From NCBI GenBank assembly GCA_030148505.1, contig JASBTI010000016.1:62001-126000 (forward strand): a DNA stretch of 64,000 nucleotides. Direction: 5' to 3'. Shown piece after piece: positions 1 through 64,000 of this stretch. Under the pieces are notes generated by a model. That model made no database searches. It had not been told where the DNA came from and saw nothing but the letters and a program-made list of their open reading frames with translations. Every line of letters begins with the position of its first letter. Position 1 is the first letter of the stretch. The DNA comes from Rhodanobacter sp. (GTDB taxonomy: Bacteria > Pseudomonadota > Gammaproteobacteria > Xanthomonadales > Rhodanobacteraceae). The position numbers and the translations under genes were made by a program.

Positions 1-2
1 GG

Positions 3-1115
3 CGCGACACCGGACACATGCGTTTTCGCATCGATGGCGTGATGCACAAGGTGTTCGAGCTGCCGATGCCGGTAATGACGGCGGTGACCGCGCGCATCAA
101 GATTCTCGCTCGCATGGACGTGGCCGAGAAACGCCGTCCGCAGGACGGCCGCATCAAGACCCGCTCGGCCTCCGGACGCGAGGTGGAGCTGCGCATCTCC
201 AACATGCCCACCGCCTTTGGCGAAAAAGTGGTGATGCGCATCTTCGATCCCGACCTGGTGGTCAAGGACTTTGCCCAGCTCGGCTTTTCGCCGTTCGAGG
301 ACGCGCGTTGGCGCAGCATGGTCGAGCGCCCCCACGGCATCGTGCTGGTCACCGGCCCGACCGGTTCGGGCAAGACCACCACGCTGTATTCCACGCTGAG
401 GCATCTGGCCACGCCGGAGCTCAACGTATGCACCGTGGAGGATCCAATCGAGATGGTGTCGCCGGAATTCAACCAGATGCAGGTGCACGCCGCGATCGAT
501 CTCGATTTCGCGGCAGGCGTGCGTACCTTGCTGCGGCAGGACCCCGACATCATCATGGTCGGCGAGATTCGCGACCTTGAAACGGCGCAGATGGTGGTGC
601 AGGCCTCCTTGACCGGGCATCTGGTGCTGTCGACGCTGCACACCAATGATGCTCCCAGCGCGGTCACCCGCCTGCTCGATCTCGGCGTGCCGCATTACCT
701 GATCCAGTCGACCCTTGCCGGCGTGGTGGCGCAACGGTTGGTGCGCACCCTGTGTGCCCACTGCAAGCAGGCGACCACACAGGATCCCGCTGCCTGGAGC
801 GTGCTCACCCACGGCTGGCCGATTCCGTTGCCGGCACAGGTGTTCAAGCCGGCAGGCTGCCTGGAGTGCCGCAACACCGGCTTCATGGGCCGCACCGGTA
901 TCTATGAAATGCTGAAGCTCTCGCCACACCTGCGCAGGCTGATTTCGGCACAGCTCGATCTTGCCCAGTTCGGTCAGGCGGCCTTGGCCGAGGGTATGCG
1001 TCCGCTGCGTATCTCGGCCGCCGATCAGGTGGCCGCGGGGCTGACCACGGTGGAAGAAATTCTCTCCGTGCTGCCGCCGATTGAAATCCGTGGCGATTCC
1101 GAGACTGAGGGCTGA
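3..1115 (+). CDS. GspE/PulE/PilB-family secretion ATPase (5' end outside window)
   Basis: This is the C-terminal 370 residues of a type II secretion or type IV pilus assembly ATPase, a hexameric cytoplasmic motor that powers pseudopilus or pilus extension. The frame is open to the left edge (R-D-T-G-H before the first ATG), so the gene starts upstream. Visible are the Walker A motif GPTGSGKTTT (near base 354), an Asp box, the Walker B-like MVGEIRD near base 556, the His box STLHTNDA, and a CxxC...CxxC zinc tetracysteine (CAHC, CLEC) followed by GRTGIYE. The arginine-rich part of the N2E domain is present and the N1 domain is missing. The sequence alone does not separate GspE from PilB, and no partner genes lie in the window. 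Confidence 0.9.
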   Translation, partial: RDTGHMRFRIDGVMHKVFELPMPVMTAVTARIKILARMDVAEKRRPQDGRIKTRSASGREVELRISNMPTAFGEKVVMRIFDPDLVVKDFAQLGFSPFEDARWRSMVERPHGIVLVTGPTGSGKTTTLYSTLRHLATPELNVCTVEDPIEMVSPEFNQMQVHAAIDLDFAAGVRTLLRQDPDIIMVGEIRDLETAQMVVQASLTGHLVLSTLHTNDAPSAVTRLLDLGVPHYLIQSTLAGVVAQRLVRTLCAHCKQATTQDPAAWSVLTHGWPIPLPAQVFKPAGCLECRNTGFMGRTGIYEMLKLSPHLRRLISAQLDLAQFGQAALAEGMRPLRISAADQVAAGLTTVEEILSVLPPIEIRGDSETEG

Positions 1116-1145
1116 ACGGGTCACAAGCACCCAGGCCAGACCCCC

Positions 1146-2036
1146 TCAGACGCGCCCGTCTCTGTCCAGCCAGTCGCCAAGCTGCATCAATACCTGACCA
1201 CGTCCAGGTTCGGCTTCGTTGAACAGCTCATGGTAAAGCGAGCAGAAGATGCGCGTGGTCAACTTGCCCGTCGCGGCCGCCGCCGTCGAGAAATCGTGAC
1301 TGCCCGAAGGATCGACCAGTTCGTCTTGACCCGCTACCAGCAGCAAGGTTGGCACGGCCAGGCGAGCCGCATCGGTTATCGCACTATCGCCGGCGCGAAA
1401 AATGAAATCTGCCAGCAGCGGGGTGATCCAGCCCATGCAGAGCGGGTCGCCCAGATAGGCGGCCGCGAGGTTGGGATCATGCGAGAGCTTGTCTGCCTTC
1501 AACCCGCTGCGCATCGGCAGATTCGGCGTGACACCCGCCAGTCGGCCCACCAGCCGACGCAGCCAGGCGGGTTCGCGACTGCGCAGTGCAGGCGAGGAAA
1601 GCACCAGCGCCGGCGGCGTGATGCGCTGGTCCAGAACGGCCCGTACCGCCACCAGTCCACCCATGCTGTGACCCAGCAATAGCGGCTCAGTCGCCTCGGC
1701 GTTCGCGTAGTCCCGGTAGACGGTAGCCAGATCCTCCAGCAGATCATCGGAATGCATCAACGCGCCGCGCGGCCCCAGGCTCGATCCATGGCCGCGCTGA
1801 TCGTAGCTGCGCACGCTGTAGCCGCGCACGTTGAACCACTGCGCTAGCCGTTGGTAGCGCCCGCTGTGTTCGCCCAGACCATGCACGATCAATACGGCGC
1901 CACGCGCCTGGGTTTGGGGCCAGTCGCGCAGCTGCAGTCGCTGGCCATCCGCCATGGTCAGGGTCGTGACATCGCTATCGGTCGAACCGGCTTGCTCCAC
2001 GTCACACACTCTCGGCGATCGTGCTCGAAGAAGCAT
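1146..2036 (-). CDS. alpha/beta hydrolase, monoacylglycerol lipase-like
   Basis: This 296-residue protein is an alpha/beta-hydrolase of the serine aminopeptidase S33 / monoglyceride lipase type (Hydrolase_4). The fold signatures are the oxyanion-hole region VHGLGEHSGRY, YDQRGHG, the nucleophile elbow GHSMGG, an Asp in the segment AGQDELVDPSGS and a His in YHELFNE. There is no signal peptide, so it is probably cytoplasmic. The natural substrate cannot be told from sequence. The ATG used has an AGGG a few bases upstream; a GTG or ATG further inside (about codons 10 and 28) is possible. It is convergent with the upstream ATPase and separated from it by 30 bases. Confidence 0.82.
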   Translation of the reverse strand: MLLRARSPRVCDVEQAGSTDSDVTTLTMADGQRLQLRDWPQTQARGAVLIVHGLGEHSGRYQRLAQWFNVRGYSVRSYDQRGHGSSLGPRGALMHSDDLLEDLATVYRDYANAEATEPLLLGHSMGGLVAVRAVLDQRITPPALVLSSPALRSREPAWLRRLVGRLAGVTPNLPMRSGLKADKLSHDPNLAAAYLGDPLCMGWITPLLADFIFRAGDSAITDAARLAVPTLLLVAGQDELVDPSGSHDFSTAAAATGKLTTRIFCSLYHELFNEAEPGRGQVLMQLGDWLDRDGRV

Positions 2037-2081
2037 TCTGCCCTATCGTGCCCGACAATGGCGCACCGGGCAGCTTGTGGC

Positions 2082-4337
2082 CTACAACTCGGCGCGAAAC
2101 TCCACGCCGATGACCCGCGGGTCGTTCACGAAGCCAGTGCGATTGTTGAAATCGATCGCGCCGGTAAGCGCAAGCTTGTTGGTGATGTTGCGTGCGTACA
2201 AGGCAATTTCCCGCTTGCCGTAATCCCAGTTGTAACCGAGGCGGACGCCTCCTTCCAGCAGTGGCTTGCCGCGGAACTCAGCCGAATCGTACAGAAAGAA
2301 ATTCACTTCGCTGCGGTAGTTCCAGTCGCTATAGACAAAGAACTCGCCGCTGTCGCCGTACGGAATGCCGTAGCGGGCGGTGAGCGTACCGATCCACTGC
2401 GGCGCATTCGGCAGGCTGTTGCCGTTGACCACTGCATTGCCGTCGGCGTTGATCGGGTCGAGCACCGTGCATCCCGAACCGCAGATCGCCACGGCTAGAT
2501 TCGGATCGCTCAGCCGAGTGTGGTTGTAACTGCCACCGGCGGTAAGCACGAAGTTCGGCGTCAGATAGGCATCCAGATCGAACTCGGCACCGTAACCTTC
2601 GGTGCGACGGGCGTTGATCAAGCGGGTAACATTGACGTTGCCGCCCACTGCGGTGAGCTGCTGGTTGTGCATGGTGAACGTATAGACGTCCGCATTGAAG
2701 CGAACGTGGTTGTCCATGCTGGTGGTCTTGATGCCCATCTCGTAGGAGGTAATCGTCTCCGTCTTGGCCTGCGAGATGCTGTTCGAGAACAGCACCCGAC
2801 CCTGCACGCTCGGCGCACGGAAGCCGTTGGCGACGCGTGCGTACACATTGACGTTCGGGCTGAGTGTCCAGGTGCCCGTCAGATCGCCGCTCCAGCGCGA
2901 ATCGTGCGGTTGTGCGGAAAGTTGCAGCGGGCCGGCGCCGAACGGCGACAGCAGGCGATCCACCTTGAAGTTGCGCGAATCGTGCGACCAGCGTGCGCCG
3001 GCGCGCATCTCGAAGTCGTCGGTGATCTGGTAGCTGGACGAGCCGAACACCGCCCAGGCTTTGGTCCGCTGGGTTTGCTGGGCATAGCCATCCAGCGCAT
3101 GGTTGTTAAAGGTGGCATAGTCGAAGTTGCTGATCGCGATATCTTCGTCGAAATAATAGGTGCCAACCTGCCATTTGAGCTGGTCGGTATGTCGACTGGC
3201 CAGACGGAACTCCTGGGTAATCTGTCGGTCGTGCGGCAGCGCATCGGCGGTCTCGACCGGGAACGGGATGAAACCGGGGCCCATCGGCAGATGGAATACC
3301 GCGCCGTAACCGCCGTCGACATCGCCGCGGCTGTAGGTGGTGGCGCGCTCCAGACCGGTGATCGAGGTAAACGCGAGGTCGCCGAGATCCCAGTTGAGGT
3401 GCAGGTTGCTGCCCCAGCTGAACAGATGCTGCTTGTTGAGGCCATCCTGAGCCACCTGATCGCGGCGAAAGCCGGGTACGAAATGGTCGCTGCCCAGTGC
3501 GATCGCATTGGCATGGTTGACCTCGGCCGTGCCATCCAGCAGCCTGCTGTGCACATTGATCAGTGCACTGAAACCGTCATTTTCATACAACGCCTGCAAT
3601 CGCAGCGCGCGATCGTTGTAACCCCCGAGCGCATTGGCCTGGCCGCTGAAGGTGTTGTCGATCCAGTTGTCGCGATGCTGCGACAGCAGCGAGATCCGGC
3701 CGGACCAGTGCGGGCCCAGCGCACCACCGAGTGCCGCCTCGGCATTGGCGGTGCCGAGCGAGCCGTAGGACAGCCGCGCGTAGCCGCTGGTTTCCTGGCT
3801 GGGTCGAACCGACTCGAACTTGATCACACCGGCCGGCGAGTTGCGACCGAACAGCGTGCCCTGCGGACCACGCAACACTTCGACCTGGGCCAGGTCGAAC
3901 AGCGGAAAGCCTTTCAGGATCGGGTTTTCCTGCACGATGTCGTCGTACACCATCGACACGGGTTGCGAGGCATTGAGATCGAAATCGCTGTTGCCAAGGC
4001 CGCGGATGTAGAAGCGCGGAAAAATTCGCCCATAGGACGTTTCGGCATACACGCTGGGCGCCCGCGAAGCCAGCTGCAGCACGCTGTCGCCGGCCTGGCC
4101 GAACGCCTCCAGTTTCTCCGGGGTCAGTACCGTCATCGACATCGGCACCTTCTGCATGTTCTCGACCCGCTTCGAGGCGGTGACGTTCACCGTTTGCAGC
4201 TGCGTGGTCCTGGATGACGTCGTGGCGGACGCTCCACCGGGGACCTGCTGCGCCTGCACGGCGACGACGGGTGTACCCAGAGCGAACAAAATGGCAAAAG
4301 CAAGCGCGCGGGAGCGCGCCGTGTACACGACAGACAT
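2082..4337 (-). CDS. TonB-dependent receptor
   Basis: This 751-residue outer-membrane TonB-dependent receptor imports an unidentified ligand. The start chosen is the ATG at 4337, which has GGGGAA six bases upstream and begins a clean signal peptide (MSVVYTARSRALAFAILFA... ending near AQQ). An ATG eight codons earlier lacks this ribosome site. A plug domain follows, with a sequence like PMSMTVLTPEKL, the plug motif LRGPQGTLFGRN, and beta-barrel repeats up to an aromatic-rich C-terminus. It resembles the iron-complex/vitamin receptor class common in Xanthomonadales and sphingomonads. No transporter partner is adjacent, so the ligand is unknown. Confidence 0.88.
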   Translation of the reverse strand: MSVVYTARSRALAFAILFALGTPVVAVQAQQVPGGASATTSSRTTQLQTVNVTASKRVENMQKVPMSMTVLTPEKLEAFGQAGDSVLQLASRAPSVYAETSYGRIFPRFYIRGLGNSDFDLNASQPVSMVYDDIVQENPILKGFPLFDLAQVEVLRGPQGTLFGRNSPAGVIKFESVRPSQETSGYARLSYGSLGTANAEAALGGALGPHWSGRISLLSQHRDNWIDNTFSGQANALGGYNDRALRLQALYENDGFSALINVHSRLLDGTAEVNHANAIALGSDHFVPGFRRDQVAQDGLNKQHLFSWGSNLHLNWDLGDLAFTSITGLERATTYSRGDVDGGYGAVFHLPMGPGFIPFPVETADALPHDRQITQEFRLASRHTDQLKWQVGTYYFDEDIAISNFDYATFNNHALDGYAQQTQRTKAWAVFGSSSYQITDDFEMRAGARWSHDSRNFKVDRLLSPFGAGPLQLSAQPHDSRWSGDLTGTWTLSPNVNVYARVANGFRAPSVQGRVLFSNSISQAKTETITSYEMGIKTTSMDNHVRFNADVYTFTMHNQQLTAVGGNVNVTRLINARRTEGYGAEFDLDAYLTPNFVLTAGGSYNHTRLSDPNLAVAICGSGCTVLDPINADGNAVVNGNSLPNAPQWIGTLTARYGIPYGDSGEFFVYSDWNYRSEVNFFLYDSAEFRGKPLLEGGVRLGYNWDYGKREIALYARNITNKLALTGAIDFNNRTGFVNDPRVIGVEFRAEL

Positions 4338-4715
4338 GGAAGATTCCCCGGATGAAGGCAACGGTGAGCCGCGTGCGCGTATGGCGACGGCATCGGCGTC
4401 ACGCCATTGTCATACAAGCCGGCCGCGGGCGGAAGCACCGGCACTCTGCGCGGACAAACCCACTATCGCTCGCCGAGGCCTGGATTTCGTGGAAACTGGG
4501 AAAAGCGTTGTCGGGAGATGATTGATGCGGCCCCCTCCATGAGCATCGTGACCTACGAGGCTGTCAGGCGGACAGGTGCACGCCGGTTCTGCTTGCCTAC
4601 GCACCGCTGCCGCGGCGCGATCCACGGAAAGCGGTCGACCACATAGATTGCGCATGCTGAAGCCCACCCCATATATGCTCGGGTGACCTGTTACTCACCA
4701 CACGGGCATTCCGTA
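4338..4715. other. intergenic region between divergent TonB receptor and lhr
   Basis: This 378-base stretch separates two divergently transcribed genes and must hold both promoters. Only weak sigma-70-like matches were seen (for example a TATATG near 4675 ahead of lhr). No strong palindrome, RNA gene or credible small ORF was found. Confidence 0.4.
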
Positions 4716-7700
4716 ATGCCTCTGGATTACGACCCGCTGAACGATTTCCATCCGGCCGTCGCCGATTGGTTTCGTCATGCGTTCCCCGCGCCCACCGCGG
4801 CGCAGGCGGCGGCGTGGCCGGCGATTCGCGCCGGACAGCACACCCTGGTAGCGGCGCCGACCGGTTCGGGCAAGACGCTGACCGCATTTCTCGCGGCGAT
4901 CGACGCGCTGGTTCGCGAGGGCTTGGCACAAGGAGGTGTCCTGCCGGATGCCACCACCGTGCTCTATGTCTCGCCGCTGAAGGCGCTGTCGAACGACATC
5001 CACCTCAATCTGGACACGCCGCTGCAGGGCATCCGCGCGCAACTGGCGACGCTGGGACTGCCCGATGTAGCGATCCGTACCGCGGTGCGCACCGGCGACA
5101 CCCCGCAGACCGAGCGCAATCTGTTGCGCAGGCAGCCGCCGCATATGTTGGTGACCACACCGGAATCGCTGTATGTGTTGCTGGGCTCGGCCTCCGGTCG
5201 CGCGATGTTGCACGATATCCGCACGGTAATCGTCGACGAGATTCACGCCGTTGCCGCCAACAAGCGCGGCTCCCATCTGGCGTTGTCGCTGGCGCGGCTG
5301 GAGTCGCTGTGCCAGCGGCGCCTGCAGCGCATCGGACTGTCGGCGACGCAGAAGCCCATCGAGGTGATCGCCGACTTTCTGGTCGGCGCTCCTTCCCCCT
5401 CTCCCCTCGGGGGAGAGGAAGCGAGCGCGAGAAGCGACGTCACCGTCGTAAATACGGGGCATACCCGCTCGCGCGATCTGGCGCTCGAGGTACCGCCGGT
5501 GCCGCTGGAGGCGGTGATGTCGAATGACAGCTGGGGCTTGGTTTACGACCGGCTGGCCCAGCTGGCGCAGACGCATCGCACCACGCTGGTTTTCGTCAAC
5601 ACCAGGCGGATGGCCGAGCGTGCTGCACATCACTTGTCGGAGCGGCTCGGCAAGCTGGCGGTGGCCGCGCACCACGGCAGCCTTTCGAAAGCGCTACGGT
5701 TGGATGCCGAACAACGGCTCAAGCGCGGCGAACTGTCGGTACTTGTGGCGACCGCCTCACTGGAGCTGGGCATCGACATCGGCGAGGTCGATCTGGTCTG
5801 TCAGCTTGGCTCGCCGCGTTCCATCGCCGCCTTCCTGCAACGTGCCGGGCGTTCCGGCCATAGCATCGATGGCATGCCGAAGGCGCGGTTGTTTCCCGCC
5901 ACCCGGGACGACCTGGTGGAGTGCGGCGCCTTGCTTGACTGTGTGCGCCGCGGCGAGCTGGATAGCTTGCGGGTGCCGCCACAGCCACTCGACGTGCTGG
6001 CCCAGCAGATGGTTGCCGAGATCGCTTGCCAGGCGTCCAGCGAGGACGCCTTGTACGAGCTGGTGAGGCGTGCGCAGCCCTACCGCCACCTCAAGCGCAC
6101 CGAGTTCGATGCGGTGGTACGGATGCTGGCCGAAGGCTTTGCCACCGGGCGCGGACCGCGCGCGGCCTACCTTCATCGCGATGCCGTACATGGTCAGCTG
6201 CGTGCGCGACGCAACGCGCGACTGGTAGCGCTTACCTGCGGGGGCACGATCCCCGATACCGCCGATTACAAGGTGGTGCTGGAGCCGCAGGGGATCCTGG
6301 TCGGCACCGTCAACGAGGATTTTGCGGTCGAGAGCCTAGCCGGCGACATCTTCCAGCTGGGCAACAGCAGTTACCGCATTCAGCGCGTCGAACGCGATCG
6401 GCTGCGGGTGGAGGATGCCCACGGCGCCCCGCCAAGCATTCCGTTCTGGCTGGGCGAGGCGCCGGGTCGCAGCGATGCGCTGTCGTTTGGCGTTTCGCGT
6501 CTGCGCGAGGCGATCTGCCGGCAACTCGATGGCGGTAGCATGCCGGCCGTCGTCGCCTGGCTGCACGATCAGCTGGACCTGGGGGAGGCCGCCGCGCAAC
6601 AACTGGTCGACTATCTTGCCCGCGCTAAAACCGCTCTCGGCGTGCTGCCGACCCAGCGCACACTGGTCCTGGAACGCTTCTTCGACGAGTCCGGCGGCAC
6701 CCAGCTGGTACTGCATGCGCCGTGGGGAAGCCGCATCAACCGCGCATGGGGACTGGCCCTGCGCAAGCGCTTCTGCCGCCAGTTCAACTTCGAGCTGCAG
6801 GCCGCGGCTACCGAGGACGCGATCGTGCTGTCGCTGTCGACCAGCCACAGCTTTCCGCTTGAGGACGTGGCCCGTTATCTGCATTCCAGCAGCGCCGAAC
6901 ACGTGCTGATCCAGGCCTTGCTCGATGCGCCGCTGTTCCCCGCGCGCTGGCGTTGGAACGCGGTGACCGCGCTGGCGCTGCCACGATTCAGCGGCGGCCG
7001 GAAAACCCCGCCGCCGTTGCAGCGGATGAAGAGCGAAGACCTGCTTGCCGCGGTGTTTCCCGACCAGGTCGCGTGCCTGGAAAACATTGTCGGTGAGCGC
7101 GAGATACCCGACCACCCGCTAGTCAAGCAGACCCTGCACGACTGCCTGCGCGAGGCGATGGACGTGGATGGCTGGCTGGCTGTCCTGCGCCAGCTGGAAG
7201 CCGGACAGATCACCCTCGTGGCACGCGACCTGACGGCGCCCAGCCCTTTCGCCGCCGAAGTGCTGAATGCCGCACCTTACGCCTTCCTCGACGATGCACC
7301 GCTGGAAGAGCGACGTACGCGGGCGGTGCAGGCACGCGGGCTGGAAGGCGCCGGCAGCGTCGATGGCCTCGGCCGGCTCGATCCCGCCGCGATCGACACG
7401 GTACGTCATGAGGCGTGGCCGCAGGTACGCGATGCCGACGAGATGCACGAGGCGCTGAGCCTGGCGGGCTTCGTCACCGCCGAAGAGGCCGCCGCCAACG
7501 CGGGTTGGCATGCACGATTGCAGGTGTTGGCGAACGCTCAACGGGCGACCGAGTTGACCCTCGTTGGCGGTATCACCGCAGGTGCAGGCTCGAACCGGAC
7601 CTTGGCCGTGACGCCTCGCAAGATCTGGACCTCGGCCGAGCAGCTTCCGCTCTGGCAGGCGCTGCACCCGGCTGCACCGATGCAACCGGCGATCGAGGCC

Positions 7701-9263
7701 CCCGCCGAATTCATCGCACAGCCGTGGATCCGCGAGGGCGCCTTGCTGGAACTGGTGCGTCGTCGTCTGGGGGTACTCGGCCCGGTCAGCGTTTCCGTCC
7801 TGGCGCAGTCGCTGGCGGTCGCTTCCGACGACGTCAACGTGGCGTTGACGCGATTGGAGTCCGAAGGCTACGTGATGCAGGGCCGCTTCAGTGCCGACGC
7901 GCTGGAGATGCAGTGGTGCGAGCGGCATCTTCTGGCGCGGATCCACCGCTACACTATCGGTCGCTTGCGCCGCGAGATCGAACCGGTCAGTCGACGTCAG
8001 CTGATGCGCTTTCTGCTCGACTGGCAGCACGTCTCGCCGGCCACGCGACAACGCGGCCCGGATGCCTTGAGTACGACACTGAGCCAACTCGAAGGCTTCG
8101 AGGCTGCCGCTGGCGCGTGGGAGTCCGAAATTCTCCCCGCCCGGGTCAGCGACTATGCGATCCACTGGCTGGACGATCTTTGCCGGGCCGGGCGGATCGG
8201 CTGGGGACGCTTGCGTAATGGCGGTGGCAGTGGCCCGGTACGCAGCACCCCGATCGTACTGACGGCACGACGCGAACTAGGCGTATGGACGTCGCTCGCG
8301 GCGGACTCCGGTGATCATGAGATGTCCGTTTCATCGCGCGCGCAGGCGGTGATGGATTCGCTGCACGCGCGTGGCGCGATGTTCTTTGACGAGCTGATGG
8401 AGGACACCCGCCTGTTGCGCAGCGAGCTGGAGGATGCCCTGGGGGAACTGGTCGCCGCCGGACTGGTCAGTGCAGACAGCTTCGCCGGCTTGCGCGCCCT
8501 GCTGCTGCCCGCGGCCAGGCGCGACGCAGGGCGCCACCGCCGCGTGCAACGCCACCGACGCAGCGCCCTCGAGGATGCCGGCCGCTGGGCGCTCAGCCGC
8601 AAAAGCAACCGTCTCGCCGCCGGGCCTCCGCTGGCAGCAACGCGACAGCCTATGAAACCCGCGGCCTCTGCGGCATCGAGCGAGCGGGAGTCTTCCCTAC
8701 GGCAGGCGGCTCTCGCAAGCCATGGGAACGCCGCTCGCGCGGGGCATGAAGGGATCGAGCCCGAAGCGGTCGAACACGTCGCGCGCGTGTTGTTGCGTCG
8801 CTATGGCGTGGTGTTCTGGAAATTGCTGGAACGCGAGGCGCCCTGGCTGCCCTCGTGGCGCGAGCTCTCTCGCGTCTATCGTCGCCTGGAAGCTCGCGGC
8901 GAGATTCGCGGCGGCCGCTTTGTCGAAGGTCTGGTCGGCGAGCAGTTCGCCCTACCCGAAGCCATCGCCACACTGCGCGCAGTACGCGGGCGTGCCGATG
9001 ACGGCGGGCTGATAAGTGTCAGCGGCAGTGATCCGCTGAATCTGGTCGGTACCGTACTGGCGGGCGACAAGGTGCCTGCGGTCAACGGATCACGAGTGCT
9101 TTACCGCGACGGCGTACCGATAGCGGCCCTGGTCGCCGGTAAGCCGATCGCGCTGATCGCGCTGTCCGCCGAGGAACTGCAGCAGGCGAAGCATGCTCTG
9201 TTGCGCCATGCCACCGCACTCATACCTGCGCTCGGCGATCCGATCGCCGACCGGCCAGCTTGA
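4716..9263 (+). CDS. lhr: Lhr-type large ATP-dependent helicase
   Basis: This 1515-residue superfamily 2 helicase has the length of full-size Lhr (E. coli Lhr is about 1538). It has Walker A APTGSGKT (near residue 47), a DEIH box (near residue 173), a SAT-like motif in GLSATQKP, and motif VI QRAGRSGH (near residue 374). The Lhr winged-helix/beta-barrel core follows, then a long C-terminal region that full-length Lhr has and Lhr-Core lacks. Lhr proteins unwind RNA:DNA hybrids and act in DNA repair. The ATG at 4716 is preferred to an in-frame GTG 11 codons earlier. A palindromic GC element is inserted in frame at residues about 226-237. A low-complexity Ala/Ser/Arg stretch near bases 8640-8750 is probably a linker. 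Confidence 0.93.
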   Translation: MPLDYDPLNDFHPAVADWFRHAFPAPTAAQAAAWPAIRAGQHTLVAAPTGSGKTLTAFLAAIDALVREGLAQGGVLPDATTVLYVSPLKALSNDIHLNLDTPLQGIRAQLATLGLPDVAIRTAVRTGDTPQTERNLLRRQPPHMLVTTPESLYVLLGSASGRAMLHDIRTVIVDEIHAVAANKRGSHLALSLARLESLCQRRLQRIGLSATQKPIEVIADFLVGAPSPSPLGGEEASARSDVTVVNTGHTRSRDLALEVPPVPLEAVMSNDSWGLVYDRLAQLAQTHRTTLVFVNTRRMAERAAHHLSERLGKLAVAAHHGSLSKALRLDAEQRLKRGELSVLVATASLELGIDIGEVDLVCQLGSPRSIAAFLQRAGRSGHSIDGMPKARLFPATRDDLVECGALLDCVRRGELDSLRVPPQPLDVLAQQMVAEIACQASSEDALYELVRRAQPYRHLKRTEFDAVVRMLAEGFATGRGPRAAYLHRDAVHGQLRARRNARLVALTCGGTIPDTADYKVVLEPQGILVGTVNEDFAVESLAGDIFQLGNSSYRIQRVERDRLRVEDAHGAPPSIPFWLGEAPGRSDALSFGVSRLREAICRQLDGGSMPAVVAWLHDQLDLGEAAAQQLVDYLARAKTALGVLPTQRTLVLERFFDESGGTQLVLHAPWGSRINRAWGLALRKRFCRQFNFELQAAATEDAIVLSLSTSHSFPLEDVARYLHSSSAEHVLIQALLDAPLFPARWRWNAVTALALPRFSGGRKTPPPLQRMKSEDLLAAVFPDQVACLENIVGEREIPDHPLVKQTLHDCLREAMDVDGWLAVLRQLEAGQITLVARDLTAPSPFAAEVLNAAPYAFLDDAPLEERRTRAVQARGLEGAGSVDGLGRLDPAAIDTVRHEAWPQVRDADEMHEALSLAGFVTAEEAAANAGWHARLQVLANAQRATELTLVGGITAGAGSNRTLAVTPRKIWTSAEQLPLWQALHPAAPMQPAIEAPAEFIAQPWIREGALLELVRRRLGVLGPVSVSVLAQSLAVASDDVNVALTRLESEGYVMQGRFSADALEMQWCERHLLARIHRYTIGRLRREIEPVSRRQLMRFLLDWQHVSPATRQRGPDALSTTLSQLEGFEAAAGAWESEILPARVSDYAIHWLDDLCRAGRIGWGRLRNGGGSGPVRSTPIVLTARRELGVWTSLAADSGDHEMSVSSRAQAVMDSLHARGAMFFDELMEDTRLLRSELEDALGELVAAGLVSADSFAGLRALLLPAARRDAGRHRRVQRHRRSALEDAGRWALSRKSNRLAAGPPLAATRQPMKPAASAASSERESSLRQAALASHGNAARAGHEGIEPEAVEHVARVLLRRYGVVFWKLLEREAPWLPSWRELSRVYRRLEARGEIRGGRFVEGLVGEQFALPEAIATLRAVRGRADDGGLISVSGSDPLNLVGTVLAGDKVPAVNGSRVLYRDGVPIAALVAGKPIALIALSAEELQQAKHALLRHATALIPALGDPIADRPA
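5398..5418. repeat. intragenic CTCTCCCC/GGGGAGAG palindrome inside lhr
   Basis: A perfect 9-bp inverted repeat (CCTCTCCCC, loop TCG, GGGGAGAGG) lies inside the lhr reading frame and encodes SPLGGEE-like residues between the two RecA domains. Two related palindromes lie in trhO near 59.5 kb. The copies share the CTCTCCC/GGGAGAG arms and look like members of one dispersed family. Confidence 0.75.
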
Positions 9264-9273
9264 GGTCACCACG

Positions 9274-9432
9274 ATGGGATGCCTGCCAATCTTGCTGCTA
9301 TTTCCGCTGGGCTTCGGTATCGGCTACCTGTTCGATGGACCGACCGGTGCGCTGTGGGGCACCGGTACCGGTCTGCTGCTGGGATTGTTGCTGCTGGCCC
9401 TGTTCGTCAGGGCGCTACGTTCACGGCGGTAG
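9274..9432 (+). CDS. small membrane protein, 52 residues, unknown function
   Basis: This 52-residue ORF starts 10 bases after lhr with a GAGG ribosome site. It consists of two hydrophobic segments (about residues 4-20 and 27-47) joined by a short Gly-Pro turn (FDGPTGALWG), and ends in a basic RALRSRR tail. The shape suggests a helical hairpin in the inner membrane. It was not recognised as a named family. Its close spacing suggests co-transcription with lhr. Confidence 0.55.
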   Translation: MGCLPILLLFPLGFGIGYLFDGPTGALWGTGTGLLLGLLLLALFVRALRSRR

Positions 9433-9457
9433 CGGAATCGGTCGTCGTCGACGCGAC

Positions 9458-11056
9458 TCAGTGCGCGAGGTTGTCGGTCTGTCCGATGAAACGCGCCACA
9501 TTGTCGTGCAGTTGCTTCAACGATGGTTCGTGGGCGTACACCATGTGACCCGACGGGTACCACGCATAGCTGATGTTGCTATCGAGGCTGGCCGGAATCG
9601 GCAGGTGGTGGTCCTCGTATTCAGCGGCGAAGAACGGCGTGGCCAAGTCGTAGTAGCCGCCATTGACGTAGACCTTGAGATTGGGATTGGTCTTCATCGC
9701 CATCGCCAGATCGGGCATCACATTGGTGGAGGACTGCAATGCCTCACCGTGGGTACCGGGCGCCTTGTGCGAGAAATCCCAGTGGTGGATGTCGGCGAAC
9801 AGCCGGTAGCGCTGGCCCTTACCGAATTTCAGCTGTTTGCGCACGTAGTTGTTGAACGTCGCTACGTAAGCCGAGCTGATCGACGAGGACTGCGGATCGT
9901 AGGCGGAGCTTTCGCCCATCGGATTGATCGAAGGGCCGGAAAAGCGGGTGTCCAGACGGCCGGTGGTATCCCCGGCCTGCCCCAGGAGTTCGTGCTCGAA
10001 CATGCCGCCGCTTACGCGCAGATCGGCCTTGACCCAGTAGGCCACCGGCAGGCCGGTGTACTGATGCAGTTTCTCGGCCACCGCCTGCTTCTGAGCGTCA
10101 CCGAGCAGCGAGCCGGCCATCAGCGCCTGGGTATACGGTCCGGTGGCGTACTGTTCCACTTCTTTCAGGAACGGCTGTAACGCTGCCGGCTGCTGGGGCA
10201 GCTTGTGATGGTAATACGCGGTGGCAGCGTAGGTCGGCAGCGCCAGCTCGTAGGGCAGGTCGATGCCGGGGTTGAATTGCGGCCCGTCGATGCTGGTGTC
10301 GAAATTGAGAATCTGCGAGAGCAGGATCACCCCGTTGAGATCGACGCTGTCGTCGTTCTCCAGGATGTTGGCCACCACCGCCGAACGGGTGGTGCCATAG
10401 CTTTCACCGAACAGGTACTTGGGCGAGTTCCAGCGGTCGTACTTCGACATGAACTGGGTGATGAAGCGGGCAAACGCATGACCGTCGCCGTCCACGCTGT
10501 AGATCGCCTTGCGCCGTGCCTTCATTTGCGCCGCGCGCTTGTCCTTGTCCTTGTCGTTGGCGATCAGCCGGCTGAAACCGGCGCCCGGCGCATCGATGAA
10601 CACGAGGTCGGAGGCATCGAGCAGGCTGTAGTCGTTGTTGACCAGCTGATACGGCGCTGCAGGGGTATGGGTGTGATCAGCCGTGACCACGCGCTTCGGC
10701 CCGAACGCGCCCATGTGCAACCACACCGACGCCGAGCCGGGACCACCGTTGTAGATGAAAGTAATCGGCCGCTTCGCCGCAGCTACGCCTTTCTTGAAGT
10801 AGGCGACATAGAACATGCTGACCTGCGGCACGTCCTCCTTGTCGCCGGAGCCGTGCAGCACCAGAGTGCCGGCCACCGCTTGGTAGTCGATGCGCTTGCC
10901 TTCGACCGAAACCGAACCGTCGGTAACCGATGACTGCGGCTGCAGCAAGGCGGTATTCAACGGTGGTGCCTTGTCGGCCTTGCTGTCGGGGCCGGCTGCG
11001 GCTGCAGTGCTGAGCAGCAGCGCGGACAGCGCCGCGACGAGGGGCAATTTGCGCAT
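9458..11056 (-). CDS. secreted serine carboxypeptidase-like protein, peptidase family S10
   Basis: This 532-residue protein begins with a typical signal peptide (MRKLPLVAALSALLLSTAAAAG). The ATG at 11056 has AAGGA about 6 bases upstream, and an in-frame start 16 codons earlier is rejected because it precedes the signal sequence. S10 hallmarks are NGGPGSASVW (oxyanion region), the nucleophile FGESYGT, an Asp in GYYDLATP and a His in YPSGHMVY. It probably acts in the periplasm or outside the cell on peptides. Proteins like this are common in Xanthomonadales; the exact substrate is unknown. Confidence 0.87.
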   Translation of the reverse strand: MRKLPLVAALSALLLSTAAAAGPDSKADKAPPLNTALLQPQSSVTDGSVSVEGKRIDYQAVAGTLVLHGSGDKEDVPQVSMFYVAYFKKGVAAAKRPITFIYNGGPGSASVWLHMGAFGPKRVVTADHTHTPAAPYQLVNNDYSLLDASDLVFIDAPGAGFSRLIANDKDKDKRAAQMKARRKAIYSVDGDGHAFARFITQFMSKYDRWNSPKYLFGESYGTTRSAVVANILENDDSVDLNGVILLSQILNFDTSIDGPQFNPGIDLPYELALPTYAATAYYHHKLPQQPAALQPFLKEVEQYATGPYTQALMAGSLLGDAQKQAVAEKLHQYTGLPVAYWVKADLRVSGGMFEHELLGQAGDTTGRLDTRFSGPSINPMGESSAYDPQSSSISSAYVATFNNYVRKQLKFGKGQRYRLFADIHHWDFSHKAPGTHGEALQSSTNVMPDLAMAMKTNPNLKVYVNGGYYDLATPFFAAEYEDHHLPIPASLDSNISYAWYPSGHMVYAHEPSLKQLHDNVARFIGQTDNLAH

Positions 11057-11160
11057 GGGGAGTCCTTGATGACTGAGACGCACAGCGCCTCGCGGGAGCT
11101 TCAAGGATAAGCCCCGTCAGCCAACATTTTCATAGCCCATAAGTCACTCGCGGGCCGGTA

Positions 11161-11955
11161 TCAGTGGGCGCCCCATAGCGTGTGCAGACTCTTGTACAGC
11201 ATGAGGATCGCCACCAGCACGATCACGATCGCGAAGATCACGTTGAGGACACCGCGGGTCTTCGCCAAACGCTTTGCCGCCAACGCCCCCAGCCAGCCAC
11301 CGATGATCCCGCCGCCAATGAATTCGGCGGCGACGGGCCAGTCGATCAAACCGGAGATGGCATAGTTCGCCGCAGCGGTCAGACCAAACGCACCGACCGC
11401 AAACAACGAGGTGCCGATCGCATAGATGATCTCCATGCCGGTGGCCAGCATCAGCCCGGGAACGATCAGAAAGCCACCGCCAATCCCGAAGAAGCCGGCC
11501 AAGCCACCGGCACCCAGGCCGGTGATGCCCAGTCGTGGGTACATGTTCGGTAGCGGGTAGCGGTCCGGTCCGTTGCTGCGGCGCCCACGCAACATCATCG
11601 CGGCAACCACCAGCATCAGCACGGCGAAAAACACCAGCAGGTGCTGGCCATTGACGGCTTTGCCCAGGCTTGAGCCGAGGTAGGCACCGACGATACCGGT
11701 GGCGGCAAAGGTGAACGCCACTTTCCAGCGTACATGGCCCGCACGCGCATGGGGAATCAGGTTGGCAAAGGCGTTGACAGCCACCGCCAGGGCGCTGGTG
11801 CCGATCACCAGATGCGGGTCGTGGATGCCGACCACGTACAGCAACAATGGCACAGCAAGAATCGACCCGCCGCTACCAATCAATGCCAGCGAAAAGCCGA
11901 CCAGAGAACCGCAGAGGATGGCCAACAATGCCTGCATGGAAAAAAGGTGTGTCAT
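11161..11955 (-). CDS. TauE/SafE-family sulfite (sulfur anion) exporter
   Basis: This 264-residue polytopic inner-membrane protein of the TauE/SafE (DUF81) family has about eight hydrophobic helices and the two internal family repeats (SGGSILAVPLLL and GIGGGFLIVPGLML). The ATG at 11955 has AGGGAA upstream; an extension of 16 codons would overlap bigR and is unlikely. It is the last gene of the sulfur island, 34 bases after the bigR stop. Family members export sulfite or sulfoacetate. In Xylella and Agrobacterium a homologue sits in the bigR operon beside the persulfide dioxygenase and removes sulfite, so the same role is inferred here. Confidence 0.85.
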   Translation of the reverse strand: MTHLFSMQALLAILCGSLVGFSLALIGSGGSILAVPLLLYVVGIHDPHLVIGTSALAVAVNAFANLIPHARAGHVRWKVAFTFAATGIVGAYLGSSLGKAVNGQHLLVFFAVLMLVVAAMMLRGRRSNGPDRYPLPNMYPRLGITGLGAGGLAGFFGIGGGFLIVPGLMLATGMEIIYAIGTSLFAVGAFGLTAAANYAISGLIDWPVAAEFIGGGIIGGWLGALAAKRLAKTRGVLNVIFAIVIVLVAILMLYKSLHTLWGAH

Positions 11956-11989
11956 GGATGGTTCCCTGAGGATTGCAAGAAAGCGTGTT

Positions 11990-12274
11990 TTATTGGTCGG
12001 CACAGAACAGCGCGAACATCGTGCTTATCAGTACCTGCACACGTGTATCGCTGATGCGATAGAAGATTGACTGGGCGTTCCGCCGCGCGCTCACCACACC
12101 GTCACGACGCAACAAGGAAAGATGTTGCGAGACCACGCTTTGCGGCAGATCCAGCACATGCGCAAGCTCGCCCACCGAACATTCCCGCCCCGACAACTGA
12201 CAGAGCAACAGCAAACGGTTGTGACTGGCCATGGCCTTGAGTACCGTAATTGCCTCATCGGCATTGCGATGCAT
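11990..12274 (-). CDS. bigR: ArsR-family persulfide sensor, BigR/SqrR type
   Basis: This 94-residue winged-helix repressor of the ArsR/SmtB family starts at the ATG at 12274 (MHRNADEAI); the longer frame begins with unrelated residues. The two cysteines that define BigR/SqrR sensors are both present: one in LLLLCQLSG near the end of helix 2 and one in ALFCADQ at the C-terminus. In characterised BigR/SqrR these form a di- or tetrasulfide with sulfane sulfur and release DNA. There are no metal-site cysteines of the classical ArsR type. Neighbours (persulfide dioxygenase, TauE) match the Xylella bigR operon, so the identification is strong by motif and context together. Confidence 0.85.
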   Translation of the reverse strand: MHRNADEAITVLKAMASHNRLLLLCQLSGRECSVGELAHVLDLPQSVVSQHLSLLRRDGVVSARRNAQSIFYRISDTRVQVLISTMFALFCADQ

Positions 12275-12404
12275 GGCATCAACGGGCACGTTCGAGTGCG
12301 ATCCTGCCACCACCGAGGGACGGCAGACGGCTGGACGGGCGCGCACGCTCACCAGCACCCCAGGTCTGCAGTGGCAAACGATGAAACGTACCGATACCGG
12401 GTCT

Positions 12405-12863
12405 TCACGCCGGCCCTTTCGCGCCAGATTTCGAGGAGCTTGCCAGTTGGATCAGGCGTGGCTTGATGGAGGCCAGGTCATAACCCGCCAGCGCCGCCGT
12501 TTTCAGCACGTTCTCCACCCCGCATTTGCCCGAGTGAACGGCGCCAAGAGCCCACAACGTAGTTGATCGTGTGCCGGTGCGACAAAATGCGAGGACCGGC
12601 CCTGGCATCTGCGCGAGTGCCTCGGTGAAGACCGTGACCTGGCGGTCCTGCAGCTGACCGGGAATGATGGGAATGTGTCGATAGTCAAGCCCGGCCTGGC
12701 GAGCGGCCGAAGCCAGCGACTCACCGGCCGGCTGATCGGCAGCCTCGCCATCGGGCCGATTGTTGATCACGCTACGAAAACCTTGCGAGGCGAGGATGAC
12801 GATATCGGCAGGAACGATCTGGCCGGCCACGCTGAGAGAGTCGGTAAGGCGCTTCGTCTGCAT
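12405..12863 (-). CDS. DUF442/TIGR01244-family sulfurtransferase (phosphatase-like domain)
   Basis: This 152-residue cytoplasmic protein has a dual-specificity-phosphatase-like fold (beta-lactamase hydrolase-like, DUF442). It contains the Cys-x5-Arg loop FCRTGTRS and the early motif FRSVINNRPDGE typical of TIGR01244. In many bacteria this domain is fused to a persulfide dioxygenase in the Blh protein; here it is a separate gene directly downstream of that enzyme. It likely handles protein or glutathione persulfide. The ATG at 12863 is chosen because the longer frame would overlap the preceding gene and adds a non-conserved N-terminus. Confidence 0.8.
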   Translation of the reverse strand: MQTKRLTDSLSVAGQIVPADIVILASQGFRSVINNRPDGEAADQPAGESLASAARQAGLDYRHIPIIPGQLQDRQVTVFTEALAQMPGPVLAFCRTGTRSTTLWALGAVHSGKCGVENVLKTAALAGYDLASIKPRLIQLASSSKSGAKGPA

Positions 12864-12925
12864 GTCTTGTCTACCTTTGGTCGGGCTCGTATCGGCGACG
12901 GTAGGGCGGCATCCCCCCGCATCGG

Positions 12926-13792
12926 TCACAGTGCATTGAGCGGGATTTTTAAGTACTGAACACCGTTGCTTTCGGCTGCCGGAAAATGTCCTGCACGCAT
13001 GTTGACCTGTACCGAAGGCAGGATGAGTTTCGGCATCGACAAGGTGGCATCGCGCTCGGTGCGCATCCGCACGAAGTCGTCCTCACTGATACCTTGATGT
13101 ACGTGCAGATTTTCTGCGCGCTGGGCCGCCACGGTGGTTTCATTGGCAAAGAAGTCACGACCGTCCGCCTTGTAGTCGTGGCACAGGAAGATACGGGTAG
13201 CGTCCGGCAGCGCGAAGAGCTTCTGGATCGAGCGGTACAGCACATGCGCATCGCCCCCGGGGAAGTCACAGCGGGCGGTCCCGTAATCGGGCATGAACAA
13301 GGTATCGCCGACGAAGGCCGCATCACCGATCAGGTGGGTCATGCAGGCAGGCGTATGACCGGGGGTATGGATGGCCACGGCCTCTATCTCCCCTACCATG
13401 TAACGCTCGCCGTCCTTGAACAAGTGGTCGAACTGGCTGCCATCACGGCAAAATTCCGTGCCGGCGTTGAACAGCTGTCCGAAGGTCTCCTGTACCGTGC
13501 GAATATGTTCGCCGATGCCTAGCTTGCCGCCAAGCTGCGACTGCACGTAGGGCGCCGCCGACAGATGATCGGCATGAACATGAGTGTCGATCACCCAGTC
13601 GACGGCGAGGCCGCGCTCGCGCACAAAGGCAATCACCTTGTCGGCGGTGGCGTGGCCGGTACGCCCCGAGGCGGCATCGTAGTCCAGTACGGTATCGAGT
13701 ACGGCTGCCTTCAGGCTCGCCGGATCCCATGCGACATAACTGAACGTATTGGTGGCTTCGTCGAAAAATGCATTCACTTCGGGACGTTTCAT
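12926..13792 (-). CDS. metallo-beta-lactamase-fold persulfide dioxygenase (Blh/ETHE1 type)
   Basis: This 288-residue MBL-fold enzyme has the metal motif THVHADH (about residue 70), a later His in HTPGHTPAC, the Asp ligand in FVGDTLF and a His in FLCHDYKA. The length, the N-terminal VNAFFDEATNTFSYV segment and GTARCDFPGG are typical of the ETHE1-like persulfide dioxygenases called Blh or PDO type II. These enzymes oxidise glutathione persulfide to sulfite with O2, using one iron. Its neighbours, the DUF442 protein, BigR sensor and TauE exporter, form a complete sulfide-detoxification set. Confidence 0.88.
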   Translation of the reverse strand: MKRPEVNAFFDEATNTFSYVAWDPASLKAAVLDTVLDYDAASGRTGHATADKVIAFVRERGLAVDWVIDTHVHADHLSAAPYVQSQLGGKLGIGEHIRTVQETFGQLFNAGTEFCRDGSQFDHLFKDGERYMVGEIEAVAIHTPGHTPACMTHLIGDAAFVGDTLFMPDYGTARCDFPGGDAHVLYRSIQKLFALPDATRIFLCHDYKADGRDFFANETTVAAQRAENLHVHQGISEDDFVRMRTERDATLSMPKLILPSVQVNMRAGHFPAAESNGVQYLKIPLNAL

Positions 13793-13826
13793 GCTGTGCT
13801 CCTGAGGTCGGTGGTCTCCATTCGCG

Positions 13827-14246
13827 CTAGTTGCGGCTCGGTGGCAACAACCTTGCGGCCAGCCACCAGCCCAGGATCATGGTGGCCAGCAGCACCGCTA
13901 CCGAGAGCGCACCGCCACCGACCGACGCCAGGGCCGGACCAGGGCAGTATCCGGCCATGCCCCAACCCAAGCCGAATAATGTCGCGCCCCCGATCAACCG
14001 ACCGTCAAAATGACGCAACGAAGGCACCCTGAAACAATCTTCGAACAGTGGCTGGGGACGTCGCAGGACCAGGCGGTAGCCGATGGCGGTAGTTACTACC
14101 GCGCCACCCATGACGAAGGCCAGGCGGGGATCCCAGTGGCCGAAAATATCCAGAAAATCCAGTACCACGGCGGGTTGGGTCATTCCGCCGATACTGAGCC
14201 CCAGGCCAAACAACAGACCGGAAAGGAGGGCGGTTACGACCCTCAT
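13827..14246 (-). CDS. YeeE/YedE-family half-transporter (DUF6691), second subunit
   Basis: This 139-residue membrane protein has four hydrophobic helices and the family motif [13 protein letters not shown] with the conserved Cys. It is one half of a split YeeE/YedE (TsuA-like) transporter; full-length TsuA imports thiosulfate through a chain of cysteines. The partner is immediately upstream with one base between stop and start, so the pair is surely co-translated. The pair is often called PmpA/PmpB. The transported species, probably thiosulfate or sulfane sulfur, is inferred. Confidence 0.82.
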
Positions 14247-14247
14247 G

Positions 14248-14676
14248 TCACAGGCCTCCCAGCAGGTGACGTATCACATACACCGCAACAATGCCGGAAG
14301 CCATGAAAACCGCGGTGGCCAGCAGTGAGCGCCGGGACAGTCTCGCCACACCACAAACGCCGTGGCCACTGGTGCAACCGCCGCCAATGCCGGTGCCCAC
14401 GCCCACCAGCAGACCGGCCAATGCCATCCACGGCAGCCCGACCTGGGGAGCACCGATACCACTTTCCCCGAACAGCAGCCAGAGCAGGGCGGGGCCCGCC
14501 ACCAGCCCCGACACGAAAGCCACTCGCCAGTCCCACCCGCTCGCACTACCGCTGATCAGGCTCCCGACAATACCGCTGACGCCGGCAATGCTCCCCAACG
14601 CCGCCATTAACAGGATCGCGGAAAGACCAATCAGGATGCCGCCAAAAGTGGCAATGAGAAAGGGATTCATATGCAT
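14248..14676 (-). CDS. YeeE/YedE-family half-transporter, first subunit
   Basis: This 142-residue membrane protein has about four helices and the signature [12 protein letters not shown] carrying two cysteines of the YeeE/YedE sulfur-transport family. The ATG at 14676 sits 5 bases after a GAG core and is preferred to the ATG two codons later; the longer frame starting at 14739 runs through the promoter. An operator-like palindrome lies just upstream (14680-14702). It is first in the block that runs through the persulfide dioxygenase and bigR. Confidence 0.82.
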
Positions 14677-14679
14677 TAT

Positions 14680-14702
14680 TTCTCGTATTCGAGAATGTGA
14701 AT
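14680..14702. promoter_or_regulatory. candidate persulfide-repressor operator upstream of the YeeE/YedE pair
   Basis: Two overlapping symmetric patterns are visible: TTCTCG-TATT-CGAGAA (14680-14695, perfect 6-bp arms) and ATTC-N8-GAAT (14687-14702). The latter is the spacing I recall for Rhodobacter SqrR sites. It lies 4-26 bases ahead of the start codon, where a repressor would block the promoter or initiation. The BigR gene is in the same transcription unit, which suggests autoregulation. Confidence 0.5.
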
Positions 14703-14769
14703 GTATGACCTCCCGGCGATGACTACAAGCAAACCGCACGATTCTCGTCCGCCTCCCGTCACGGCTGTC

Positions 14770-15516
14770 TCAACTACCGAAAATCGCCTTGATCTTCTCG
14801 CTCGGCATCATGCCGTCGATCTGACGGATCTTGCCCTTGGCATCCTTATAGAAAGTGGCAGGTGTTCCACTGACACCAAGGCTCTGCATCAGCGCGTTAT
14901 TCGCTTCGATGCGCTTGCCGGTTGCGGGCGTGACCGGGTGTTCAGGCTGAATCGGGCTATGACCGAAATTGACCTCATGCCGGTGCAGCGCCGCTTGCGG
15001 ATCTTTCGCGTCAAAGATCGCCGCGGCACGCCCAAGACTGTTCGGCGAAATCACCGCCACCACAATATGACGTACCTGCACATCACCGCCGGCCAGCAAC
15101 GGTTGCGTCGCCAACCATAGCTTGTGGCAATACGGGCACTCGGTGTCGGTAATCACGTAAACGATACGCTTGGGCTTGGTGGCGCCCTCGGCGACCCAGC
15201 TGGCCTTGCCCAACTTTGTCCAGGTGGAGGCATCCAGTACTGGGGTGGTGGCCTCCTGCAGCGGCGCTTGTGTAAGGTCATTGCCGGTATCGTCGAACAA
15301 GGTCCCGATCACCACATGCTTGCCGTCAGGCAACAGGTATATCGGCATCGGACGTCCGTGATATTCACCCACGTAACCGCTGATGCCCTGGGGTGCCTTC
15401 AGCTGCCCTTTGATCGTGATGCCCTTGCTAGCAAGCGCCTGGATAGGCGCCGGATAATCTTTTGCACAAACACTCGTGGCAAACAGCAGCGCGAGAAGAA
15501 TAAGCCATGGTTTCAA
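14770..15516 (-). CDS. DsbG/DsbC-like periplasmic thiol:disulfide protein
   Basis: This 248-residue secreted thioredoxin-fold protein has an N-terminal dimerisation domain (ASKGITIKGQL...), a linker, and a thioredoxin domain with the active site CPYC followed by the cis-Pro loop SGTPAT. The best start is a TTG at 15516 with GGAG six bases upstream, which directly begins a signal peptide (K-P-W-L-I-L-L-A-L-L-F-A). The ATG 20 codons earlier has no ribosome site and breaks the signal. It sits between tsdA and the YeeE/YedE pair, so it may keep cysteines of periplasmic sulfur proteins reduced, like SoxW/DsbG-type partners. That role is inferred. Confidence 0.82.
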   Translation of the reverse strand: MKPWLILLALLFATSVCAKDYPAPIQALASKGITIKGQLKAPQGISGYVGEYHGRPMPIYLLPDGKHVVIGTLFDDTGNDLTQAPLQEATTPVLDASTWTKLGKASWVAEGATKPKRIVYVITDTECPYCHKLWLATQPLLAGGDVQVRHIVVAVISPNSLGRAAAIFDAKDPQAALHRHEVNFGHSPIQPEHPVTPATGKRIEANNALMQSLGVSGTPATFYKDAKGKIRQIDGMMPSEKIKAIFGS

Positions 15517-15587
15517 GGTGATCTCCGGCAGTGGTGACGGGGCGACCCGTCCAAAAAAGGAACAAGAGGATGACATACAGGGCGGGA

Positions 15588-15603
15588 CGCTGCCGAAGCA
15601 GCG
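15588..15603 (-). terminator. UUCG-loop hairpin downstream of tsdA
   Basis: On the minus strand this reads CGCTGC-TTCG-GCAGCG, a 6-bp stem closed by a UUCG tetraloop, 70 bases after the tsdA stop. No U-run follows directly. It may be a weak terminator or an RNA-stabilising hairpin between the tsd and dsbG segments. Confidence 0.3.
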
Positions 15604-15673
15604 CGTGAAGTCGCCGCTGGCGCCGAGGCGGAATCCCTATGTACGCGGCGATCCCGGGTACCGGAGCGGCTGA

Positions 15674-16642
15674 CTATTTTCGCGATGGCTGGGAGCCGAG
15701 CAGATGTCCATTGACCACCGTGCCGTATAACGACATCGGCGTATTGTGATATTGCTTGCGGGTTGCGGACAGATTGCCGCGAAAGCGCGGATCCTGGGGT
15801 CGCTCATGGGCGTCCATGTACATCGCCACGTCCCATGCGTCCTGATCGTTCAACGTATCCCCACGACTCAGCGGCATATTGGCCTTGATGAAGGCCGCCG
15901 CATTGTTCAGCTCGTGCATGCCAGCACCCCAGTTGAACGAATCCGCTCCCCACAGCGGCGGAAACACGTAGCGGCCGGCAGCTTTCTGTCCCTGACCTTG
16001 GGCACCATGGCAAAGCGCGCAGTCGCGTACATATACTGCTTTGCCGCGCGCGTAATCGGGCGGTCGAGGGGGCTTGAAGCCCTGCTTGGGGTAGCCTGCG
16101 CCAACCAGCTTCGCACCGGTTGGCGCGCCCTTCGACAGCCAGTAGGCATAGCTTTCCAGCGCGACCATCGTCTTGCTGTCCAGCGGGGGCGCCTTGCCGT
16201 TCATGCTGTAAAGGAAGCAGCCCTGGATACGCTCGCCGAAGTTGTTCACCTGCTTGTTCTTGCTCCGGTACTGCGGGTATCTGACATAGGCACCCCACAG
16301 CGGCGCCGAGTTGGCCAGGCGCCCGCCATCGAGGTGGCAGTTGCTGCAAGTCAGGCCATTGCCCACGTAGGCCTTGGCGTACCTGCCGGTATCGGTAAAG
16401 ATCGCCTGCCCCTGACGTACCGCCGCGCCAAAGGGGCCTGACGGCATCGCCGACCGTGGCGGTGGGGAAAACACGTGGGTACCGGTGTTGGAGTGCTGCG
16501 GCACCGCCGCGACCGGCGGCGACGTAGAGGCCCTCGACGCTGTTTCCGACCGGGGCGGCGGCTGCGCTGCGCCCTCGGATTTGCCTGAACACGCCGCCAG
16601 CGCAAGCAGCAGGGGGCAAAGCAGCGCATGCCATCGCTTCAT
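15674..16642 (-). CDS. tsdA: thiosulfate dehydrogenase TsdA, di-haem cytochrome c lipoprotein
   Basis: This 322-residue di-haem cytochrome c has a lipoprotein signal (LALAACSG), so it is probably anchored to a membrane facing the periplasm. Haem motifs are CSNCH and CALCH. Between them the segment FGERIQGCFLYSMNG contains the cysteine that is the unusual axial ligand of haem 1 in TsdA, together with the typical PLWGAYVRYPQY. This enzyme couples two thiosulfates into tetrathionate, giving electrons to a cytochrome partner. The start at 16642 overlaps the upstream cytochrome by four bases (ATGA). It is the final gene of the dsrE-SBP-tsdB-tsdA block. Confidence 0.85.
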   Translation of the reverse strand: MKRWHALLCPLLLALAACSGKSEGAAQPPPRSETASRASTSPPVAAVPQHSNTGTHVFSPPPRSAMPSGPFGAAVRQGQAIFTDTGRYAKAYVGNGLTCSNCHLDGGRLANSAPLWGAYVRYPQYRSKNKQVNNFGERIQGCFLYSMNGKAPPLDSKTMVALESYAYWLSKGAPTGAKLVGAGYPKQGFKPPRPPDYARGKAVYVRDCALCHGAQGQGQKAAGRYVFPPLWGADSFNWGAGMHELNNAAAFIKANMPLSRGDTLNDQDAWDVAMYMDAHERPQDPRFRGNLSATRKQYHNTPMSLYGTVVNGHLLGSQPSRK

Positions 16643-17316
16643 GGAGTCTTTCCCCCACCGGTCAGTGGTTGCGCCGCGAACCACGCCGACACCTCGCGGA
16701 TGTCCTGGTCGCTGAGCGCCTGGCTGATATGTTGCATCAGCTGCAGCGGATCATTGTGCCGCGAACCCTGCTTCCAAGCCTTGAGCTGCGCGGCAATGTA
16801 GGTGGCCGATTGGCCAGCCAACGGGGGAAAATTGGCACCCACACCGATCCCGCCCGGACCATGGCAGGCGACGCATGCCGGGATTTTTTCATACCAACGG
16901 CCGCGGGTCGCCAATACCGCCCCGGCACTGTCCGCCGAGGGCATCGACGTGGACGGATGGGCTAATGCCGACGGAATCGGCAATTGGCCGTAGTAGTCCG
17001 CCAGCGCCTTGCGTTCTCCCGGTTTGAGCGCGGTCGCGATCGGCGTCATCACCGGGTTGGCACGGGAGCCGTTGGCGAAGTCGTCCAGCTGCCGATGCAA
17101 ATAAGCGACATTGAGACCCGCCAGACGGGGAAAACCTGCGGCAGCCTGGCCACCCCCGGAAAGACCATGGCACGACTGGCAAGCTGGCGCGCCGTGACCA
17201 TTACCTTGCCGCACGATTTGTGCCGCATCAGGGGGACTTGCCAGGGCCACGCCGGCCGGCAACAGCCATGCCAGCAGACTGCCTCGCAGCAGCCAGGAGA
17301 TTCCACGCGGCCTCAT
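16639..17316 (-). CDS. tsdB: di-haem cytochrome c4-type protein, TsdB-like electron acceptor
   Basis: This 225-residue periplasmic protein has a signal peptide and two class I haem domains (CQSCH and CVACH), each followed by the typical FPxLAGQ/N...YL...QL pattern of cytochrome c4. It overlaps tsdA by four bases. In Pseudomonas stutzeri and other bacteria an equivalent di-haem TsdB next to TsdA passes electrons from thiosulfate oxidation to the terminal oxidase; the arrangement here matches. The methionine ligands are in MTPIATAL and LMQHISQAL. Confidence 0.82.
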   Translation of the reverse strand: MRPRGISWLLRGSLLAWLLPAGVALASPPDAAQIVRQGNGHGAPACQSCHGLSGGGQAAAGFPRLAGLNVAYLHRQLDDFANGSRANPVMTPIATALKPGERKALADYYGQLPIPSALAHPSTSMPSADSAGAVLATRGRWYEKIPACVACHGPGGIGVGANFPPLAGQSATYIAAQLKAWKQGSRHNDPLQLMQHISQALSDQDIREVSAWFAAQPLTGGGKTP

Positions 17317-17328
17317 TGTCCGCTATCC

Positions 17329-18279
17329 TCAATCAACGGGCTGAAAACCATATTTTCGATAGATCGATTGCGCCGTCGAGCTGCCGAGGAAGGTGATGAA
17401 ATCCTTGGCCGCCTGTGCATGTGGGGCATCTTTCATGCGCGCCGCCGTATAGGTGGCGGTGCTGTTCTGGTCGGCCGGAATGGCTATCGTGGTGATCGGA
17501 TGATGCAGGATGTGTTCCTGGAAATACGCCTCGGTCGACCATACCGGCGCCGCATCCGACTGCCCCTGAAGCACCCGCAAAGGCGATTGGCGGTGGTGGA
17601 TATGGGTGAGGAAAGTCGTGCCGTTGGCGACCTTGGTCTTCATAATCATGGTCTCCAGCGCCTGCCCGCCGGCCTTGCGGTAACTGGCCTCGATCTGCCG
17701 CGCAATACCTTCCCACTTCGGATTGGGCATGCTGACCCGCACATCCGCCCGACCAAGATCGGCAAGCCCCTTGATGGCCTTGGGATTGCCTTTGGCGACC
17801 ATGATGGCCAGGGGATTTCGAGCATAGTCGAGGGTGTCGGCAAACCATTGGTGCTGTTTCTGGTGCTCGGCGATGGAAGCTTTGCCAGCCGTGAACACGT
17901 CAGGCTTGAGGGCAATCTTCAAGTTGCCCATGACCAGCGAGCCGGTTTCGATCTGCTTGGCCAGAATGCCTGGTGGCAGGGTCTCGACGAAAATTCGCCG
18001 ATATTTGGGGTGGGCCAGGCGGAACGCGGCGATCAGGTCATGCACCACCATGAACTGGTTGCCAGCGAAGAACACCGTGAGCTGGGGATCGACCACATCG
18101 CCATGCAAATCGGCGATCGCGTCGACCGGCGGTGCGCTGAAGTGCACACCGCCGCTCGGCGGCGGGTTCCATGGCGGCAGATAGTCGGGTTTGGCGGTAG
18201 CGGTAGCCGCCGCCGTTGCCACTGTCACGGTCATTAGCGTGATACCCAGCCAGAGAGGACGAAATCGTGCCATCGACAT
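17329..18279 (-). CDS. periplasmic solute-binding protein, ModA-like, sulfur-island linked
   Basis: This 316-residue secreted protein has a signal peptide ending near TAKPD, followed by a type II periplasmic binding fold similar to molybdate/tungstate-binding proteins (FFAGNQFMVVHDLIAAF, ARNPLAIMVAKGNP, AAKDFITFLGSSTAQSIYRKYGF). No ABC permease or ATPase gene is nearby, so it may act as a sensor or carrier and not as a normal ABC import component. It follows the dsrE-like gene by 28 bases and precedes tsdB by 12 bases, so all four are probably one operon. The ligand, perhaps a sulfur oxyanion, is a guess. Confidence 0.72.
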   Translation of the reverse strand: MSMARFRPLWLGITLMTVTVATAAATATAKPDYLPPWNPPPSGGVHFSAPPVDAIADLHGDVVDPQLTVFFAGNQFMVVHDLIAAFRLAHPKYRRIFVETLPPGILAKQIETGSLVMGNLKIALKPDVFTAGKASIAEHQKQHQWFADTLDYARNPLAIMVAKGNPKAIKGLADLGRADVRVSMPNPKWEGIARQIEASYRKAGGQALETMIMKTKVANGTTFLTHIHHRQSPLRVLQGQSDAAPVWSTEAYFQEHILHHPITTIAIPADQNSTATYTAARMKDAPHAQAAKDFITFLGSSTAQSIYRKYGFQPVD

Positions 18280-18306
18280 GTTATTGACTCCCCTTAGCCA
18301 GAACGC

Positions 18307-18858
18307 TCACATTGGCACCAGGGCATAGCCCTTGTGCTGCAGAACGGTGATTGTGGTCAGCGCTGACAACGCCAACGTGACATGAGAGTCCTTCCAGGAA
18401 TATTCATAGTGATGCTCGGCCATCGCCTGACCGCACACTGCTACATCAATACCAGCCTTACGGAGTTGTTCGATCACCGGCAAGTTGGGATTGGGTACCC
18501 CGTACGCTTTTTGATAGTGGACATTGTCCAACGCGATCGAGGTCGCGCCGCCGGCGGCGACCGCAACAAAGTGCAAATGCTTCAGCGGAACGCCCGCGTT
18601 GACATACAAATTGACGGCCCGGGCGACATGCTCGAGGCCCGGATTGACCTGATCGGGCTTGGCGGCGGCCTTGCTCAGGGCGAACACAACCTTGTACGTC
18701 GCCTTGGCGTCCGGCTGGTAGGCCGCGTCGGGGAGTTTATGGATGGTCCCTGCCCCATGAATGGTCGGGGTGACCCAGAATTTATCGGTGGCGGCAGCGG
18801 TGGCCATAGCGGGTAATAGGGTTAGCGCCAGCAGGATGGGGATCAGGGGGCGGATCAT
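18307..18858 (-). CDS. secreted DsrE/DsrF-like protein
   Basis: This 183-residue protein has a signal peptide (MIRPLIPILLALTLLPAMATAA) and a DsrE/F-like domain (VVFALSKAAA..., LHFVAVAAGGAT, NLPVIEQLRKAGIDVAVCGQAMAEH). The cysteine in VAVCGQ matches the position that carries persulfide sulfur in DsrE/TusD-type proteins. Cytoplasmic DsrE proteins transfer sulfur to partners, and periplasmic versions are little studied. The ATG at 18858 has GAGAGG upstream. It is the first gene of the dsrE-SBP-tsdB-tsdA block. Confidence 0.78.
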   Translation of the reverse strand: MIRPLIPILLALTLLPAMATAAATDKFWVTPTIHGAGTIHKLPDAAYQPDAKATYKVVFALSKAAAKPDQVNPGLEHVARAVNLYVNAGVPLKHLHFVAVAAGGATSIALDNVHYQKAYGVPNPNLPVIEQLRKAGIDVAVCGQAMAEHHYEYSWKDSHVTLALSALTTITVLQHKGYALVPM

Positions 18859-18877
18859 GGCGACCTCTCAGCGTGTG

Positions 18878-18886
18878 GAATGTGAA
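18878..18886 (-). promoter_or_regulatory. TTCACATTC motif ahead of the dsrE-tsd operon
   Basis: The minus-strand word TTCACATTC lies 20 bases upstream of the dsrE-like start. The same word occurs 17 bases upstream of the first YeeE/YedE gene (14693-14701) in the same orientation. Both are starts of sulfur operons, so it may be a shared regulator half-site. Chance cannot be excluded with two copies. Confidence 0.35.
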
Positions 18887-19122
18887 AGCAACTCTTCGAT
18901 GAACCGATGCTAGGCCGATGAAAGTCGCGAATCCATGACGATTTTGTGATTGCTACGATAAGCTGTCTTTATGTATGAAAGGCGTGACGATAAATCCAAT
19001 ACAGGCCCTTTCGGCACTACCAGGGCCCTCAGCGACCTTGCCACAGAGCCACTTTTCATCGCCGCCCCAAGGATCCAAGGCGTTACCCCTGCTAAATTTG
19101 GTCCAGCAATAAAGGATCAGGA

Positions 19123-19144
19123 TATAATTGCCTTGACAATTATA
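19123..19144. promoter_or_regulatory. MarR-type operator, 8-bp perfect inverted repeat
   Basis: TATAATTG-CCTTGA-CAATTATA is a perfect inverted repeat with 8-bp arms and a 6-base spacer. It covers the -35 hexamer TTGACA, so a bound dimer would block RNA polymerase. The AT-rich arms with a TTG/CAA step are typical of MarR/SlyA/EmrR operators. It sits directly before marR, implying autoregulation of the efflux operon. Confidence 0.72.
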
Positions 19145-19160
19145 GTTTGAGCAATAGAAT
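19133..19160 (+). promoter_or_regulatory. sigma-70 promoter of marR-emr operon
   Basis: TTGACA (19133-19138), 16 bases, then TAGAAT (19155-19160). The expected start of transcription, about seven bases later, falls at the ATG at 19168. This would leave marR on a leaderless message. Confidence 0.65.
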
Positions 19161-19167
19161 GGCCGGC

Positions 19168-19647
19168 ATGAAACAACCGCCCTGCTCATCCAGCGTCGTC
19201 GAGAGCACCCCGTCATCACCGATCAGCCTTGGCATGTTGCTGGGGATGGTGCGCACTGAACTGGTGCGGGCGCTGGAAGCGGAATTTGCCCGGCAAGGCC
19301 TCGATCTCAGCTACACGCAGTATTTGATCCTGAAAAAGGCCCAGCAGCTGGGTCCGCTTTCGGCCACCGAGCTGGCCCGGGCCGTGGAGCTGGACGGTGG
19401 CGCGATGACGCGCCAGCTCGATCAACTCGAACGCAAGGGCTATCTACGCCGCTGTCCCCACGAGCAGGATCGACGTGCGCTGCGGATCGAACTGACCGCA
19501 GCGGGTAGCGCCATGTGGCAGGGCACCGCCTTCGCCTGCAGCAACCGCGTTCTCGATGCCGCGCAACGTTCGCTGAGCGAAACCGAAAGAACCCACCTGC
19601 ACGACTACCTGGAGCGCGTGCTGCGCGCGCTTCGCGACAAGCACTGA
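19168..19647 (+). CDS. MarR-family transcriptional regulator
   Basis: This 159-residue winged-helix repressor has the recognition region LSATELARAVELDGGAMTRQLDQLERKGYLRR and the wing DRRALRIELTAAG typical of MarR/EmrR. The ATG at 19168 is chosen because in-frame starts at 19147 and 19159 fall between or inside the promoter hexamers. It is the first gene of an operon with an outer-membrane channel, membrane fusion protein and EmrB-type pump, and probably represses all four in response to small aromatic or lipophilic compounds. Confidence 0.85.
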   Translation: MKQPPCSSSVVESTPSSPISLGMLLGMVRTELVRALEAEFARQGLDLSYTQYLILKKAQQLGPLSATELARAVELDGGAMTRQLDQLERKGYLRRCPHEQDRRALRIELTAAGSAMWQGTAFACSNRVLDAAQRSLSETERTHLHDYLERVLRALRDKH

Positions 19648-19667
19648 CCTTTCCCGGACTTCTGATC

Positions 19668-21137
19668 ATGCGTCTGCATATTTTTGCGGCAGCTACGGTA
19701 TTTACCTTCACGCTGGCCGGTTGCGCCAGCAGCGCTGGGCTGCATCCTCACAACACCATGATCGCACCGTCGGCTTTGGCCTCCGGTCACAGTCTCGCCG
19801 GCCTCGACCTAACGCCCGCCGGCTGGCCCGCGGATGACTGGTGGAAAGGCCTCGGCGACCCCCAGCTCGATGCGCTGATGAGCGAAGCCTTGCACCATAA
19901 CCCCGGACTCGGTATCGCCAACGCGCGGGCACGTGAAGCGCAGGCGGTGGCTAGGCTGGCCGAGGCCGCGCGCAAACCTGAACTCAGTGCCGGTGCCAGC
20001 ATCTCCGGCGCTCGTTTGCCGACGACCCTACTGCCCTCGGCGGCCGGTGGCGGCCACTTCGCCTGGGCCAAATACGGCTATGCCCGCTTCAGCTGGAGTC
20101 CCGATCTATGGGGCGGCAAGCGGGCCGCGTGGGAAGCAGCCCTGGGTGAGGCGCGCGCCACCGAGGTCGAAGCACGAGCGGCGCGTATCGAGCTGTCCGG
20201 CAATGTGGCCCGCGCCTACGCCCAGCTTGGCTACGCGTTTACCCAGCAAGACCTTGCCAAGGCCGAATTGCAGCGGGCGCGGAATGCCCGTGCATTGACC
20301 CGGCAACGGGTCACGGCCGGAATCGACAGTCAGATCCAGTTGCAGCAGGGCAATGCCGAGGTCGCCACCGCCGCCCAGCAGCTGGCGGTCGCCACCCGCG
20401 CGATCGATGCAGCGCGCTCAGCGCTTTCGGTGCTGCTGGGCAAGGGTCCGGATCGCGGCCGCGAGATCAGCCGGCCGACTGTGTTGAAACCGGACCGGCT
20501 GGCGGTACCGACGAACCTGCCGGCGGGACTGATCGGCCACCGAGCCGATCTGGTTGCCGCACGCTGGCGGGTCGAGGCAGCTAGCCGGCAGATCAAGGTG
20601 GCCAAGACCGCGTTCATGCCCAATCTCAGCATTGGAGCCCTCGCCGGCTTGCTGACCATGGGTGGCCACAACCTGTTCGAACTGCCGGCACGGTTCTATC
20701 AATTCGGCCCATCGCTCAGTCTGCCGATCTTCGACGGCGGGCGCCTGCGCGCCAATCTCGCCGGCAAGGATGCGGCCTACGATCTTGCCGTGGCCCAGTA
20801 CAACCGCACCTTGATCAACGCTCTCAATCAGGTAGCCGATGAACTGTCGGCAGCGCAGTCGTTGCAGCAGCAGATGCATGCCCAGCGGCAGGCGCAACAC
20901 GCTGCCCGGCTGGCTTGGAAGCTGGCGCGGCAACGCTACGAGGCCGGCATCGGCAGCTACCTGCAAGCCCTGGTCGTGCGCCAGCAATTGCTCGCCGCCG
21001 AACGCGGCATGGCCACGCTGCAAGCCCGGCAAGTTGATCTTTCGGTGCAGTTGATCGAGGCACTCGGCGGCGGTTTCCAGCCACACGCGATGCCCGCCGC
21101 TCCCACGACGCCGTCTTCCACCTCCACACATTCCTGA
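19668..21137 (+). CDS. NodT-type outer-membrane efflux lipoprotein
   Basis: This 489-residue TolC-like outer-membrane factor of the RND/MFS efflux lipoprotein (NodT) family has signal and lipobox FTLAGCASS with the modified Cys about residue 18. The two OEP repeats follow (DPQLDALMSEALHHNP... and DLVAARWRVEAASRQIKVAKTAFMP with the LSIGALAG strand). It forms a trimeric exit duct. The ATG at 19668 is used; the longer frame runs back through marR and lacks the signal. It lies 20 bases after marR and 9 bases before emrA. Confidence 0.87.
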   Translation: MRLHIFAAATVFTFTLAGCASSAGLHPHNTMIAPSALASGHSLAGLDLTPAGWPADDWWKGLGDPQLDALMSEALHHNPGLGIANARAREAQAVARLAEAARKPELSAGASISGARLPTTLLPSAAGGGHFAWAKYGYARFSWSPDLWGGKRAAWEAALGEARATEVEARAARIELSGNVARAYAQLGYAFTQQDLAKAELQRARNARALTRQRVTAGIDSQIQLQQGNAEVATAAQQLAVATRAIDAARSALSVLLGKGPDRGREISRPTVLKPDRLAVPTNLPAGLIGHRADLVAARWRVEAASRQIKVAKTAFMPNLSIGALAGLLTMGGHNLFELPARFYQFGPSLSLPIFDGGRLRANLAGKDAAYDLAVAQYNRTLINALNQVADELSAAQSLQQQMHAQRQAQHAARLAWKLARQRYEAGIGSYLQALVVRQQLLAAERGMATLQARQVDLSVQLIEALGGGFQPHAMPAAPTTPSSTSTHS

Positions 21138-21146
21138 GGCAACCCC

Positions 21147-22358
21147 ATGTCCAGCCAGCCCGCTGTTGAATCAAGCAACAGCACGACCGACAAGGTCGCC
21201 GCTTCGACGCCGCGCAAGAGTTCGCGCGGCCTTCTGTTACGCCTGCTCGGCGTGGTGGTGGTAGTCGCTGCCATCGGCTGGGGATTCTGGTATTTCCTCG
21301 ATGGCCGTTGGTATGCAAGCACGGATGATGCCTACGTCGGCGGCAACGTGGTGCAGATCACGCCGCAGATCGCCGGCACCGTAATCAGCATTGGTGCCGA
21401 CGATGGCGACCTGGTGAAAAAGGGCGATGTGTTGGTCAAGCTCGACCAGGCCAACGCCGACGTCGCGCTGGCCGAGGCCAAGGCCAATCTCGCCAACACC
21501 GTACGCAAGGTGCGCGGCCTGTACAGCAACGTCAGCGGCGCACGCGCGCTCGTGGCGGCGCGCAAGGTGGCTGTGGCACGGGCCCGTGCGGACTATCGGC
21601 GGCGTGTGGCGCTGGCCAAGTCGGGCGCGATTTCGGCCGAGGAGCTGGCCCATGCGGCTGATACCTTGGCCACGGCGGAAAGCGCGTTGACCACCGGACA
21701 GCAGCAACTTGAAACCGGCAAGGTACTGGTCGACGACACGGTCGTCGCCTCACACCCGGACGTGCAGGCCGCCGCCGCCCGCCTTCGCGCGGCCTACCTC
21801 AACGATATACGCACTACCTTGCTGGCACCGGTCAGTGGATATGTCGCGATGCGCTCGGTACAGCTGGGTCAGAGCGTGACGCCCGGAAGCGCATTGATGG
21901 CCGTGGTGCCCCTGCAACAGGTGTGGGTAGACGCCAACTTCAAGGAGACTCAGCTCACCCATATGCGGATCGGCCAGCCGGTGCAGATCGACTCCGATGT
22001 GTATGGCAGTGCAGTGACCTACAAGGGTGAGATAGCGAGTCTTGGCGTGGGCACGGGTAGCGCGTTCTCGTTGTTGCCGGCACAGAATGCTACCGGCAAC
22101 TGGATCAAGATCGTGCAGCGCATCCCGGTACGCGTGGTATTCACCGATCCGGCGCAACTGCAGAAGCATCCGCTGCGTATCGGCATGTCGCTGAACGTGG
22201 AGGTGAACCTGCACGATCAGAGCGGCCCGATGCTAGCCCAGAAGCCCCCATCAAAACCGGTGCTAAGCACCGATGTCTACCGGCAGCAGTTGGCCAAGGC
22301 GGATCAGCTGATCGAACAGACCATCCACGCCAACATGGCGGGCGGCAAATCCCGATGA
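21147..22358 (+). CDS. emrA: EmrA/HlyD-family membrane fusion protein
   Basis: This 403-residue periplasmic adaptor has one N-terminal membrane helix (LLLRLLGVVVVVAAIGWGFWYFL), a lipoyl-like half motif (YASTDDAYVGGNVVQITPQIAG), a long coiled-coil hairpin and the return lipoyl strand (LLAPVSGYVAMRSVQLGQSV). It links the EmrB-type pump to the outer-membrane factor. The spacing to its neighbours shows one operon with marR, the NodT channel and emrB. Confidence 0.9.
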   Translation: MSSQPAVESSNSTTDKVAASTPRKSSRGLLLRLLGVVVVVAAIGWGFWYFLDGRWYASTDDAYVGGNVVQITPQIAGTVISIGADDGDLVKKGDVLVKLDQANADVALAEAKANLANTVRKVRGLYSNVSGARALVAARKVAVARARADYRRRVALAKSGAISAEELAHAADTLATAESALTTGQQQLETGKVLVDDTVVASHPDVQAAAARLRAAYLNDIRTTLLAPVSGYVAMRSVQLGQSVTPGSALMAVVPLQQVWVDANFKETQLTHMRIGQPVQIDSDVYGSAVTYKGEIASLGVGTGSAFSLLPAQNATGNWIKIVQRIPVRVVFTDPAQLQKHPLRIGMSLNVEVNLHDQSGPMLAQKPPSKPVLSTDVYRQQLAKADQLIEQTIHANMAGGKSR

Positions 22359-22455
22359 GCTCGCGGCGGCGTCGCCAGGACGCGACGACGGCGGTCACCC
22401 TGCAACGCAGGCCCTCGCACACCAGCTGACATAGCACCTCCTCCACGTAAAGCCG

Positions 22456-23982
22456 ATGACCACCCACTTTCGACCGCCAAATCTCGCGCTGACCACGATC
22501 GGCCTGTCGCTGGCTACCTTCATGCAGGTGCTGGACACGACGATCGCCAACGTCTCGCTGCCGACGATTGCCGGCAATCTCGGCGTCAGCAACGACCAGA
22601 GCACCTGGGTGATCACCTCGTTCGCCGTAAGCATGGCGATCTCGCTGCCGCTGACCGGCTTTCTGAGTCGGCGCTTCGGCGAAGTGAAGCTGTTCGTGTC
22701 GTGTACCTTGCTGTTTGCCCTGACCTCATTCATGTGCGGTGTTTCCGAAAGCATGGGGATGCTGCTGCTGTTCCGGGCCGTGCAAGGCGCGGTGGCCGGG
22801 CCGATGTACCCGATCACCCAGAGCCTGCTGATCGGCGTATATCCCCCGGCCAAGCGCGGCATGGCGCTGGCTTTGCTGGCGATGGTAACGGTGGTGGCGC
22901 CGATCGCGGGGCCGATCCTCGGCGGCCTGATCACCGATAACTATTCCTGGCCTTGGATTTTCTTCATCAACGTGCCGATCGGCATTTTCGCCAGTATGGT
23001 GGTGGCCAACCAGTTGCGCGCCAAGGTCGAGAAGCTGGAGCGACCGAAGGTGGACTATGTCGGCCTGATTACCCTGATCATTGGCGTTGGACTGCTGCAG
23101 GTGGTACTGGACAAGGGCAACGATGCGGACTGGTTCCACTCCACCTTCATCATCATCGCCAGCATCGTCTCGGCGATCTCGCTGGCAGTCTTCCTGATCT
23201 GGGAGTTGACCGACAAGGATCCGATTGTCGACCTGCGACTGTTTCGCCATCGCAACTTCACCGCCGGCACCCTGGCGCTGGTGCTGGCGTATGCCGCGTT
23301 CTTCTCGATCGGCCTTCTGGTACCACTGTGGCTGCAGCAGAATCTGGGCTATACCTCGACCTGGGCGGGTTATGCCACCGCGCCGCTTGGTGTGATTCCG
23401 GTATTGCTGACCTTCTTCGTCGGCAAGTATGCGCCGCGTGTGGACCTTCGTTACATCGCCTCCCTCGCCTTCGTGGTGATGGGCGTGACCTGTTTCATGC
23501 GCTCGGACTTCTATCTGGGCATCGACTTCTACCACGTGGCGATCGTGCAACTGTGGCAGGGGCTTGGCGTGGCCCTGTTCTTCATGCCGGTGCTGACCAT
23601 TCTGCTGTCCGACCTGCAGCAGAACGAAATCGCCTCCGGTTCAGGCCTGGCCACCTTTCTGCGTACCCTCGGCGGCAGTTTCGCCGCCTCGATTACCACC
23701 CTGATGTGGACCCGGGGCGCGGTAAGCCACCATGCCCAGCTGGCCGAACATATCAACCCATACAACCCGATTTCACGAACCGCGATGCAGCAGCTCGGGG
23801 ATGGCGACAAGGCGCGCGGCGCCAGCGTCATCAACGACATGATTACCCAGCAGAGTTTCCAGATCTCCTTCAACGAATTGTTCCATGTACTGGGCTGGAT
23901 CTTCATTGGCCTGGTCGCAGTTATCTGGCTGGCCAAGCCACCGTTCGCGGCCAAGGCCGGCCCCGCGGCAGGCGGCCACTGA
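22456..23982 (+). CDS. emrB: EmrB-type DHA2-family MFS multidrug exporter
   Basis: This 508-residue 14-helix MFS drug:proton antiporter of the DHA2 family has motif C-like and D1 signatures at the N-terminus (FMQVLDTTIANVSLPTIAGNLG with the conserved Asp) and the motif A region LSRRFGEVK. It pumps lipophilic compounds into the EmrA adaptor. A 97-base gap separates it from emrA, without an evident promoter, so it is still likely the last gene of the marR-controlled operon. Confidence 0.9.
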   Translation: MTTHFRPPNLALTTIGLSLATFMQVLDTTIANVSLPTIAGNLGVSNDQSTWVITSFAVSMAISLPLTGFLSRRFGEVKLFVSCTLLFALTSFMCGVSESMGMLLLFRAVQGAVAGPMYPITQSLLIGVYPPAKRGMALALLAMVTVVAPIAGPILGGLITDNYSWPWIFFINVPIGIFASMVVANQLRAKVEKLERPKVDYVGLITLIIGVGLLQVVLDKGNDADWFHSTFIIIASIVSAISLAVFLIWELTDKDPIVDLRLFRHRNFTAGTLALVLAYAAFFSIGLLVPLWLQQNLGYTSTWAGYATAPLGVIPVLLTFFVGKYAPRVDLRYIASLAFVVMGVTCFMRSDFYLGIDFYHVAIVQLWQGLGVALFFMPVLTILLSDLQQNEIASGSGLATFLRTLGGSFAASITTLMWTRGAVSHHAQLAEHINPYNPISRTAMQQLGDGDKARGASVINDMITQQSFQISFNELFHVLGWIFIGLVAVIWLAKPPFAAKAGPAAGGH

Positions 23983-24297
23983 GGCGGGACCGAGGAAATG
24001 AGCGGCCACCCCAAGTAGCAATTGGCAAGGTTCAATCCACCCAGCGACCCAGATCGTCATCGCTTTGCCACCCCGGAGCTCTCCCACCCCATCGGGTGAT
24101 TCTTATACCGTGAGGCGGATCCTTTTTCGGCATCAGGCGTTGCGGTGCTTGCGCCAGAGGCACAGCGATTTCGTCTTCCTGAGGTCAGGTCATCCGGTGA
24201 CCATCGGGTCCCGCGCTTGATTGGCGTCAACGACCGGGTTTGCTCGGCACCCTAGACTAGGGTCCAACCCCAAACCACTCGTCGCGGTACCGGAAAA
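23983..24297. other. intergenic region ahead of cytochrome cluster
   Basis: This 315-base gap holds no credible gene. Near its end is the odd palindrome ACCCTAG-A-CTAGGGT (24249-24263), 34 bases before the cytochrome start codon; otherwise no clear promoter or terminator was seen. Confidence 0.45.
24249..24263. promoter_or_regulatory. 15-base palindrome ACCCTAG-A-CTAGGGT
   Basis: A perfect 7-bp inverted repeat around one base, containing the rare tetramer CTAG twice, lies 34 bases before the tri-haem cytochrome ATG. It could be an operator. It lies too close to the start codon and lacks a matching -35/-10 pair that would support a MerR-type site. Confidence 0.3.
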
Positions 24298-25644
24298 ATG
24301 CAAAAGCTCAAAGTTGTTCTCCTTGCAAGCCTCGCGTTGCTGGCAATCGTTTTTCTTGTTGCCATCTCCACGCCCTACTGGTTCGCGAGAAAGCACGATG
24401 CCGTGGTCGACATCCACAACCCGGCCTTGATCAAGAAGGGCGCGTATCTAGCCTATGCGGCTGATTGTGCCGCTTGCCACACCGCCCCGCACGGACGTCC
24501 GTTCGCAGGGGGACTGGCGATGCAAACGCCGATGGGGACGATCTACTCGACCAACATCACGCCCGACAAGAAGACCGGTATCGGCAACTACTCCTACGGC
24601 GACTTCGAGCGGGCGGTACGCCGCGGGGTGAGGCCGGACGGCGCCGCGCTGTACCCGGCGATGCCCTATGTCTCCTATGCGGTAGTCCGAGATCAGGACG
24701 TCAAGGCGCTGTATGCCTATTTCATGTCATCGATCAAACCCGTAGAGCAGCGTAACAAACCCACCACCATGCCATGGCCTCTGAGCATGCGCTGGCCCAT
24801 GGCGCTATGGCAATTGATGTATGCGCGCCCCAGAGCGTTCGTGCCCAACAAGGCACAGAGCCCAGAGGTCCAGCGTGGCGCCTATCTGGTTGAAGGCCTC
24901 GAACACTGCGGCGCATGCCACACGCCACGTGGAATTGCTTTCCAGGAAAAAGCACTGCATGACACCAGCAGCGGGGTCTACCTTTCGGGGTCTGCGCTGG
25001 AGGGATGGTATGCCAAGGATCTGCGTAACGAGGGCTTGGGCCTGGCGGGCTGGAGCGACCATGAAATTGTCGATTTCCTGGCGACAGGGCGGACTGACCG
25101 CACCGCAGCGTTCGGCAGTATGGCGGAAGTGATATCTCACAGCACACAGCACCTCAGCGACGCTGACCTGCAAGCCATTGCTCACTACCTCAAGCAACTG
25201 CCGGCGCGCGACGGTCAATCACCCCACCCGATACTGGGCGTGGATACCACCACGGCAAAACTCCGGGCGGGTGACTACCGTGCATCGGGCGCGACCGAGT
25301 ACGTGGAACACTGCTCGGAATGCCATCGTCTCGATGGCCGCGGCGCCCCTAGGGTATTTCCTGCACTTGCCGGCAATTCGATCGTGTCGGCCGAAGATCC
25401 CAGCTCACTCATTCAAGTCACCCTCGCAGGGGGAGGAATGGCCAAAACGCCGCACGATCGGATGGCCTTCGTGATGCCGGGATTCAAGCAGCTAAAGAAC
25501 CGGGATATCGCCGATATCCTCAATTTTATACGCAATGGATGGGGAAACCGCGGATCACAGGTCAAGGCGCGCGATGTTGCACGCATGCGGCAGCTGATTG
25601 ACCACGAACCCCTGAACTACGTACCGGAAGCTCACAATGACTAA
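24298..25644 (+). CDS. membrane-anchored tri-haem cytochrome c (AdhB/gluconate dehydrogenase-like)
   Basis: This 448-residue protein has one N-terminal membrane anchor (VVLLASLALLAIVFLVAI) and three cytochrome domains with CAACH, CGACH and CSECH motifs. It is of the family of cytochrome subunits that pass electrons from periplasmic dehydrogenases (alcohol, gluconate, sorbitol) to quinone. Here no dehydrogenase large subunit is next to it. Instead it overlaps by 8 bases a TsdA-like cytochrome, so it may be the electron acceptor for that enzyme. The electron partner is inferred from context. Confidence 0.82.
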   Translation: MQKLKVVLLASLALLAIVFLVAISTPYWFARKHDAVVDIHNPALIKKGAYLAYAADCAACHTAPHGRPFAGGLAMQTPMGTIYSTNITPDKKTGIGNYSYGDFERAVRRGVRPDGAALYPAMPYVSYAVVRDQDVKALYAYFMSSIKPVEQRNKPTTMPWPLSMRWPMALWQLMYARPRAFVPNKAQSPEVQRGAYLVEGLEHCGACHTPRGIAFQEKALHDTSSGVYLSGSALEGWYAKDLRNEGLGLAGWSDHEIVDFLATGRTDRTAAFGSMAEVISHSTQHLSDADLQAIAHYLKQLPARDGQSPHPILGVDTTTAKLRAGDYRASGATEYVEHCSECHRLDGRGAPRVFPALAGNSIVSAEDPSSLIQVTLAGGGMAKTPHDRMAFVMPGFKQLKNRDIADILNFIRNGWGNRGSQVKARDVARMRQLIDHEPLNYVPEAHND

Positions 25645-26554
25645 GTCATCCCGAATCACTTTGTCCGTCCTCGCCACAGCCATTCTCGCGAGCATGGCAA
25701 CGCTGGCCGTCGTCCACGCGCGACATACGCCCGACGATGCCCCACCAACACCGGCACTGAAGGTAAAAGATAGCCAAGGCACTGTGGTGGGCAGCTATCG
25801 GATCCCCAGCGACAGCCAGATCGCCGCCCTGCCGGATGGCAAGGAGATTCTTTACGGGAAACGTCTGCTCAACGAGACTGCGCGCCTCCTGCCAACCCAC
25901 GTGGGCGACGGGCTCAACTGCAACAGTTGCCACCTCGCTGAAGGCAAGCTCGGTGCAGCCGGTCCGTACATCAACGCCTACAACACCTATCCGACATTCA
26001 AATCGCGTGCGGGACGCAAAGTCTCACTTACCGAACGCATCAATGGGTGCTTTCAGCGCTCGATGAACGGCGTGCCGCTGGCCCCAGATTCCCGCGAAAT
26101 GCTTGCCATGAAGGCGTACATGAAATGGCTGGCCCAGGGCGTTCCCACTGGCGACAAAGTGGACGTGGTCAACGCCGGAAAAATCGATACCAGCCTGGTA
26201 CCCGATCCGGTCCGCGGCAAGCAGATCTACGGCGAGCAATGTGCCTCCTGTCACGGCGACTCGGGCGAAGGCATGAAGGATCAGTTCGGTGACTATATCT
26301 TCCCACCGCTGTGGGGCAATGATTCGTACAACATCGGCGCCGGCATGGCGCGCACTTACAAGGCCGCGGCATTTATCAAATACAACATGCCGCTCGCTGC
26401 CGGGCGCAACAAGCCATTGGGGCAAGGTGGCGTGTTGACCGACCAGGATGCAGTCGACGTCGCCCAATACTTCACCCACCAACCGCGTCCGGATTTTCCA
26501 GGAAAGATCAATGACTGGAAAAATCAGAAAAAACCGAAGGATGCACGTTACTAA
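25637..26554 (+). CDS. second TsdA-like di-haem cytochrome c
   Basis: This 305-residue secreted protein has an N-terminal signal, haem motifs CNSCH and CASCH, and between them ERINGCFQRSMNG, which carries the same Cys ligand that defines TsdA. It is a paralogue of the tsdA product at 15.7 kb but lacks the lipobox, so it should be soluble or held by its signal anchor. Its overlap with the tri-haem cytochrome suggests translational coupling. It may be a thiosulfate dehydrogenase or a tetrathionate reductase; TsdA-type enzymes can lean either way. Confidence 0.8.
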   Translation: MTKSSRITLSVLATAILASMATLAVVHARHTPDDAPPTPALKVKDSQGTVVGSYRIPSDSQIAALPDGKEILYGKRLLNETARLLPTHVGDGLNCNSCHLAEGKLGAAGPYINAYNTYPTFKSRAGRKVSLTERINGCFQRSMNGVPLAPDSREMLAMKAYMKWLAQGVPTGDKVDVVNAGKIDTSLVPDPVRGKQIYGEQCASCHGDSGEGMKDQFGDYIFPPLWGNDSYNIGAGMARTYKAAAFIKYNMPLAAGRNKPLGQGGVLTDQDAVDVAQYFTHQPRPDFPGKINDWKNQKKPKDARY

Positions 26555-26608
26555 GTAGGGGCTACCCACAGCGGAAACCCCGTTTCACGCACCAATAGGC
26601 AAAAAATC

Positions 26609-27628
26609 ATGACTTCTCTCCGCGCATGCCTCGGCACTGCCGTGGCGGTCCTCCTATTGCCTGCAGTTCTGCCCGTCGCCGCCTCTCCGGCACCAGGCCA
26701 GACGCAGGTTTCCACCACGCTGTTCGTCAACGCCAGCGACCTTCAACGCACCGGCGCCCAAACCAAGGACGAAGGACTGGGTGTTGATTTGCAGCGCTTT
26801 TACATCGATGTTCATCATCGTTTTGACTCGCAATGGTCCGCGAGAGTCACTACCGACATCAACTGGTTGAGGCAGCAGGACCCGACCGATTTGTGGGTCA
26901 AATACGCCTATATCCAAAGGACGTTCGGGCGACGACTGGCCTTGCGCTTCGGCAGCGCGCCGACACCGTGGGCCGAGTTTGCCAATGTGTGGGGCGGCTA
27001 CCGCTACATCGACAAGGAGCTGTTGACCCGTATGAAAGTGGGATCGGCCGCGGACTGGGGCGTGCATGCAGTGGGCGGCCTGGGCCGCATCAGCTACGCC
27101 GTATCCGCGGTCACCGGCGCGGGATTCAAACATCCGCGTACCGGCCATGATGTCGATGTCGAAGCCCGGCTAGCCTGGCAACCGAGCCCACACAGTGTGC
27201 TAGGTATCGGCGGCTATCGCGGTACTCGAGCACAGGACATCAATGGCGCGCCCCATCGCCACACGGCCGAACGCTGGAACGCGCTGGCCGCCTACGTCAA
27301 CGGCCGCGTCAGGTTTGGCGCACAGTATTTCCATGCCAGCAACTGGACGCGGGTGACCGCCTTACTGCCTGATGCCGCAAGCGGCTGGTCGTCCTGGGCC
27401 AGTTACCGCGTGCTGCCGAAGGTGGCGATCTTCGGACGCTATGACCGGTCGCGGCCAAGCCTGCTCCTTGCCCCCTCGCGTAGCGATCGATATAGCCAGC
27501 TCGGCGTGGAATGGATACCGAACCGGTATATGCGTCTGGCATTGGCGGGCAAGCATGAAGTGATCAATACCGGTACGGTACGGCGCAAATCCAACGAATG
27601 GGGTGTCTGGGGAATGTTCAAGTTCTGA
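26609..27628 (+). CDS. outer-membrane porin
   Basis: This 339-residue protein has a signal peptide (cleavage near AAS-PAP) and amphipathic strands with regular aromatic girdle residues, ending in phenylalanine (GMFKF), the usual outer-membrane barrel signal. The pattern DLQRFYIDVHHRFDSQWSARVTTDI resembles phosphate-selective or short-chain-acid porins. It follows the cytochrome pair by 54 bases and may admit their substrate. The substrate is unknown. Confidence 0.72.
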   Translation: MTSLRACLGTAVAVLLLPAVLPVAASPAPGQTQVSTTLFVNASDLQRTGAQTKDEGLGVDLQRFYIDVHHRFDSQWSARVTTDINWLRQQDPTDLWVKYAYIQRTFGRRLALRFGSAPTPWAEFANVWGGYRYIDKELLTRMKVGSAADWGVHAVGGLGRISYAVSAVTGAGFKHPRTGHDVDVEARLAWQPSPHSVLGIGGYRGTRAQDINGAPHRHTAERWNALAAYVNGRVRFGAQYFHASNWTRVTALLPDAASGWSSWASYRVLPKVAIFGRYDRSRPSLLLAPSRSDRYSQLGVEWIPNRYMRLALAGKHEVINTGTVRRKSNEWGVWGMFKF

Positions 27629-27781
27629 CGCTCTGCCGAAACCCTCGGCCCTACGCCGGATTGGGGGGTATGGGGTAACCGATGCGATCGGCGGCGCGAG
27701 CAGCAACTGGCCAGAAATACCCCTAAGCAGGTCCGCAGCCAGTACCCGTTGATTTTGTCTGCAGCGGCAAGAAGCAGCACG

Positions 27782-28309
27782 CTACGGATCGAAAGCGATG
27801 CCCAGCAGAGCCATGGTCTCGCCGCGATTGGGGTCGTGCAGACCGCCGTTGGAGATATGCCTGACCTGCACGCTGACGCGTCGCCCCTGCCACCCCAGCG
27901 TACTGACGAACTCGTAGCAGCTGCTCAGTGTCTGTGTGCGACCGCGGTGCAGCGCCGGCTGAAAGCTGAAGAAGAACCGCCGGTACCCGTCACCGCGATC
28001 GCCGGCATGTAGACGGATGCCGGCAGCGACCAGCCACACCGGCGCCGCCGTACCATAACGGGCATGCTGATACGTCGCGAGATCGCGGCCGCCGATCCAC
28101 CCTGCCGACAGATCGGGTGACCAGCTCAGACGGCTGTCGCCGAGACGGTGTGTGCCCAATACGCCTTCAGCGAATATCACGTTGGCTGCGTGACGGTCCA
28201 TATAGCTGCGTCCCAGCTGAATTTCCAGACGGGCAGCGACAGCCGGAAATACCATCAGGGCAGGGGCGAGCACCAACAGCCCGCGCGTCAGGGTAGGGAA
28301 GATATTCAT
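27782..28309 (-). CDS. PagL-like lipid A 3-O-deacylase
   Basis: This 175-residue outer-membrane protein has a signal peptide (MNIFPTLTRGLLVLAPALMVFPAVA) and the PagL motif VRHISNGGLHDPNRGE holding the catalytic His-Ser pair. Beta strands follow, with a final LLGIAFDP. PagL removes the 3-O acyl chain of lipid A and alters endotoxin activity and permeability. It is a single gene, convergent with the porin and not obviously in an operon. Confidence 0.78.
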   Translation of the reverse strand: MNIFPTLTRGLLVLAPALMVFPAVAARLEIQLGRSYMDRHAANVIFAEGVLGTHRLGDSRLSWSPDLSAGWIGGRDLATYQHARYGTAAPVWLVAAGIRLHAGDRGDGYRRFFFSFQPALHRGRTQTLSSCYEFVSTLGWQGRRVSVQVRHISNGGLHDPNRGETMALLGIAFDP

Positions 28310-28469
28310 GGAGGCCGGAGGTGGACGGGAATCTTTAATGCACCACGTAGTGTATTAAATGCCGACGTCGAGAACAGATGAATTTCCGCAACCCACGACT
28401 TGCCTTGTCGATTCACCATGCAAGAGCCCCGGATCATGCCGGGTTCTTGCCGCTCCAGTCGTGAGGTGG
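28310..28469. other. gap between PagL-like and M16 genes with weak hairpin
   Basis: This 160-base gap contains CAAGAGCCCCGG-ATCATG-CCGGGTTCTTG near 28421-28450, an imperfect hairpin just beyond the M16 operon end. It may stop that transcript, though no U-run follows. Confidence 0.3.
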
Positions 28470-29981
28470 TCAGTCCGTCGGGAGCCCGCCACGGGTCGGC
28501 ATCCGCAGCAACGGGCTGTCCAGATCCAACGCGGCAGCCTCCACTACCTCGGCTTTCGGATGTGCCTTGCGCACCGTTGCCGCGAATCGGGAGGTGTCAC
28601 CGACCACCACCACTTTACTGCCCTCGGCATCCAGATGCCGATGCGCATAGGCTTCGATCTGTCCCGGTGTCACCGCCTGCACCTGCTCGATGTACTGATC
28701 GATCTGCTGCAGATCGATCCCGTAGATTGCCAACCTTGCGACCTGCCCCGCCAACCCCTCCGTGGTTTCGAGGCTTCGCCCATAACTGCCGATCAGGGTC
28801 GCCTTGCGCGCAGCCAGCTCGTGCACGGATGCCGTTGATCTGCCGAGATGCCTGAGCTCCGCCAGTATCAGGTCGAGCACCTGCGGTACCGACGGGTTCT
28901 TGGTCTGCGCCGCGGCCAGCCACAGCCCGGCGTCGCTCAGGGGTTCGAGTCGGCTGCTGGCACCGTAGGAAAGTCCGCGGCGGATTCGGATCTGCTCGTT
29001 GAGCCGGGCCGAATACGAGCCGCCGAGTACCGCATTGGCCACCACGCCGACGTAGTAGTCCGGTGCGCGACGTGGGGGCACAGCGTGTGCCACCACCACA
29101 CCGGCCTGGCCGGCACCATGCTGATCGATCAGCAGGATCGCCGGCAGACGGCTGGCCGTTTTTCCCACCGGCTTGACCGGCAACGGCATAGCCGGCTTGG
29201 GCCAGTCGCCGAAGCTGGCCTGCGCCAGCTGCCGGGCCCGGGCCGGCGTGATATCCCCCGTCAGCACCAGAATCGCGTTGTCAGGCCGGTACAGACTCGC
29301 GTGCAGCCGCTGCACGTCCGCGCGAGTGATCCGCGCCAGCGATGCCGGTGTACCGCTGCGCGAATGGCCATAGGCGCCGGTGCCGAACACGCCGCGACTG
29401 GCTGCCAGCGCCGCCAGTGCCGTCGGCTGACTGAGCATCAGATGCAGGTCGTCAATCGCCTGAGCCTTCGCCCGGCCGAGTTCAGCCGCACTGAATGTCG
29501 GCTGGCGTACCACGTCGGCGAGCAGAGCCAACGCCTTCGGCAACTTCGGCGTGGTCACGGTAATGCCGACGGCACTTTCGTCCCAGCCGGCAGCAGCTTT
29601 CAGTGTGCCGCCCAGCGCTTCGGCCGCCGCGGCGATCTGCGGCGCGGTCTTGCCTGCTGCCCCCTTGCTCAGCAGGTTGGCGGTGAGCTCGGCCAAGCCT
29701 GCCAGCTTCGGCGGGTCCATCTCGCCGCCGCTGCGCAGCACCAGTCGTGCGGTCACCAGCGGCAGCTCGGCACGACGTACACTGACCACTTGCAAGCCGT
29801 TCGGCAACGTCTGCGAAGCCGGAATCGGCACGGCCAGTTTCGGCACCGGACCGGGAGCCGGCGGCGATGCCGGAAAGCCGCCCGTCGGGGCCGCCATCGG
29901 CAGCGCCGCCGACACACCGCCCGATGCCATCAGGGCCGCAGCCAGCAACACCAGATGCACCGCTTTCATCGATCGGCTCAT
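28470..29981 (-). CDS. M16-family peptidase-like protein without zinc motif
   Basis: This 503-residue secreted M16 homologue has a signal peptide (MKAVHLVLLAAALMASGGVSA). In the place of the HxxEH zinc motif the N-domain has a segment like LAELTANLLSKG, so it cannot bind the catalytic zinc. The C-terminal lobe retains the M16 signatures RRGLSYGASSRL and GQVARLA. Such inactive partners pair with an active M16 subunit (like mitochondrial processing peptidase alpha/beta or YmxG/PqqL pairs). The start (29981) overlaps the stop of the active subunit by 4 bases. Confidence 0.85.
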   Translation of the reverse strand: MSRSMKAVHLVLLAAALMASGGVSAALPMAAPTGGFPASPPAPGPVPKLAVPIPASQTLPNGLQVVSVRRAELPLVTARLVLRSGGEMDPPKLAGLAELTANLLSKGAAGKTAPQIAAAAEALGGTLKAAAGWDESAVGITVTTPKLPKALALLADVVRQPTFSAAELGRAKAQAIDDLHLMLSQPTALAALAASRGVFGTGAYGHSRSGTPASLARITRADVQRLHASLYRPDNAILVLTGDITPARARQLAQASFGDWPKPAMPLPVKPVGKTASRLPAILLIDQHGAGQAGVVVAHAVPPRRAPDYYVGVVANAVLGGSYSARLNEQIRIRRGLSYGASSRLEPLSDAGLWLAAAQTKNPSVPQVLDLILAELRHLGRSTASVHELAARKATLIGSYGRSLETTEGLAGQVARLAIYGIDLQQIDQYIEQVQAVTPGQIEAYAHRHLDAEGSKVVVVGDTSRFAATVRKAHPKAEVVEAAALDLDSPLLRMPTRGGLPTD

Positions 29982-31366
29982 TTCGCTTCTCCGTTGGCCG
30001 TCGCCGCTGCTGCCCCGGTCGCTTGCGGCAGATAATCGATGGTGACGCTGCGGGCGCCGGTGACATATTTCTGCAGCACACGGTGTACGTCGGCAGCACT
30101 GACTTTCTGCAGCATCGCGAGGTCGGTATTGACGTGTTCCGGCCCGCCCTCGATCAAGGTGGCGTTGCCCAGCGCGAACGCGACACCCTGTGCCGTCTGG
30201 CGATGCTCGAGCTCGCTGGTCAGCAGTTGTGTCTTCACCTTGTCCAGCTCGGCGGTGGAAATCGGCTGAGTCGCCAGCCAGATGATCTCCTCGTTCAACA
30301 GCTTCTCCGCTTCGGCGGGCTGATGACCGCTGGCGAGAATCGCGTAGACAACGAACAGGCCCGGACCTATCCGGCCATCCGCATCGGCACCGACTTGCTG
30401 GGCAACCTGATGGCGATAGACCAGCGATTGGTAAAGCCGCGATGAGTCCCCCCGCGCCAGCAACGCCGCCGCCACCTGCAAGGCGATAGTGTCGGCGCTG
30501 TGCGAAGCTGGCGGAATCAGCCAGGTCAGCGCCACCGCCGGCAACGGTGCAGTGGCGCTGGTCACGGTGTAGCGCAGGTTCTTCTTGCGCGCCGGTTCCT
30601 TCACGGTGATCGGCGGCACCGGCAAGGCCGGCTTGGGGATCCAGCCAAAGTAGCGATCCACCCAGGCATCGAGCTGCTTCTGATCGAAGTCGCCAACCAC
30701 GATCAAGGTGGCGTTGTCCGGGCGATAAAAGGTCTTGTGGAAGTTGATTACGTCGCGCAGCGAAGCGGCCTGCAAATCCTTGATGCTGCCGATGGTCGGT
30801 CGCTTGTAAGGGTAGGTGGTGTACGAATACGGATCGATCGCGTTGAACAGCTTGCCGTAAGGCTGTGCCAGCACGCGTGTGCGGTATTCCTCCTCCACCA
30901 CGGCGCGTTCGGACTGGAAGTTTTTCTGGTCGACGTTGAGGTTGGAAAGCCGTTCGGCTTCGGCCCACAACAGGGTCTGCAGGTAGTTGCTCGGCACCAC
31001 CTCGAAATAGTTGGTGACATCGTCGCCGGTGGAAGCGTTGTTGGCGCCGCCGACGTCCTCGGTCAGGCGATCCATCTGCTCGGCATGCATGTGCTTGGTA
31101 CTTTTGAACATCAAGTGTTCGAACAGGTGCGCGAAACCGGAGCGCCCCTTCGGATCGTCCTTGGAACCGACGTGGTACCACATCTGCACGGCCACATTGG
31201 GACTGGAGTGATCCACCACGCTGAGCACCTGCAGGCCATTGGACAAGGTCCGCTGGTGGAACTGGATGGGCGGGATGCGCAGTTCGGTGGCGGCGACCGG
31301 CGGCCACGCGCCGGTGACGGCCAACAGGGCACAGGTTGCCAACAACATGGCCGGGCGCAGTCGCAT
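29978..31366 (-). CDS. M16-family zinc peptidase (active subunit)
   Basis: This 462-residue secreted zinc peptidase has a signal peptide (MLLATCALLAVTG...) and the inverted zinc motif HLFEH followed downstream by the second zinc-ligand region AVVEEEYRTR. These are the M16 (insulinase/PqqL-like) catalytic residues. The ATG at 31366 has GGGA six bases upstream; an ATG two codons earlier is also possible. It is followed by its inactive partner with ATGA overlap. Likely a periplasmic oligopeptide protease. Confidence 0.88.
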   Translation of the reverse strand: MRLRPAMLLATCALLAVTGAWPPVAATELRIPPIQFHQRTLSNGLQVLSVVDHSSPNVAVQMWYHVGSKDDPKGRSGFAHLFEHLMFKSTKHMHAEQMDRLTEDVGGANNASTGDDVTNYFEVVPSNYLQTLLWAEAERLSNLNVDQKNFQSERAVVEEEYRTRVLAQPYGKLFNAIDPYSYTTYPYKRPTIGSIKDLQAASLRDVINFHKTFYRPDNATLIVVGDFDQKQLDAWVDRYFGWIPKPALPVPPITVKEPARKKNLRYTVTSATAPLPAVALTWLIPPASHSADTIALQVAAALLARGDSSRLYQSLVYRHQVAQQVGADADGRIGPGLFVVYAILASGHQPAEAEKLLNEEIIWLATQPISTAELDKVKTQLLTSELEHRQTAQGVAFALGNATLIEGGPEHVNTDLAMLQKVSAADVHRVLQKYVTGARSVTIDYLPQATGAAAATANGEAK

Positions 31367-31465
31367 GGTCATTCCCTTGCGTTCCTTTCAGATGTGAGGC
31401 GCCACCATAGCAAGCCCGGCGGGGTGGCGCGGACATGACTTGTGACCCATCCGGCTCGAATATTG

Positions 31466-31504
31466 CCCGGGTGTTATTGACAGGTATTTTAACCCGGGTA
31501 ATAT
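31466..31504. promoter_or_regulatory. promoter with two CCCGGGT palindromic boxes ahead of DUF2239 gene
   Basis: TTGACA (31477-31482), 16 bases, TAATAT (31499-31504) form a good sigma-70 promoter for the plus-strand DUF2239 gene. Two copies of a CCCGGGT-centred palindrome (31466-31472 and 31493-31499), each with AT-rich TTA/TAA flanks, bracket it; the second overlaps the -10. This looks like a repressor control region, but the regulator is not in the neighbourhood. Confidence 0.6.
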
Positions 31505-31533
31505 ATGCGCTTCCCGTGCCTCGGAGATTCGCC

Positions 31534-32127
31534 ATGCCTACCCATACCGACACCCCCTGCAGCGCGTTCGCGCAGCAGCGGCTAATCGCCAACGGCACGC
31601 TGACCCAGGTGGCGGCGGCGACCAAGCAGGCTATCGACGCGGGCACGACCGGCCCCGTGCTGATCTTCGATGATTACAGCAGCCAACAGATCGAGCTGGA
31701 TTTCCGCGGTTCAGCGGATGACGTGCTGGCACGGCTTGCACCAGCCGAAGCCGCCGCCGAGCGACCCGCGCGCGGCCCTGGCCGACCGAAACTGGGCGTG
31801 ACCTCGCGCGAAGTAACCTTGCTGCCGCGCCACTGGGAGTGGCTGGCGCAGCAACCGGGCGGCGCCTCCGCCGTGCTTCGCCGCTTGGTCGAGAACGCCC
31901 GGCGCCGTGGTGCGCCGAAAGCGCGTATGCAGCAAGCGATGGAGGCGGTCGAACGCTTCATGCAGGCGATGACCGGCGACTTCCGCGGCCATGAGGAAGC
32001 GTCGCGGGCGTTCTACCGCGGCGAACGCGAGCGGTTCGCCACCCTGACCGAGCCGTGGCCCGTCGATGTCCGCGATCATCTGCGTCGACTGGTCGCACGG
32101 GCATGGAGCGATCAATCGCCCGAGTAA
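31534..32127 (+). CDS. DUF2239 family protein
   Basis: This 197-residue soluble protein of unknown function has the conserved segments PVLIFDDYSSQQIELDFRG, GRPKLGVTSREVTLLPRHW and a C-terminal FYRGERERFATL...PWPVDVRDHL typical of DUF2239. The ATG at 31534 has GGAG 7 bases upstream; an earlier in-frame start lies in the promoter. It precedes an MFS transporter by 47 bases. No enzymatic motif was recognised; the high charge suggests a nucleic-acid or protein-binding role. Confidence 0.78.
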   Translation: MPTHTDTPCSAFAQQRLIANGTLTQVAAATKQAIDAGTTGPVLIFDDYSSQQIELDFRGSADDVLARLAPAEAAAERPARGPGRPKLGVTSREVTLLPRHWEWLAQQPGGASAVLRRLVENARRRGAPKARMQQAMEAVERFMQAMTGDFRGHEEASRAFYRGERERFATLTEPWPVDVRDHLRRLVARAWSDQSPE

Positions 32128-32174
32128 AGCCGGCGGCGCAACACGCCTCAAAAACTCATAAAAGGGACTTTTTC

Positions 32175-33464
32175 ATGAACAAACCACGCCGTGACTCGAT
32201 GCTCGCCAATCGCAATTTCCGCCTGCTGTTCGGCGGCAGCACGATCTCGATGCTGGGCGACCAGTTCACCCTGGTGGCCCTGCCATGGCTGGTACTAAAA
32301 CTCTCCGGTGATCCCGCCGCGCTCGGCATCGTGCTGGCCACGATGGCATTGCCGCGGGCGGCGTTCATGCTGATCGGCGGCGCGGTGGTAGACCGCCTTT
32401 CCCCACGCAAGGTATTGCTGGCCGCACGCGGTACCAATGCGCTGCTGGTCGCCGTGCTGGCCAGCCTGGTGCTGCTGGGCGACATCCACATGTGGATGAT
32501 CTACGGCATCGCCCTGGGCATCGGCCTGTCCACCGCATTTGCCTACCCGGCCGGCTCGGCGATCCTGCCGCAGCTGGTCAAGCCCGAGCAGTTGCAGCCG
32601 GCCAACGCGCTGGTGATGGGCATGCGCCAGCTCAGTATGTTCGTCGGTCCGGCCTTGGCCGGCCTGGTGATCAGCCTCGGCGCCCATCGTGCGACTACCC
32701 CGGGCGTGCAGGATGCGGGCGGCCTCGGCCTGGCCTTCAGCATCGATGCGGCGAGCTTTCTGTTCTCGCTGGGGTCGCTGCTGCTGATCCGCATCCACAG
32801 TGACCTCCATCCGAAGGCGGCGGTCGGCAGCGTACTGGCCAACGTAGCCAGCGGCGTGCGGATGATCTGGGCCGACCTGCCGCTGCGCGCGTTCATGCTC
32901 TACGCCGCCGTCGTCTCGGTCTTCGTCGCCGGCCCGCTGCAAGTTGGCCTGCCGATGCTGGCCGATACGCGGATGGATCTCGGTGCCGCCTCGCTGGGCA
33001 TCCTGATGACGGCGAACGGCGGCGGCATGCTGCTGGGCAGCGCGCTGTCCGGCCTCGCCACCCGCTTGGTCAATAGTCGTCTTGGCCTGATGGTACTGAG
33101 CATCGACAGCCTCGTCGGCCTGGCCCTCGCCGCACTGGCGCTTGTGCATTCCACCGTGGGCGGCGCGATCCTGCTGGCCATCACCGGCGTATTCGGCGGC
33201 ATCGCCCAGATCGCCATCGTCAGCTGGATCCAGCGCCGCGTGGCACCGGAAATGATGGGCCGCACCATGAGCGTGCTGATGTTCACCTTCATGGGGCTCG
33301 GCCCACTCTCCGCCGCGCTGGCCGGCAGCCTGTTGAAGGTGATTCCGCTGACCACCCTGTTCGTCGGCGCCGGCCTACTGCTGACCACCATCGCCCTGAG
33401 CTGCATGAGCAGCCCGGCGCTGCGCGCCATCGGCACGGCACGGATGGAGCCGGCGGCGGGCTAA
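32175..33464 (+). CDS. MFS transporter, DHA3/macrolide-efflux-like
   Basis: This 429-residue 12-helix transporter of the MFS_3 (DHA3, MefA-like) type has the N-terminal LFGGSTISMLGDQFTLVALPWLVLKLSG and the motif A-like VDRLSPRKVLL. It probably exports a small molecule or drug. The ATG at 32175 has AAGGGA upstream. It shares the CCCGGGT-marked promoter with DUF2239. Confidence 0.82.
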   Translation: MNKPRRDSMLANRNFRLLFGGSTISMLGDQFTLVALPWLVLKLSGDPAALGIVLATMALPRAAFMLIGGAVVDRLSPRKVLLAARGTNALLVAVLASLVLLGDIHMWMIYGIALGIGLSTAFAYPAGSAILPQLVKPEQLQPANALVMGMRQLSMFVGPALAGLVISLGAHRATTPGVQDAGGLGLAFSIDAASFLFSLGSLLLIRIHSDLHPKAAVGSVLANVASGVRMIWADLPLRAFMLYAAVVSVFVAGPLQVGLPMLADTRMDLGAASLGILMTANGGGMLLGSALSGLATRLVNSRLGLMVLSIDSLVGLALAALALVHSTVGGAILLAITGVFGGIAQIAIVSWIQRRVAPEMMGRTMSVLMFTFMGLGPLSAALAGSLLKVIPLTTLFVGAGLLLTTIALSCMSSPALRAIGTARMEPAAG

Positions 33465-33510
33465 TGGGGGATCGCTGGCGGGTTCTCCACAGTCATTCGA
33501 AAGAACACGC

Positions 33511-33552
33511 TGGCCCGGTTTTTTGACTCGGAATGCCAACCCGGGCCATTTT
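33511..33552 (+). terminator. possible long-loop terminator after MFS gene
   Basis: TGGCCCGG (33511-33518) can pair with CCGGGCCA (33541-33548), followed by TTTT. The loop is 22 bases, longer than usual, so this is a weak call. Confidence 0.3.
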
Positions 33553-33674
33553 CAGTCCTTGCAGACTCAATGACGGGTGTGCAAGCTGGGAAGATCGGAG
33601 ATCGACCCATTTCAGGCATTCGATCTCGCGGCACCATTCAAGATTATGTGGACTCAAAGCAGGAGCTTCGGCAA

Positions 33675-34079
33675 ATGCTCAAGACCGTTGGCGGCGTCGA
33701 TATACTCCCCCAGCACAAGGCTTCGTGTCATTGCGGCGCGGTAGAGCTTGTGCTCGACCTTCCCGATGGAATCGTCAACCCAAGACGATGCGACTGCTCG
33801 ATCTGTAAACGCAGAGGTGCGGTCGTTGCGTCCGTTCGGTTGTCCGGTATTCGCGTCGTCAAGGGCGCAGACCTCCTCAGGCTATATCAGTTCAACACCA
33901 ACACGGCCAAGCACTATTTTTGCTCAATCTGCGGCATCTACACGCATCACCAACGTCGCTCCAACCCTGAGGAGTATGGGTTTAACGTAGGTTGTCTTGA
34001 GGGTGTAAATCCATTCGACATTCCAGACATCCCCACCAACGATGGTATCAATCACCCCGCAGATCGAGGTGAGGTCTAA
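33675..34079 (+). CDS. GFA-domain (CENP-V/GFA) zinc protein
   Basis: This 134-residue protein of the glutathione-dependent formaldehyde-activating enzyme (GFA) family has the zinc cysteines in CHCGAVEL, CDCSICK and CSICGIYTHH. The ATG at 33675 has AGGAG nine bases before it; the reading frame is open a further 35 codons upstream but those residues are not family-like. GC content looks lower than in its neighbours, and the gene ends at a repeat-rich gap, hints of recent acquisition. Many GFA proteins have no proven formaldehyde function. Confidence 0.78.
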   Translation: MLKTVGGVDILPQHKASCHCGAVELVLDLPDGIVNPRRCDCSICKRRGAVVASVRLSGIRVVKGADLLRLYQFNTNTAKHYFCSICGIYTHHQRRSNPEEYGFNVGCLEGVNPFDIPDIPTNDGINHPADRGEV

Positions 34080-34674
34080 CTATCGAGAAGGGCATGTTTT
34101 CCGAGCCCTCTCGACCGTCCGCTTGTGGCCGAACTGAGAGATTCGAAGCCACGAAAAATTCCACGCAACGCGAAATTTTTCGCTCCTAGCTCTTCGCTCG
34201 CGCCACCGCACCAATAGCGCTGCTTACCCGGGGCGGCTGTGCGGCGGTGAGGTGGGGACGACAGGCCCGCAGGGGAGTCGACAGGGATGTCGGCTCCTTT
34301 TCGTCCGGACAGGAGTCCGGTCGAAAAGCCCGGCCCCGGCTTACGAATTTGCCGGGCAAGGATGCCCGGCAAGCGCCAAGCGGGGTGGCCTTCTCTTTGG
34401 TTACCTTTCTTTACTCCGGCCATCCTGTCCTCCGCCCTTCGGCCCGGCTTCGCCGTTCGCGCCCGTTCCGTACGGGTGCGTGACCACGCAAGAGAAAGTA
34501 ACTCGGGCCGCGAAGCGGCTCGAAACGCTCTTGCTCTCAATGCCCAACTTCACGCCAAACCAAGCGGAAGGCCAGAGGCGCTGGACCCCAGCCTTCGCTG
34601 GGGTGACGAGCTGGGGAGCGGGAATATTTCGCCTCACGCATCCACGGCGAATTGGCCACTGCACTAAGCCACGA
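34080..34674. repeat. 595-base non-coding repeat region
   Basis: There is no credible gene here. The stretch 34250-34520 contains GGCCTTCTCTTTGGTTACC, GTCCGGACAGGAGTCCGG and CAAGAGAAAGTAACTCGGGCC, wording of a long interspersed repeat often seen in Xanthomonadales intergenic DNA. It also contains the small palindrome listed next. The overall pattern suggests a repeat hot spot between the GFA gene and the RND pump. Confidence 0.55.
34585..34604. repeat. REP-like hairpin ACCCCAGC-CTTC-GCTGGGGT
   Basis: A perfect 8-bp inverted repeat with a CTTC loop, flanked by CTGG and GACGAG. This matches the classical short REP-like element (CTGGACCCCAGCCTTCGCTGGGGTGACG) of this bacterial group. Confidence 0.7.
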
Positions 34675-37600
34675 TTACCCCGCCGTCTGCACCTTCCCAA
34701 GCGCCTTCAACCGCTTCTTCTCCGCCTTGGCTGCCTTGCGCGCAGCGCGGCGTTCCTTGCGCCCGGCCTTGCGAATCTTGCGGTCGTAATTCCACAGGTA
34801 GATCGCCGGGGTGCTGAGCAGGGTCAGCAGCTGTGATACCAGCAGGCCGCCGACGATGGCAATGCCCAGGGGCTGGCGCATTTCCGAGCCGATGCCGAAG
34901 CCGATCGCCAACGGTAGCGCGGCACCCATGGCCACCAGGGTGGTCATGGTGATCGGACGGAAACGCACCACCGCGGCCTCCCGGATCGCATCGGGCGCGG
35001 ACAGGCCGTGCTCACGCTCCCGGACGAGGGCGAAGTCGACCATCAGGATCGCGTTTTTCTTGACGATGCCGATCAGCATCAGGATCGCGATGATCGCCAT
35101 CAATGACAGCTGCGTCTGGGTCACCAGCATCGCCAGGAACGCACCTGCGCCGGCGGCGGGCAGGGTGGAGAGAATGGTCAGCGGATGACCGAAACTTTCG
35201 TAGAGGATGCCGAGCACGATATACATCGCCAGGATCGAGCCGAGCAGCAGGATCATGCCGTTGGACTGGGCCTGCTGCATGCGCTGATTGGCCCCGGTGA
35301 AATCCACCTTGACGCCGGCTGGCAGGTTGACGGCGTAAGCGGCCTGGTTGACCAGTGCGATACCACGATCCTGCGCCACGCCCTTGGCCAGGTTGTAGGT
35401 GATGGTGGCCGCTTCCATCTGGTTGTGATGGCGGATGCGGATCGGACTGATGTTCGGCTCGACCCGTGCCAGCGCGGATAGCGGGATCATCTTCCCCTGA
35501 TCGCTGCGTACATACAGACCTAGCAGCGCCTGCGGGCTCAGATCGCCGGCCGAACTGGAACTGAGCACGACCCAGTATTGATTGATGTCGGAGTAGATCT
35601 GCGAAACCAGCCGTTGACCGAACGCGTTGTACAACACCGAGTCGATATTGCCGATGCCCACGTGCAGGCGGCCGGCAGCTTCCCGATCGATCTTCAGGGT
35701 CTGCTGCTTGCCGACCAGATCGAAGTCGCTGCCGACATCACGGAAGGCCTTGTTGGTGCGCATCTGCCGTACCATTTTCAGCGCCCACGGCTGCAGATCG
35801 CCACCGTTGCTACTGACCAGCTGGAATTCGTACTGGCCGGCATTGTCGCCGCTGCCACCGCCGCCGAGAAACTGTACCGGGGTAAGCGAGACCCGCACAT
35901 CGGGCAAGACATCGTATTTCTTCGACAACCGCTCGATGATCTTCTGGATTTTCTCGGGACGCTGGCCGGTTCCGTCACCGTAAGGTTTCAGATCGACGAA
36001 CATGCGCGCCTGGTTGCCGACGGCGCCGCCCGAACCGTTGCCGCCGAGCATGGTGAGCGTATCCAGAACGGCAGGATCCTGGCGCATGATCCGGGTCACC
36101 TGATGGGCACGCTGGGTCATCAGGCTCGGTGAAATGTTGGCATCGGCGCTGATTTGGGCCTGCAACTGCCCGGTGTCCTCTTCAGGCATGAAGGTGCCGC
36201 CGGCGGTCTTCACCACCGCAATACCCAGCACAACCGTGAGTATCAACAAAACTAGCGGCTGCCAGCGCATGAGGCGGCGGTGGTGCAGGGCCCAATCCAG
36301 AGCGCGTTCGTATTGGCGCAACAGCGCGCGATCGAAACGCGCCACCGCCAGCTCCACCCGGCCCGGCGGTTTATGATCGGCCGGTCCCCGCTGCAACAGA
36401 TAGGCACACAGCGCCGGGGTCAGCGTGAGCGAGACAAGCGCCGAGATCACCACCGCCGCAGTCAGCGTCACCGAGAATTCACGCAGCAGCAGCACCAGCA
36501 TGTTGTCGCCGAACAGCAGCGGTGCGAACACCGCCACCAGCGACAAAGTGATGGAAATCACCGTGAAGCCGATTTCGCCGACGCCCGTCATGGCAGCCTG
36601 CATCGCGGTCTCGCCGCGCTCCATGTGGCGCACGATGTTTTCGATCACCACGATGGCATCGTCAACGACGAAGCCGATGCACAGCACCAAGGCCACCAGC
36701 GACAGTGTGTTCAGCGTGTAATCGAGCGTCCACATCACCACGAACGCACCGGCCAGCGACAACGGCACGCTCAAGGTGGCGATCAGGGTCGGGCGCAGCC
36801 GGCGCAAAAATACCAACATCACCAGCACGACCAGCACGATCGAGATCAGCAGCGCTACCTCTACCTCGTGCAACGCGGACTTCGTGGTCTGGGTAAGGTC
36901 GAACACCGGCGTGAGGGTGACATTGGCCGGCAGCGACGCTGCCAGTTGTGGCAGTCGGGCGCGGATCGCCGCCACGGTGGCTATCGAATTGGCCTGCGGC
37001 CGCTTGGTGATTTGCAGCCCGATCGTGCGCTGATCGTTGAACCACGCCGCCTGGTACTTGTCCTGTTGGCCGCCGCGGACGGTAGCCACGTCGGACAGCC
37101 GCACCGGCGTGCCGTTCTTCATCGCGATCATCAGGTGGGCAAACTGCTGCGGATCGCGCAGGCCATCGTTGGCGGTCACCGTCATCTGGGTGCGACCGTT
37201 GCTCAAGGTGCCCTGCGGCGAAGTGACATTGGCGGCGCGCAGGGCATTGGCGACATCACTGGCAGTCAAACCCTTGGCGGCCAGCGCGCTGTTGTCCAGA
37301 TCTATCCGTACCGCATGCGGCGTGCCGCCGAATACTTCGACCTGGGCCACGCCATCGATCTGTGCCACTGCCGGCTTGAGTATCGTGTCGGCAAGATCGA
37401 ACAGCTTGGAATGCGCCAAGCCCTTCGAGGTCATGGTGAGGAACAGGATCGGGATCTGCGAGGTGTCGAACTTGAAATACTGCGGCGGCGACGGCATCCC
37501 CGCCGGAAGATCCACCGCGGCGGCATTCAGCGCGGCTTGCACGTCGCGCGCGGCGCTGTCTGTAGTGCGACTGAAATTGAAGCGTACCATCACCGAGGCG

Positions 37601-37863
37601 GATCCCTCGCGGGCGTTGCCGTACATCTCGTCGACACCGGGTATCTGGCCGAGGTGTCGCTCCAGCGGTGCCAGTACGGTATTGGCCATGGTTTGCGCAC
37701 TAGCGCCCGGTTGGCTGGCAACCACGTACACGCCGGGAAAATCCAGCGAGGGCAGGGCCGCCACACCGAGCAGGAAGTAGGCGCAGATACCGGCAAGGCT
37801 CAAGCCGATCGCCAGCAAGGAAGTGCCGATGGGACGACGGATCAGCGGGGCAAAAATATTCAT
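34675..37863 (-). CDS. RND-family multidrug efflux permease (HAE1/MdtB-like)
   Basis: This 1062-residue RND inner-membrane pump of the hydrophobe/amphiphile exporter family has 12 helices and two large periplasmic loops; it begins MNIFAPLIRRPIGTSLL, like MdtB/MdtC. Proton-relay region residues are visible in TM4 (VLCIGFVVDDAIVVIENIVRHME, holding the Asp pair). The C-terminus ends in a lysine/arginine-rich tail (RKERRAARKAAKAEKKRLK). The adaptor and outer-membrane gene are missing next to it. A short frame overlaps its start by four bases and may be the remnant of an upstream partner gene. Confidence 0.9.
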   Translation of the reverse strand: MNIFAPLIRRPIGTSLLAIGLSLAGICAYFLLGVAALPSLDFPGVYVVASQPGASAQTMANTVLAPLERHLGQIPGVDEMYGNAREGSASVMVRFNFSRTTDSAARDVQAALNAAAVDLPAGMPSPPQYFKFDTSQIPILFLTMTSKGLAHSKLFDLADTILKPAVAQIDGVAQVEVFGGTPHAVRIDLDNSALAAKGLTASDVANALRAANVTSPQGTLSNGRTQMTVTANDGLRDPQQFAHLMIAMKNGTPVRLSDVATVRGGQQDKYQAAWFNDQRTIGLQITKRPQANSIATVAAIRARLPQLAASLPANVTLTPVFDLTQTTKSALHEVEVALLISIVLVVLVMLVFLRRLRPTLIATLSVPLSLAGAFVVMWTLDYTLNTLSLVALVLCIGFVVDDAIVVIENIVRHMERGETAMQAAMTGVGEIGFTVISITLSLVAVFAPLLFGDNMLVLLLREFSVTLTAAVVISALVSLTLTPALCAYLLQRGPADHKPPGRVELAVARFDRALLRQYERALDWALHHRRLMRWQPLVLLILTVVLGIAVVKTAGGTFMPEEDTGQLQAQISADANISPSLMTQRAHQVTRIMRQDPAVLDTLTMLGGNGSGGAVGNQARMFVDLKPYGDGTGQRPEKIQKIIERLSKKYDVLPDVRVSLTPVQFLGGGGSGDNAGQYEFQLVSSNGGDLQPWALKMVRQMRTNKAFRDVGSDFDLVGKQQTLKIDREAAGRLHVGIGNIDSVLYNAFGQRLVSQIYSDINQYWVVLSSSSAGDLSPQALLGLYVRSDQGKMIPLSALARVEPNISPIRIRHHNQMEAATITYNLAKGVAQDRGIALVNQAAYAVNLPAGVKVDFTGANQRMQQAQSNGMILLLGSILAMYIVLGILYESFGHPLTILSTLPAAGAGAFLAMLVTQTQLSLMAIIAILMLIGIVKKNAILMVDFALVREREHGLSAPDAIREAAVVRFRPITMTTLVAMGAALPLAIGFGIGSEMRQPLGIAIVGGLLVSQLLTLLSTPAIYLWNYDRKIRKAGRKERRAARKAAKAEKKRLKALGKVQTAG

Positions 37864-37961
37864 GGCACTTCCCTGGCCAGCAGGTAGGGTGGCTGATCCA
37901 CACGGCGGATCGGCCGCGCGGCGGCGTCCGTGGTTCCGGCGTTGGCATCAACCTGCATCAT
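37860..37961 (-). pseudogene. 33-codon remnant overlapping start of RND permease
   Basis: This frame ends ...RRVDQPPYLLAREVP and its TGA overlaps the RND ATG as ATGA, the junction seen inside efflux operons. The frame continues open upstream without a ribosome site or a recognisable adaptor. It may be the last codons of a deleted mdtA/mdtB-like gene, or chance. Confidence 0.35.
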
Positions 37962-38009
37962 GCGCACTTTATGCCAGTTGTCGCGACAATGCGTATGTGC
38001 CTGAAGTCC

Positions 38010-38034
38010 ACACCCTGTCAAAAGACAGGGGTGT
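38010..38034. other. hairpin ACACCCTGTC-AAAA-GACAGGGGTGT
   Basis: A 10-bp inverted repeat with one bulge and an AAAA loop, between btuB's end and the RND gene. It may be a terminator without U-run, or an operator for the RND gene 150 bases downstream. Confidence 0.35.
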
Positions 38035-38151
38035 ACAGGTACGCCCCTTGAGGCGTGACGCAGCCAGAGCCTGCCGCTCAGCTTCAGCGGCGACTAGCGT
38101 CCGCGACAGCTCCTGAAGACTTTCTCTAGCGCAAGGATACGGGCCTAGTGG

Positions 38152-40059
38152 CTACTTCATCACGGGGCTATAACGCAGGGTCAGGTACCAGGTGCGGCCC
38201 AGCTGGTTGTAGTAATAGGCCGTCTCGTAGCGGTGATCGAAGGCGTTGGATAGTCGCGCCTGAATCTGCCAAGTCGGGGCCAGATGATAGCTGGCGCGGA
38301 AGGCCATCGTACTGTAGCCGCCGAGTCGATGGACGTTGGCGAGATCATCGTAGCTGTGGCCGGCGGCATATACCGTCGCGCCCACGCCGAAGGCGCCAAA
38401 GCGGTGATCCAGATCGAGCCGCGCGGTGCGCTCGGGCCGGCGTGGTAGCCAGTGACCCCGATTGGCACCACCTTCGCTCAACGGCTGCTGCAGCGTCAGA
38501 TAACCCTGCATACGCCAGCCGCCGAGCGTTGTCCCCAACTGCGCCTCAAGGCCTCGAATCCTCGCTTGGTTGATGTTTCGCGGGTAGTAGTGGCTGTCCA
38601 GCGTGATCAGCTGATCGATCCGCGTCTGGTAGGCATTCAATCCCCAATGCCAGCCGTTGAGTTGTTGCGCAAGACCAAGCTCAGCGCTGCGCGAGGTCTC
38701 CGGCTTGAGATCCGGATTGGCCGAGGCGATGCCGTAGAACGGCGGGTAGTACAAGTCATTGAAGGTTGGCGCGTGGAAAGCCGTGCCGTAGCTGGCCATC
38801 AGCCGCAGACCGTGATCGAAGTGATAGCCCCAGGCCAGCGCACCGGTATCGTGATCGCCGAACTGCTGGTTGCGATCGCGCCGCAGCGACGCCTGCACCT
38901 CGTTGCGATCGAAACGGATCTGATACTGCGCGTAGCCGCCAAGGTCGTCGCGGCTGGTCGCCAGATACCCGGTACTGCTGTTGACCTGCTCCTGCTGGTA
39001 GTCCGCGCCCACCGTCAGGCTTTGATTGCGGGTCAGGCTGATGTCGTTTTGCCACGACAGCTGGTTGCGACGGGAATCGGTGTAGCCGGTGGCTGTGCGC
39101 GGGTAGTAGGTGCCGTAGTAGGTGCCCTGGTAGGTGGTAGAGGACAAATCCTTGGTCTGCCCCCCGGTCAGGGTGACTTGCCACGCATCAAGCGGTGAAA
39201 AACTCAGCCGCGCGCTGGCCACACGTTGCTCGTTGATCGCCCGATTGCCACCATAGGGGCTGCCGGTGTAGCCGATGTCGTTCTTGCTGCGCAGCCAGTC
39301 AACCGCCAGTTCGGTGCCGTTGTCCCAACGATATCCCGCATTGGCCAGACCGTTCCAGTTGCGGAATGCGTCGGGCCGCGGATCGTCGACGAAGCAGCCT
39401 GCGCCCGCTTCCGCCGCACCCATTCGACATGCCGGGATACCGCCGGTGTACTGGCCCCCAAGACTGAGGTTGTACCAGGCGTTTTTATCGCCGCCGGACA
39501 CGCCTGCCTCGCTACCGAACAGGCCGTGGCTGCCAGCGGTCATGCTCAGCGACGGTACAACGCCGCCGTTGCGGTGGCCGTGGCGGGTAAAGATCTGGAC
39601 CACGCCACCAATGGCATCGGCGCCGTACAGGCTTGAACGCGGGCCGCGCACGATCTCAATCCGCTCGATCTGGTCCACCGGAATCTGCTCCAGCGAAGCC
39701 AGCCCGGCCGTCACCGAACCGATCCGCATGCCGTCGAGCAACACCAGTGTCTGCGTCGAATTGGTGCCACGCAAAAACAGCGAGGTCTGTGCACCGAGAC
39801 CGCCGGACTGCGCCAACGTGACGCCGGGTAAGCCCGTCAGCAAATCGGCTACCGAAGCTGGTTGCAGCCGCTCGATGTCGGCACGGGTAATCACGGTAAC
39901 CGACGACAAGGCCTCGTCGACGGTGATCGCGGTACGCGTGGCGGTGACGATCACCGGGTCCAGCGCCCGGGTGCCATCCTGTGCTCCGACTCCCTGTTCG
40001 ACGGCATGAGCCGCCATGGTGCAACTCAGCAGCGCCGCTGCCAGCAAAGACTTTTTCAT
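38152..40059 (-). CDS. btuB: TonB-dependent vitamin B12 receptor
   Basis: This 635-residue outer-membrane receptor has a signal peptide (MKKSLLAAALLSCTMAAHA), a TonB box DPVIVTATRT, and a plug with RGPRSSLYGADAIGG typical of BtuB. Barrel strands run to YNQLGRTWYLTLRYSP. The ATG at 40059 has GGAG five bases before it; an in-frame extension runs upstream through the riboswitch and is not real. It is controlled by the cobalamin riboswitch ahead of it, which confirms the substrate class. Confidence 0.92.
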   Translation of the reverse strand: MKKSLLAAALLSCTMAAHAVEQGVGAQDGTRALDPVIVTATRTAITVDEALSSVTVITRADIERLQPASVADLLTGLPGVTLAQSGGLGAQTSLFLRGTNSTQTLVLLDGMRIGSVTAGLASLEQIPVDQIERIEIVRGPRSSLYGADAIGGVVQIFTRHGHRNGGVVPSLSMTAGSHGLFGSEAGVSGGDKNAWYNLSLGGQYTGGIPACRMGAAEAGAGCFVDDPRPDAFRNWNGLANAGYRWDNGTELAVDWLRSKNDIGYTGSPYGGNRAINEQRVASARLSFSPLDAWQVTLTGGQTKDLSSTTYQGTYYGTYYPRTATGYTDSRRNQLSWQNDISLTRNQSLTVGADYQQEQVNSSTGYLATSRDDLGGYAQYQIRFDRNEVQASLRRDRNQQFGDHDTGALAWGYHFDHGLRLMASYGTAFHAPTFNDLYYPPFYGIASANPDLKPETSRSAELGLAQQLNGWHWGLNAYQTRIDQLITLDSHYYPRNINQARIRGLEAQLGTTLGGWRMQGYLTLQQPLSEGGANRGHWLPRRPERTARLDLDHRFGAFGVGATVYAAGHSYDDLANVHRLGGYSTMAFRASYHLAPTWQIQARLSNAFDHRYETAYYYNQLGRTWYLTLRYSPVMK

Positions 40060-40202
40060 GTTCGCTCCTCGGCCGCGCACCCGCGCACGGCTCATGTCAT
40101 GCAGTGAGCTGGCGGATAGCGCGTGAGGGACAGAACAACGGGCAGGGAGGGATCGCCACAGCACGTGGTTCAGCCTCGCCCACCGCGAGCCCACCAGGAA
40201 AT

Positions 40203-40400
40203 CGTCCAGGCCGGTCTCCGGGCTTGCGAGCGACAGGCGGTATCCGCCTTGCCCCGAACAGCGCCTTCCCGTGCCGTGCACAGTGGCCTTCGCCGTTCGA
40301 AAAACTCGCTTACCGTTGCGGGGGCAGCGCCGGCCTTGCAGTGCATCGCGCACCACGCACCGGCTTCCCGTTTCATCCCTTTGGGCGTACGCCCTCGAGA
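40203..40400 (-). ncRNA. cobalamin riboswitch
   Basis: Read on the minus strand, this leader has GGGAAGCCGGTG, the conserved GCTGCCCCCGCAACGGTAA, and the B12 box GCCCGGAGACCGGCC at its end. These are the hallmarks of the cobalamin riboswitch. It lies 143 bases upstream of the btuB start codon, and adenosylcobalamin binding would shut off expression. Confidence 0.95.
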
Positions 40401-40446
40401 CACCTGAACTAAACGGGACTTTAACGGCGGCGGCACGCGCTCGCAA

Positions 40447-40753
40447 TGGGATAGCGGTAAATCGAGCTTATTGTTCTTAAAATGATACCAATCATGGAAA
40501 ATATGACATGAAACTTGCAAATTCAGAACAATTGTAATGGCGTCGCGATATATTTCTACAAAAACGTAACAAATTGTATTGACGCAAGGTTTTGCGATGG
40601 CTTAAGGTCGAGCGACAAGTCAGTCGACGCTGCGAAAGATCAAGTGTTTGCAATATGTCAACGAAAGCTTTGGCTGCCCACCGACTTGTTTGCTCAGCGC
40701 ATGAAAATGCGTTATTCGGCCGCTCGGCCTTACTCTGGGGAGAGTCCTTCACA
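40447..40753. other. leader region upstream of the Oar-like receptor
   Basis: This region carries the divergent promoters of the riboswitch transcript and the TonB receptor. On the receptor side it is AT-rich and has one ATTGGTAT word on the minus strand (40485-40492). A weak TTGACG lies at about 40578. No small gene could be supported. Confidence 0.4.
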
Positions 40754-43700
40754 ATGACCATTCGAAATAAAAAACGCGCGCCACTCTGGCGCCACACAGC
40801 GCTGGCCGCGGCCTTGAGCATGAGCTTGGGCGGCGTCGCCATGGCACAGTCAACCTCAGGAGCGATCTTCGGGCAGGCCCCTGTCACGTCAGGCGAAACC
40901 ATCGTGGTACAGGGCGCCTCGGGCATCAGACGCACCGCCAAGGTCGACCAGGAAGGCCGCTACAACATCGGTTCGCTGCCAGTAGGCACCTACTCCGTGA
41001 CTCTGATGCGTGACGGACAAGCTGTTTCCTCTCGCTCTGATGTGACCATTCGCGTAGGTGCCGGTACGGAAGTCTCCTTCTCCAGCGCCGCCTCACCCGA
41101 GGGCGCGAGGAACCTCGGTGTCCTCACCGTCACGGCAAATTCCCTTCCAACTATTGATGTGACTGGTGTCGACTCGCGTACCGTAATTACCGCCCAGCAA
41201 CTGAGTCAGCTGCCTCTGGGGCGTTCGACTGAGGCCATTGCGTTGCTGGCGCCGGGCGCGATTGGCGGCAGCAGCTTTTTCACCGGCCCCACAGGCAATC
41301 CGTTGGTGTCGTTCAATGGTGCCAGCGTCACGGAGAATGCCTATTACATCAACGGTATGAACGTGACCGACCCGCTGAACGGCCTGGGTGGCATCAATCT
41401 GCCTTACGGCTCAATCGAGCAGCTGGAAATCCTGTCCGGTGGCTACAGCGCCGCCTACGGTCGTTCCGATGGCGGCGTCATCAGCCAGATCGGCAAGCGC
41501 GGAACCAACGAATGGCACTTCGGCGCGCAAGTGCTGTACACGCCTGACTGGGGTCGCGGCGACCCGGTCAACATTTACTATCCGAAGGCAAGTGCTTCGG
41601 CTGGCCAAATCTACCAGTATCGCCGTGACAACAAGTCCACGACCACGGTCGAGAGCATCTATGCCGGCGGACCGCTGATTAAGGACAAGCTGTTCCTGTT
41701 TGCGTCTGCCGAAGGCAGCCGGCAGGCTGGCGAGAATGTCGGCACCAAGAGCAGCTCACCGACAGTGCGGAACTACGTCTACAACGATCCGAAGTGGTAT
41801 GCGAAGCTGGATTGGAACATCAACGACAGCAATCTTCTTGAACTTACCGGAGCGTCAACCAAGAGCAGCTACTCCGGCAATATCTATGATTACAACTACG
41901 ACCAGCATACCTACGGCAACTATGTCTCCGCTGATCAGCACACCAAGACCGCGGCGTCGATGTGGATCGCCAAATACACTGGCTACCTTACTGACAATCT
42001 GACGGTCAGCGCCCAGTACGGCAAACAGGTCACCGACCTCTATACCGAACTGGCGCCAGGCTTTGACCCGAGCCTGATCCGGATCCTGGGTGGCGACCTG
42101 CAGAACCCTGCTCTGTCCGGTGGCGGCGGCGGCATCACCAACAATCAGACCATTCTTACCACGACCGATCCGTCACATCAGGTCAAAGGTGCCAACTACC
42201 GTGTCGATCTGACCTATGTGTTCGGCGATCACACGATCACCGCCGGTATCGACAACCAGCGTACCCAGGACTTGAATGACGGCAGATACATCCCGACCAA
42301 TGCCGGCTACGCCTGGGAGTACGACAAAACAGCCACTCCGACCACCGAAATCCTTGCCGGTCAGGTTGATGCGCCAGCCACGTACCCAGGTGGTGCGCAA
42401 GGTTATTTCGTCGACAAGTATGTATTCAGGTCGGCTGCATCGATCCAGGTAGACCAGCGCGCCCAGTACATTGAAGATGCGTGGCAGGTCAACGACCGCT
42501 GGCTGGTCAAACTGGGACTCCGCAACGACCAGTTCACCAATTACAACAATAGCGGGCAGGCCTATATCCGCCAGACCAAGCCACAATGGGCGCCGCGGCT
42601 TGGCTTTAGCTGGGACGTTAATGGTGATTCCAGCTTCAAAGTCTATGGCAATGCCGGCCGCTACTACCTGGCGCTTCCTACCAGCGTAGCCCTCCGCGGA
42701 GCCTCGGGTTCGCTTTATACCCGCGAGTACTACACGTATACCGGGATTGATCCGACCACCGGCTACCCCACTGGCCTCACGCCGGTGAACACCGTGAAGG
42801 GCCCCGGCGTACCTATCTCGTCAAATAACGAGTATGGCCAGGCCCCTGACCCACACACCGTAACCGCTACCAATCTTAAAGCACAATATCAGGATGAATA
42901 CATCGCCGGCTTCGACAAGAAGTTCAATGACGCCTGGACCTATGGCGCCAAGCTGACATGGCGAAGCCTCAAGAACATGATCGATGACACGTGCAACTAC
43001 CAGTTGTACGAGGCGAAGGCCACCACTCTCGGCCTGGACACCACGAATCTTCGTGGTTGTTACTTCTTCAACCCAGGTCGTGGCGCCACCTTCCAGGTGC
43101 CTAACGGCACCGGTGGCTACGGTCAGCTTTCGTTGAACAGCGTCGAACTTGGTTTCGCCCACGCCAAGCGCAATTATTACGCCGCCAATTTGTACTTGGA
43201 GCATCCGTTTGACGGTACCTGGTATGGCAAGATCGACTACACCTACTCAAAGAGCTATGGCAATTCCGAGGGCCAGGTACGGTCCGATATAGGCCAGCAG
43301 GACATCGCCGCCACCGTGGACTGGGATTATCCGTCGTTGATGGAATACGCTGGAGGTCGTCTGGCCAATGACCGCAGGCATCAGTTGAAGATCTACGGCA
43401 GCTATCGGGTAGCACCCGAGTGGATGGTTTCGGCCAATCTCGCCGTACTCTCGGGCGCACCCAGCAACTGTCTGGGTGCGTTCGGCCCGAATCAGACCTA
43501 TCCAGCCTACGGTGGTCCGTACTATCACTGGTGCAACGGCAAACCGGCGCCATCTGGCACGGCTGGTGACACCCCGTGGCAGAAAACGGTATCGCTGAAT
43601 GTCGAGTATCGCCCGGCATTCGCCGACAAGAAGCTGGCATTCAATGTCCAGGTGAACAACCTGTTCGATGAGCAGGTCACTACTCAGTACTATGACTACA

Positions 43701-43777
43701 ACACCTCCAACTACCGCCGCGTGCGGTATACGCAGGCTCCGCGCTATGTGCGGTTCGGCGTGACTTACGACTATTAA
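40754..43777 (+). CDS. Oar-like TonB-dependent receptor with carboxypeptidase-regulatory domain
   Basis: This 1007-residue outer-membrane receptor has a signal (ALSMSLGGVAMAQS), then a CarboxypepD_reg beta domain (TIVVQGASGIRRTAKVDQEGRYNIGSLPVGTYSVTL), a plug (NGLGGINLPYGSIEQLEILSG region) and a barrel ending in VRFGVTYDY. Oar-like receptors are numerous in Xanthomonadales and import complex carbohydrates or peptides. The ATG at 40754 has GGGGAG about 12 bases ahead; the reading frame is open 54 codons further without signal features. A strong terminator follows. The ligand is not clear; neighbouring nagA suggests an amino-sugar polymer. Confidence 0.86.
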   Translation: MTIRNKKRAPLWRHTALAAALSMSLGGVAMAQSTSGAIFGQAPVTSGETIVVQGASGIRRTAKVDQEGRYNIGSLPVGTYSVTLMRDGQAVSSRSDVTIRVGAGTEVSFSSAASPEGARNLGVLTVTANSLPTIDVTGVDSRTVITAQQLSQLPLGRSTEAIALLAPGAIGGSSFFTGPTGNPLVSFNGASVTENAYYINGMNVTDPLNGLGGINLPYGSIEQLEILSGGYSAAYGRSDGGVISQIGKRGTNEWHFGAQVLYTPDWGRGDPVNIYYPKASASAGQIYQYRRDNKSTTTVESIYAGGPLIKDKLFLFASAEGSRQAGENVGTKSSSPTVRNYVYNDPKWYAKLDWNINDSNLLELTGASTKSSYSGNIYDYNYDQHTYGNYVSADQHTKTAASMWIAKYTGYLTDNLTVSAQYGKQVTDLYTELAPGFDPSLIRILGGDLQNPALSGGGGGITNNQTILTTTDPSHQVKGANYRVDLTYVFGDHTITAGIDNQRTQDLNDGRYIPTNAGYAWEYDKTATPTTEILAGQVDAPATYPGGAQGYFVDKYVFRSAASIQVDQRAQYIEDAWQVNDRWLVKLGLRNDQFTNYNNSGQAYIRQTKPQWAPRLGFSWDVNGDSSFKVYGNAGRYYLALPTSVALRGASGSLYTREYYTYTGIDPTTGYPTGLTPVNTVKGPGVPISSNNEYGQAPDPHTVTATNLKAQYQDEYIAGFDKKFNDAWTYGAKLTWRSLKNMIDDTCNYQLYEAKATTLGLDTTNLRGCYFFNPGRGATFQVPNGTGGYGQLSLNSVELGFAHAKRNYYAANLYLEHPFDGTWYGKIDYTYSKSYGNSEGQVRSDIGQQDIAATVDWDYPSLMEYAGGRLANDRRHQLKIYGSYRVAPEWMVSANLAVLSGAPSNCLGAFGPNQTYPAYGGPYYHWCNGKPAPSGTAGDTPWQKTVSLNVEYRPAFADKKLAFNVQVNNLFDEQVTTQYYDYNTSNYRRVRYTQAPRYVRFGVTYDY

Positions 43778-43800
43778 ATAGCAAGCTTAAAGTGTGATCC

Positions 43801-43832
43801 AAAAATGCCGGAGCTACGCTCCGGCATTTTTT
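43801..43832 (+). terminator. rho-independent terminator after the Oar-like receptor
   Basis: AAAAATGCCGGAGC-TAC-GCTCCGGCATTTTTT forms a 14-bp perfect stem with a 3-base loop and a T-run. It follows the receptor stop by 24 bases and can work on both strands. Confidence 0.9.
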
Positions 43833-43895
43833 CACGCGAGCGACGAAGCGATGGATAGCGAGGGACCCCAGGTCGAAAGCCTCATGGGGGGAGTC

Positions 43896-43925
43896 TCACA
43901 ATCGGTAGCCTGCTACCGATTGTGA
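43896..43925. terminator. perfect 13-bp hairpin immediately after nagA
   Basis: TCACAATCGGTAG-CCTG-CTACCGATTGTGA is a perfect inverted repeat that ends one base from the nagA stop codon. No T-run follows on the minus strand, so termination or RNA protection is possible but not certain. Confidence 0.5.
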
Positions 43926-43926
43926 T

Positions 43927-45072
43927 CTACCTTGCCAGCCCTACACCACCGATCCAGCTCCGCAACACCCTGAAGTCGCCACTCATCGCCACCAGATCGG
44001 CCTGGAAGCCGGCGGCGATACGACCGTGGCTTTTGCCCAAGCCGAGAAAATCGGCAGGGTAGGTGCTGGCCATACGCGCCGCCTCGTCCAGCGGCAGACC
44101 CAGTAATTGCACGGTGTTGCGCACTGCAGCGGCCATGTCTAGTGCGGAACCGGCGAGCACGCCTTGGGCGGTCCGGCAGACACCGTCCTTGGCGCTGATG
44201 GTTTCGCCATGGAGCACGAAGTCGGCCTGCTCGGCACCTACCGGCGGCATCGCATCGGTGACCAGCAGCATCTTGCCGCGTGGTTTCGCGGCAATCGCCA
44301 CACGCAGGCTGGCCGGGTGCACGTGATGGCCATCCACGATCAATCCGCACCAACTATCCGCGTCCGCCAGGGCGGCACCGACGACACCCGGCTCGCGACT
44401 GCCCAGCGGCGTCATGGCATTGAACAGATGGGTGAAGCCCCGCACCCCAACTTTCAATGCCGCGCAGGTTGTTTCGTAATCGGCTGCACTATGTCCCACA
44501 CAAACCACCACGCCAGCCTCGACAAGCGTCCCGATGTCATCGAGCGGCACGCATTCGGGCGCCAGCGTCAGCAGTCGGGCACCGCGATGCGATGCGCTCA
44601 GCAAGGTCAGCTCATCGCGATCGGGCACGTGAAAATAGCGGGGGTCGTGCACACCCTTGCGCGCCTGTGCCAGGTATGGCCCTTCGAGGTGGATGCCGAG
44701 GACCCCGGGCACACCTTCGCTGATCGCCTGCTCCACGGCGACGAGTGCGGCCCGCATCACGTCGAGATCATCGCTGATCAGCGTGGGCAGAAAGCCGGTG
44801 GTGCCGTAACGGCGGTGTGCCGCACCGATCCGCCGGAGCGTCGCTACCGTGGGCACCTCGTTGAACAAAACTCCGCCGCCACCGTTCACCTGCACATCGA
44901 TGAAACCCGGCAGCAGCATCGCGCCCTGGAGGTCCTCTCGCGGCATGCCGCGCAGGCACGGATCGCCCAGCGGCAGGAGCGCGGCGATGCACTCGCCTTC
45001 CAGCAGCACCGCGACGTCGTCGCGCCAACCGGTGCCGGTAAGTACGCGGGCGTGGGTGAGGGCAGTAGTCAT
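43927..45072 (-). CDS. nagA: N-acetylglucosamine-6-phosphate deacetylase
   Basis: This 381-residue amidohydrolase of the NagA family removes acetate from GlcNAc-6-P. Motifs visible are the metal/substrate segments GFIDVQVNGGGG, HLEGPYL, CVGHSAAD, HLFNAMTPL and the catalytic Asp in VTDAMPPVG. The start at 45072 is the first ATG; a GTG three codons upstream is less likely. It follows gntR by 65 bases, which hold a REP-like hairpin. NagB (deaminase) is not nearby, so the next step of catabolism lies elsewhere. Confidence 0.9.
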   Translation of the reverse strand: MTTALTHARVLTGTGWRDDVAVLLEGECIAALLPLGDPCLRGMPREDLQGAMLLPGFIDVQVNGGGGVLFNEVPTVATLRRIGAAHRRYGTTGFLPTLISDDLDVMRAALVAVEQAISEGVPGVLGIHLEGPYLAQARKGVHDPRYFHVPDRDELTLLSASHRGARLLTLAPECVPLDDIGTLVEAGVVVCVGHSAADYETTCAALKVGVRGFTHLFNAMTPLGSREPGVVGAALADADSWCGLIVDGHHVHPASLRVAIAAKPRGKMLLVTDAMPPVGAEQADFVLHGETISAKDGVCRTAQGVLAGSALDMAAAVRNTVQLLGLPLDEAARMASTYPADFLGLGKSHGRIAAGFQADLVAMSGDFRVLRSWIGGVGLAR

Positions 45073-45103
45073 GGCGCACACCCGTGATGCAAGAAGGTCG
45101 ATG

Positions 45104-45132
45104 GTAGGAGCGCACCCTGTGCGCGCTCCTAC
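45104..45132. repeat. REP-like palindrome GTAGGAGCGCAC/GTGCGC..TCCTAC
   Basis: GTAGGAGCGCAC-CCT-GTGCGCGCTCCTAC forms a hairpin with one two-base bulge, between gntR and nagA. It is of the TAGGAGCGC type scattered through related genomes. Confidence 0.65.
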
Positions 45133-45137
45133 AGAAA

Positions 45138-45890
45138 TCAGTCGGTTTGCAGCTCGGCCACGAAATCGTAGATGTCGCCGCGGTACCAGGAGCTGGTGAA
45201 CTCGACGACGCGGCCGTCATCGAGAAAGCTGCGGCGCTCGATGCTCAACCCCGCGCTACCGACATTGACGTGCAGAAGACGTGCCTGCTGTGCGTTCAAC
45301 GAGACCGCACGCAGCCGTTGCAAAGCGCGGCGTGGCCTGCAGCCGAGTTTTTCCAGCGCTTCATACAGCGAATCCTGCACCAGCATCGGATCCGGCAACA
45401 GGTTGGCCGGGACCACGCTGCGCTCGATCGCCAGCGGCTCGTCCTGACCGTAACGCACACGGTGCAGACGCACTACCAGCGAGCCCGGCGACAGATTCAT
45501 CGCCATCGACTCCTCGGGCGTCACCTCGCCGATAACCCGTTCGAAAAATTCCGACCTTGGCCGCAGCCCGCGTTCGCGCAGGTCCTCGGTGAAGCTGGTC
45601 AGCCGCGACATTGGCTTGACAATGCGCTCGGCGATAAAGGTTCCGGCCCCATGACGCTGAGTCAGCAGACCCTCCTCGACCAGGCCGGCGATCGCCTTGC
45701 GTACAGTCACCCGTGAGAGCTTCAACGCCAGCGACAGATCGCGCTCGCTCGGCAAGGCCTGGCCCGGCTCGATATCGCGATGATCCACCACGTTGCGGAT
45801 GGCCCGGCGCAAGCGCAAATAGGCCAGCGGCTGATGGGCTGCCGGATCCTGGCAAATGCGGCGGTATTCGTTGGCCAAGGCGGTCTGCAT
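45138..45890 (-). CDS. GntR-family regulator, HutC/NagR type
   Basis: This 250-residue repressor has an N-terminal winged helix (LPSERDLSLALKLSRVTVRKAIAGLVEEGLLTQRHGAGTF) and a C-terminal UTRA effector domain (LHRVRYGQDEPLAIERSVVP, SFLDDGRVVEFTSSWYRGD). HutC-type members such as NagR/YvoA bind GlcNAc-6-P or glucosamine-6-P. It precedes nagA in the same direction and is divergent from zwf. The same tandem motif is found before both its own gene and zwf, which suggests it controls both. Confidence 0.86.
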   Translation of the reverse strand: MQTALANEYRRICQDPAAHQPLAYLRLRRAIRNVVDHRDIEPGQALPSERDLSLALKLSRVTVRKAIAGLVEEGLLTQRHGAGTFIAERIVKPMSRLTSFTEDLRERGLRPRSEFFERVIGEVTPEESMAMNLSPGSLVVRLHRVRYGQDEPLAIERSVVPANLLPDPMLVQDSLYEALEKLGCRPRRALQRLRAVSLNAQQARLLHVNVGSAGLSIERRSFLDDGRVVEFTSSWYRGDIYDFVAELQTD

Positions 45891-45900
45891 GCCGAGAAAG

Positions 45901-45919
45901 ATACCAATAGCGAACCACT
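45901..45919 (-). promoter_or_regulatory. tandem TGGT(A/T) motif ahead of gntR-nagA
   Basis: On the minus strand AGTGGTTCGCTATTGGTAT contains TGGTT and TGGTA 11 bases apart, 11 bases before the gntR start codon. It matches the motif in front of zwf with the same spacing. This is the candidate GntR site for autoregulation. Confidence 0.5.
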
Positions 45920-46013
45920 AGATGCAAGTAGGTACGCTTTCGAGACTGGGGCATGTCTCACGAGCGCAACTGAACGGTAAGTTCCTGCATTCGTATGCAG
46001 TCCGGTGGCCGAT

Positions 46014-46031
46014 CTGGTATTTCACTGGTAT
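46014..46031 (+). promoter_or_regulatory. tandem CTGGTAT repeat ahead of zwf
   Basis: CTGGTAT occurs twice with an 11-base period (46014-46020 and 46025-46031), followed by GATTTAAAAC, 70 bases before the zwf start. The spacing of one helical turn suggests two adjacent sites for one regulator, most likely the neighbouring GntR protein. Confidence 0.5.
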
Positions 46032-46101
46032 GATTTAAAACTACCGGGTCGTTGCATTTCAGCGTCCCATCCCTCCCCCGCGCCATCTCCGAGGTGAATG
46101 C

Positions 46102-47565
46102 GTGACTGTTACTTCCCAACCGGTCGAAGCCTTCGATCTGGTCATTTTCGGCGGTACCGGCGACCTTGCCGTACGCAAATTGTTGCCGGCGCTGTTCCAT
46201 CGCTTTCTCGACGGACAGATTCCCGCCAGTAGCCGCATCATCGGTATTGCCCGCGAGACGCTGGACAACGAGGGCTATCGCGCCCAGCTGCGCGGGGCCC
46301 TGGTCGGCAGCGGCGACGACAGCCGGCTCGATGCGTTCCTGCAGCAAGTCGGGTACCGGCCACTGGATGCGCGCAAACCGGAAGGCTGGTCCGACTTTGC
46401 CGAGCTGATCGGCGAGCAACCCGATCATGTGCGCGTGTTCTACCTCTCCACCTCGCCGGAATTGTTCGTCGACATTTGCGCGCGACTCGGCGATTTCGGT
46501 CTCAACAAGGGCGCATCACGAGTGGTGATGGAAAAGCCGGTCGGCCGCGATCTCGCCAGCGCGAACCAGATCAACGATGCGGTAGGTCGGGTCTTCAACG
46601 AATCGCAGACCTACCGTATCGACCACTACCTCGGCAAGGAGACCGTGCAAAACCTGTTGGCGCTTCGGTTCGGCAACGCACTGTTCGAGCCGTTGTGGAA
46701 TGCCGGACACATCGACCATGTGCAGATCACCGTAGCGGAGACCCTCGGCGTCGGCCATCGTGCCGCGTATTACGATCGCGCCGGTGCACTGCGTGACATG
46801 TTGCAAAACCACATGTTGCAGCTGCTGTGCATGGTCGCCATGGAACCGCCGTCCTCGCTGTCACCCGACGCGGTGCGCGATGAAAAATTGAAGGTGCTCA
46901 ACTCGCTGAAGCCGATTGAAGGCGGCCAGGTAGCCCAGTACACCGTGCGCGGCCAATACCGCGCCGGCGTTGCCGAGGGCACCAGCGTTCCAGGCTATCT
47001 GGACGAACTGGGTGATTCCAAATCCAATACCGAGACCTTCGTCGCGTTGAAGGCAGAGATCGGCAACTGGCGCTGGGCCGGGGTACCGTTCTATCTGCGT
47101 ACTGGCAAGCGCCTGCCCCATCGCGTGTCCGAAATCGTGGTCGCGTTCAAGCCGGTACCGCATTCGATCTTCGGCGCCGACACCGGGCCGCTGGCGCAGA
47201 ATCGATTGGTGCTGCGATTGCAGCCCGATGAGGGCGTCAAGTTGTGGCTGACCATCAAGCACCCTGGACCTGGGGGACTGCGCCTGCGGCATGTGCCTCT
47301 GGACATGAGTTTTGCCGAAGCTTTTGGCGTCCAGCAGCGAGATGCCTACGAGCGGTTGCTGCTCGATGTCGTGCGCGGCAACCCGACCCTGTTCATGCGT
47401 CGCGATGAAGTCGAAGCGGCGTGGCGCTGGGCGGACCCGATCTTGGACGCCTGGGCCGCGGGGGGGGAGTCGCCACGACCGTATGCCGCCGGCAGTTGGG
47501 GGCCCAGCGCCGCCGTAGCCTTGATCGAACGCGACGGCCGTACCTGGAACGAGGACAGTGACTGA
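46102..47565 (+). CDS. zwf: glucose-6-phosphate 1-dehydrogenase
   Basis: This 487-residue enzyme oxidises glucose-6-phosphate with NAD(P)+ to 6-phosphogluconolactone, the first step of the Entner-Doudoroff and pentose-phosphate routes. Motifs are the coenzyme loop FGGTGDLAVRK, the active-site RIDHYLGKE and the later LRTGKRLPHR. The start is a GTG with GAGGTG upstream; the length is standard. It heads the zwf-pgl-edd-eda set. Confidence 0.96.
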   Translation: MTVTSQPVEAFDLVIFGGTGDLAVRKLLPALFHRFLDGQIPASSRIIGIARETLDNEGYRAQLRGALVGSGDDSRLDAFLQQVGYRPLDARKPEGWSDFAELIGEQPDHVRVFYLSTSPELFVDICARLGDFGLNKGASRVVMEKPVGRDLASANQINDAVGRVFNESQTYRIDHYLGKETVQNLLALRFGNALFEPLWNAGHIDHVQITVAETLGVGHRAAYYDRAGALRDMLQNHMLQLLCMVAMEPPSSLSPDAVRDEKLKVLNSLKPIEGGQVAQYTVRGQYRAGVAEGTSVPGYLDELGDSKSNTETFVALKAEIGNWRWAGVPFYLRTGKRLPHRVSEIVVAFKPVPHSIFGADTGPLAQNRLVLRLQPDEGVKLWLTIKHPGPGGLRLRHVPLDMSFAEAFGVQQRDAYERLLLDVVRGNPTLFMRRDEVEAAWRWADPILDAWAAGGESPRPYAAGSWGPSAAVALIERDGRTWNEDSD

Positions 47566-47675
47566 GGTCGGGGCCTAACCCTCCTTTCACCGGACGCTGT
47601 CGACCTCTGCGACAGACTCCCGCGACAGTCGCCGTACAGCCCACCGCCATCCCACCCGCCGCCGATACCCTCACG

Positions 47676-48386
47676 ATGACCCAACCCGACATCACTACCC
47701 ACAGCTTCACCGACTGCCAGGCACAGGGCAGCGCGCTCGCTGAATGCATCGCCGAGCGCTTGCGTGAAGGAGTTGCCGCCCGCGGACACGCGGTACTGGC
47801 GGTGTCCGGGGGCAGCACGCCGAAAGTTTTTTTCGAGCATCTGTCACGCGAAAAACTGGACTGGACCAAGGTGTGGATTACCCTGGTCGACGAGCGCTGG
47901 GTCGCCGAAAGTGATCCACGCTCCAACGCCGGCATGGTGAAGTCGTTTTTGTTGCAACACGAAGCGAGCGCGGCGACCTTCGTCCCCTTGTATGCGCCGA
48001 CAGCGACGCCCGAAGGTGGCTTGTCCGAGGTCACCACCCGCATCGAGGCGTTGCCGAAACCATTCGACGCGATCGTACTGGGCATGGGCGAGGACGGGCA
48101 CACCGCCTCGTTTTTCCCCGGTGGCGACCACCTCCATGACGCGCTGGACCCGCAAGGCAACGCCCTGCTATGGCCGATGCGCGCACCCGGTGCCGGCGAA
48201 CCACGCATCACGCTTGGTCTGTCGGCACTGTTGCGGACCCGTACGCTTTTTCTGCTGATCACCGGCTACGTCAAACGGGACCTGCTCGCCGATGCCAGGC
48301 TCGGTCTTGGCGCAGCCCGCCACTACCCGATACGCACGGTGCTGAACCAGGCAAACGTGCCGGTGTCGGTGTACTGGTGCCCTTGA
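47676..48386 (+). CDS. pgl: 6-phosphogluconolactonase
   Basis: This 236-residue DevB-type lactonase hydrolyses 6-phosphogluconolactone. Motifs are SGGSTPKVFFEHLS, TLVDERWV and GMGEDGHTASFFPG. It lies 110 bases after zwf and 99 bases before edd, in the same direction, which fits one operon for the upper Entner-Doudoroff pathway. Confidence 0.94.
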   Translation: MTQPDITTHSFTDCQAQGSALAECIAERLREGVAARGHAVLAVSGGSTPKVFFEHLSREKLDWTKVWITLVDERWVAESDPRSNAGMVKSFLLQHEASAATFVPLYAPTATPEGGLSEVTTRIEALPKPFDAIVLGMGEDGHTASFFPGGDHLHDALDPQGNALLWPMRAPGAGEPRITLGLSALLRTRTLFLLITGYVKRDLLADARLGLGAARHYPIRTVLNQANVPVSVYWCP

Positions 48387-48485
48387 GAGCGAGAAACGCG
48401 TTCCGAGTAGTGCGAAAGGGGTAGCCGGGGCCAAGCCAACCCGACTCTTTTTCACTCCTCTTCACTCACTTCTGGATTGAAAGTC

Positions 48486-50303
48486 ATGAGTACCTTGCAC
48501 CCCGTTGTTGCCGAAGTCACCGACCGCCTGCGCGAACGCAGCCGCGACTCGCGTGCCGCTTACCTGCGTCGTATCGACGCCGTGGATCGCAGCGGTCCGC
48601 AGCGCGAGCATCTGTCCTGCGGCAACCTGGCGCACGGCTTTGCCGCCTGCGGCACCGAGGACAAAGCCGCGTTGCGCAGCGGCCGAAGCGCCAACCTGGC
48701 GATCGTCACCGCCTACAACGACATGCTTTCGGCCCACCAGCCCTACGAGCGTTACCCGTCGCTGATTCGCCAGATCGCTCGCGACGGCGGCTTCACCGCG
48801 CAGGTGGCCGGTGGCGTGCCGGCGATGTGCGACGGCATTACCCAGGGACGTCCCGGCATGCAGCTGTCGCTGTTTTCGCGCGATCTGGTGGCAATGGCCA
48901 CTGCGGTGGCGCTGTCGCATGACATGTTCGACGGTGCCTTGTACCTGGGCATTTGCGACAAGATCGTGCCCGGTTTGCTGATCGGTGCATTGAGTTTCGG
49001 CCACCTGCCGGGTGCTTTCATCCCGTCAGGCCCGATGCCCAGCGGTATCCCCAACGAACAGAAGTCCAAGGTGCGCCAGGCCTGGGCGGACGGCAAGGCG
49101 ACACGGGAGGACCTTATGGAGGTCGAGGCCGCGTCTTACCATACCGCCGGCACCTGCACCTTCTACGGCACCGCCAATTCCAACCAGATGCTGATGGAGA
49201 TCATGGGCCTGCATCTGCCCGGCGCCAGTTTCGAGGCGCCGGACACTCCGCTGCGCGATGCGTTGACTGCCGCCGCGGTGCACCGAGTCGCCGCCAACAG
49301 CGCCCTGGGCGAACACTACCTGCCGGTCGGCCATATCATCGACGAGCGCGCGATCATCAACGGCGTCATCGGCTTGCACGCCACCGGCGGGTCCACTAAC
49401 CACCTGCTGCACCTGGTGGCCATTGCCCAAGCCGCCGGTATTCAGTTGCGCTGGGACGACTTCGACGCCTTGTCCGCGGTGATCCCCCTGCTTTCGCGGG
49501 TGTACCCGAACGGCTATGCCGATGTGAACCAGTTTCATCAGGCCGGCGGCATGGCCTTCCTGATCGACCAGCTGCTTGCCGCCGGCTTGCTGCATCGCGA
49601 TGTCAGCACCGTATTCGGCACCGGCATGGAAGGGTATGCTCAGACACCGCAACTGGACGGAACCGGCAGCCTGCATTGGGTACCGGTAGCGAAGCAGAGC
49701 GGCAATCGGGGCGTGTTGCGCGGCGTCGACGAACCGTTCCGCACCGACGGCGGCCTGCGCATGCTGCAGGGCAATCTGGGACGTGCGGTGATCAAGGTGT
49801 CCTCAGTACCCGAGGACCGCCTGGTGATCGAGGCGCCGGCGATCGTGTTCCACGATCAGGACGAAGTCGTCGCTGCATTCAAGCGTGGCGAGCTGGACCG
49901 CGATTTCGTTGCCGTGGTGCGCTTTCAGGGGCCGCAGGCCAACGGCATGCCGGAGCTGCACAAGCTGACTCCGACGCTGGCGCTGCTGCAGGATCGCGGC
50001 CGGCGTATCGCTCTGCTCACCGACGGGCGCATGTCCGGTGCTTCCGGCCGCGTACCCGCGGCAATCCATGTCACCCCAGAGGCCGTGGCGGGAGGGGGGA
50101 TCGCCAAGATACGCAATGGCGACATGATCCGGTTGGATGCGGTGAATGGCCGTCTGGACGTCCTTATGGAGCAACACGAGCTGGATACCCGTCTGCCCGT
50201 CACTGCCGATCTATCCAGCGAACACAGTGGCATGGGCCGCGATCTGTTCGGACTTTTTCGGCAGGCTTCCACCACCGCCGACATGGGAGCCGGTGTGTTG
50301 TAG
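48486..50303 (+). CDS. edd: 6-phosphogluconate dehydratase
   Basis: This 605-residue IlvD/Edd-family iron-sulfur dehydratase converts 6-phosphogluconate to KDPG. Family segments visible are [47 protein letters not shown], and [25 protein letters not shown] near the end; the cluster cysteines are in MCDG and TCTF. The length is as in E. coli Edd (603). The ATG at 48486 is preferred to a TTG three codons earlier. Confidence 0.95.
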
Positions 50304-50365
50304 TTCGCCCTACGCAGCCAAGCCAGCACCCGACGAATCCCACCTTCAAACCAGCGAGTGAATCC

Positions 50366-51019
50366 GTGAACAACATCGAACACAAGCAACAGCAGATCGA
50401 AGCGACCATGCGCCTGGCGCCGGTGATCCCGGTGGTAGTGATCGACGACGCCAAGGCGGCTGTACCGATGGCTCGCGCGTTGGTGGCCGGTGGCGTACCG
50501 GCGATCGAAGTTACGCTGCGCACCCCGGCCGCACTGGAGGCGATCCGCGCGATTGCCGCTGAGGTGGAAGGTGCCATGATCGGTGTCGGCACCGTGCTCA
50601 GCGCCGCGGATCTGCAGGCCGCGCTGCGCGCCGGAGCCCGTTTCGCGGTATCCCCGGGCATCTCCCCGCGACTGCTGGATGCTGCCGATGACTGCGAACT
50701 GCCGCTGCTGCCCGGCGCCGCCACGGCCAGCGAAGCGATGAGCCTGCTCGAACGGGGCTACCAGCATCTGAAGTTTTTCCCTGCGGTACCGGCAGGTGGG
50801 CACAAGCTGCTCGGCGCGTGGGCCAGCCCGCTGCCGCAGATCCGCTTCTGCCCCACCGGTGGCATCAGTCTTGCCAACGCCGCCGACTTCCTTGCGTTGC
50901 CCAACGTGATATGCGTCGGTGGCTCCTGGCTGACCCCTGCCAGCAAGCTCAAGGCCGCAGATTGGGCGGCGATCGAACTGCTGGCGCGCGAGGCAGCCGG
51001 CCTCCGGCCGCAGGCATGA
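50366..51019 (+). CDS. eda: KDPG aldolase
   Basis: This 217-residue class I aldolase cleaves KDPG to pyruvate and glyceraldehyde-3-phosphate, ending the Entner-Doudoroff pathway. The Schiff-base lysine lies in HLKFFPA, and the substrate Glu in IEVTLRTP. It begins with GTG at 50366 after a GAG ribosome site; the upstream open frame lies within edd and is a shadow. It is 62 bases after edd. Confidence 0.94.
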
Positions 51020-51067
51020 CGAGGTGCCGGAAACCTGCCGTCCGCCGGAACGTACGGGGATGACGCG

Positions 51068-51889
51068 ATGAGCATCGGCCCGTTGCTGCTATCCACCGCT
51101 GTCCTGGCCTTGCTGTTCGGCGTGATCGCCGGGATGGCGGCAGTCGGCTTCCTGCGCCGGCGCGGTCACGCCGACGCGGGCAACGCACTGTTCATGGCCC
51201 TCGGCGTCGGCCTGCTGCTGGCGCGACTGGGGTATATCGCGCGCTGGTGGCCTCAATATGCGCAGCAGCCTGCCAGCATGCTGAACATCCGCGACGGTGG
51301 CTTCGACCTTGTCGCCGGACTGGTCGGCTTGCTTCTCGCCGGGCTGCTGATTGGCTGGCGGCGGGCACCGCTACGCCGGTCGTTGGCGCTGGGCCTGCTG
51401 GTAGGCGTCAGTGCCTGGGGCTTTGCCAGTCTTGCCGCGAACAAGCTGATCGAAGCCTCCCATCCGCCCCTTCCGAGCTTGGTCATGCGCAACCTCGAGG
51501 GTCACGACGTATCCACCCGGGCATGGCGCGGCAAACCCACCGTGATCAACCTGTGGGCCACCTGGTGCCCGCCGTGTCGGCGCGAAATGCCGGTGCTGGT
51601 CGAGGCACAACGCCAGCTTCCGTCGATTCGCTTCGTGTTCGCCGACCAAGGCGAATCCGCCGCCGCGGTAAAACACTTTCTGAAAACGCAGGGTCTCGCG
51701 CCGAACCATGTGCTGATCGACGACGGCATGCAGCTGTCACAGCACTACGCCGCCCATGGCTATCCAACCACGCTGTTTCTCGATGCCGAGGGGCACTTGC
51801 GCGACATGCACATCGGCGAACTGTCACGTGCGACCCTGGCGGAACGACTTCAGCGTATCGCGTCACCCGCGGAACCCGGCGCGGGCTGA
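51068..51889 (+). CDS. TlpA/ResA-type thioredoxin fused to a Lgt-like membrane domain
   Basis: This 273-residue protein begins with about four hydrophobic helices (residues 5-125, including [20 protein letters not shown], reminiscent of the prolipoprotein diacylglyceryl transferase family). A periplasmic thioredoxin domain follows, with active site [13 protein letters not shown] and cis-Pro loop [12 protein letters not shown]. It likely reduces periplasmic cysteines, for example for cytochrome c maturation, and fits the many cytochromes of the window. It is 48 bases after eda, possibly as read-through. Confidence 0.8.
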
Positions 51890-51899
51890 CCGTCCGCCA

Positions 51900-51917
51900 G
51901 CCCGTCATGCGACGGGC
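51900..51917. terminator. hairpin between convergent tlpA-like gene and 84-residue gene
   Basis: GCCCGTC-ATGC-GACGGGC is a perfect 7-bp stem, 10 bases after the tlpA-like stop. It could stop transcripts from both sides; no strong T-run is visible. Confidence 0.4.
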
Positions 51918-51931
51918 CGCCGTCTTGCCAC

Positions 51932-52186
51932 TCAGCTACCGGTTTTGGCGCCTAGCAGCACACGCGCCTTGCGCTCCATCGTATCGGCGGCATCAAGCAG
52001 GGCACGGGCGAAACTGCGCACTTCACTCGGTGGCAATGCATACCAGGGGCCGGGCTTGCTTGCTCCCAACGGAGCGCTGTTCACGCGCACCACGCAATGG
52101 GGCCGGAAAATCACCATACCGGTCATCGACTCCGAGCTGATGTCAGCCGAGACAATCTGCAGATGACTCTCGTCGTCTTTCTTCAT
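51932..52186 (-). CDS. conserved small hypothetical protein, 84 residues
   Basis: This 84-residue soluble protein begins MKKDDESHLQIVSADISSES, with GGAG four to six bases before the ATG at 52186. It contains a segment MVIFRPHCVVRVNSAPLG and an Arg/Ala-rich helix PPSEVRSFARALLDAADTMERKARVLLGA. No known motif was recognised. Good ribosome site and regular coding pattern support it as a true gene. Confidence 0.6.
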   Translation of the reverse strand: MKKDDESHLQIVSADISSESMTGMVIFRPHCVVRVNSAPLGASKPGPWYALPPSEVRSFARALLDAADTMERKARVLLGAKTGS

Positions 52187-52548
52187 TGGGTTCTCCCGCG
52201 CAACGTTGCGCCTGCTTGTAGGGTATCCCATCCGGGGTTCGCGGCATGTTCACAGATCACATCGGCAGCAACGCGGCGCACCGGCTTGAGCCGGATGCGG
52301 ATGCCCGCACCCGCCGCCTCAGCGCTGCAAAGCGTCGAAGATGCCGGTGACTGCGCGAGTCCCGTCCACACCAGGTGGCACAGCACGAGCCACTGCGCGG
52401 CTCCAGGAATCGTCGCGGCCATCCCTGCCACATGGGGATGGGAGAATCGCCTTACCCTCGTATCAAAGCGCTGGTCCGGTGCGTCTAATCAAGGCGTCGA
52501 CAACCTGCGTGCAACCCGGCTGCCTACGCCTTGGGGTTTCCAGCGCGA
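52187..52548. other. intergenic region, nothing identified
   Basis: This 362-base gap between two minus-strand genes contains no credible ORF, RNA gene or strong palindrome. It must contain the promoter for the 84-residue gene and the end of the S9 peptidase transcript. Confidence 0.5.
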
Positions 52549-54972
52549 CTACGGTGTCGCCTTCACATATGTGTTGAACAAGGCATCGATACGGCGGTAT
52601 TCGTCGTACCACGAATCGGCATGCTTGAAGCCGTGGCGCTCGAGCGGATACAACGAAATCCAGAAATTCTTCTTGTGCAGCTCGATGAATCGCTGGTACA
52701 GCCTGAGCGAGTCGCTGGCCATCACGTTGTCGTCGATCAAGCCGTGTTCGATCAGCAGGGGATCACGCAGGTTCGCGGCGTATTCGATCGGCGAACTGAC
52801 CTTGTAGGCTTGCGGATCGAGTTGCGGATCGTTGAGGATGTTGGAAGTGTATTCGTCGTTGTAGCTGGTCCAGTCCGAGGGTGCGCGCAGCGCCGCACCG
52901 GCAGCGAATTCACCCGGCGCACGCAGCAATGCCATTTCGGTCATGAAACCACCGTAGCTGCCGCCGTAGATGCCCACGCGCCTCGGGTCGACGCCATGAT
53001 GCTTGACCAGCCAGGCCTTGCCGTCGAGCAGGTCCTGCAGCTCGGGATGTCCCATCTGCCGATAGATCGCCGTACGCCACGCACGGCCATAGCCCTCAGA
53101 AGCGCGATAGTCCATGTCCAACACCACGTAACCCTGCTGCACCAGCAGGTTGTGGAACATCTGCTCACGGAAGTAGTAGGTGGAGCCGAGGGTGACATCC
53201 TGCAGGTAGCCGGCGCCATGCACGAACAGCACCGCCGGGCGCGAGACCGGCGCATCGGTCTCATTGGCGGGACCGTAGTACTTTGCGTAGATCATGCCGG
53301 CACCATGGCTGGACGGTACCTCGACGATCTTGGGCGCAATCCAATGGCGTTCGGTGAACGCCGGTTTCATGGTGTGGGTGAGTTCTTTGGCCGGCCCGCC
53401 GGCGGCCGGCTGTACCGCCAGTTGTGGCAGCATATACGGCCCCGCGTGCAACACGGCCAGCTGGCTGCCGTCGGGAGACAGCGCGAATTGCTGCATGCCC
53501 TGATCGTTGGTGATGCGGGTGAGCGCGCCGCCAGCAGAGGGTACGCGATAGACGTCATAGCTGTAGGGCGCGACCCGGTTGCTGCGCAGGTAGAACCAGC
53601 GGCCATCGGTACTGAGCTGCGGATGGCTGACCTCAAACTTGCCGGCCGTCAGCGCCTTCGCCTTGCCGTCCAGTGGCTTGCGGTAAAGCTGCGAGAAACC
53701 GGTCTGTTCGCTCAGGTACCACAGGGTGTGGTTGTCCTTGAGCCAGCCGAAATCGTTGAAATTCCAGTTGATCCACGCCGGATCGGTCAGCCGCTGCTGG
53801 CTGACCAGAACATGTCGCTCAAAGTCGACGCTGGCAATCCAGCGATCCTTGTTGTCGATCGCGCGCAACTGCACCGCCGCCTGCTGCCCGTCGTCACTCC
53901 ATACGATGCCGCCACCACTGCCTTCATCGGCGATGGTCACCGGGCGCACCGCCGGGGCCTTCAAGGCCTCGGCCTGCTTGGTCTTGCCGGCCTTTTCCAG
54001 CGTGGCAAGCGTCTGCCCACGCAGCGCCTGCAGCGGGTCGTCCTTGATGCCGGGCAGGTCGGCGCTGCTCAACGGATACGACGCATGCTTGAGCAGATCC
54101 AGCAGCAGCAGCGACTGCGGCGCCGGATCGTTGCGGCCAACATACGTGCGGGCCTTCTGCGGCTCGGTATAGCCGCTGTCGGTCACATAATGATTGACTA
54201 TCGGCGCCTTGCCGGCTTTGTAGTCTTTTGGCGCAGCGATCACCAGCATCCAGCGGCCGTCGGGCGACAGTGCGGTATCCAGCGCCTTGACCTTGCCACC
54301 CAGCCAGAACGGCGCGGGCGCGCGACCGGGGTCGGCCGCCTGCAACGCCTTGTCGTGCTCACGCACGGCCTGTTTGTCGGCCTTGATTTCGCGCAAGGTC
54401 TTGAACAGTTTAAGTTGCAGGGCGCCGAGTTGATCCGGCTTTTTTGCCTGCGGATCATCGGCAAATTTCAGTACCGCTACCGGCGCGCTGACAGCACTGG
54501 CCAGATCGTAGCTGTACCAGTCATTGCCTACGCGAAATTGCAATGCACGACCATCGGCGGAAAATTGCGGCGACGACTCGGTTTGCGGCGTACGCGTCAG
54601 CTGCTGTCGACGACCGCTGGCCAGGTCCAGCAAAAACACATCGCCGTGCAAGATGAAGGCCGCATGGCGCCGAGCGCGATCGAAGACCACCGGCCCTTCG
54701 GCATGCGCCATCGCCGCCGGATCGAGCTTCACGGTATCGCCGGTAGCAGCGCTCACCCGATAAAGATCCCGTACTGGGCTGCCGTCGCGCGCCACCGTGT
54801 AGTACAGGCTGCGCCCGTCCGCACTCCAGTACGGCGATTCCACCGCATGGCCGATCCAGTCCGGATTGGCCATGATGGTTTCCATATCGAGCTGACGTGA
54901 GGCGGGCGGCATCGCGGTCGCCAACGGCGCAGCGCACAAGGTCATCAGCCCGGCAAGCAGGAGTCGGTGCAT
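52549..54972 (-). CDS. S9-family prolyl oligopeptidase-like peptidase (secreted)
   Basis: This 807-residue protein has a signal peptide (MHRLLLAGLMTLCAAPLATA), a WD40-like beta-propeller (repeats such as DGRSLYYTVARDGSP and SPDGRWMLVIA), and a C-terminal alpha/beta-hydrolase domain. The catalytic Ser is in GIYGGSYGGFMT, the Asp in HGLIDDNVMA and the His in RHGFKHADSW. It is a dipeptidyl-aminopeptidase or acylaminoacyl-peptidase type enzyme acting on peptides in the periplasm. The ATG at 54972 is chosen as it starts the signal peptide. Confidence 0.88.
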   Translation of the reverse strand: MHRLLLAGLMTLCAAPLATAMPPASRQLDMETIMANPDWIGHAVESPYWSADGRSLYYTVARDGSPVRDLYRVSAATGDTVKLDPAAMAHAEGPVVFDRARRHAAFILHGDVFLLDLASGRRQQLTRTPQTESSPQFSADGRALQFRVGNDWYSYDLASAVSAPVAVLKFADDPQAKKPDQLGALQLKLFKTLREIKADKQAVREHDKALQAADPGRAPAPFWLGGKVKALDTALSPDGRWMLVIAAPKDYKAGKAPIVNHYVTDSGYTEPQKARTYVGRNDPAPQSLLLLDLLKHASYPLSSADLPGIKDDPLQALRGQTLATLEKAGKTKQAEALKAPAVRPVTIADEGSGGGIVWSDDGQQAAVQLRAIDNKDRWIASVDFERHVLVSQQRLTDPAWINWNFNDFGWLKDNHTLWYLSEQTGFSQLYRKPLDGKAKALTAGKFEVSHPQLSTDGRWFYLRSNRVAPYSYDVYRVPSAGGALTRITNDQGMQQFALSPDGSQLAVLHAGPYMLPQLAVQPAAGGPAKELTHTMKPAFTERHWIAPKIVEVPSSHGAGMIYAKYYGPANETDAPVSRPAVLFVHGAGYLQDVTLGSTYYFREQMFHNLLVQQGYVVLDMDYRASEGYGRAWRTAIYRQMGHPELQDLLDGKAWLVKHHGVDPRRVGIYGGSYGGFMTEMALLRAPGEFAAGAALRAPSDWTSYNDEYTSNILNDPQLDPQAYKVSSPIEYAANLRDPLLIEHGLIDDNVMASDSLRLYQRFIELHKKNFWISLYPLERHGFKHADSWYDEYRRIDALFNTYVKATP

Positions 54973-55080
54973 CGAACAGTTTCCCCTCGAAAAGCGCAGC
55001 ATAACTGAGCTCGCCAGTTCCCCGCATGCCGTCTGCCGACGCCGCATCGGTTACATTGTCGGTTTCGAGCGAGGTGCGAT

Positions 55081-55650
55081 ATGCAACGCTGTGCTTGGGC
55101 GCTGGGCGACCCGCTGCTGTGCGAATACCACGACACCGAATGGGGCGTGCCGTTGCACGATGATCGAGCGCTGTTTGAATTCCTCTGTCTCGAAGGCGCC
55201 CAGGCCGGGTTGTCCTGGCGCACCGTACTGGCCAAGCGCGACCACTACCGGCGGGTTTTCCATCGATTCGAGATCGCCCGGGTCGCCGCGATGGAAGATA
55301 GCGAGCTGGAAGCGTTGCTGATCGACCCGGGCATCATCCGCAACCGACTGAAGGTCTGGTCGGTCCGCGACAACGCCATCGCCGCCATGGACGTGATCGC
55401 CGAATTCGGCAGCCTCGATCGCTACTTGTGGTCGTTCGTCGAGGGCGTGGCGATCCTGAATCACTGGCGCGAAGCGGCCGAGGTGCCGGCCAGCTCGGCG
55501 CTTTCCGAACGCATGAGCAAGACCCTCAAGAGGCGCGGCTTCCGGTTCGTCGGCAGTACCATCTGTTACTCGCTGCTGCAGGCTACCGGCATGATCAACG
55601 ATCATCTGCTCGGCTGCTTCCGCCACCGGGCCTGCAGCGCCCGCCGCTGA
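55081..55650 (+). CDS. tag: DNA-3-methyladenine glycosylase I
   Basis: This 189-residue enzyme removes 3-methyladenine from DNA. It aligns well with E. coli Tag: MQRCAWA..., YHDTEWGVP, LEGAQAGLSW and FVGSTICYSLLQATGMINDH. Zinc-snap residues Cys4, His17 and the C-terminal His/Cys (NDHLLGC) are present. The start at 55081 overlaps nothing; it is divergent from the S9 peptidase by about 110 bases. Confidence 0.93.
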   Translation: MQRCAWALGDPLLCEYHDTEWGVPLHDDRALFEFLCLEGAQAGLSWRTVLAKRDHYRRVFHRFEIARVAAMEDSELEALLIDPGIIRNRLKVWSVRDNAIAAMDVIAEFGSLDRYLWSFVEGVAILNHWREAAEVPASSALSERMSKTLKRRGFRFVGSTICYSLLQATGMINDHLLGCFRHRACSARR

Positions 55651-55688
55651 GCTGACGGAGCCGGACCGCAGTAGTCGGCCCAGGTCAG

Positions 55689-57536
55689 TCAGCGCACGCG
55701 TGCGCGGCCCAGATACCGTGTGATCAACCGCGCTTCACGCAGGCGTTGGGCGTGCGCCACCAACAGATCGGCACGCGTAATGATGCCAACCACGCGATGC
55801 CTGTCCTCAACCGACATCACCATCAGCCTGCCGACATTGGCCTCTACCATATGGTCGGCGGCCTCGCGCAGCGAATGGTTTTCGTGCACTACCAGCGGCG
55901 GGCGCTGAACGAGACTGGCGATGGTGGAATCGCTCGACACCTTGGCATCAAACAGGTTCCGCCGCGTCACCACGCCGAGCAGGTGATCGTTGTCATCCAT
56001 GACCGGGAAGCCCTGGTGGTGCGCATCCGCGCTACCCTCGTTCAACCAGTGGCGCACATCGTCCACACGCTGATCGGCGCGCAGGCTCACCACTTCGCGG
56101 CAACAAGCCTCGCGCACCTGCACCTGTTCGAGGTAGTCGGCCGCGTAGTCGGACGGCACACGCACGCCGCGGCGCTCGATCTTCTCGGTCATGATGGTGT
56201 TGCGCATCATCAGCCCGGACACCAGATACGCAGCCACGCAGGCACCCAGCAGAGGCAGCAGCGCGTGGGGTTGCTGGGTAGCCTCGAAGGCAAACACCAC
56301 CGAGGCGAGGAACGCGCGCGACGCGCCGGCGAAAATCGCCGCCATGCAGACTAGGGCCGCCAGTTGCGGATCGACATGCAGCCAAGGCGCCAGCGTCACC
56401 ATGCCGATCCCCAACGCACCGCCGAGCGCGCCGCCGATGGTGAACAGCGGCGCCAGCGTGCCACCGGAGGTGCCGCTGCCCAGGGCCACCGACCACGACA
56501 ACAACTTCAGCAGGCCCAGCGCAAGCAGCGCGCTCAGCCCCAGTTGTCCGGAAATCACGGCAGTAATGTTGGTATAGCCCACACCCAGGGTTTGCGGCAT
56601 CAGGTAACCCACCATGCCCACCACGATGCCGCCCAGCGCCGGCCACCACATCCAGTGGATCGGCAGTCTTTCGAAGGCATCCTCGATGGCATACGTAAGC
56701 CGGGTCACACCCACGCCGACCACCCCGAGCAAGGCGCCGAGCAGCACATAGGCAACTATCGCCGCCATGCCCGCTGCCGCCACGTGCGGCATCGGAAACA
56801 TCGGCGCACCACCTTCCAGCACCACGCGCACAGTTGTGCCCGTCACGGCAGCCAGGGCCACCGGAATCAGCGATCGTGCGCGCCGCTCGAACAGCAGCAG
56901 TTCGATCGCCAACAGCACGGCCGAAACCGGTGTGGCGAACACCGCCGCCATGCCTGCAGCGGCACCCGCGGCGAGCAGCGTCTTGCGCTCGTCAGCGGTG
57001 ACGTGGACCAACTGACCGAGCAGCGAGCCCAGTGCGCCGCCGGTGGCGATGATTGGCCCTTCCGCGCCGAACGGTCCGCCGGTACCAATCGCCACCGCGG
57101 AGGACACCGGCTTGAGCCAGGTGAGTCTCGGTGGAATGCGACTTTCGTTCAGCAGCACCTGCTCCATCGCCTCCGGAATGCCATGGCCACGAATCGCCCG
57201 AGAACCCCAACGTGCCATCACGCCGACGATCAGCCCACCCACCACCGGTATGGCAATCATCCATGCGCCGAGGTGATTGCCCGCCGGGCTGACGAAATCG
57301 AAACGCCAGCGCCCGTAGAACGCCAGGTTGGTGAACAAGCCAATCAGCGCCTTCAGTACCCAGGCAATCAGCGCCGCTGACGCGCCAAGCACAATGGCCA
57401 TGGTGCCGAGCCAGAGCACGCGGCGGTCCAGCGGCCTGAACTGTCGCGGCATATGTGCTGCCGCCATGCTCTCATCGAGTGAAGGAGCCAGCGGCAATGC
57501 GGCGCGTGAGCGCGGCGCGGAGACATTTTCTGGCAT
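55689..57536 (-). CDS. CLC-family chloride channel with two CBS domains
   Basis: This 615-residue protein has the CLC membrane domain (motifs GHGIPEAM, GPFGAEGPIIATGGALGS with the gating Glu, and a C-terminal anion-binding region) followed by two CBS domains (about residues 470-600) that bind nucleotides. At the position of the internal proton Glu of E. coli ClcA (sequence FIIEE) this protein has LAIEL. This loss of the second Glu suggests a chloride channel and not a proton-coupled exchanger. The GSGIP Ser is His. The start is the ATG with a weak GGGGG element upstream. Confidence 0.88.
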   Translation of the reverse strand: MPENVSAPRSRAALPLAPSLDESMAAAHMPRQFRPLDRRVLWLGTMAIVLGASAALIAWVLKALIGLFTNLAFYGRWRFDFVSPAGNHLGAWMIAIPVVGGLIVGVMARWGSRAIRGHGIPEAMEQVLLNESRIPPRLTWLKPVSSAVAIGTGGPFGAEGPIIATGGALGSLLGQLVHVTADERKTLLAAGAAAGMAAVFATPVSAVLLAIELLLFERRARSLIPVALAAVTGTTVRVVLEGGAPMFPMPHVAAAGMAAIVAYVLLGALLGVVGVGVTRLTYAIEDAFERLPIHWMWWPALGGIVVGMVGYLMPQTLGVGYTNITAVISGQLGLSALLALGLLKLLSWSVALGSGTSGGTLAPLFTIGGALGGALGIGMVTLAPWLHVDPQLAALVCMAAIFAGASRAFLASVVFAFEATQQPHALLPLLGACVAAYLVSGLMMRNTIMTEKIERRGVRVPSDYAADYLEQVQVREACCREVVSLRADQRVDDVRHWLNEGSADAHHQGFPVMDDNDHLLGVVTRRNLFDAKVSSDSTIASLVQRPPLVVHENHSLREAADHMVEANVGRLMVMSVEDRHRVVGIITRADLLVAHAQRLREARLITRYLGRARVR

Positions 57537-57769
57537 GGCGGTGTAGCCCCCGGGTTATGGCCGGCTGAGGTTACGCGGATAGCTCGGCAAAAGCTGGCTG
57601 TACGCTGAATGCGCGGCCGGATCGGGGCAGTCGACCCGTATTGTCGGCCCGCGGCCACGACGCCCGCCTCAACAGCTACGCATGCACGTCCTCCGTGAAC
57701 GCGCTCAACTCGGGGCTTCCTGCGTTCAACCACCGTTCCACCGGCTGCTGACAGCCCACCAAGGCTCGG

Positions 57770-58651
57770 TCAGCGCCGCGAGCCGCGCAATTTGTCCACG
57801 GAGAAACGTGCGATCTCGCCGCCATCGGGCGTGCGCTGCGGCTGTCCGGGCGGAGGGCCCCAGGCGTGCGCGGATATTACTTCCCAGGTCGCTGGGATGC
57901 GGCCATCGACACGCATCGTTTCGTAGGCCTGCAGCATCCGGCGATACGCCGTCTTGCCGGTGAATCCACGCTCGCGGCTGCGATCGGCATTGGTGGCACC
58001 CAGACCCTGCAGCTCCTGCAACAACTTGCGCGGTTCGCTGTAGGTGAGCGTATAGCGAAACACGTCCAGCACCGGATCGCGCAGGCCGGCGGCGAGCATG
58101 GCGTCGCCGACATCATGCATGTCGAGGAAACGGCTCACGTGCGGCCGCTGGTCGGCCTCGGCCCAGGCGGCACGGAGTTCCCTCAGCGTGTCGGGCCCAA
58201 AACTGGTGAACGCCAACAAGCCGCCAGGTTTCAGCACGCGCATGCATTCGCCGAACAGGGTGGGCAGGTCGTCGATCCACTGGAAGCAGAGATTGGAATG
58301 CAGCACGTCGACGCTCTGGTCGGCCAGCGGCAAGTGGCCGGCCTCGGCGCAGACCCGCGAAAACGGGCGACGCCAGCTGCTGTGTGACTTGGCGGCACGC
58401 AGCATCGGCAGCGCCAGATCCATCGCGATCACCTCGGCCTTCGGGTAGCGCTGCTTGAGCAAGGCGCTACCGCGGCCGGTGCCGGCACCCACATCGAGCA
58501 CACGTGCCGGCTGCTGCGCCTTGTAGAAGTCGAGCCGCTCCAGCAACTGGGTCTGCACCTCGCGCTGCAATACGTCATGTTGCTCATAGGTGCTCGCGGC
58601 GCGACCGAAATTGCGACGCACCTGGCGGCGATCGAGGTGGAATTCATTCAT
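57770..58651 (-). CDS. bioC: malonyl-ACP O-methyltransferase BioC
   Basis: This 293-residue SAM-dependent methyltransferase masks malonyl-ACP to begin pimelate-moiety synthesis for biotin. The SAM motif is VLDVGAGTGRGS, then post-motif LPLADQSVDVLHSNLCFQWIDD. It is the last gene of the bio block, overlapping bioH by 8 bases. A 233-base gap before clc holds no clear gene. Confidence 0.92.
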   Translation of the reverse strand: MNEFHLDRRQVRRNFGRAASTYEQHDVLQREVQTQLLERLDFYKAQQPARVLDVGAGTGRGSALLKQRYPKAEVIAMDLALPMLRAAKSHSSWRRPFSRVCAEAGHLPLADQSVDVLHSNLCFQWIDDLPTLFGECMRVLKPGGLLAFTSFGPDTLRELRAAWAEADQRPHVSRFLDMHDVGDAMLAAGLRDPVLDVFRYTLTYSEPRKLLQELQGLGATNADRSRERGFTGKTAYRRMLQAYETMRVDGRIPATWEVISAHAWGPPPGQPQRTPDGGEIARFSVDKLRGSRR

Positions 58652-59447
58652 CGCTAAAACTCATCGAAGCGGTGTTGGCATGGTGCCCGGCAAACACGGG
58701 CTCCAGCACGTGCGCCAGGGCATCGACGTGGCCGAAGAACGGCGCATGGCCGGCGTGGGGGATCTCGTGATAGTCGCCAGCGCACTGGCCAGCCGACCAC
58801 GCCATCGCCTGCGGCGGTACCAGCCGGTCGCGGCGGCCGGCGATCCAGGTGCTGGGTACGGTGAGGCGCGGCAGGTCGCCGCGCAAGTCACTGGTTTCCA
58901 GCAGCTGGATGCCTTCCTGCAGGATGCGCAGATCCGGCTCGCCGCGGGCAAATACCAACTGGCGCAGGTGGCGAAGTTCGCCGCGCGGGTCGGCGCTGCC
59001 CATCGCCTCCAGCGCAAGGAAATGTTCGATGGTGCCGTGATAGTCGGTTTCCAGGTCGCCGGCCTGCCGGTGCACCAGGGCGCCATCACTGCCATGTGGC
59101 CAAGCGACGTCGCGTACGAACTTCGGCGTGGCACACAACATCGCCAGCGCCTGCACATGCTGTGGCAGATCGAGTGCGGCGGTAAGCGCGACCAGCCCGC
59201 CCAGCGACCACCCCAGCCAGATTGCTGGCGGCGTGGCGTCGGCAATCGCCGCGGCGATGGCGTGTGGCTCCAGCGGCAAATCGCAGTCGCGCGAATAACC
59301 GTGACCGGGCAGGTCGACCACATGCAGGGTGCAGCGCTCGGCCAGCGCATCAACGAGCGGTTGCAGCACGCCGCCATGCATCGCCCATCCGTGAATCAGC
59401 ACCAGTTGCACCGAGCCGTGGCCGGTCCTTTCGATAAAAAGACTCAT
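58644..59447 (-). CDS. bioH: pimeloyl-ACP methyl ester carboxylesterase BioH
   Basis: This 267-residue alpha/beta hydrolase removes the methyl mask after the pimelate chain is built. Motifs are [15 protein letters not shown], the nucleophile GWSLGG, an Asp in GRRDRLVP and a His in HAGHAPFFG. It overlaps trhO by four bases (ATGA) and bioC by eight, so the three are translationally coupled. Confidence 0.9.
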
Positions 59448-60415
59448 GCGTTCGCCCCGCTCCCATCAGGTTCCGCGCTTCTTGCGTTCGCCCCTTCTCC
59501 CCCTTGGGGAGAAGGTTGGGATGAGGGGCGGATGCTCGCGGGGAAGCTTCTCGAAGCACGCTCCGATTCAGCCTCATCGCCAGATTGTCCCCTCACCGCA
59601 ACCCTCTCCCCGCTCGGGAGAGGGAGCGCAACAGGCTCCGGCCTTACCTTGCTACCAAGGTCAGACTGTGGCGCCGCCGCTGGTCGCAACTTTTTGTCCA
59701 CCGCTACGCGCTCATCAAACACGAAACAGCCGCCCTGCCAATGCGTGGCGGGGGTCTGCTCGAGGTAAGTCAGGATGCCACCCTCGAGCTGGTAGACGTG
59801 CTGCATGCCAAGTTCGCGCATGTGTAGCGCGGCCTTCTCGCAGCGGATACCCCCGGTGCAGTACGAAACTACGGTCTTGCCCTCGTAGCGCTCACGGTCG
59901 GCGGCGATGGCGGCCGGAAAACCGGCGAAGCTGCCCAGGCGGTAGTCGACCGCCTGCGGGAATTTTCCCACGTCGGTTTCGTAGTCGTTGCGGGTATCCA
60001 GCAGCACGACCTCTCGGCCGTCGTCGTCGTGGCCCTGATCGAGCCAGCGCTGCAGGGTGGATGCCTTCACCGCCGGGGCGCGACCGCCTTCCGGGCGGAT
60101 GGCCGGCAGGCGCATGGTGATGATTTCGCGCTTCAAGCGCACCCGCAGGCGCCGGAACGGCACGCCGTCTGACAACGACTCCTTCGGCTCGATATCGGCG
60201 AAACGCGGGTCCTGTCGCAGGCTTGCCATGAAGTCGTTGATCGGGATGCGTGGGCCGGCAAGAAACAGGTTGATCCCCTCCGGGGCCAGCAAGATCGTGC
60301 CCTTCAACGCCAGATCCTCGCAGCGCTGACGCAGCCGCTCGCGCAGCGCCGGCAGAGCGTCCAGGCTGATGAATTTGTAGGCGGAAATGTTGACGATCGA
60401 CATACGGGGAATCAT
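59444..60415 (-). CDS. trhO: tRNA U34 hydroxylase TrhO, rhodanese-like
   Basis: This 323-residue YceA/TrhO-family protein makes 5-hydroxyuridine at the wobble position. The N-terminal YceA domain is followed by a rhodanese domain with catalytic Cys in [12 protein letters not shown]. The last about 75 residues are not family-like and encode [12 protein letters not shown] and [12 protein letters not shown]; they come from two copies of a palindromic repeat. The ATG at 60415 or that at 60403 may be the start; a TATAAT lies just upstream. It separates bioF from bioH. Confidence 0.88.
59493..59515. repeat. CTTCTCCCC/GGGGAGAAG palindrome in trhO 3' end
   Basis: CCTTCTCCCC-CTT-GGGGAGAAGG is a perfect 10-bp inverted repeat followed by TTGGGATGAGGGGC. 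It is one arm of an inverted pair of related repeats that extends the trhO coding frame. Confidence 0.75.
59602..59624. repeat. CCCTCTCCC/GGGAGAGGG palindrome in trhO
   Basis: CCCTCTCCC-CGCTC-GGGAGAGGG is a perfect 9-bp inverted repeat preceded by CCCCTCACCGCAA. It is the second element of the pair and lies in opposite orientation to the one at 59493. Confidence 0.75.
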
Positions 60416-60430
60416 GTAAGCAAGCAGACC

Positions 60431-60436
60431 ATTATA
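60431..60436 (-). promoter_or_regulatory. TATAAT -10 element ahead of trhO
   Basis: A perfect TATAAT on the minus strand, 15 bases before the ATG at 60415, would start a message only about 9 bases before the start codon, or 21 before the ATG at 60403. No good -35 at normal spacing was found. It lies in the gap after bioF and could give trhO its own transcript. Confidence 0.45.
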
Positions 60437-60451
60437 CGTGGCGGGCCCGAC

Positions 60452-61645
60452 TCAACCGGCGGAGCGCGGCAAGCCCAGGGTTTCCAGCGCGGCCAGCAGC
60501 CGGTCCACGTGGATTTCCTCGTGCGCGGCCGACAGCGTGATGCGCAAACGCGCCTGCCCGGTGGGCACGGTCGGTGGGCGGATTGCGCTGACCCACAGAC
60601 CCTGCGCTTCCAGCGCGCGCGTGGCGGCGAGTGCGTCCTCAGCGCGTCCCAGCAACAGCGGCTGGATGGCGCTGGTCGAGGCCATCAGCGGCAGGCCAAG
60701 CTCGGTGGCGCCACGGCGAAAGCGCGCGATCAGCGCGGCGAGCTTGTCGCGCCGCCAACACTCCGACTGCGCCAGACGCACCGCCTCCAGCGCCGCGGCT
60801 GCCAAGGCCGGTGGCATCGCGGTGGTGTAGATATACGGCCGCGAAAACTGGATCAAACCCTCGATCAATGCCGCCGGACCCGCAACAAAGGCCCCGCTGC
60901 AGCCGAGCGCCTTGCCCAGCGTCGCCATCAGCAACGGCACGTCGTGCTGGCTGAGGCCCGCGGCCTGCACGCTGCCGGCACCGCGCTCACCCACCACGCC
61001 CAGGCCGTGGGCGTCGTCGACCATCAACGTGGTGTGCTCACGGCGGCACAACCCCGCCAGTTGGCGCAACGGCGCCGTATCGCCGTCCATGCTGAACACG
61101 CCGTCGGTTGCCAGCAGCGCAGCCGCAGCGTGGGCGGATGCCAGCTGGCGGGCGGCGGCATCCACGTCGGCATGCGGATAGCGCTTTAGTTCCGCACCCG
61201 CAAGACGAGCTCCATCGAGCAGGCAGGCATGGTTGAGTTTGTCCTGCACACACACGTCGCCCTTGGCCAGCAAGGTCTGCAGCACACCGAGGTTGGCCAT
61301 GTAGCCGGTCGAAAACAACAGGGCGCGCTCACGACCGGTCCACACCGCCAGCGCCTCTTCCAGTTCCGCGTGCTCCGCGCGGTGTCCGCAAATCAGGTGC
61401 GCCGAGGTGCTGCCGACGCCTTCATCGCTGGCGACGCGCTTGAGCGCCGCCGCCAGTTGCGGATGTTGCGCCAGTCCGAGGTAATCGTTGCTGCAAAAGG
61501 ACAGCAGGCGATGCCCGCCGAGCTGCAACCATGGGCCATCGGCGTGATCGATCGTGCGCAGACTACGCGGCAGCTGACTGTCCGCCCGCGCGGCGGTCTG
61601 CGCGGCAAGACGGGCAATCAGGTCAGGCCGCGTTGCTGCAACCAC
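60452..61645 (-). CDS. bioF: 8-amino-7-oxononanoate synthase
   Basis: This 397-residue PLP enzyme joins pimeloyl-ACP and alanine. The PLP lysine is in [13 protein letters not shown], and the substrate segments FCSNDYLGL and [13 protein letters not shown] are typical. Its start overlaps the end of bioB by 23 bases. The operon runs bioB-bioF-(trhO)-bioH-bioC. Confidence 0.93.
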
Positions 61646-62672
61646 AACCGTGTCCGCAAGCTGCCTCGGCGGCTACCGGCTCGATGATGTCGGCATGCAC
61701 GGTTTCTGCAGTCTCATCCACTTCCAGCGGGTGCAGGTCGAGTCGACGGAACAAGGCACGATCGGCTTCCACATCCGGGTTACCGGTGGTCAACAGCTTC
61801 TCGCCGTAGAAGATCGAGCCGGCACCGGCGAAGAAACACAAAGCCTGCACCGCGTCGTCCATCTGCTGGCGGCCGGCTGACAGCCGCACGATTGAGTTGG
61901 GCAGCAGCAGCCGCGCGACCGCGATCGTGCGCACGAACTCAAACGGATCGAGCGTCTCGGCGTTGGCCAGCGGCGTACCCGGCACCGGCACTAGCTGATT
62001 GATCGGCACCGACTGCGGGTGTGCCGGCAAATTGGCCAGCGCCTGCAACAAGCCGGCGCGCTGGTCGCGGGTTTCACCCATGCCCACGATGCCGCCACAG
62101 CAGGTTTTCAGGCCGGCGTCGCGCACCTGCTCCAGGGTGCCGAGGCGATCCTGATATTCCCGGGTATGGATGATTTCGCCGTAGAACTCCGGCGCGCTAT
62201 CGATATTGTGGTTGTAGTAGTCGAGGCCGGCATCCTTCAGTGCCTGCGCGTGACCGTCGCCCAGCAGCCCCAGCGTGGCGCAGGTCTCCAGACCCAGGCC
62301 TTTTACCGCGCTGACGATGGCGGCGACCTTGGGAATGTCACGATCCTTCGGGCCACGCCAGGCGGCGCCCATGCAGAAGCGGCTGGCACCGGCGGCCTTG
62401 GCGGCACGGGCGCGCTCCATCACCTCGTCGATTTCCATCAGTTTCTGAGCGATCACGCCGGTGTCGTAACGCGCCGCCTGCGGGCAGTAGGCACAGTCTT
62501 CCGGGCAGCCTCCGGTCTTGATCGAGAGCAAGGTCGACACCTGTACCGCATTCGGATCGTGATGCGTGCGATGCACCTCGTGCGCACGATGCAGCAAGTC
62601 GTTGAATGGCAAGTCGAACAGCGCACGAACCTCGTCGCGGCTCCAGTCGTGGCGGGTAACGGCATTGACCAT
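61623..62672 (-). CDS. bioB: biotin synthase
   Basis: This 349-residue radical-SAM enzyme inserts sulfur into dethiobiotin. The radical SAM cluster is [10 protein letters not shown], followed by family segments [12 protein letters not shown] and [12 protein letters not shown]. The C-terminus ends in a Cys/Gly-rich tail ([11 protein letters not shown]). The ATG at 62672 is preferred because upstream in-frame codons are not family-like and GGGAG lies upstream. It is first in the bio operon. Confidence 0.95.
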
Positions 62673-62725
62673 GTGACAACTACTCCCATGCATGAGGGCG
62701 GAAAGTGTGGAAGTCGGCCCAGCCA

Positions 62726-62759
62726 CTGTCAACTGAGTGACCCGCTCTCAGGTTGACGT
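62726..62759. promoter_or_regulatory. candidate BirA operator in the bioB-comF gap
   Basis: TGTCAACT-N16-GGTTGACG matches the layout of the E. coli bio operator (TGTAAACC-N16-GGTTTACA), with the same 16-base spacing between nine-base arms. The inner symmetry is CTGAG/CTCAG. The minus-strand left arm contains TTGACA, a -35 for bioB, so repressor binding would block it. A BirA with an N-terminal HTH would be needed elsewhere in the genome. Confidence 0.6.
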
Positions 62760-62812
62760 CAGGCCTCGACGTATCCGCTACCATCAAGCGTGGACGGCGG
62801 AGGAGCCGGAAG

Positions 62813-63538
62813 ATGACGGGCAAGGATGCGTGGCGTGAACGGTTGCAGCGCCTACACCACTTCGTGCTGCCTCTGCGCTGCCTGTTGTGTGGCGATGTGG
62901 GCGAGGCAGGCCTGGATCTGTGCGCCGACTGTGCCGCGGAGCTCCCGCGCAACCGTCACTGCTGCCGGCGCTGCGCGTTGCCGTTGGCGACCCCAACGGC
63001 ACTTTGCGGCCAGTGCCAGCACCGCAACCCGCCATGGGATGCTGCGTGGGCGCCGTTTCGCTACGGCTGGCCACTGGATCGGCTGGAAACCCGTTTCAAG
63101 TTCGGTGCCGATCTGGCGGCGGGACGCGTGTTGGCGCGCCTGTGGCAACGCGAATCGTGTCCGATACCGCTGCCGCAGTGGCTGATCACCGTGCCGCTGC
63201 ACCATGGGCGACTGCGCCAGCGCGGTTACAACCAGGCGCTGGAGTTGGCGCGGCCACTGGCACAGGAACTCGAGGTGCCCTTGCAGCATGACGTGCTGCG
63301 ACGGCGTCGGCGCACCGAGGCACAGACCGAACTCGATGCACGCGCCCGTCGGCACAACGTACGTGATGCCTTTTCGTTGTGCCCTGGCGTCCAGATGCCG
63401 GAGCATGTGGCGATTCTCGATGACGTGATGACCACCGGCGCTACCCTGGCCGAATGCGCCAGATTGCTCAGGCGCAGCGGCGTGCAGCGCGTCGATGTGT
63501 GGGCGCTGGCGCGAGCCCCGCGGCCGAGAAGTGTCTAG
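62813..63538 (+). CDS. comF: ComF-family phosphoribosyltransferase-like protein
   Basis: This 241-residue protein has an N-terminal zinc-finger-like part (CLLCG, CADC, CCRRC, CGQC) and a PRTase domain with the PRPP motif VAILDDVMTTGATLAEC. In competent bacteria ComF is needed for DNA uptake. The ATG at 62813 has GGAGGAG upstream; an in-frame start 20 codons earlier is unlikely. It is divergent from bioB and convergent with ubiA. Confidence 0.86.
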   Translation: MTGKDAWRERLQRLHHFVLPLRCLLCGDVGEAGLDLCADCAAELPRNRHCCRRCALPLATPTALCGQCQHRNPPWDAAWAPFRYGWPLDRLETRFKFGADLAAGRVLARLWQRESCPIPLPQWLITVPLHHGRLRQRGYNQALELARPLAQELEVPLQHDVLRRRRRTEAQTELDARARRHNVRDAFSLCPGVQMPEHVAILDDVMTTGATLAECARLLRRSGVQRVDVWALARAPRPRSV

Positions 63539-63619
63539 ATGAAGCCGGGCTTGTGCGTTGGAACCACTCGTACCAGCGCGCGCCACGCTTTCCGCAGGAT
63601 CCCCGGTCCGGCAACAGGC

Positions 63620-64000
63620 TCAACGCAAGGCCATCGCCAGCACGATACCGACCCACAGCACCAGGCCGAGCCAGTTGTTGTGGCGAAATGCCGCCAGGCA
63701 GGCATCGCCGGCACGGCGACGGATCAACCACAGCTGGTAACCAAACAGGCCGGCGGCGACGCTCAGCGACAGCCAATACGGCCAGCCCAGCAGCGCGCGC
63801 TGCCCCACAAACAGCATCGCCAGCAGAAACGTCCCCATCAATATGCCGAGTATCGGCAGGTCGGCGTCGCCGAACAGGATCGCGGTGGATTTCGCGCCGG
63901 CCTGGAGGTCCTCGTCGCGATCCACCATGGCGTATTCGGTGTCGTAGATCACCGACCACACGATATTGCCGAGGAACAGCAGCCAACCCAGCGCCGGAAC
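63620..64000 (-). CDS. ubiA: 4-hydroxybenzoate polyprenyltransferase UbiA (5' end outside window)
   Basis: This is the C-terminal 126 residues of an integral-membrane prenyltransferase for ubiquinone synthesis, open to the right edge. The second Asp-rich motif DTEYAMVDRDED (YDxxYAxxDxxxD) and the following helices (ALLGWPYWLSLSVAAGLFGYQLWLI and LGLVLWVGIVLAMA) fit UbiA. It is convergent with comF, with 81 bases between them. Confidence 0.88.
   Translation of the reverse strand, partial: VPALGWLLFLGNIVWSVIYDTEYAMVDRDEDLQAGAKSTAILFGDADLPILGILMGTFLLAMLFVGQRALLGWPYWLSLSVAAGLFGYQLWLIRRRAGDACLAAFRHNNWLGLVLWVGIVLAMALR

Follow-up and report, generated by a model that had tools for sequence, protein, structure and literature searches.

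Does a run of eleven sulfur-related genes in the window (the 64,000-nucleotide stretch of Rhodanobacter DNA analysed here) encode one pathway that joins thiosulfate oxidation to persulfide detoxification, as a preliminary description proposed, or has it been put together from parts that differ in origin? All eleven ORFs between 11161 and 18858 lie on the minus strand with gaps of -4 to 157 bp (Table 1). The unbroken order from the dsrE-like gene to tauE given in that description agrees with both the ORF list and a codon-usage gene caller, which places no plus-strand gene in the interval, and its gene names are borne out by family-model searches, with hits for all eleven ORFs. With the tsdA and dsbG starts refined, the successive gaps between genes, read from dsrE to tauE, are 27, 12, -4, 157, 93, 1, 34, 62, 130 and 34 bp. 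The tsdA gene probably starts at 16642, overlapping tsdB by 4 bp, the start at 16684 being probably too early, and dsbG probably starts with the TTG at 15516, which has GGAG upstream. Promoters could lie inside the gaps of 157, 93 and 130 bp. Terminator-like sites between 10900 and 19300 are not in excess over shuffles (4 versus a shuffle mean of 6.7), and Rfam at the gathering threshold returned nothing within the block. An inverted repeat at 19123-19144 was considered as a shared operator before dsrE and rejected because it is closer to the divergent marR.

Table 1. Genes of the block, the edges of its slot and one hairpin, with positions in the window
Feature	Position	Strand	Family match or detail
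Left slot edge: marR, then outer-membrane-factor-like, emrA-like and emrB-like genes (last three named by eye)	19159..23982	+	marR, PF01047
dsrE-like secreted protein, 183 aa	18307..18858	-	PF02635; signal-peptide-like N-terminus; single cysteine, C142
sbp, orphan solute-binding protein, 316 aa	17329..18279	-	SBP_bac_11 PF13531; sulfate/molybdate-binding fold group
tsdB, two-haem cytochrome c	16639..17316	-	two cytochrome c stretches; CxxC pairs 46/49, 148/151
tsdA, thiosulfate dehydrogenase	15674..16642	-	SoxA/TsdA PF21342; lipoprotein-like signal
GC stem in tsdA-dsbG gap, 6 bp	15588..15603	-	TTCG loop, no T run
dsbG	14770..15516	-	NF008657, 266 bits (cut-off 124); CPYC (C127/C130)
YeeE/YedE-like half A	14248..14676	-	Sulf_transp PF04143, E 2.9e-07
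YeeE/YedE-like half B (DUF6691)	13827..14246	-	PF20398, E 2.5e-39
pdo, persulfide dioxygenase	12926..13792	-	Lactamase_B; Blh model NF040641 residues 140-423
DUF442 sulfurtransferase	12405..12863	-	TIGR01244, 142.7 bits (cut-off 85.85); Blh model residues 2-131
bigR-like ArsR repressor	11990..12274	-	ArsR/BigR-like; NF040642, 86.3 bits, below cut-off 155
tauE-like exporter	11161..11955	-	PF01925, E 8.7e-51
Right slot edge: S10 peptidase-like gene	9458..11056	-	PF00450

The assignment of TsdA rests on two CxxCH haem motifs (Cys99/102 and Cys208/211) and a distal Cys142, which aligns opposite a cysteine of the thiosulfate dehydrogenase entries 4wqc and 4v2k. The protein matches both entries, and chain 5lo9 at E values of 7.9e-84 to 1.1e-83; the site of the 4v2k lysine is occupied by asparagine here and likewise in 5lo9. 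We take 5lo9 to be Marichromatium TsdBA and 4v2k/4wq7 to be A. vinosum TsdA, in part after PMC9237845. TsdA resembles these systems in sequence, haem motifs and cysteine position, and shares its asparagine with 5lo9; the block differs from them in that tsdB and tsdA are separate, overlapping genes with dsrE and sbp ahead of them.

The DsrE-like protein has the family match and conserved cysteine of a sulfur carrier, and a weak profile match to 1l1s. All 24 aligned sequences have C142, and 42 of 47 homologues have one cysteine past residue 28, the remaining five having two. DsrE3A of Metallosphaera reacts with tetrathionate, according to the accessible part of PMC4175335. For SBP, the fold and profile matches are to sulfate and molybdate SBPs, and VIA-align gives numerous tied rows, which indicate a fold group and no ligand. 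Such matches would fit a component of an ordinary sulfate or molybdate ABC importer encoded elsewhere, but this origin is improbable: SBP scores under every cut-off of the CysP, Sbp and ModA models, a motif scan covering 5 kb around each of 53 sbp genes detected nothing resembling an ABC ATPase gene, and SBP stands repeatedly ahead of thiosulfate enzymes. Neither its model scores nor its neighbours, therefore, place it among the importer SBPs.

The genes downstream of tsdA have partial counterparts in described systems. The bigR operon of Xylella and Agrobacterium and the yeeE-yedE-pdo2 operon of Acinetobacter and Serratia share a BigR or BigR-like repressor, DUF442, PDO, and TauE or a YeeE/YedE pair with the block, as far as they are set out in the accessible text of PMC5823870 and PMC7315123. 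The two cysteines of the BigR-like protein (Cys25/Cys91) are 66 residues apart, the same spacing as in the known dithiol pairs Cys42/Cys108 (PMC5823870) and C34/C100 (PMC7315123, both sources seen in part), whereas its NF040642 score stays below the cut-off (Table 1). A TauE-type exporter is present, as in the bigR operon. In place of a single Blh with DUF442 and ETHE1 domains, however, the block encodes PDO and DUF442 separately and in the opposite order, each gene matching part of NF040641, and the set is joined to tsdBA and dsbG. DsbG, identified by its CPYC motif and by a score above the cut-off of its equivalog model, is also among the genes downstream of tsdA in the Halomonas neighbourhood of nine genomes; the accessible description of that neighbourhood includes no secreted DsrE, SBP or BigR set (PMC9237845).

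To what extent do these genes travel together? In 36 genomes of the genus, genes were counted at author-chosen identities of at least 63% (tsdA), 55% (dsrE), 72% (PDO and TauE) and 49% (DUF442). PDO of G004 (52%) and DUF442 of G025 (36%) were counted absent; broken or partial sbp genes (G012, G021, G002), a partial DUF442 (G017) and genes with one stop (DUF442 in G006, TauE in G010 and G026) were counted present. With kinship ignored, as in all of these statistics, tsdA and dsrE are both present in 16 genomes, each alone in two and both absent from 16 (p = 5e-6), and the corresponding counts are 17/1/2/16 for tsdA and sbp (p = 6e-7) and 16/2/3/15 for dsrE and tauE (p = 3e-5). Again with kinship ignored, 15 of the 18 tsdA-bearing genomes have TauE versus 4 of the 18 lacking tsdA (Fisher p = 6e-4), and 14 versus 6 have DUF442 (p = 0.018). 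PDO, present in 13 of 18 genomes with tsdA and 14 of 18 without (p = 1.0), shows no association with tauE either (p = 1.0). The distance from tauE to tsdA is 0.5-12.2 kb in 13 of the 15 genomes having both, and two of the four genomes with tauE and no tsdA (G012 and G021) carry a dsrE-sbp remnant or doxDA set.

Both flanks of the slot, the marR side and the S10 peptidase side, are identical in kind in relatives. In each of the nine loci read in which no tsdA is adjacent, PDO occupies this slot, accompanied by DUF442 in one, YeeE halves in three, a BigR-like gene in two, and TauE and DsbG in none. The whole BigR-type set can thus be rejected as the slot resident, since PDO is the sole constant and DUF442 and TauE follow the core. 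Genes in the loci were called by our own codon-usage caller and not taken from annotation; it missed tsdA in L080, L089 and L095 (placed by tblastn) and called nothing in L171. Both dsrE and sbp are present in 31 of 80 tsdA loci, and a DsrE of 33-38% identity lies directly downstream of tsdA in six further loci. Downstream detoxification genes, scored for the 29 loci in which dsrE and sbp precede tsdA, follow directly on the same strand in 10, lie further along the examined flank in seven and are missing from it in 12, two of these at contig ends.

The exact eleven-gene block is absent from all other loci read, and with PDO not tracking tsdA, one fixed eleven-gene pathway is rejected. The block is best read as an assembly of parts that differ in history, in which dsrE-sbp-tsdB-tsdA is the conserved core and the YeeE halves, BigR and DsbG are variable. 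The conserved breakage looked for in relatives is therefore true of the block as a whole and untrue of this core; of the single joined pathway, what survives is that DUF442 and TauE track tsdA and that the joining recurs in several forms. Since the core is tracked by DUF442 and TauE, and PDO is independent and resident in the slot, a thiosulfate core with DUF442-TauE would have met a resident PDO gene. It is also possible, although rather unlikely, that dsrE-sbp-tsdBA and duf442-tauE were added beside PDO as independent units that share a slot, with nothing exchanged between core and PDO. PDO's independence of both tsdA and tauE, its residence in the slot and the 12 core loci lacking detoxification genes in the flank would all fit such an arrangement. 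It is weakened because DUF442 and TauE track the core, and direct joins of core and detoxification genes in various forms, as well as detoxification-set genes at 9 of 35 Burkholderiales tsdA loci, also argue against it.

What is new here is that the DsrE-SBP pair does not occur with TsdBA alone, being found as well directly ahead of DoxDA, a thiosulfate-to-tetrathionate enzyme unrelated to TsdBA. In G012, the nearest relative, dsrE-sbp-DoxDA (PF04173 + PF07680) occupies the place of tsdBA, followed in unchanged order by dsbG-yeeE-yeeE-pdo-duf442-bigR-tauE-S10 peptidase; this locus is split over two contigs, whose 75-bp end overlap falls in a repeat-like insert. Among 369 genomes sampled from the class, seven have an SBP of at least 44% identity, which is beside TsdBA in one (the window) and beside DoxDA in four, three of these arranged dsrE-sbp-doxDA. 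A close SBP is missing from 41 of the 42 TsdA-bearing genomes in this sample, so TsdA can do without it; six of 10 DoxDA genomes have no SBP beside DoxDA. In the SBP tree, DoxDA-linked SBPs group with TsdBA-linked SBPs of Oleiagrimonas and Burkholderiales (starred branch, value 99), and among the DsrEs those of Oleiagrimonas group with those of Rhodanobacteraceae (starred, 98). An apparent SBP-TsdB fusion in Oleiagrimonas soli (L048) was rejected as a frameshift on comparison with L053. More distant DsrE homologues (30-42% identity), at eleven loci from the DsrE search, are next to neither TsdBA nor DoxDA. No DoxDA match was found in the window's own genome at E 1e-15, which sets the block apart from an Acidithiobacillus-type TQO/S4I cluster. 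The placement of DsrE and SBP beside both TsdBA and DoxDA hints at an unrecognised helper pair common to two different enzymes.

Could TsdBA instead act chiefly as a tetrathionate reductase, with helpers for tetrathionate use or detoxification? TsdA enzymes can be bifunctional, as Kurth is said to have described in 2016, which would allow it. This has little probability, however, because DoxDA, the in-place substitute, is described as thiosulfate-oxidising in the accessible text of PMC6335251. We favor, at a probability of about 0.55, a set of joined modules in which DsrE and SBP would be periplasmic helpers of thiosulfate and tetrathionate chemistry. From family knowledge, the core would be a periplasmic thiosulfate-to-tetrathionate unit in which TsdA oxidises thiosulfate and passes electrons to TsdB. 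SBP may bind thiosulfate or tetrathionate close to the enzyme rather than feed an ABC importer encoded nearby. DsrE, which is secreted, may accept on its one cysteine a thiosulfonate or sulfane group that comes from tetrathionate, and DsbG may reset that cysteine. In this genome import would fall to the YeeE pair and persulfide sensing to BigR, and the resident PDO would burn glutathione persulfide, so that sulfane sulfur spilled by the core could be cleared. A Sox cluster is present in the genome, and thiosulfate may therefore go mainly to Sox, a point against the proposal. Further points against it are the TsdA and DoxDA genomes that lack the SBP, the distant DsrE homologues beside neither enzyme, the independence of PDO from tsdA, the split G012 locus and the unresponsive second SBP copy of Acidithiobacillus (below). 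An own-genome SQR resembling the flavoprotein beside tsdBA in L073 gave only a weak partial match.

Some relatives carry this DsrE as a fusion with an ArsR repressor, as in Dyella lutea; paper searches in an open-licence library turned up neither the fusion nor the dsrE-sbp-tsdBA arrangement. A more tentative extension, which we regard as doubtful, is that DsrE and the ABC-free SBP assist tetrathionate-forming thiosulfate oxidation in general, as a pair swapped between the unrelated enzymes TsdBA and DoxDA, and that the ArsR-DsrE gene of a sister lineage yields two products (ArsR-anchor-DsrE plus free DsrE), the first a membrane-spanning sensor of periplasmic sulfur. Usual descriptions of thiosulfate-to-tetrathionate oxidation involve an enzyme and an electron acceptor alone; a DsrE-SBP pair beside two unrelated enzymes would, if the proposal is true, indicate a shared periplasmic step, for which the G012 swap provides a natural test pair. 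The pair would likewise be relevant to the SBP induced by sulfur in Acidithiobacillus ferrooxidans, whose TQO cluster (tsd-sbp-doxDA-rhd, AFE_0042-0045) also has a periplasmic SBP in a thiosulfate operon, but with DoxDA and a Tat-type TSD in place of TsdA and, in the accessible text of PMC2754497 and PMC6335251, no secreted DsrE named. Of the two SBP copies there, AFE_0043 is up on sulfur and the second, AFE_0049, is unresponsive to it (PMC2754497, seen in part).

The island at 11161–18858 is, as the preliminary description had it, a block of eleven genes, all on the minus strand (dsrE, sbp, tsdB, tsdA, dsbG, two YeeE/YedE halves, the persulfide dioxygenase gene pdo, DUF442, bigR and tauE). 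The gene caller places no plus-strand gene among them, intergenic gaps run from -4 to 157 bp with preferred start codons, and the gene names are backed by family searches, with BigR scoring under its model's cut-off. The host genome is 3.68 Mb, and among named loci the closest belong to Dyella and Rhodanobacter. The island's kind is known; the combination of its parts and an exchange of its thiosulfate-oxidizing enzyme are a new variation on it. Because SoxB, SoxA, SoxY, SoxZ and SoxC are encoded in the same genome, all over model cut-offs, the genome has at least two thiosulfate routes, the island being one; the window itself also encodes a second TsdA. We also note that a secreted one-cysteine DsrE lies between soxZ and soxA in the Sox cluster, and that the tsdA–porin order of the second set recurs in two fetched loci (L060 and L061).

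The further proposal, that all eleven genes form one joint sulfur pathway, is supported in part: in a search of 36 genomes from the genus, DUF442 and TauE track tsdA, and persulfide dioxygenase (PDO) is independent of it. With orthologue identities of at least 63% (tsdA), 55% (dsrE), 72% (TauE), 49% (DUF442) and 72% (PDO), tsdA and dsrE each occur in 18/36 genomes and together in 16. The solute-binding protein gene sbp, broken copies counted, is present in 17/18 genomes with tsdA versus 2/18 without. In tests that ignore kinship, TauE (15/18 versus 4/18, p = 6e-4) and DUF442 (14/18 versus 6/18, p = 0.018) follow tsdA, and no association is seen between PDO and tsdA (13/18 versus 14/18, p = 1.0) or between PDO and either TauE or DUF442 (p = 1.0). 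TauE and DUF442 also track one another (both, TauE only, DUF442 only, neither: 18/1/2/15). The tsdA–tauE distance is 0.5–12.2 kb in 13 of the 15 genomes with both, and tsdA lies within about 11 kb of PDO in 10/13. That DUF442 and TauE, not PDO, follow the core (dsrE–sbp–tsdB–tsdA) suggests that sulfite from thiosulfate may be the load accompanying thiosulfate use.

PDO regions were fetched from nine genomes, namely 8 of the 14 with PDO but no tsdA, and G031, where tsdA is on a different contig. In 9/9, PDO lies between marR/efflux genes and an S10 peptidase gene, the chromosomal slot of the window's island. Other genes are sparse there (YeeE halves 3/9, a BigR-like gene 2/9, DUF442 1/9), and TauE and DsbG occur in 0/9. 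PDO is therefore the constant resident of the slot, where the thiosulfate core and DUF442–TauE joined it. The join takes several forms. Among the best 80 of 300 tsdA matches, dsrE and sbp lie upstream of tsdA in 29 loci by script thresholds; detox (persulfide-disposal) genes are directly downstream in 10 of these (as dsbG–pdo–duf442–tauE, dsbG–pdo, pdo–duf442–tauE or duf442–tauE), farther along the fetched flank in 7, and absent from that flank in 12, two of which are at contig ends. Some detox-set gene is found in 9/35 Burkholderiales tsdA loci by score thresholds; one example, a Caballeronia locus (L073), carries tauE, YeeE halves, bigR, pdo, tsdA and a DsbG-like gene. DsbG near TsdBA has already been published for Halomonas (PMC9237845).

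The enzyme exchange is seen in G012, a close relative (PDO 89%, TauE 97% identical) that shares the slot, with the order from dsbG through the S10 peptidase gene unchanged. It has no tsdA orthologue (best match 37%, partial length) and carries in series dsrE, a broken sbp, another dsrE, another sbp and a fusion of DoxD and DoxA, the thiosulfate-to-tetrathionate enzyme unrelated to TsdBA. The joint is inferred, since the site is split over two contigs whose ends share an exact 75-bp overlap within the insert in the broken sbp. This insert is short, with inverted-repeat-like ends; the broken sbp (L164, L165) carries internal stops and adjoins the replacement dsrE–sbp–doxDA set.

Among 369 genomes sampled from the class, seven encode the solute-binding protein (SBP) at 44% identity or more, beside TsdBA in one (the window), DoxDA in four, a DsrE-like gene in one and neither in one. 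The dsrE–sbp–doxDA order holds in 3/4 DoxDA-linked loci, with a divergent regulator, LysR-type by eye. DoxDA occurs in 10 genomes of the sample and TsdA in 42, so that the DsrE–SBP pair is missing from most genomes with either enzyme. In Acidithiobacillus ferrooxidans, an SBP lies beside DoxDA, with the AFE_0043 copy up on sulfur and the AFE_0049 copy not (PMC2754497), in a cluster drawn as tsd–sbp–doxDA–rhd (PMC6335251). In the SBP tree, the SBPs that accompany TsdBA in Oleiagrimonas and Burkholderiales group with DoxDA-linked SBPs (99*), and Oleiagrimonas DsrEs fall with those of Rhodanobacteraceae (98*); the trees are quick ones, and some branches are long. Six further tsdA loci (Frateuria, Rhodanobacter T12-5 and Lysobacter telluris) have a DsrE at 33–38% identity immediately after tsdA or after an adjacent porin-like gene; the stretches read at eleven loci found via the DsrE search alone contain neither TsdA nor DoxDA. 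Separately, an SBP and DsrE-like gene pair in L246 has no evident signal peptide on either protein, by eye, and a second SBP-family branch has a CKSCW/CKQCW motif (7/35 aligned rows) plus the family's invariant HHR.

Chemistry for TsdA and TsdB was assigned from their families. SBP would be a local oxyanion binder and DsrE a carrier of thiosulfonate or sulfane, for which DsrE3A, which reacts with tetrathionate (PMC4175335), is a precedent. DsbG could serve as reductant of DsrE, and sulfane sulfur may be handed over to the YeeE pair, then PDO.

In six related loci, a stop-free upstream extension of the dsrE ORF runs in frame into an ArsR-type repressor domain, which is lacking in the window's own dsrE. 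Both domains also occur in public proteins such as P0122 of Dyella lutea (294 aa). An internal Shine–Dalgarno, AGGAG, is kept eight bases ahead of the internal DsrE ATG in 6/6, making it plausible from sequence that the gene gives two products; the fusion is possibly a membrane-spanning sulfur sensor. The window's marR–dsrE gap holds, just ahead of marR, a perfect inverted repeat, TATAATTG-N6-CAATTATA, and a cobalamin riboswitch lies elsewhere in the window.

Coordinates of features in the window and in related loci
Feature	Location	Strand	Remark
Sox cluster	L174 (G000, the window's own genome, C3:5000-24999)		SoxB, A, Z, Y, C over cut-offs
Second thiosulfate dehydrogenase set	window 24298-27628	+	
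Cytochrome c, three CxxCH motifs	window 24298-25644	+	second set
TsdA-like protein	window 25784-26554	+	44% identical to first TsdA
Porin-like gene	window 26609-27628	+	second set
Inverted repeat	window 19123-19144		
Cobalamin riboswitch	window 40192-40422	-	RF00174, 102 bits; precedes gene called at 38152-40059
SBP and DsrE-like gene pair	L246:9359-10591	-	
SBP branch with CKSCW/CKQCW	L167, L248, L249, L252, L253, L254, L255		alignment
ArsR–DsrE fusion	L031:7529-8380		
ArsR–DsrE fusion	L032:7176-8060		
ArsR–DsrE fusion	L033:6713-7576		
ArsR–DsrE fusion	L034:7332-8216		
ArsR–DsrE fusion	L036:7622-8377		
ArsR–DsrE fusion	L166 (of genome G021), DsrE part 9876-10427	-
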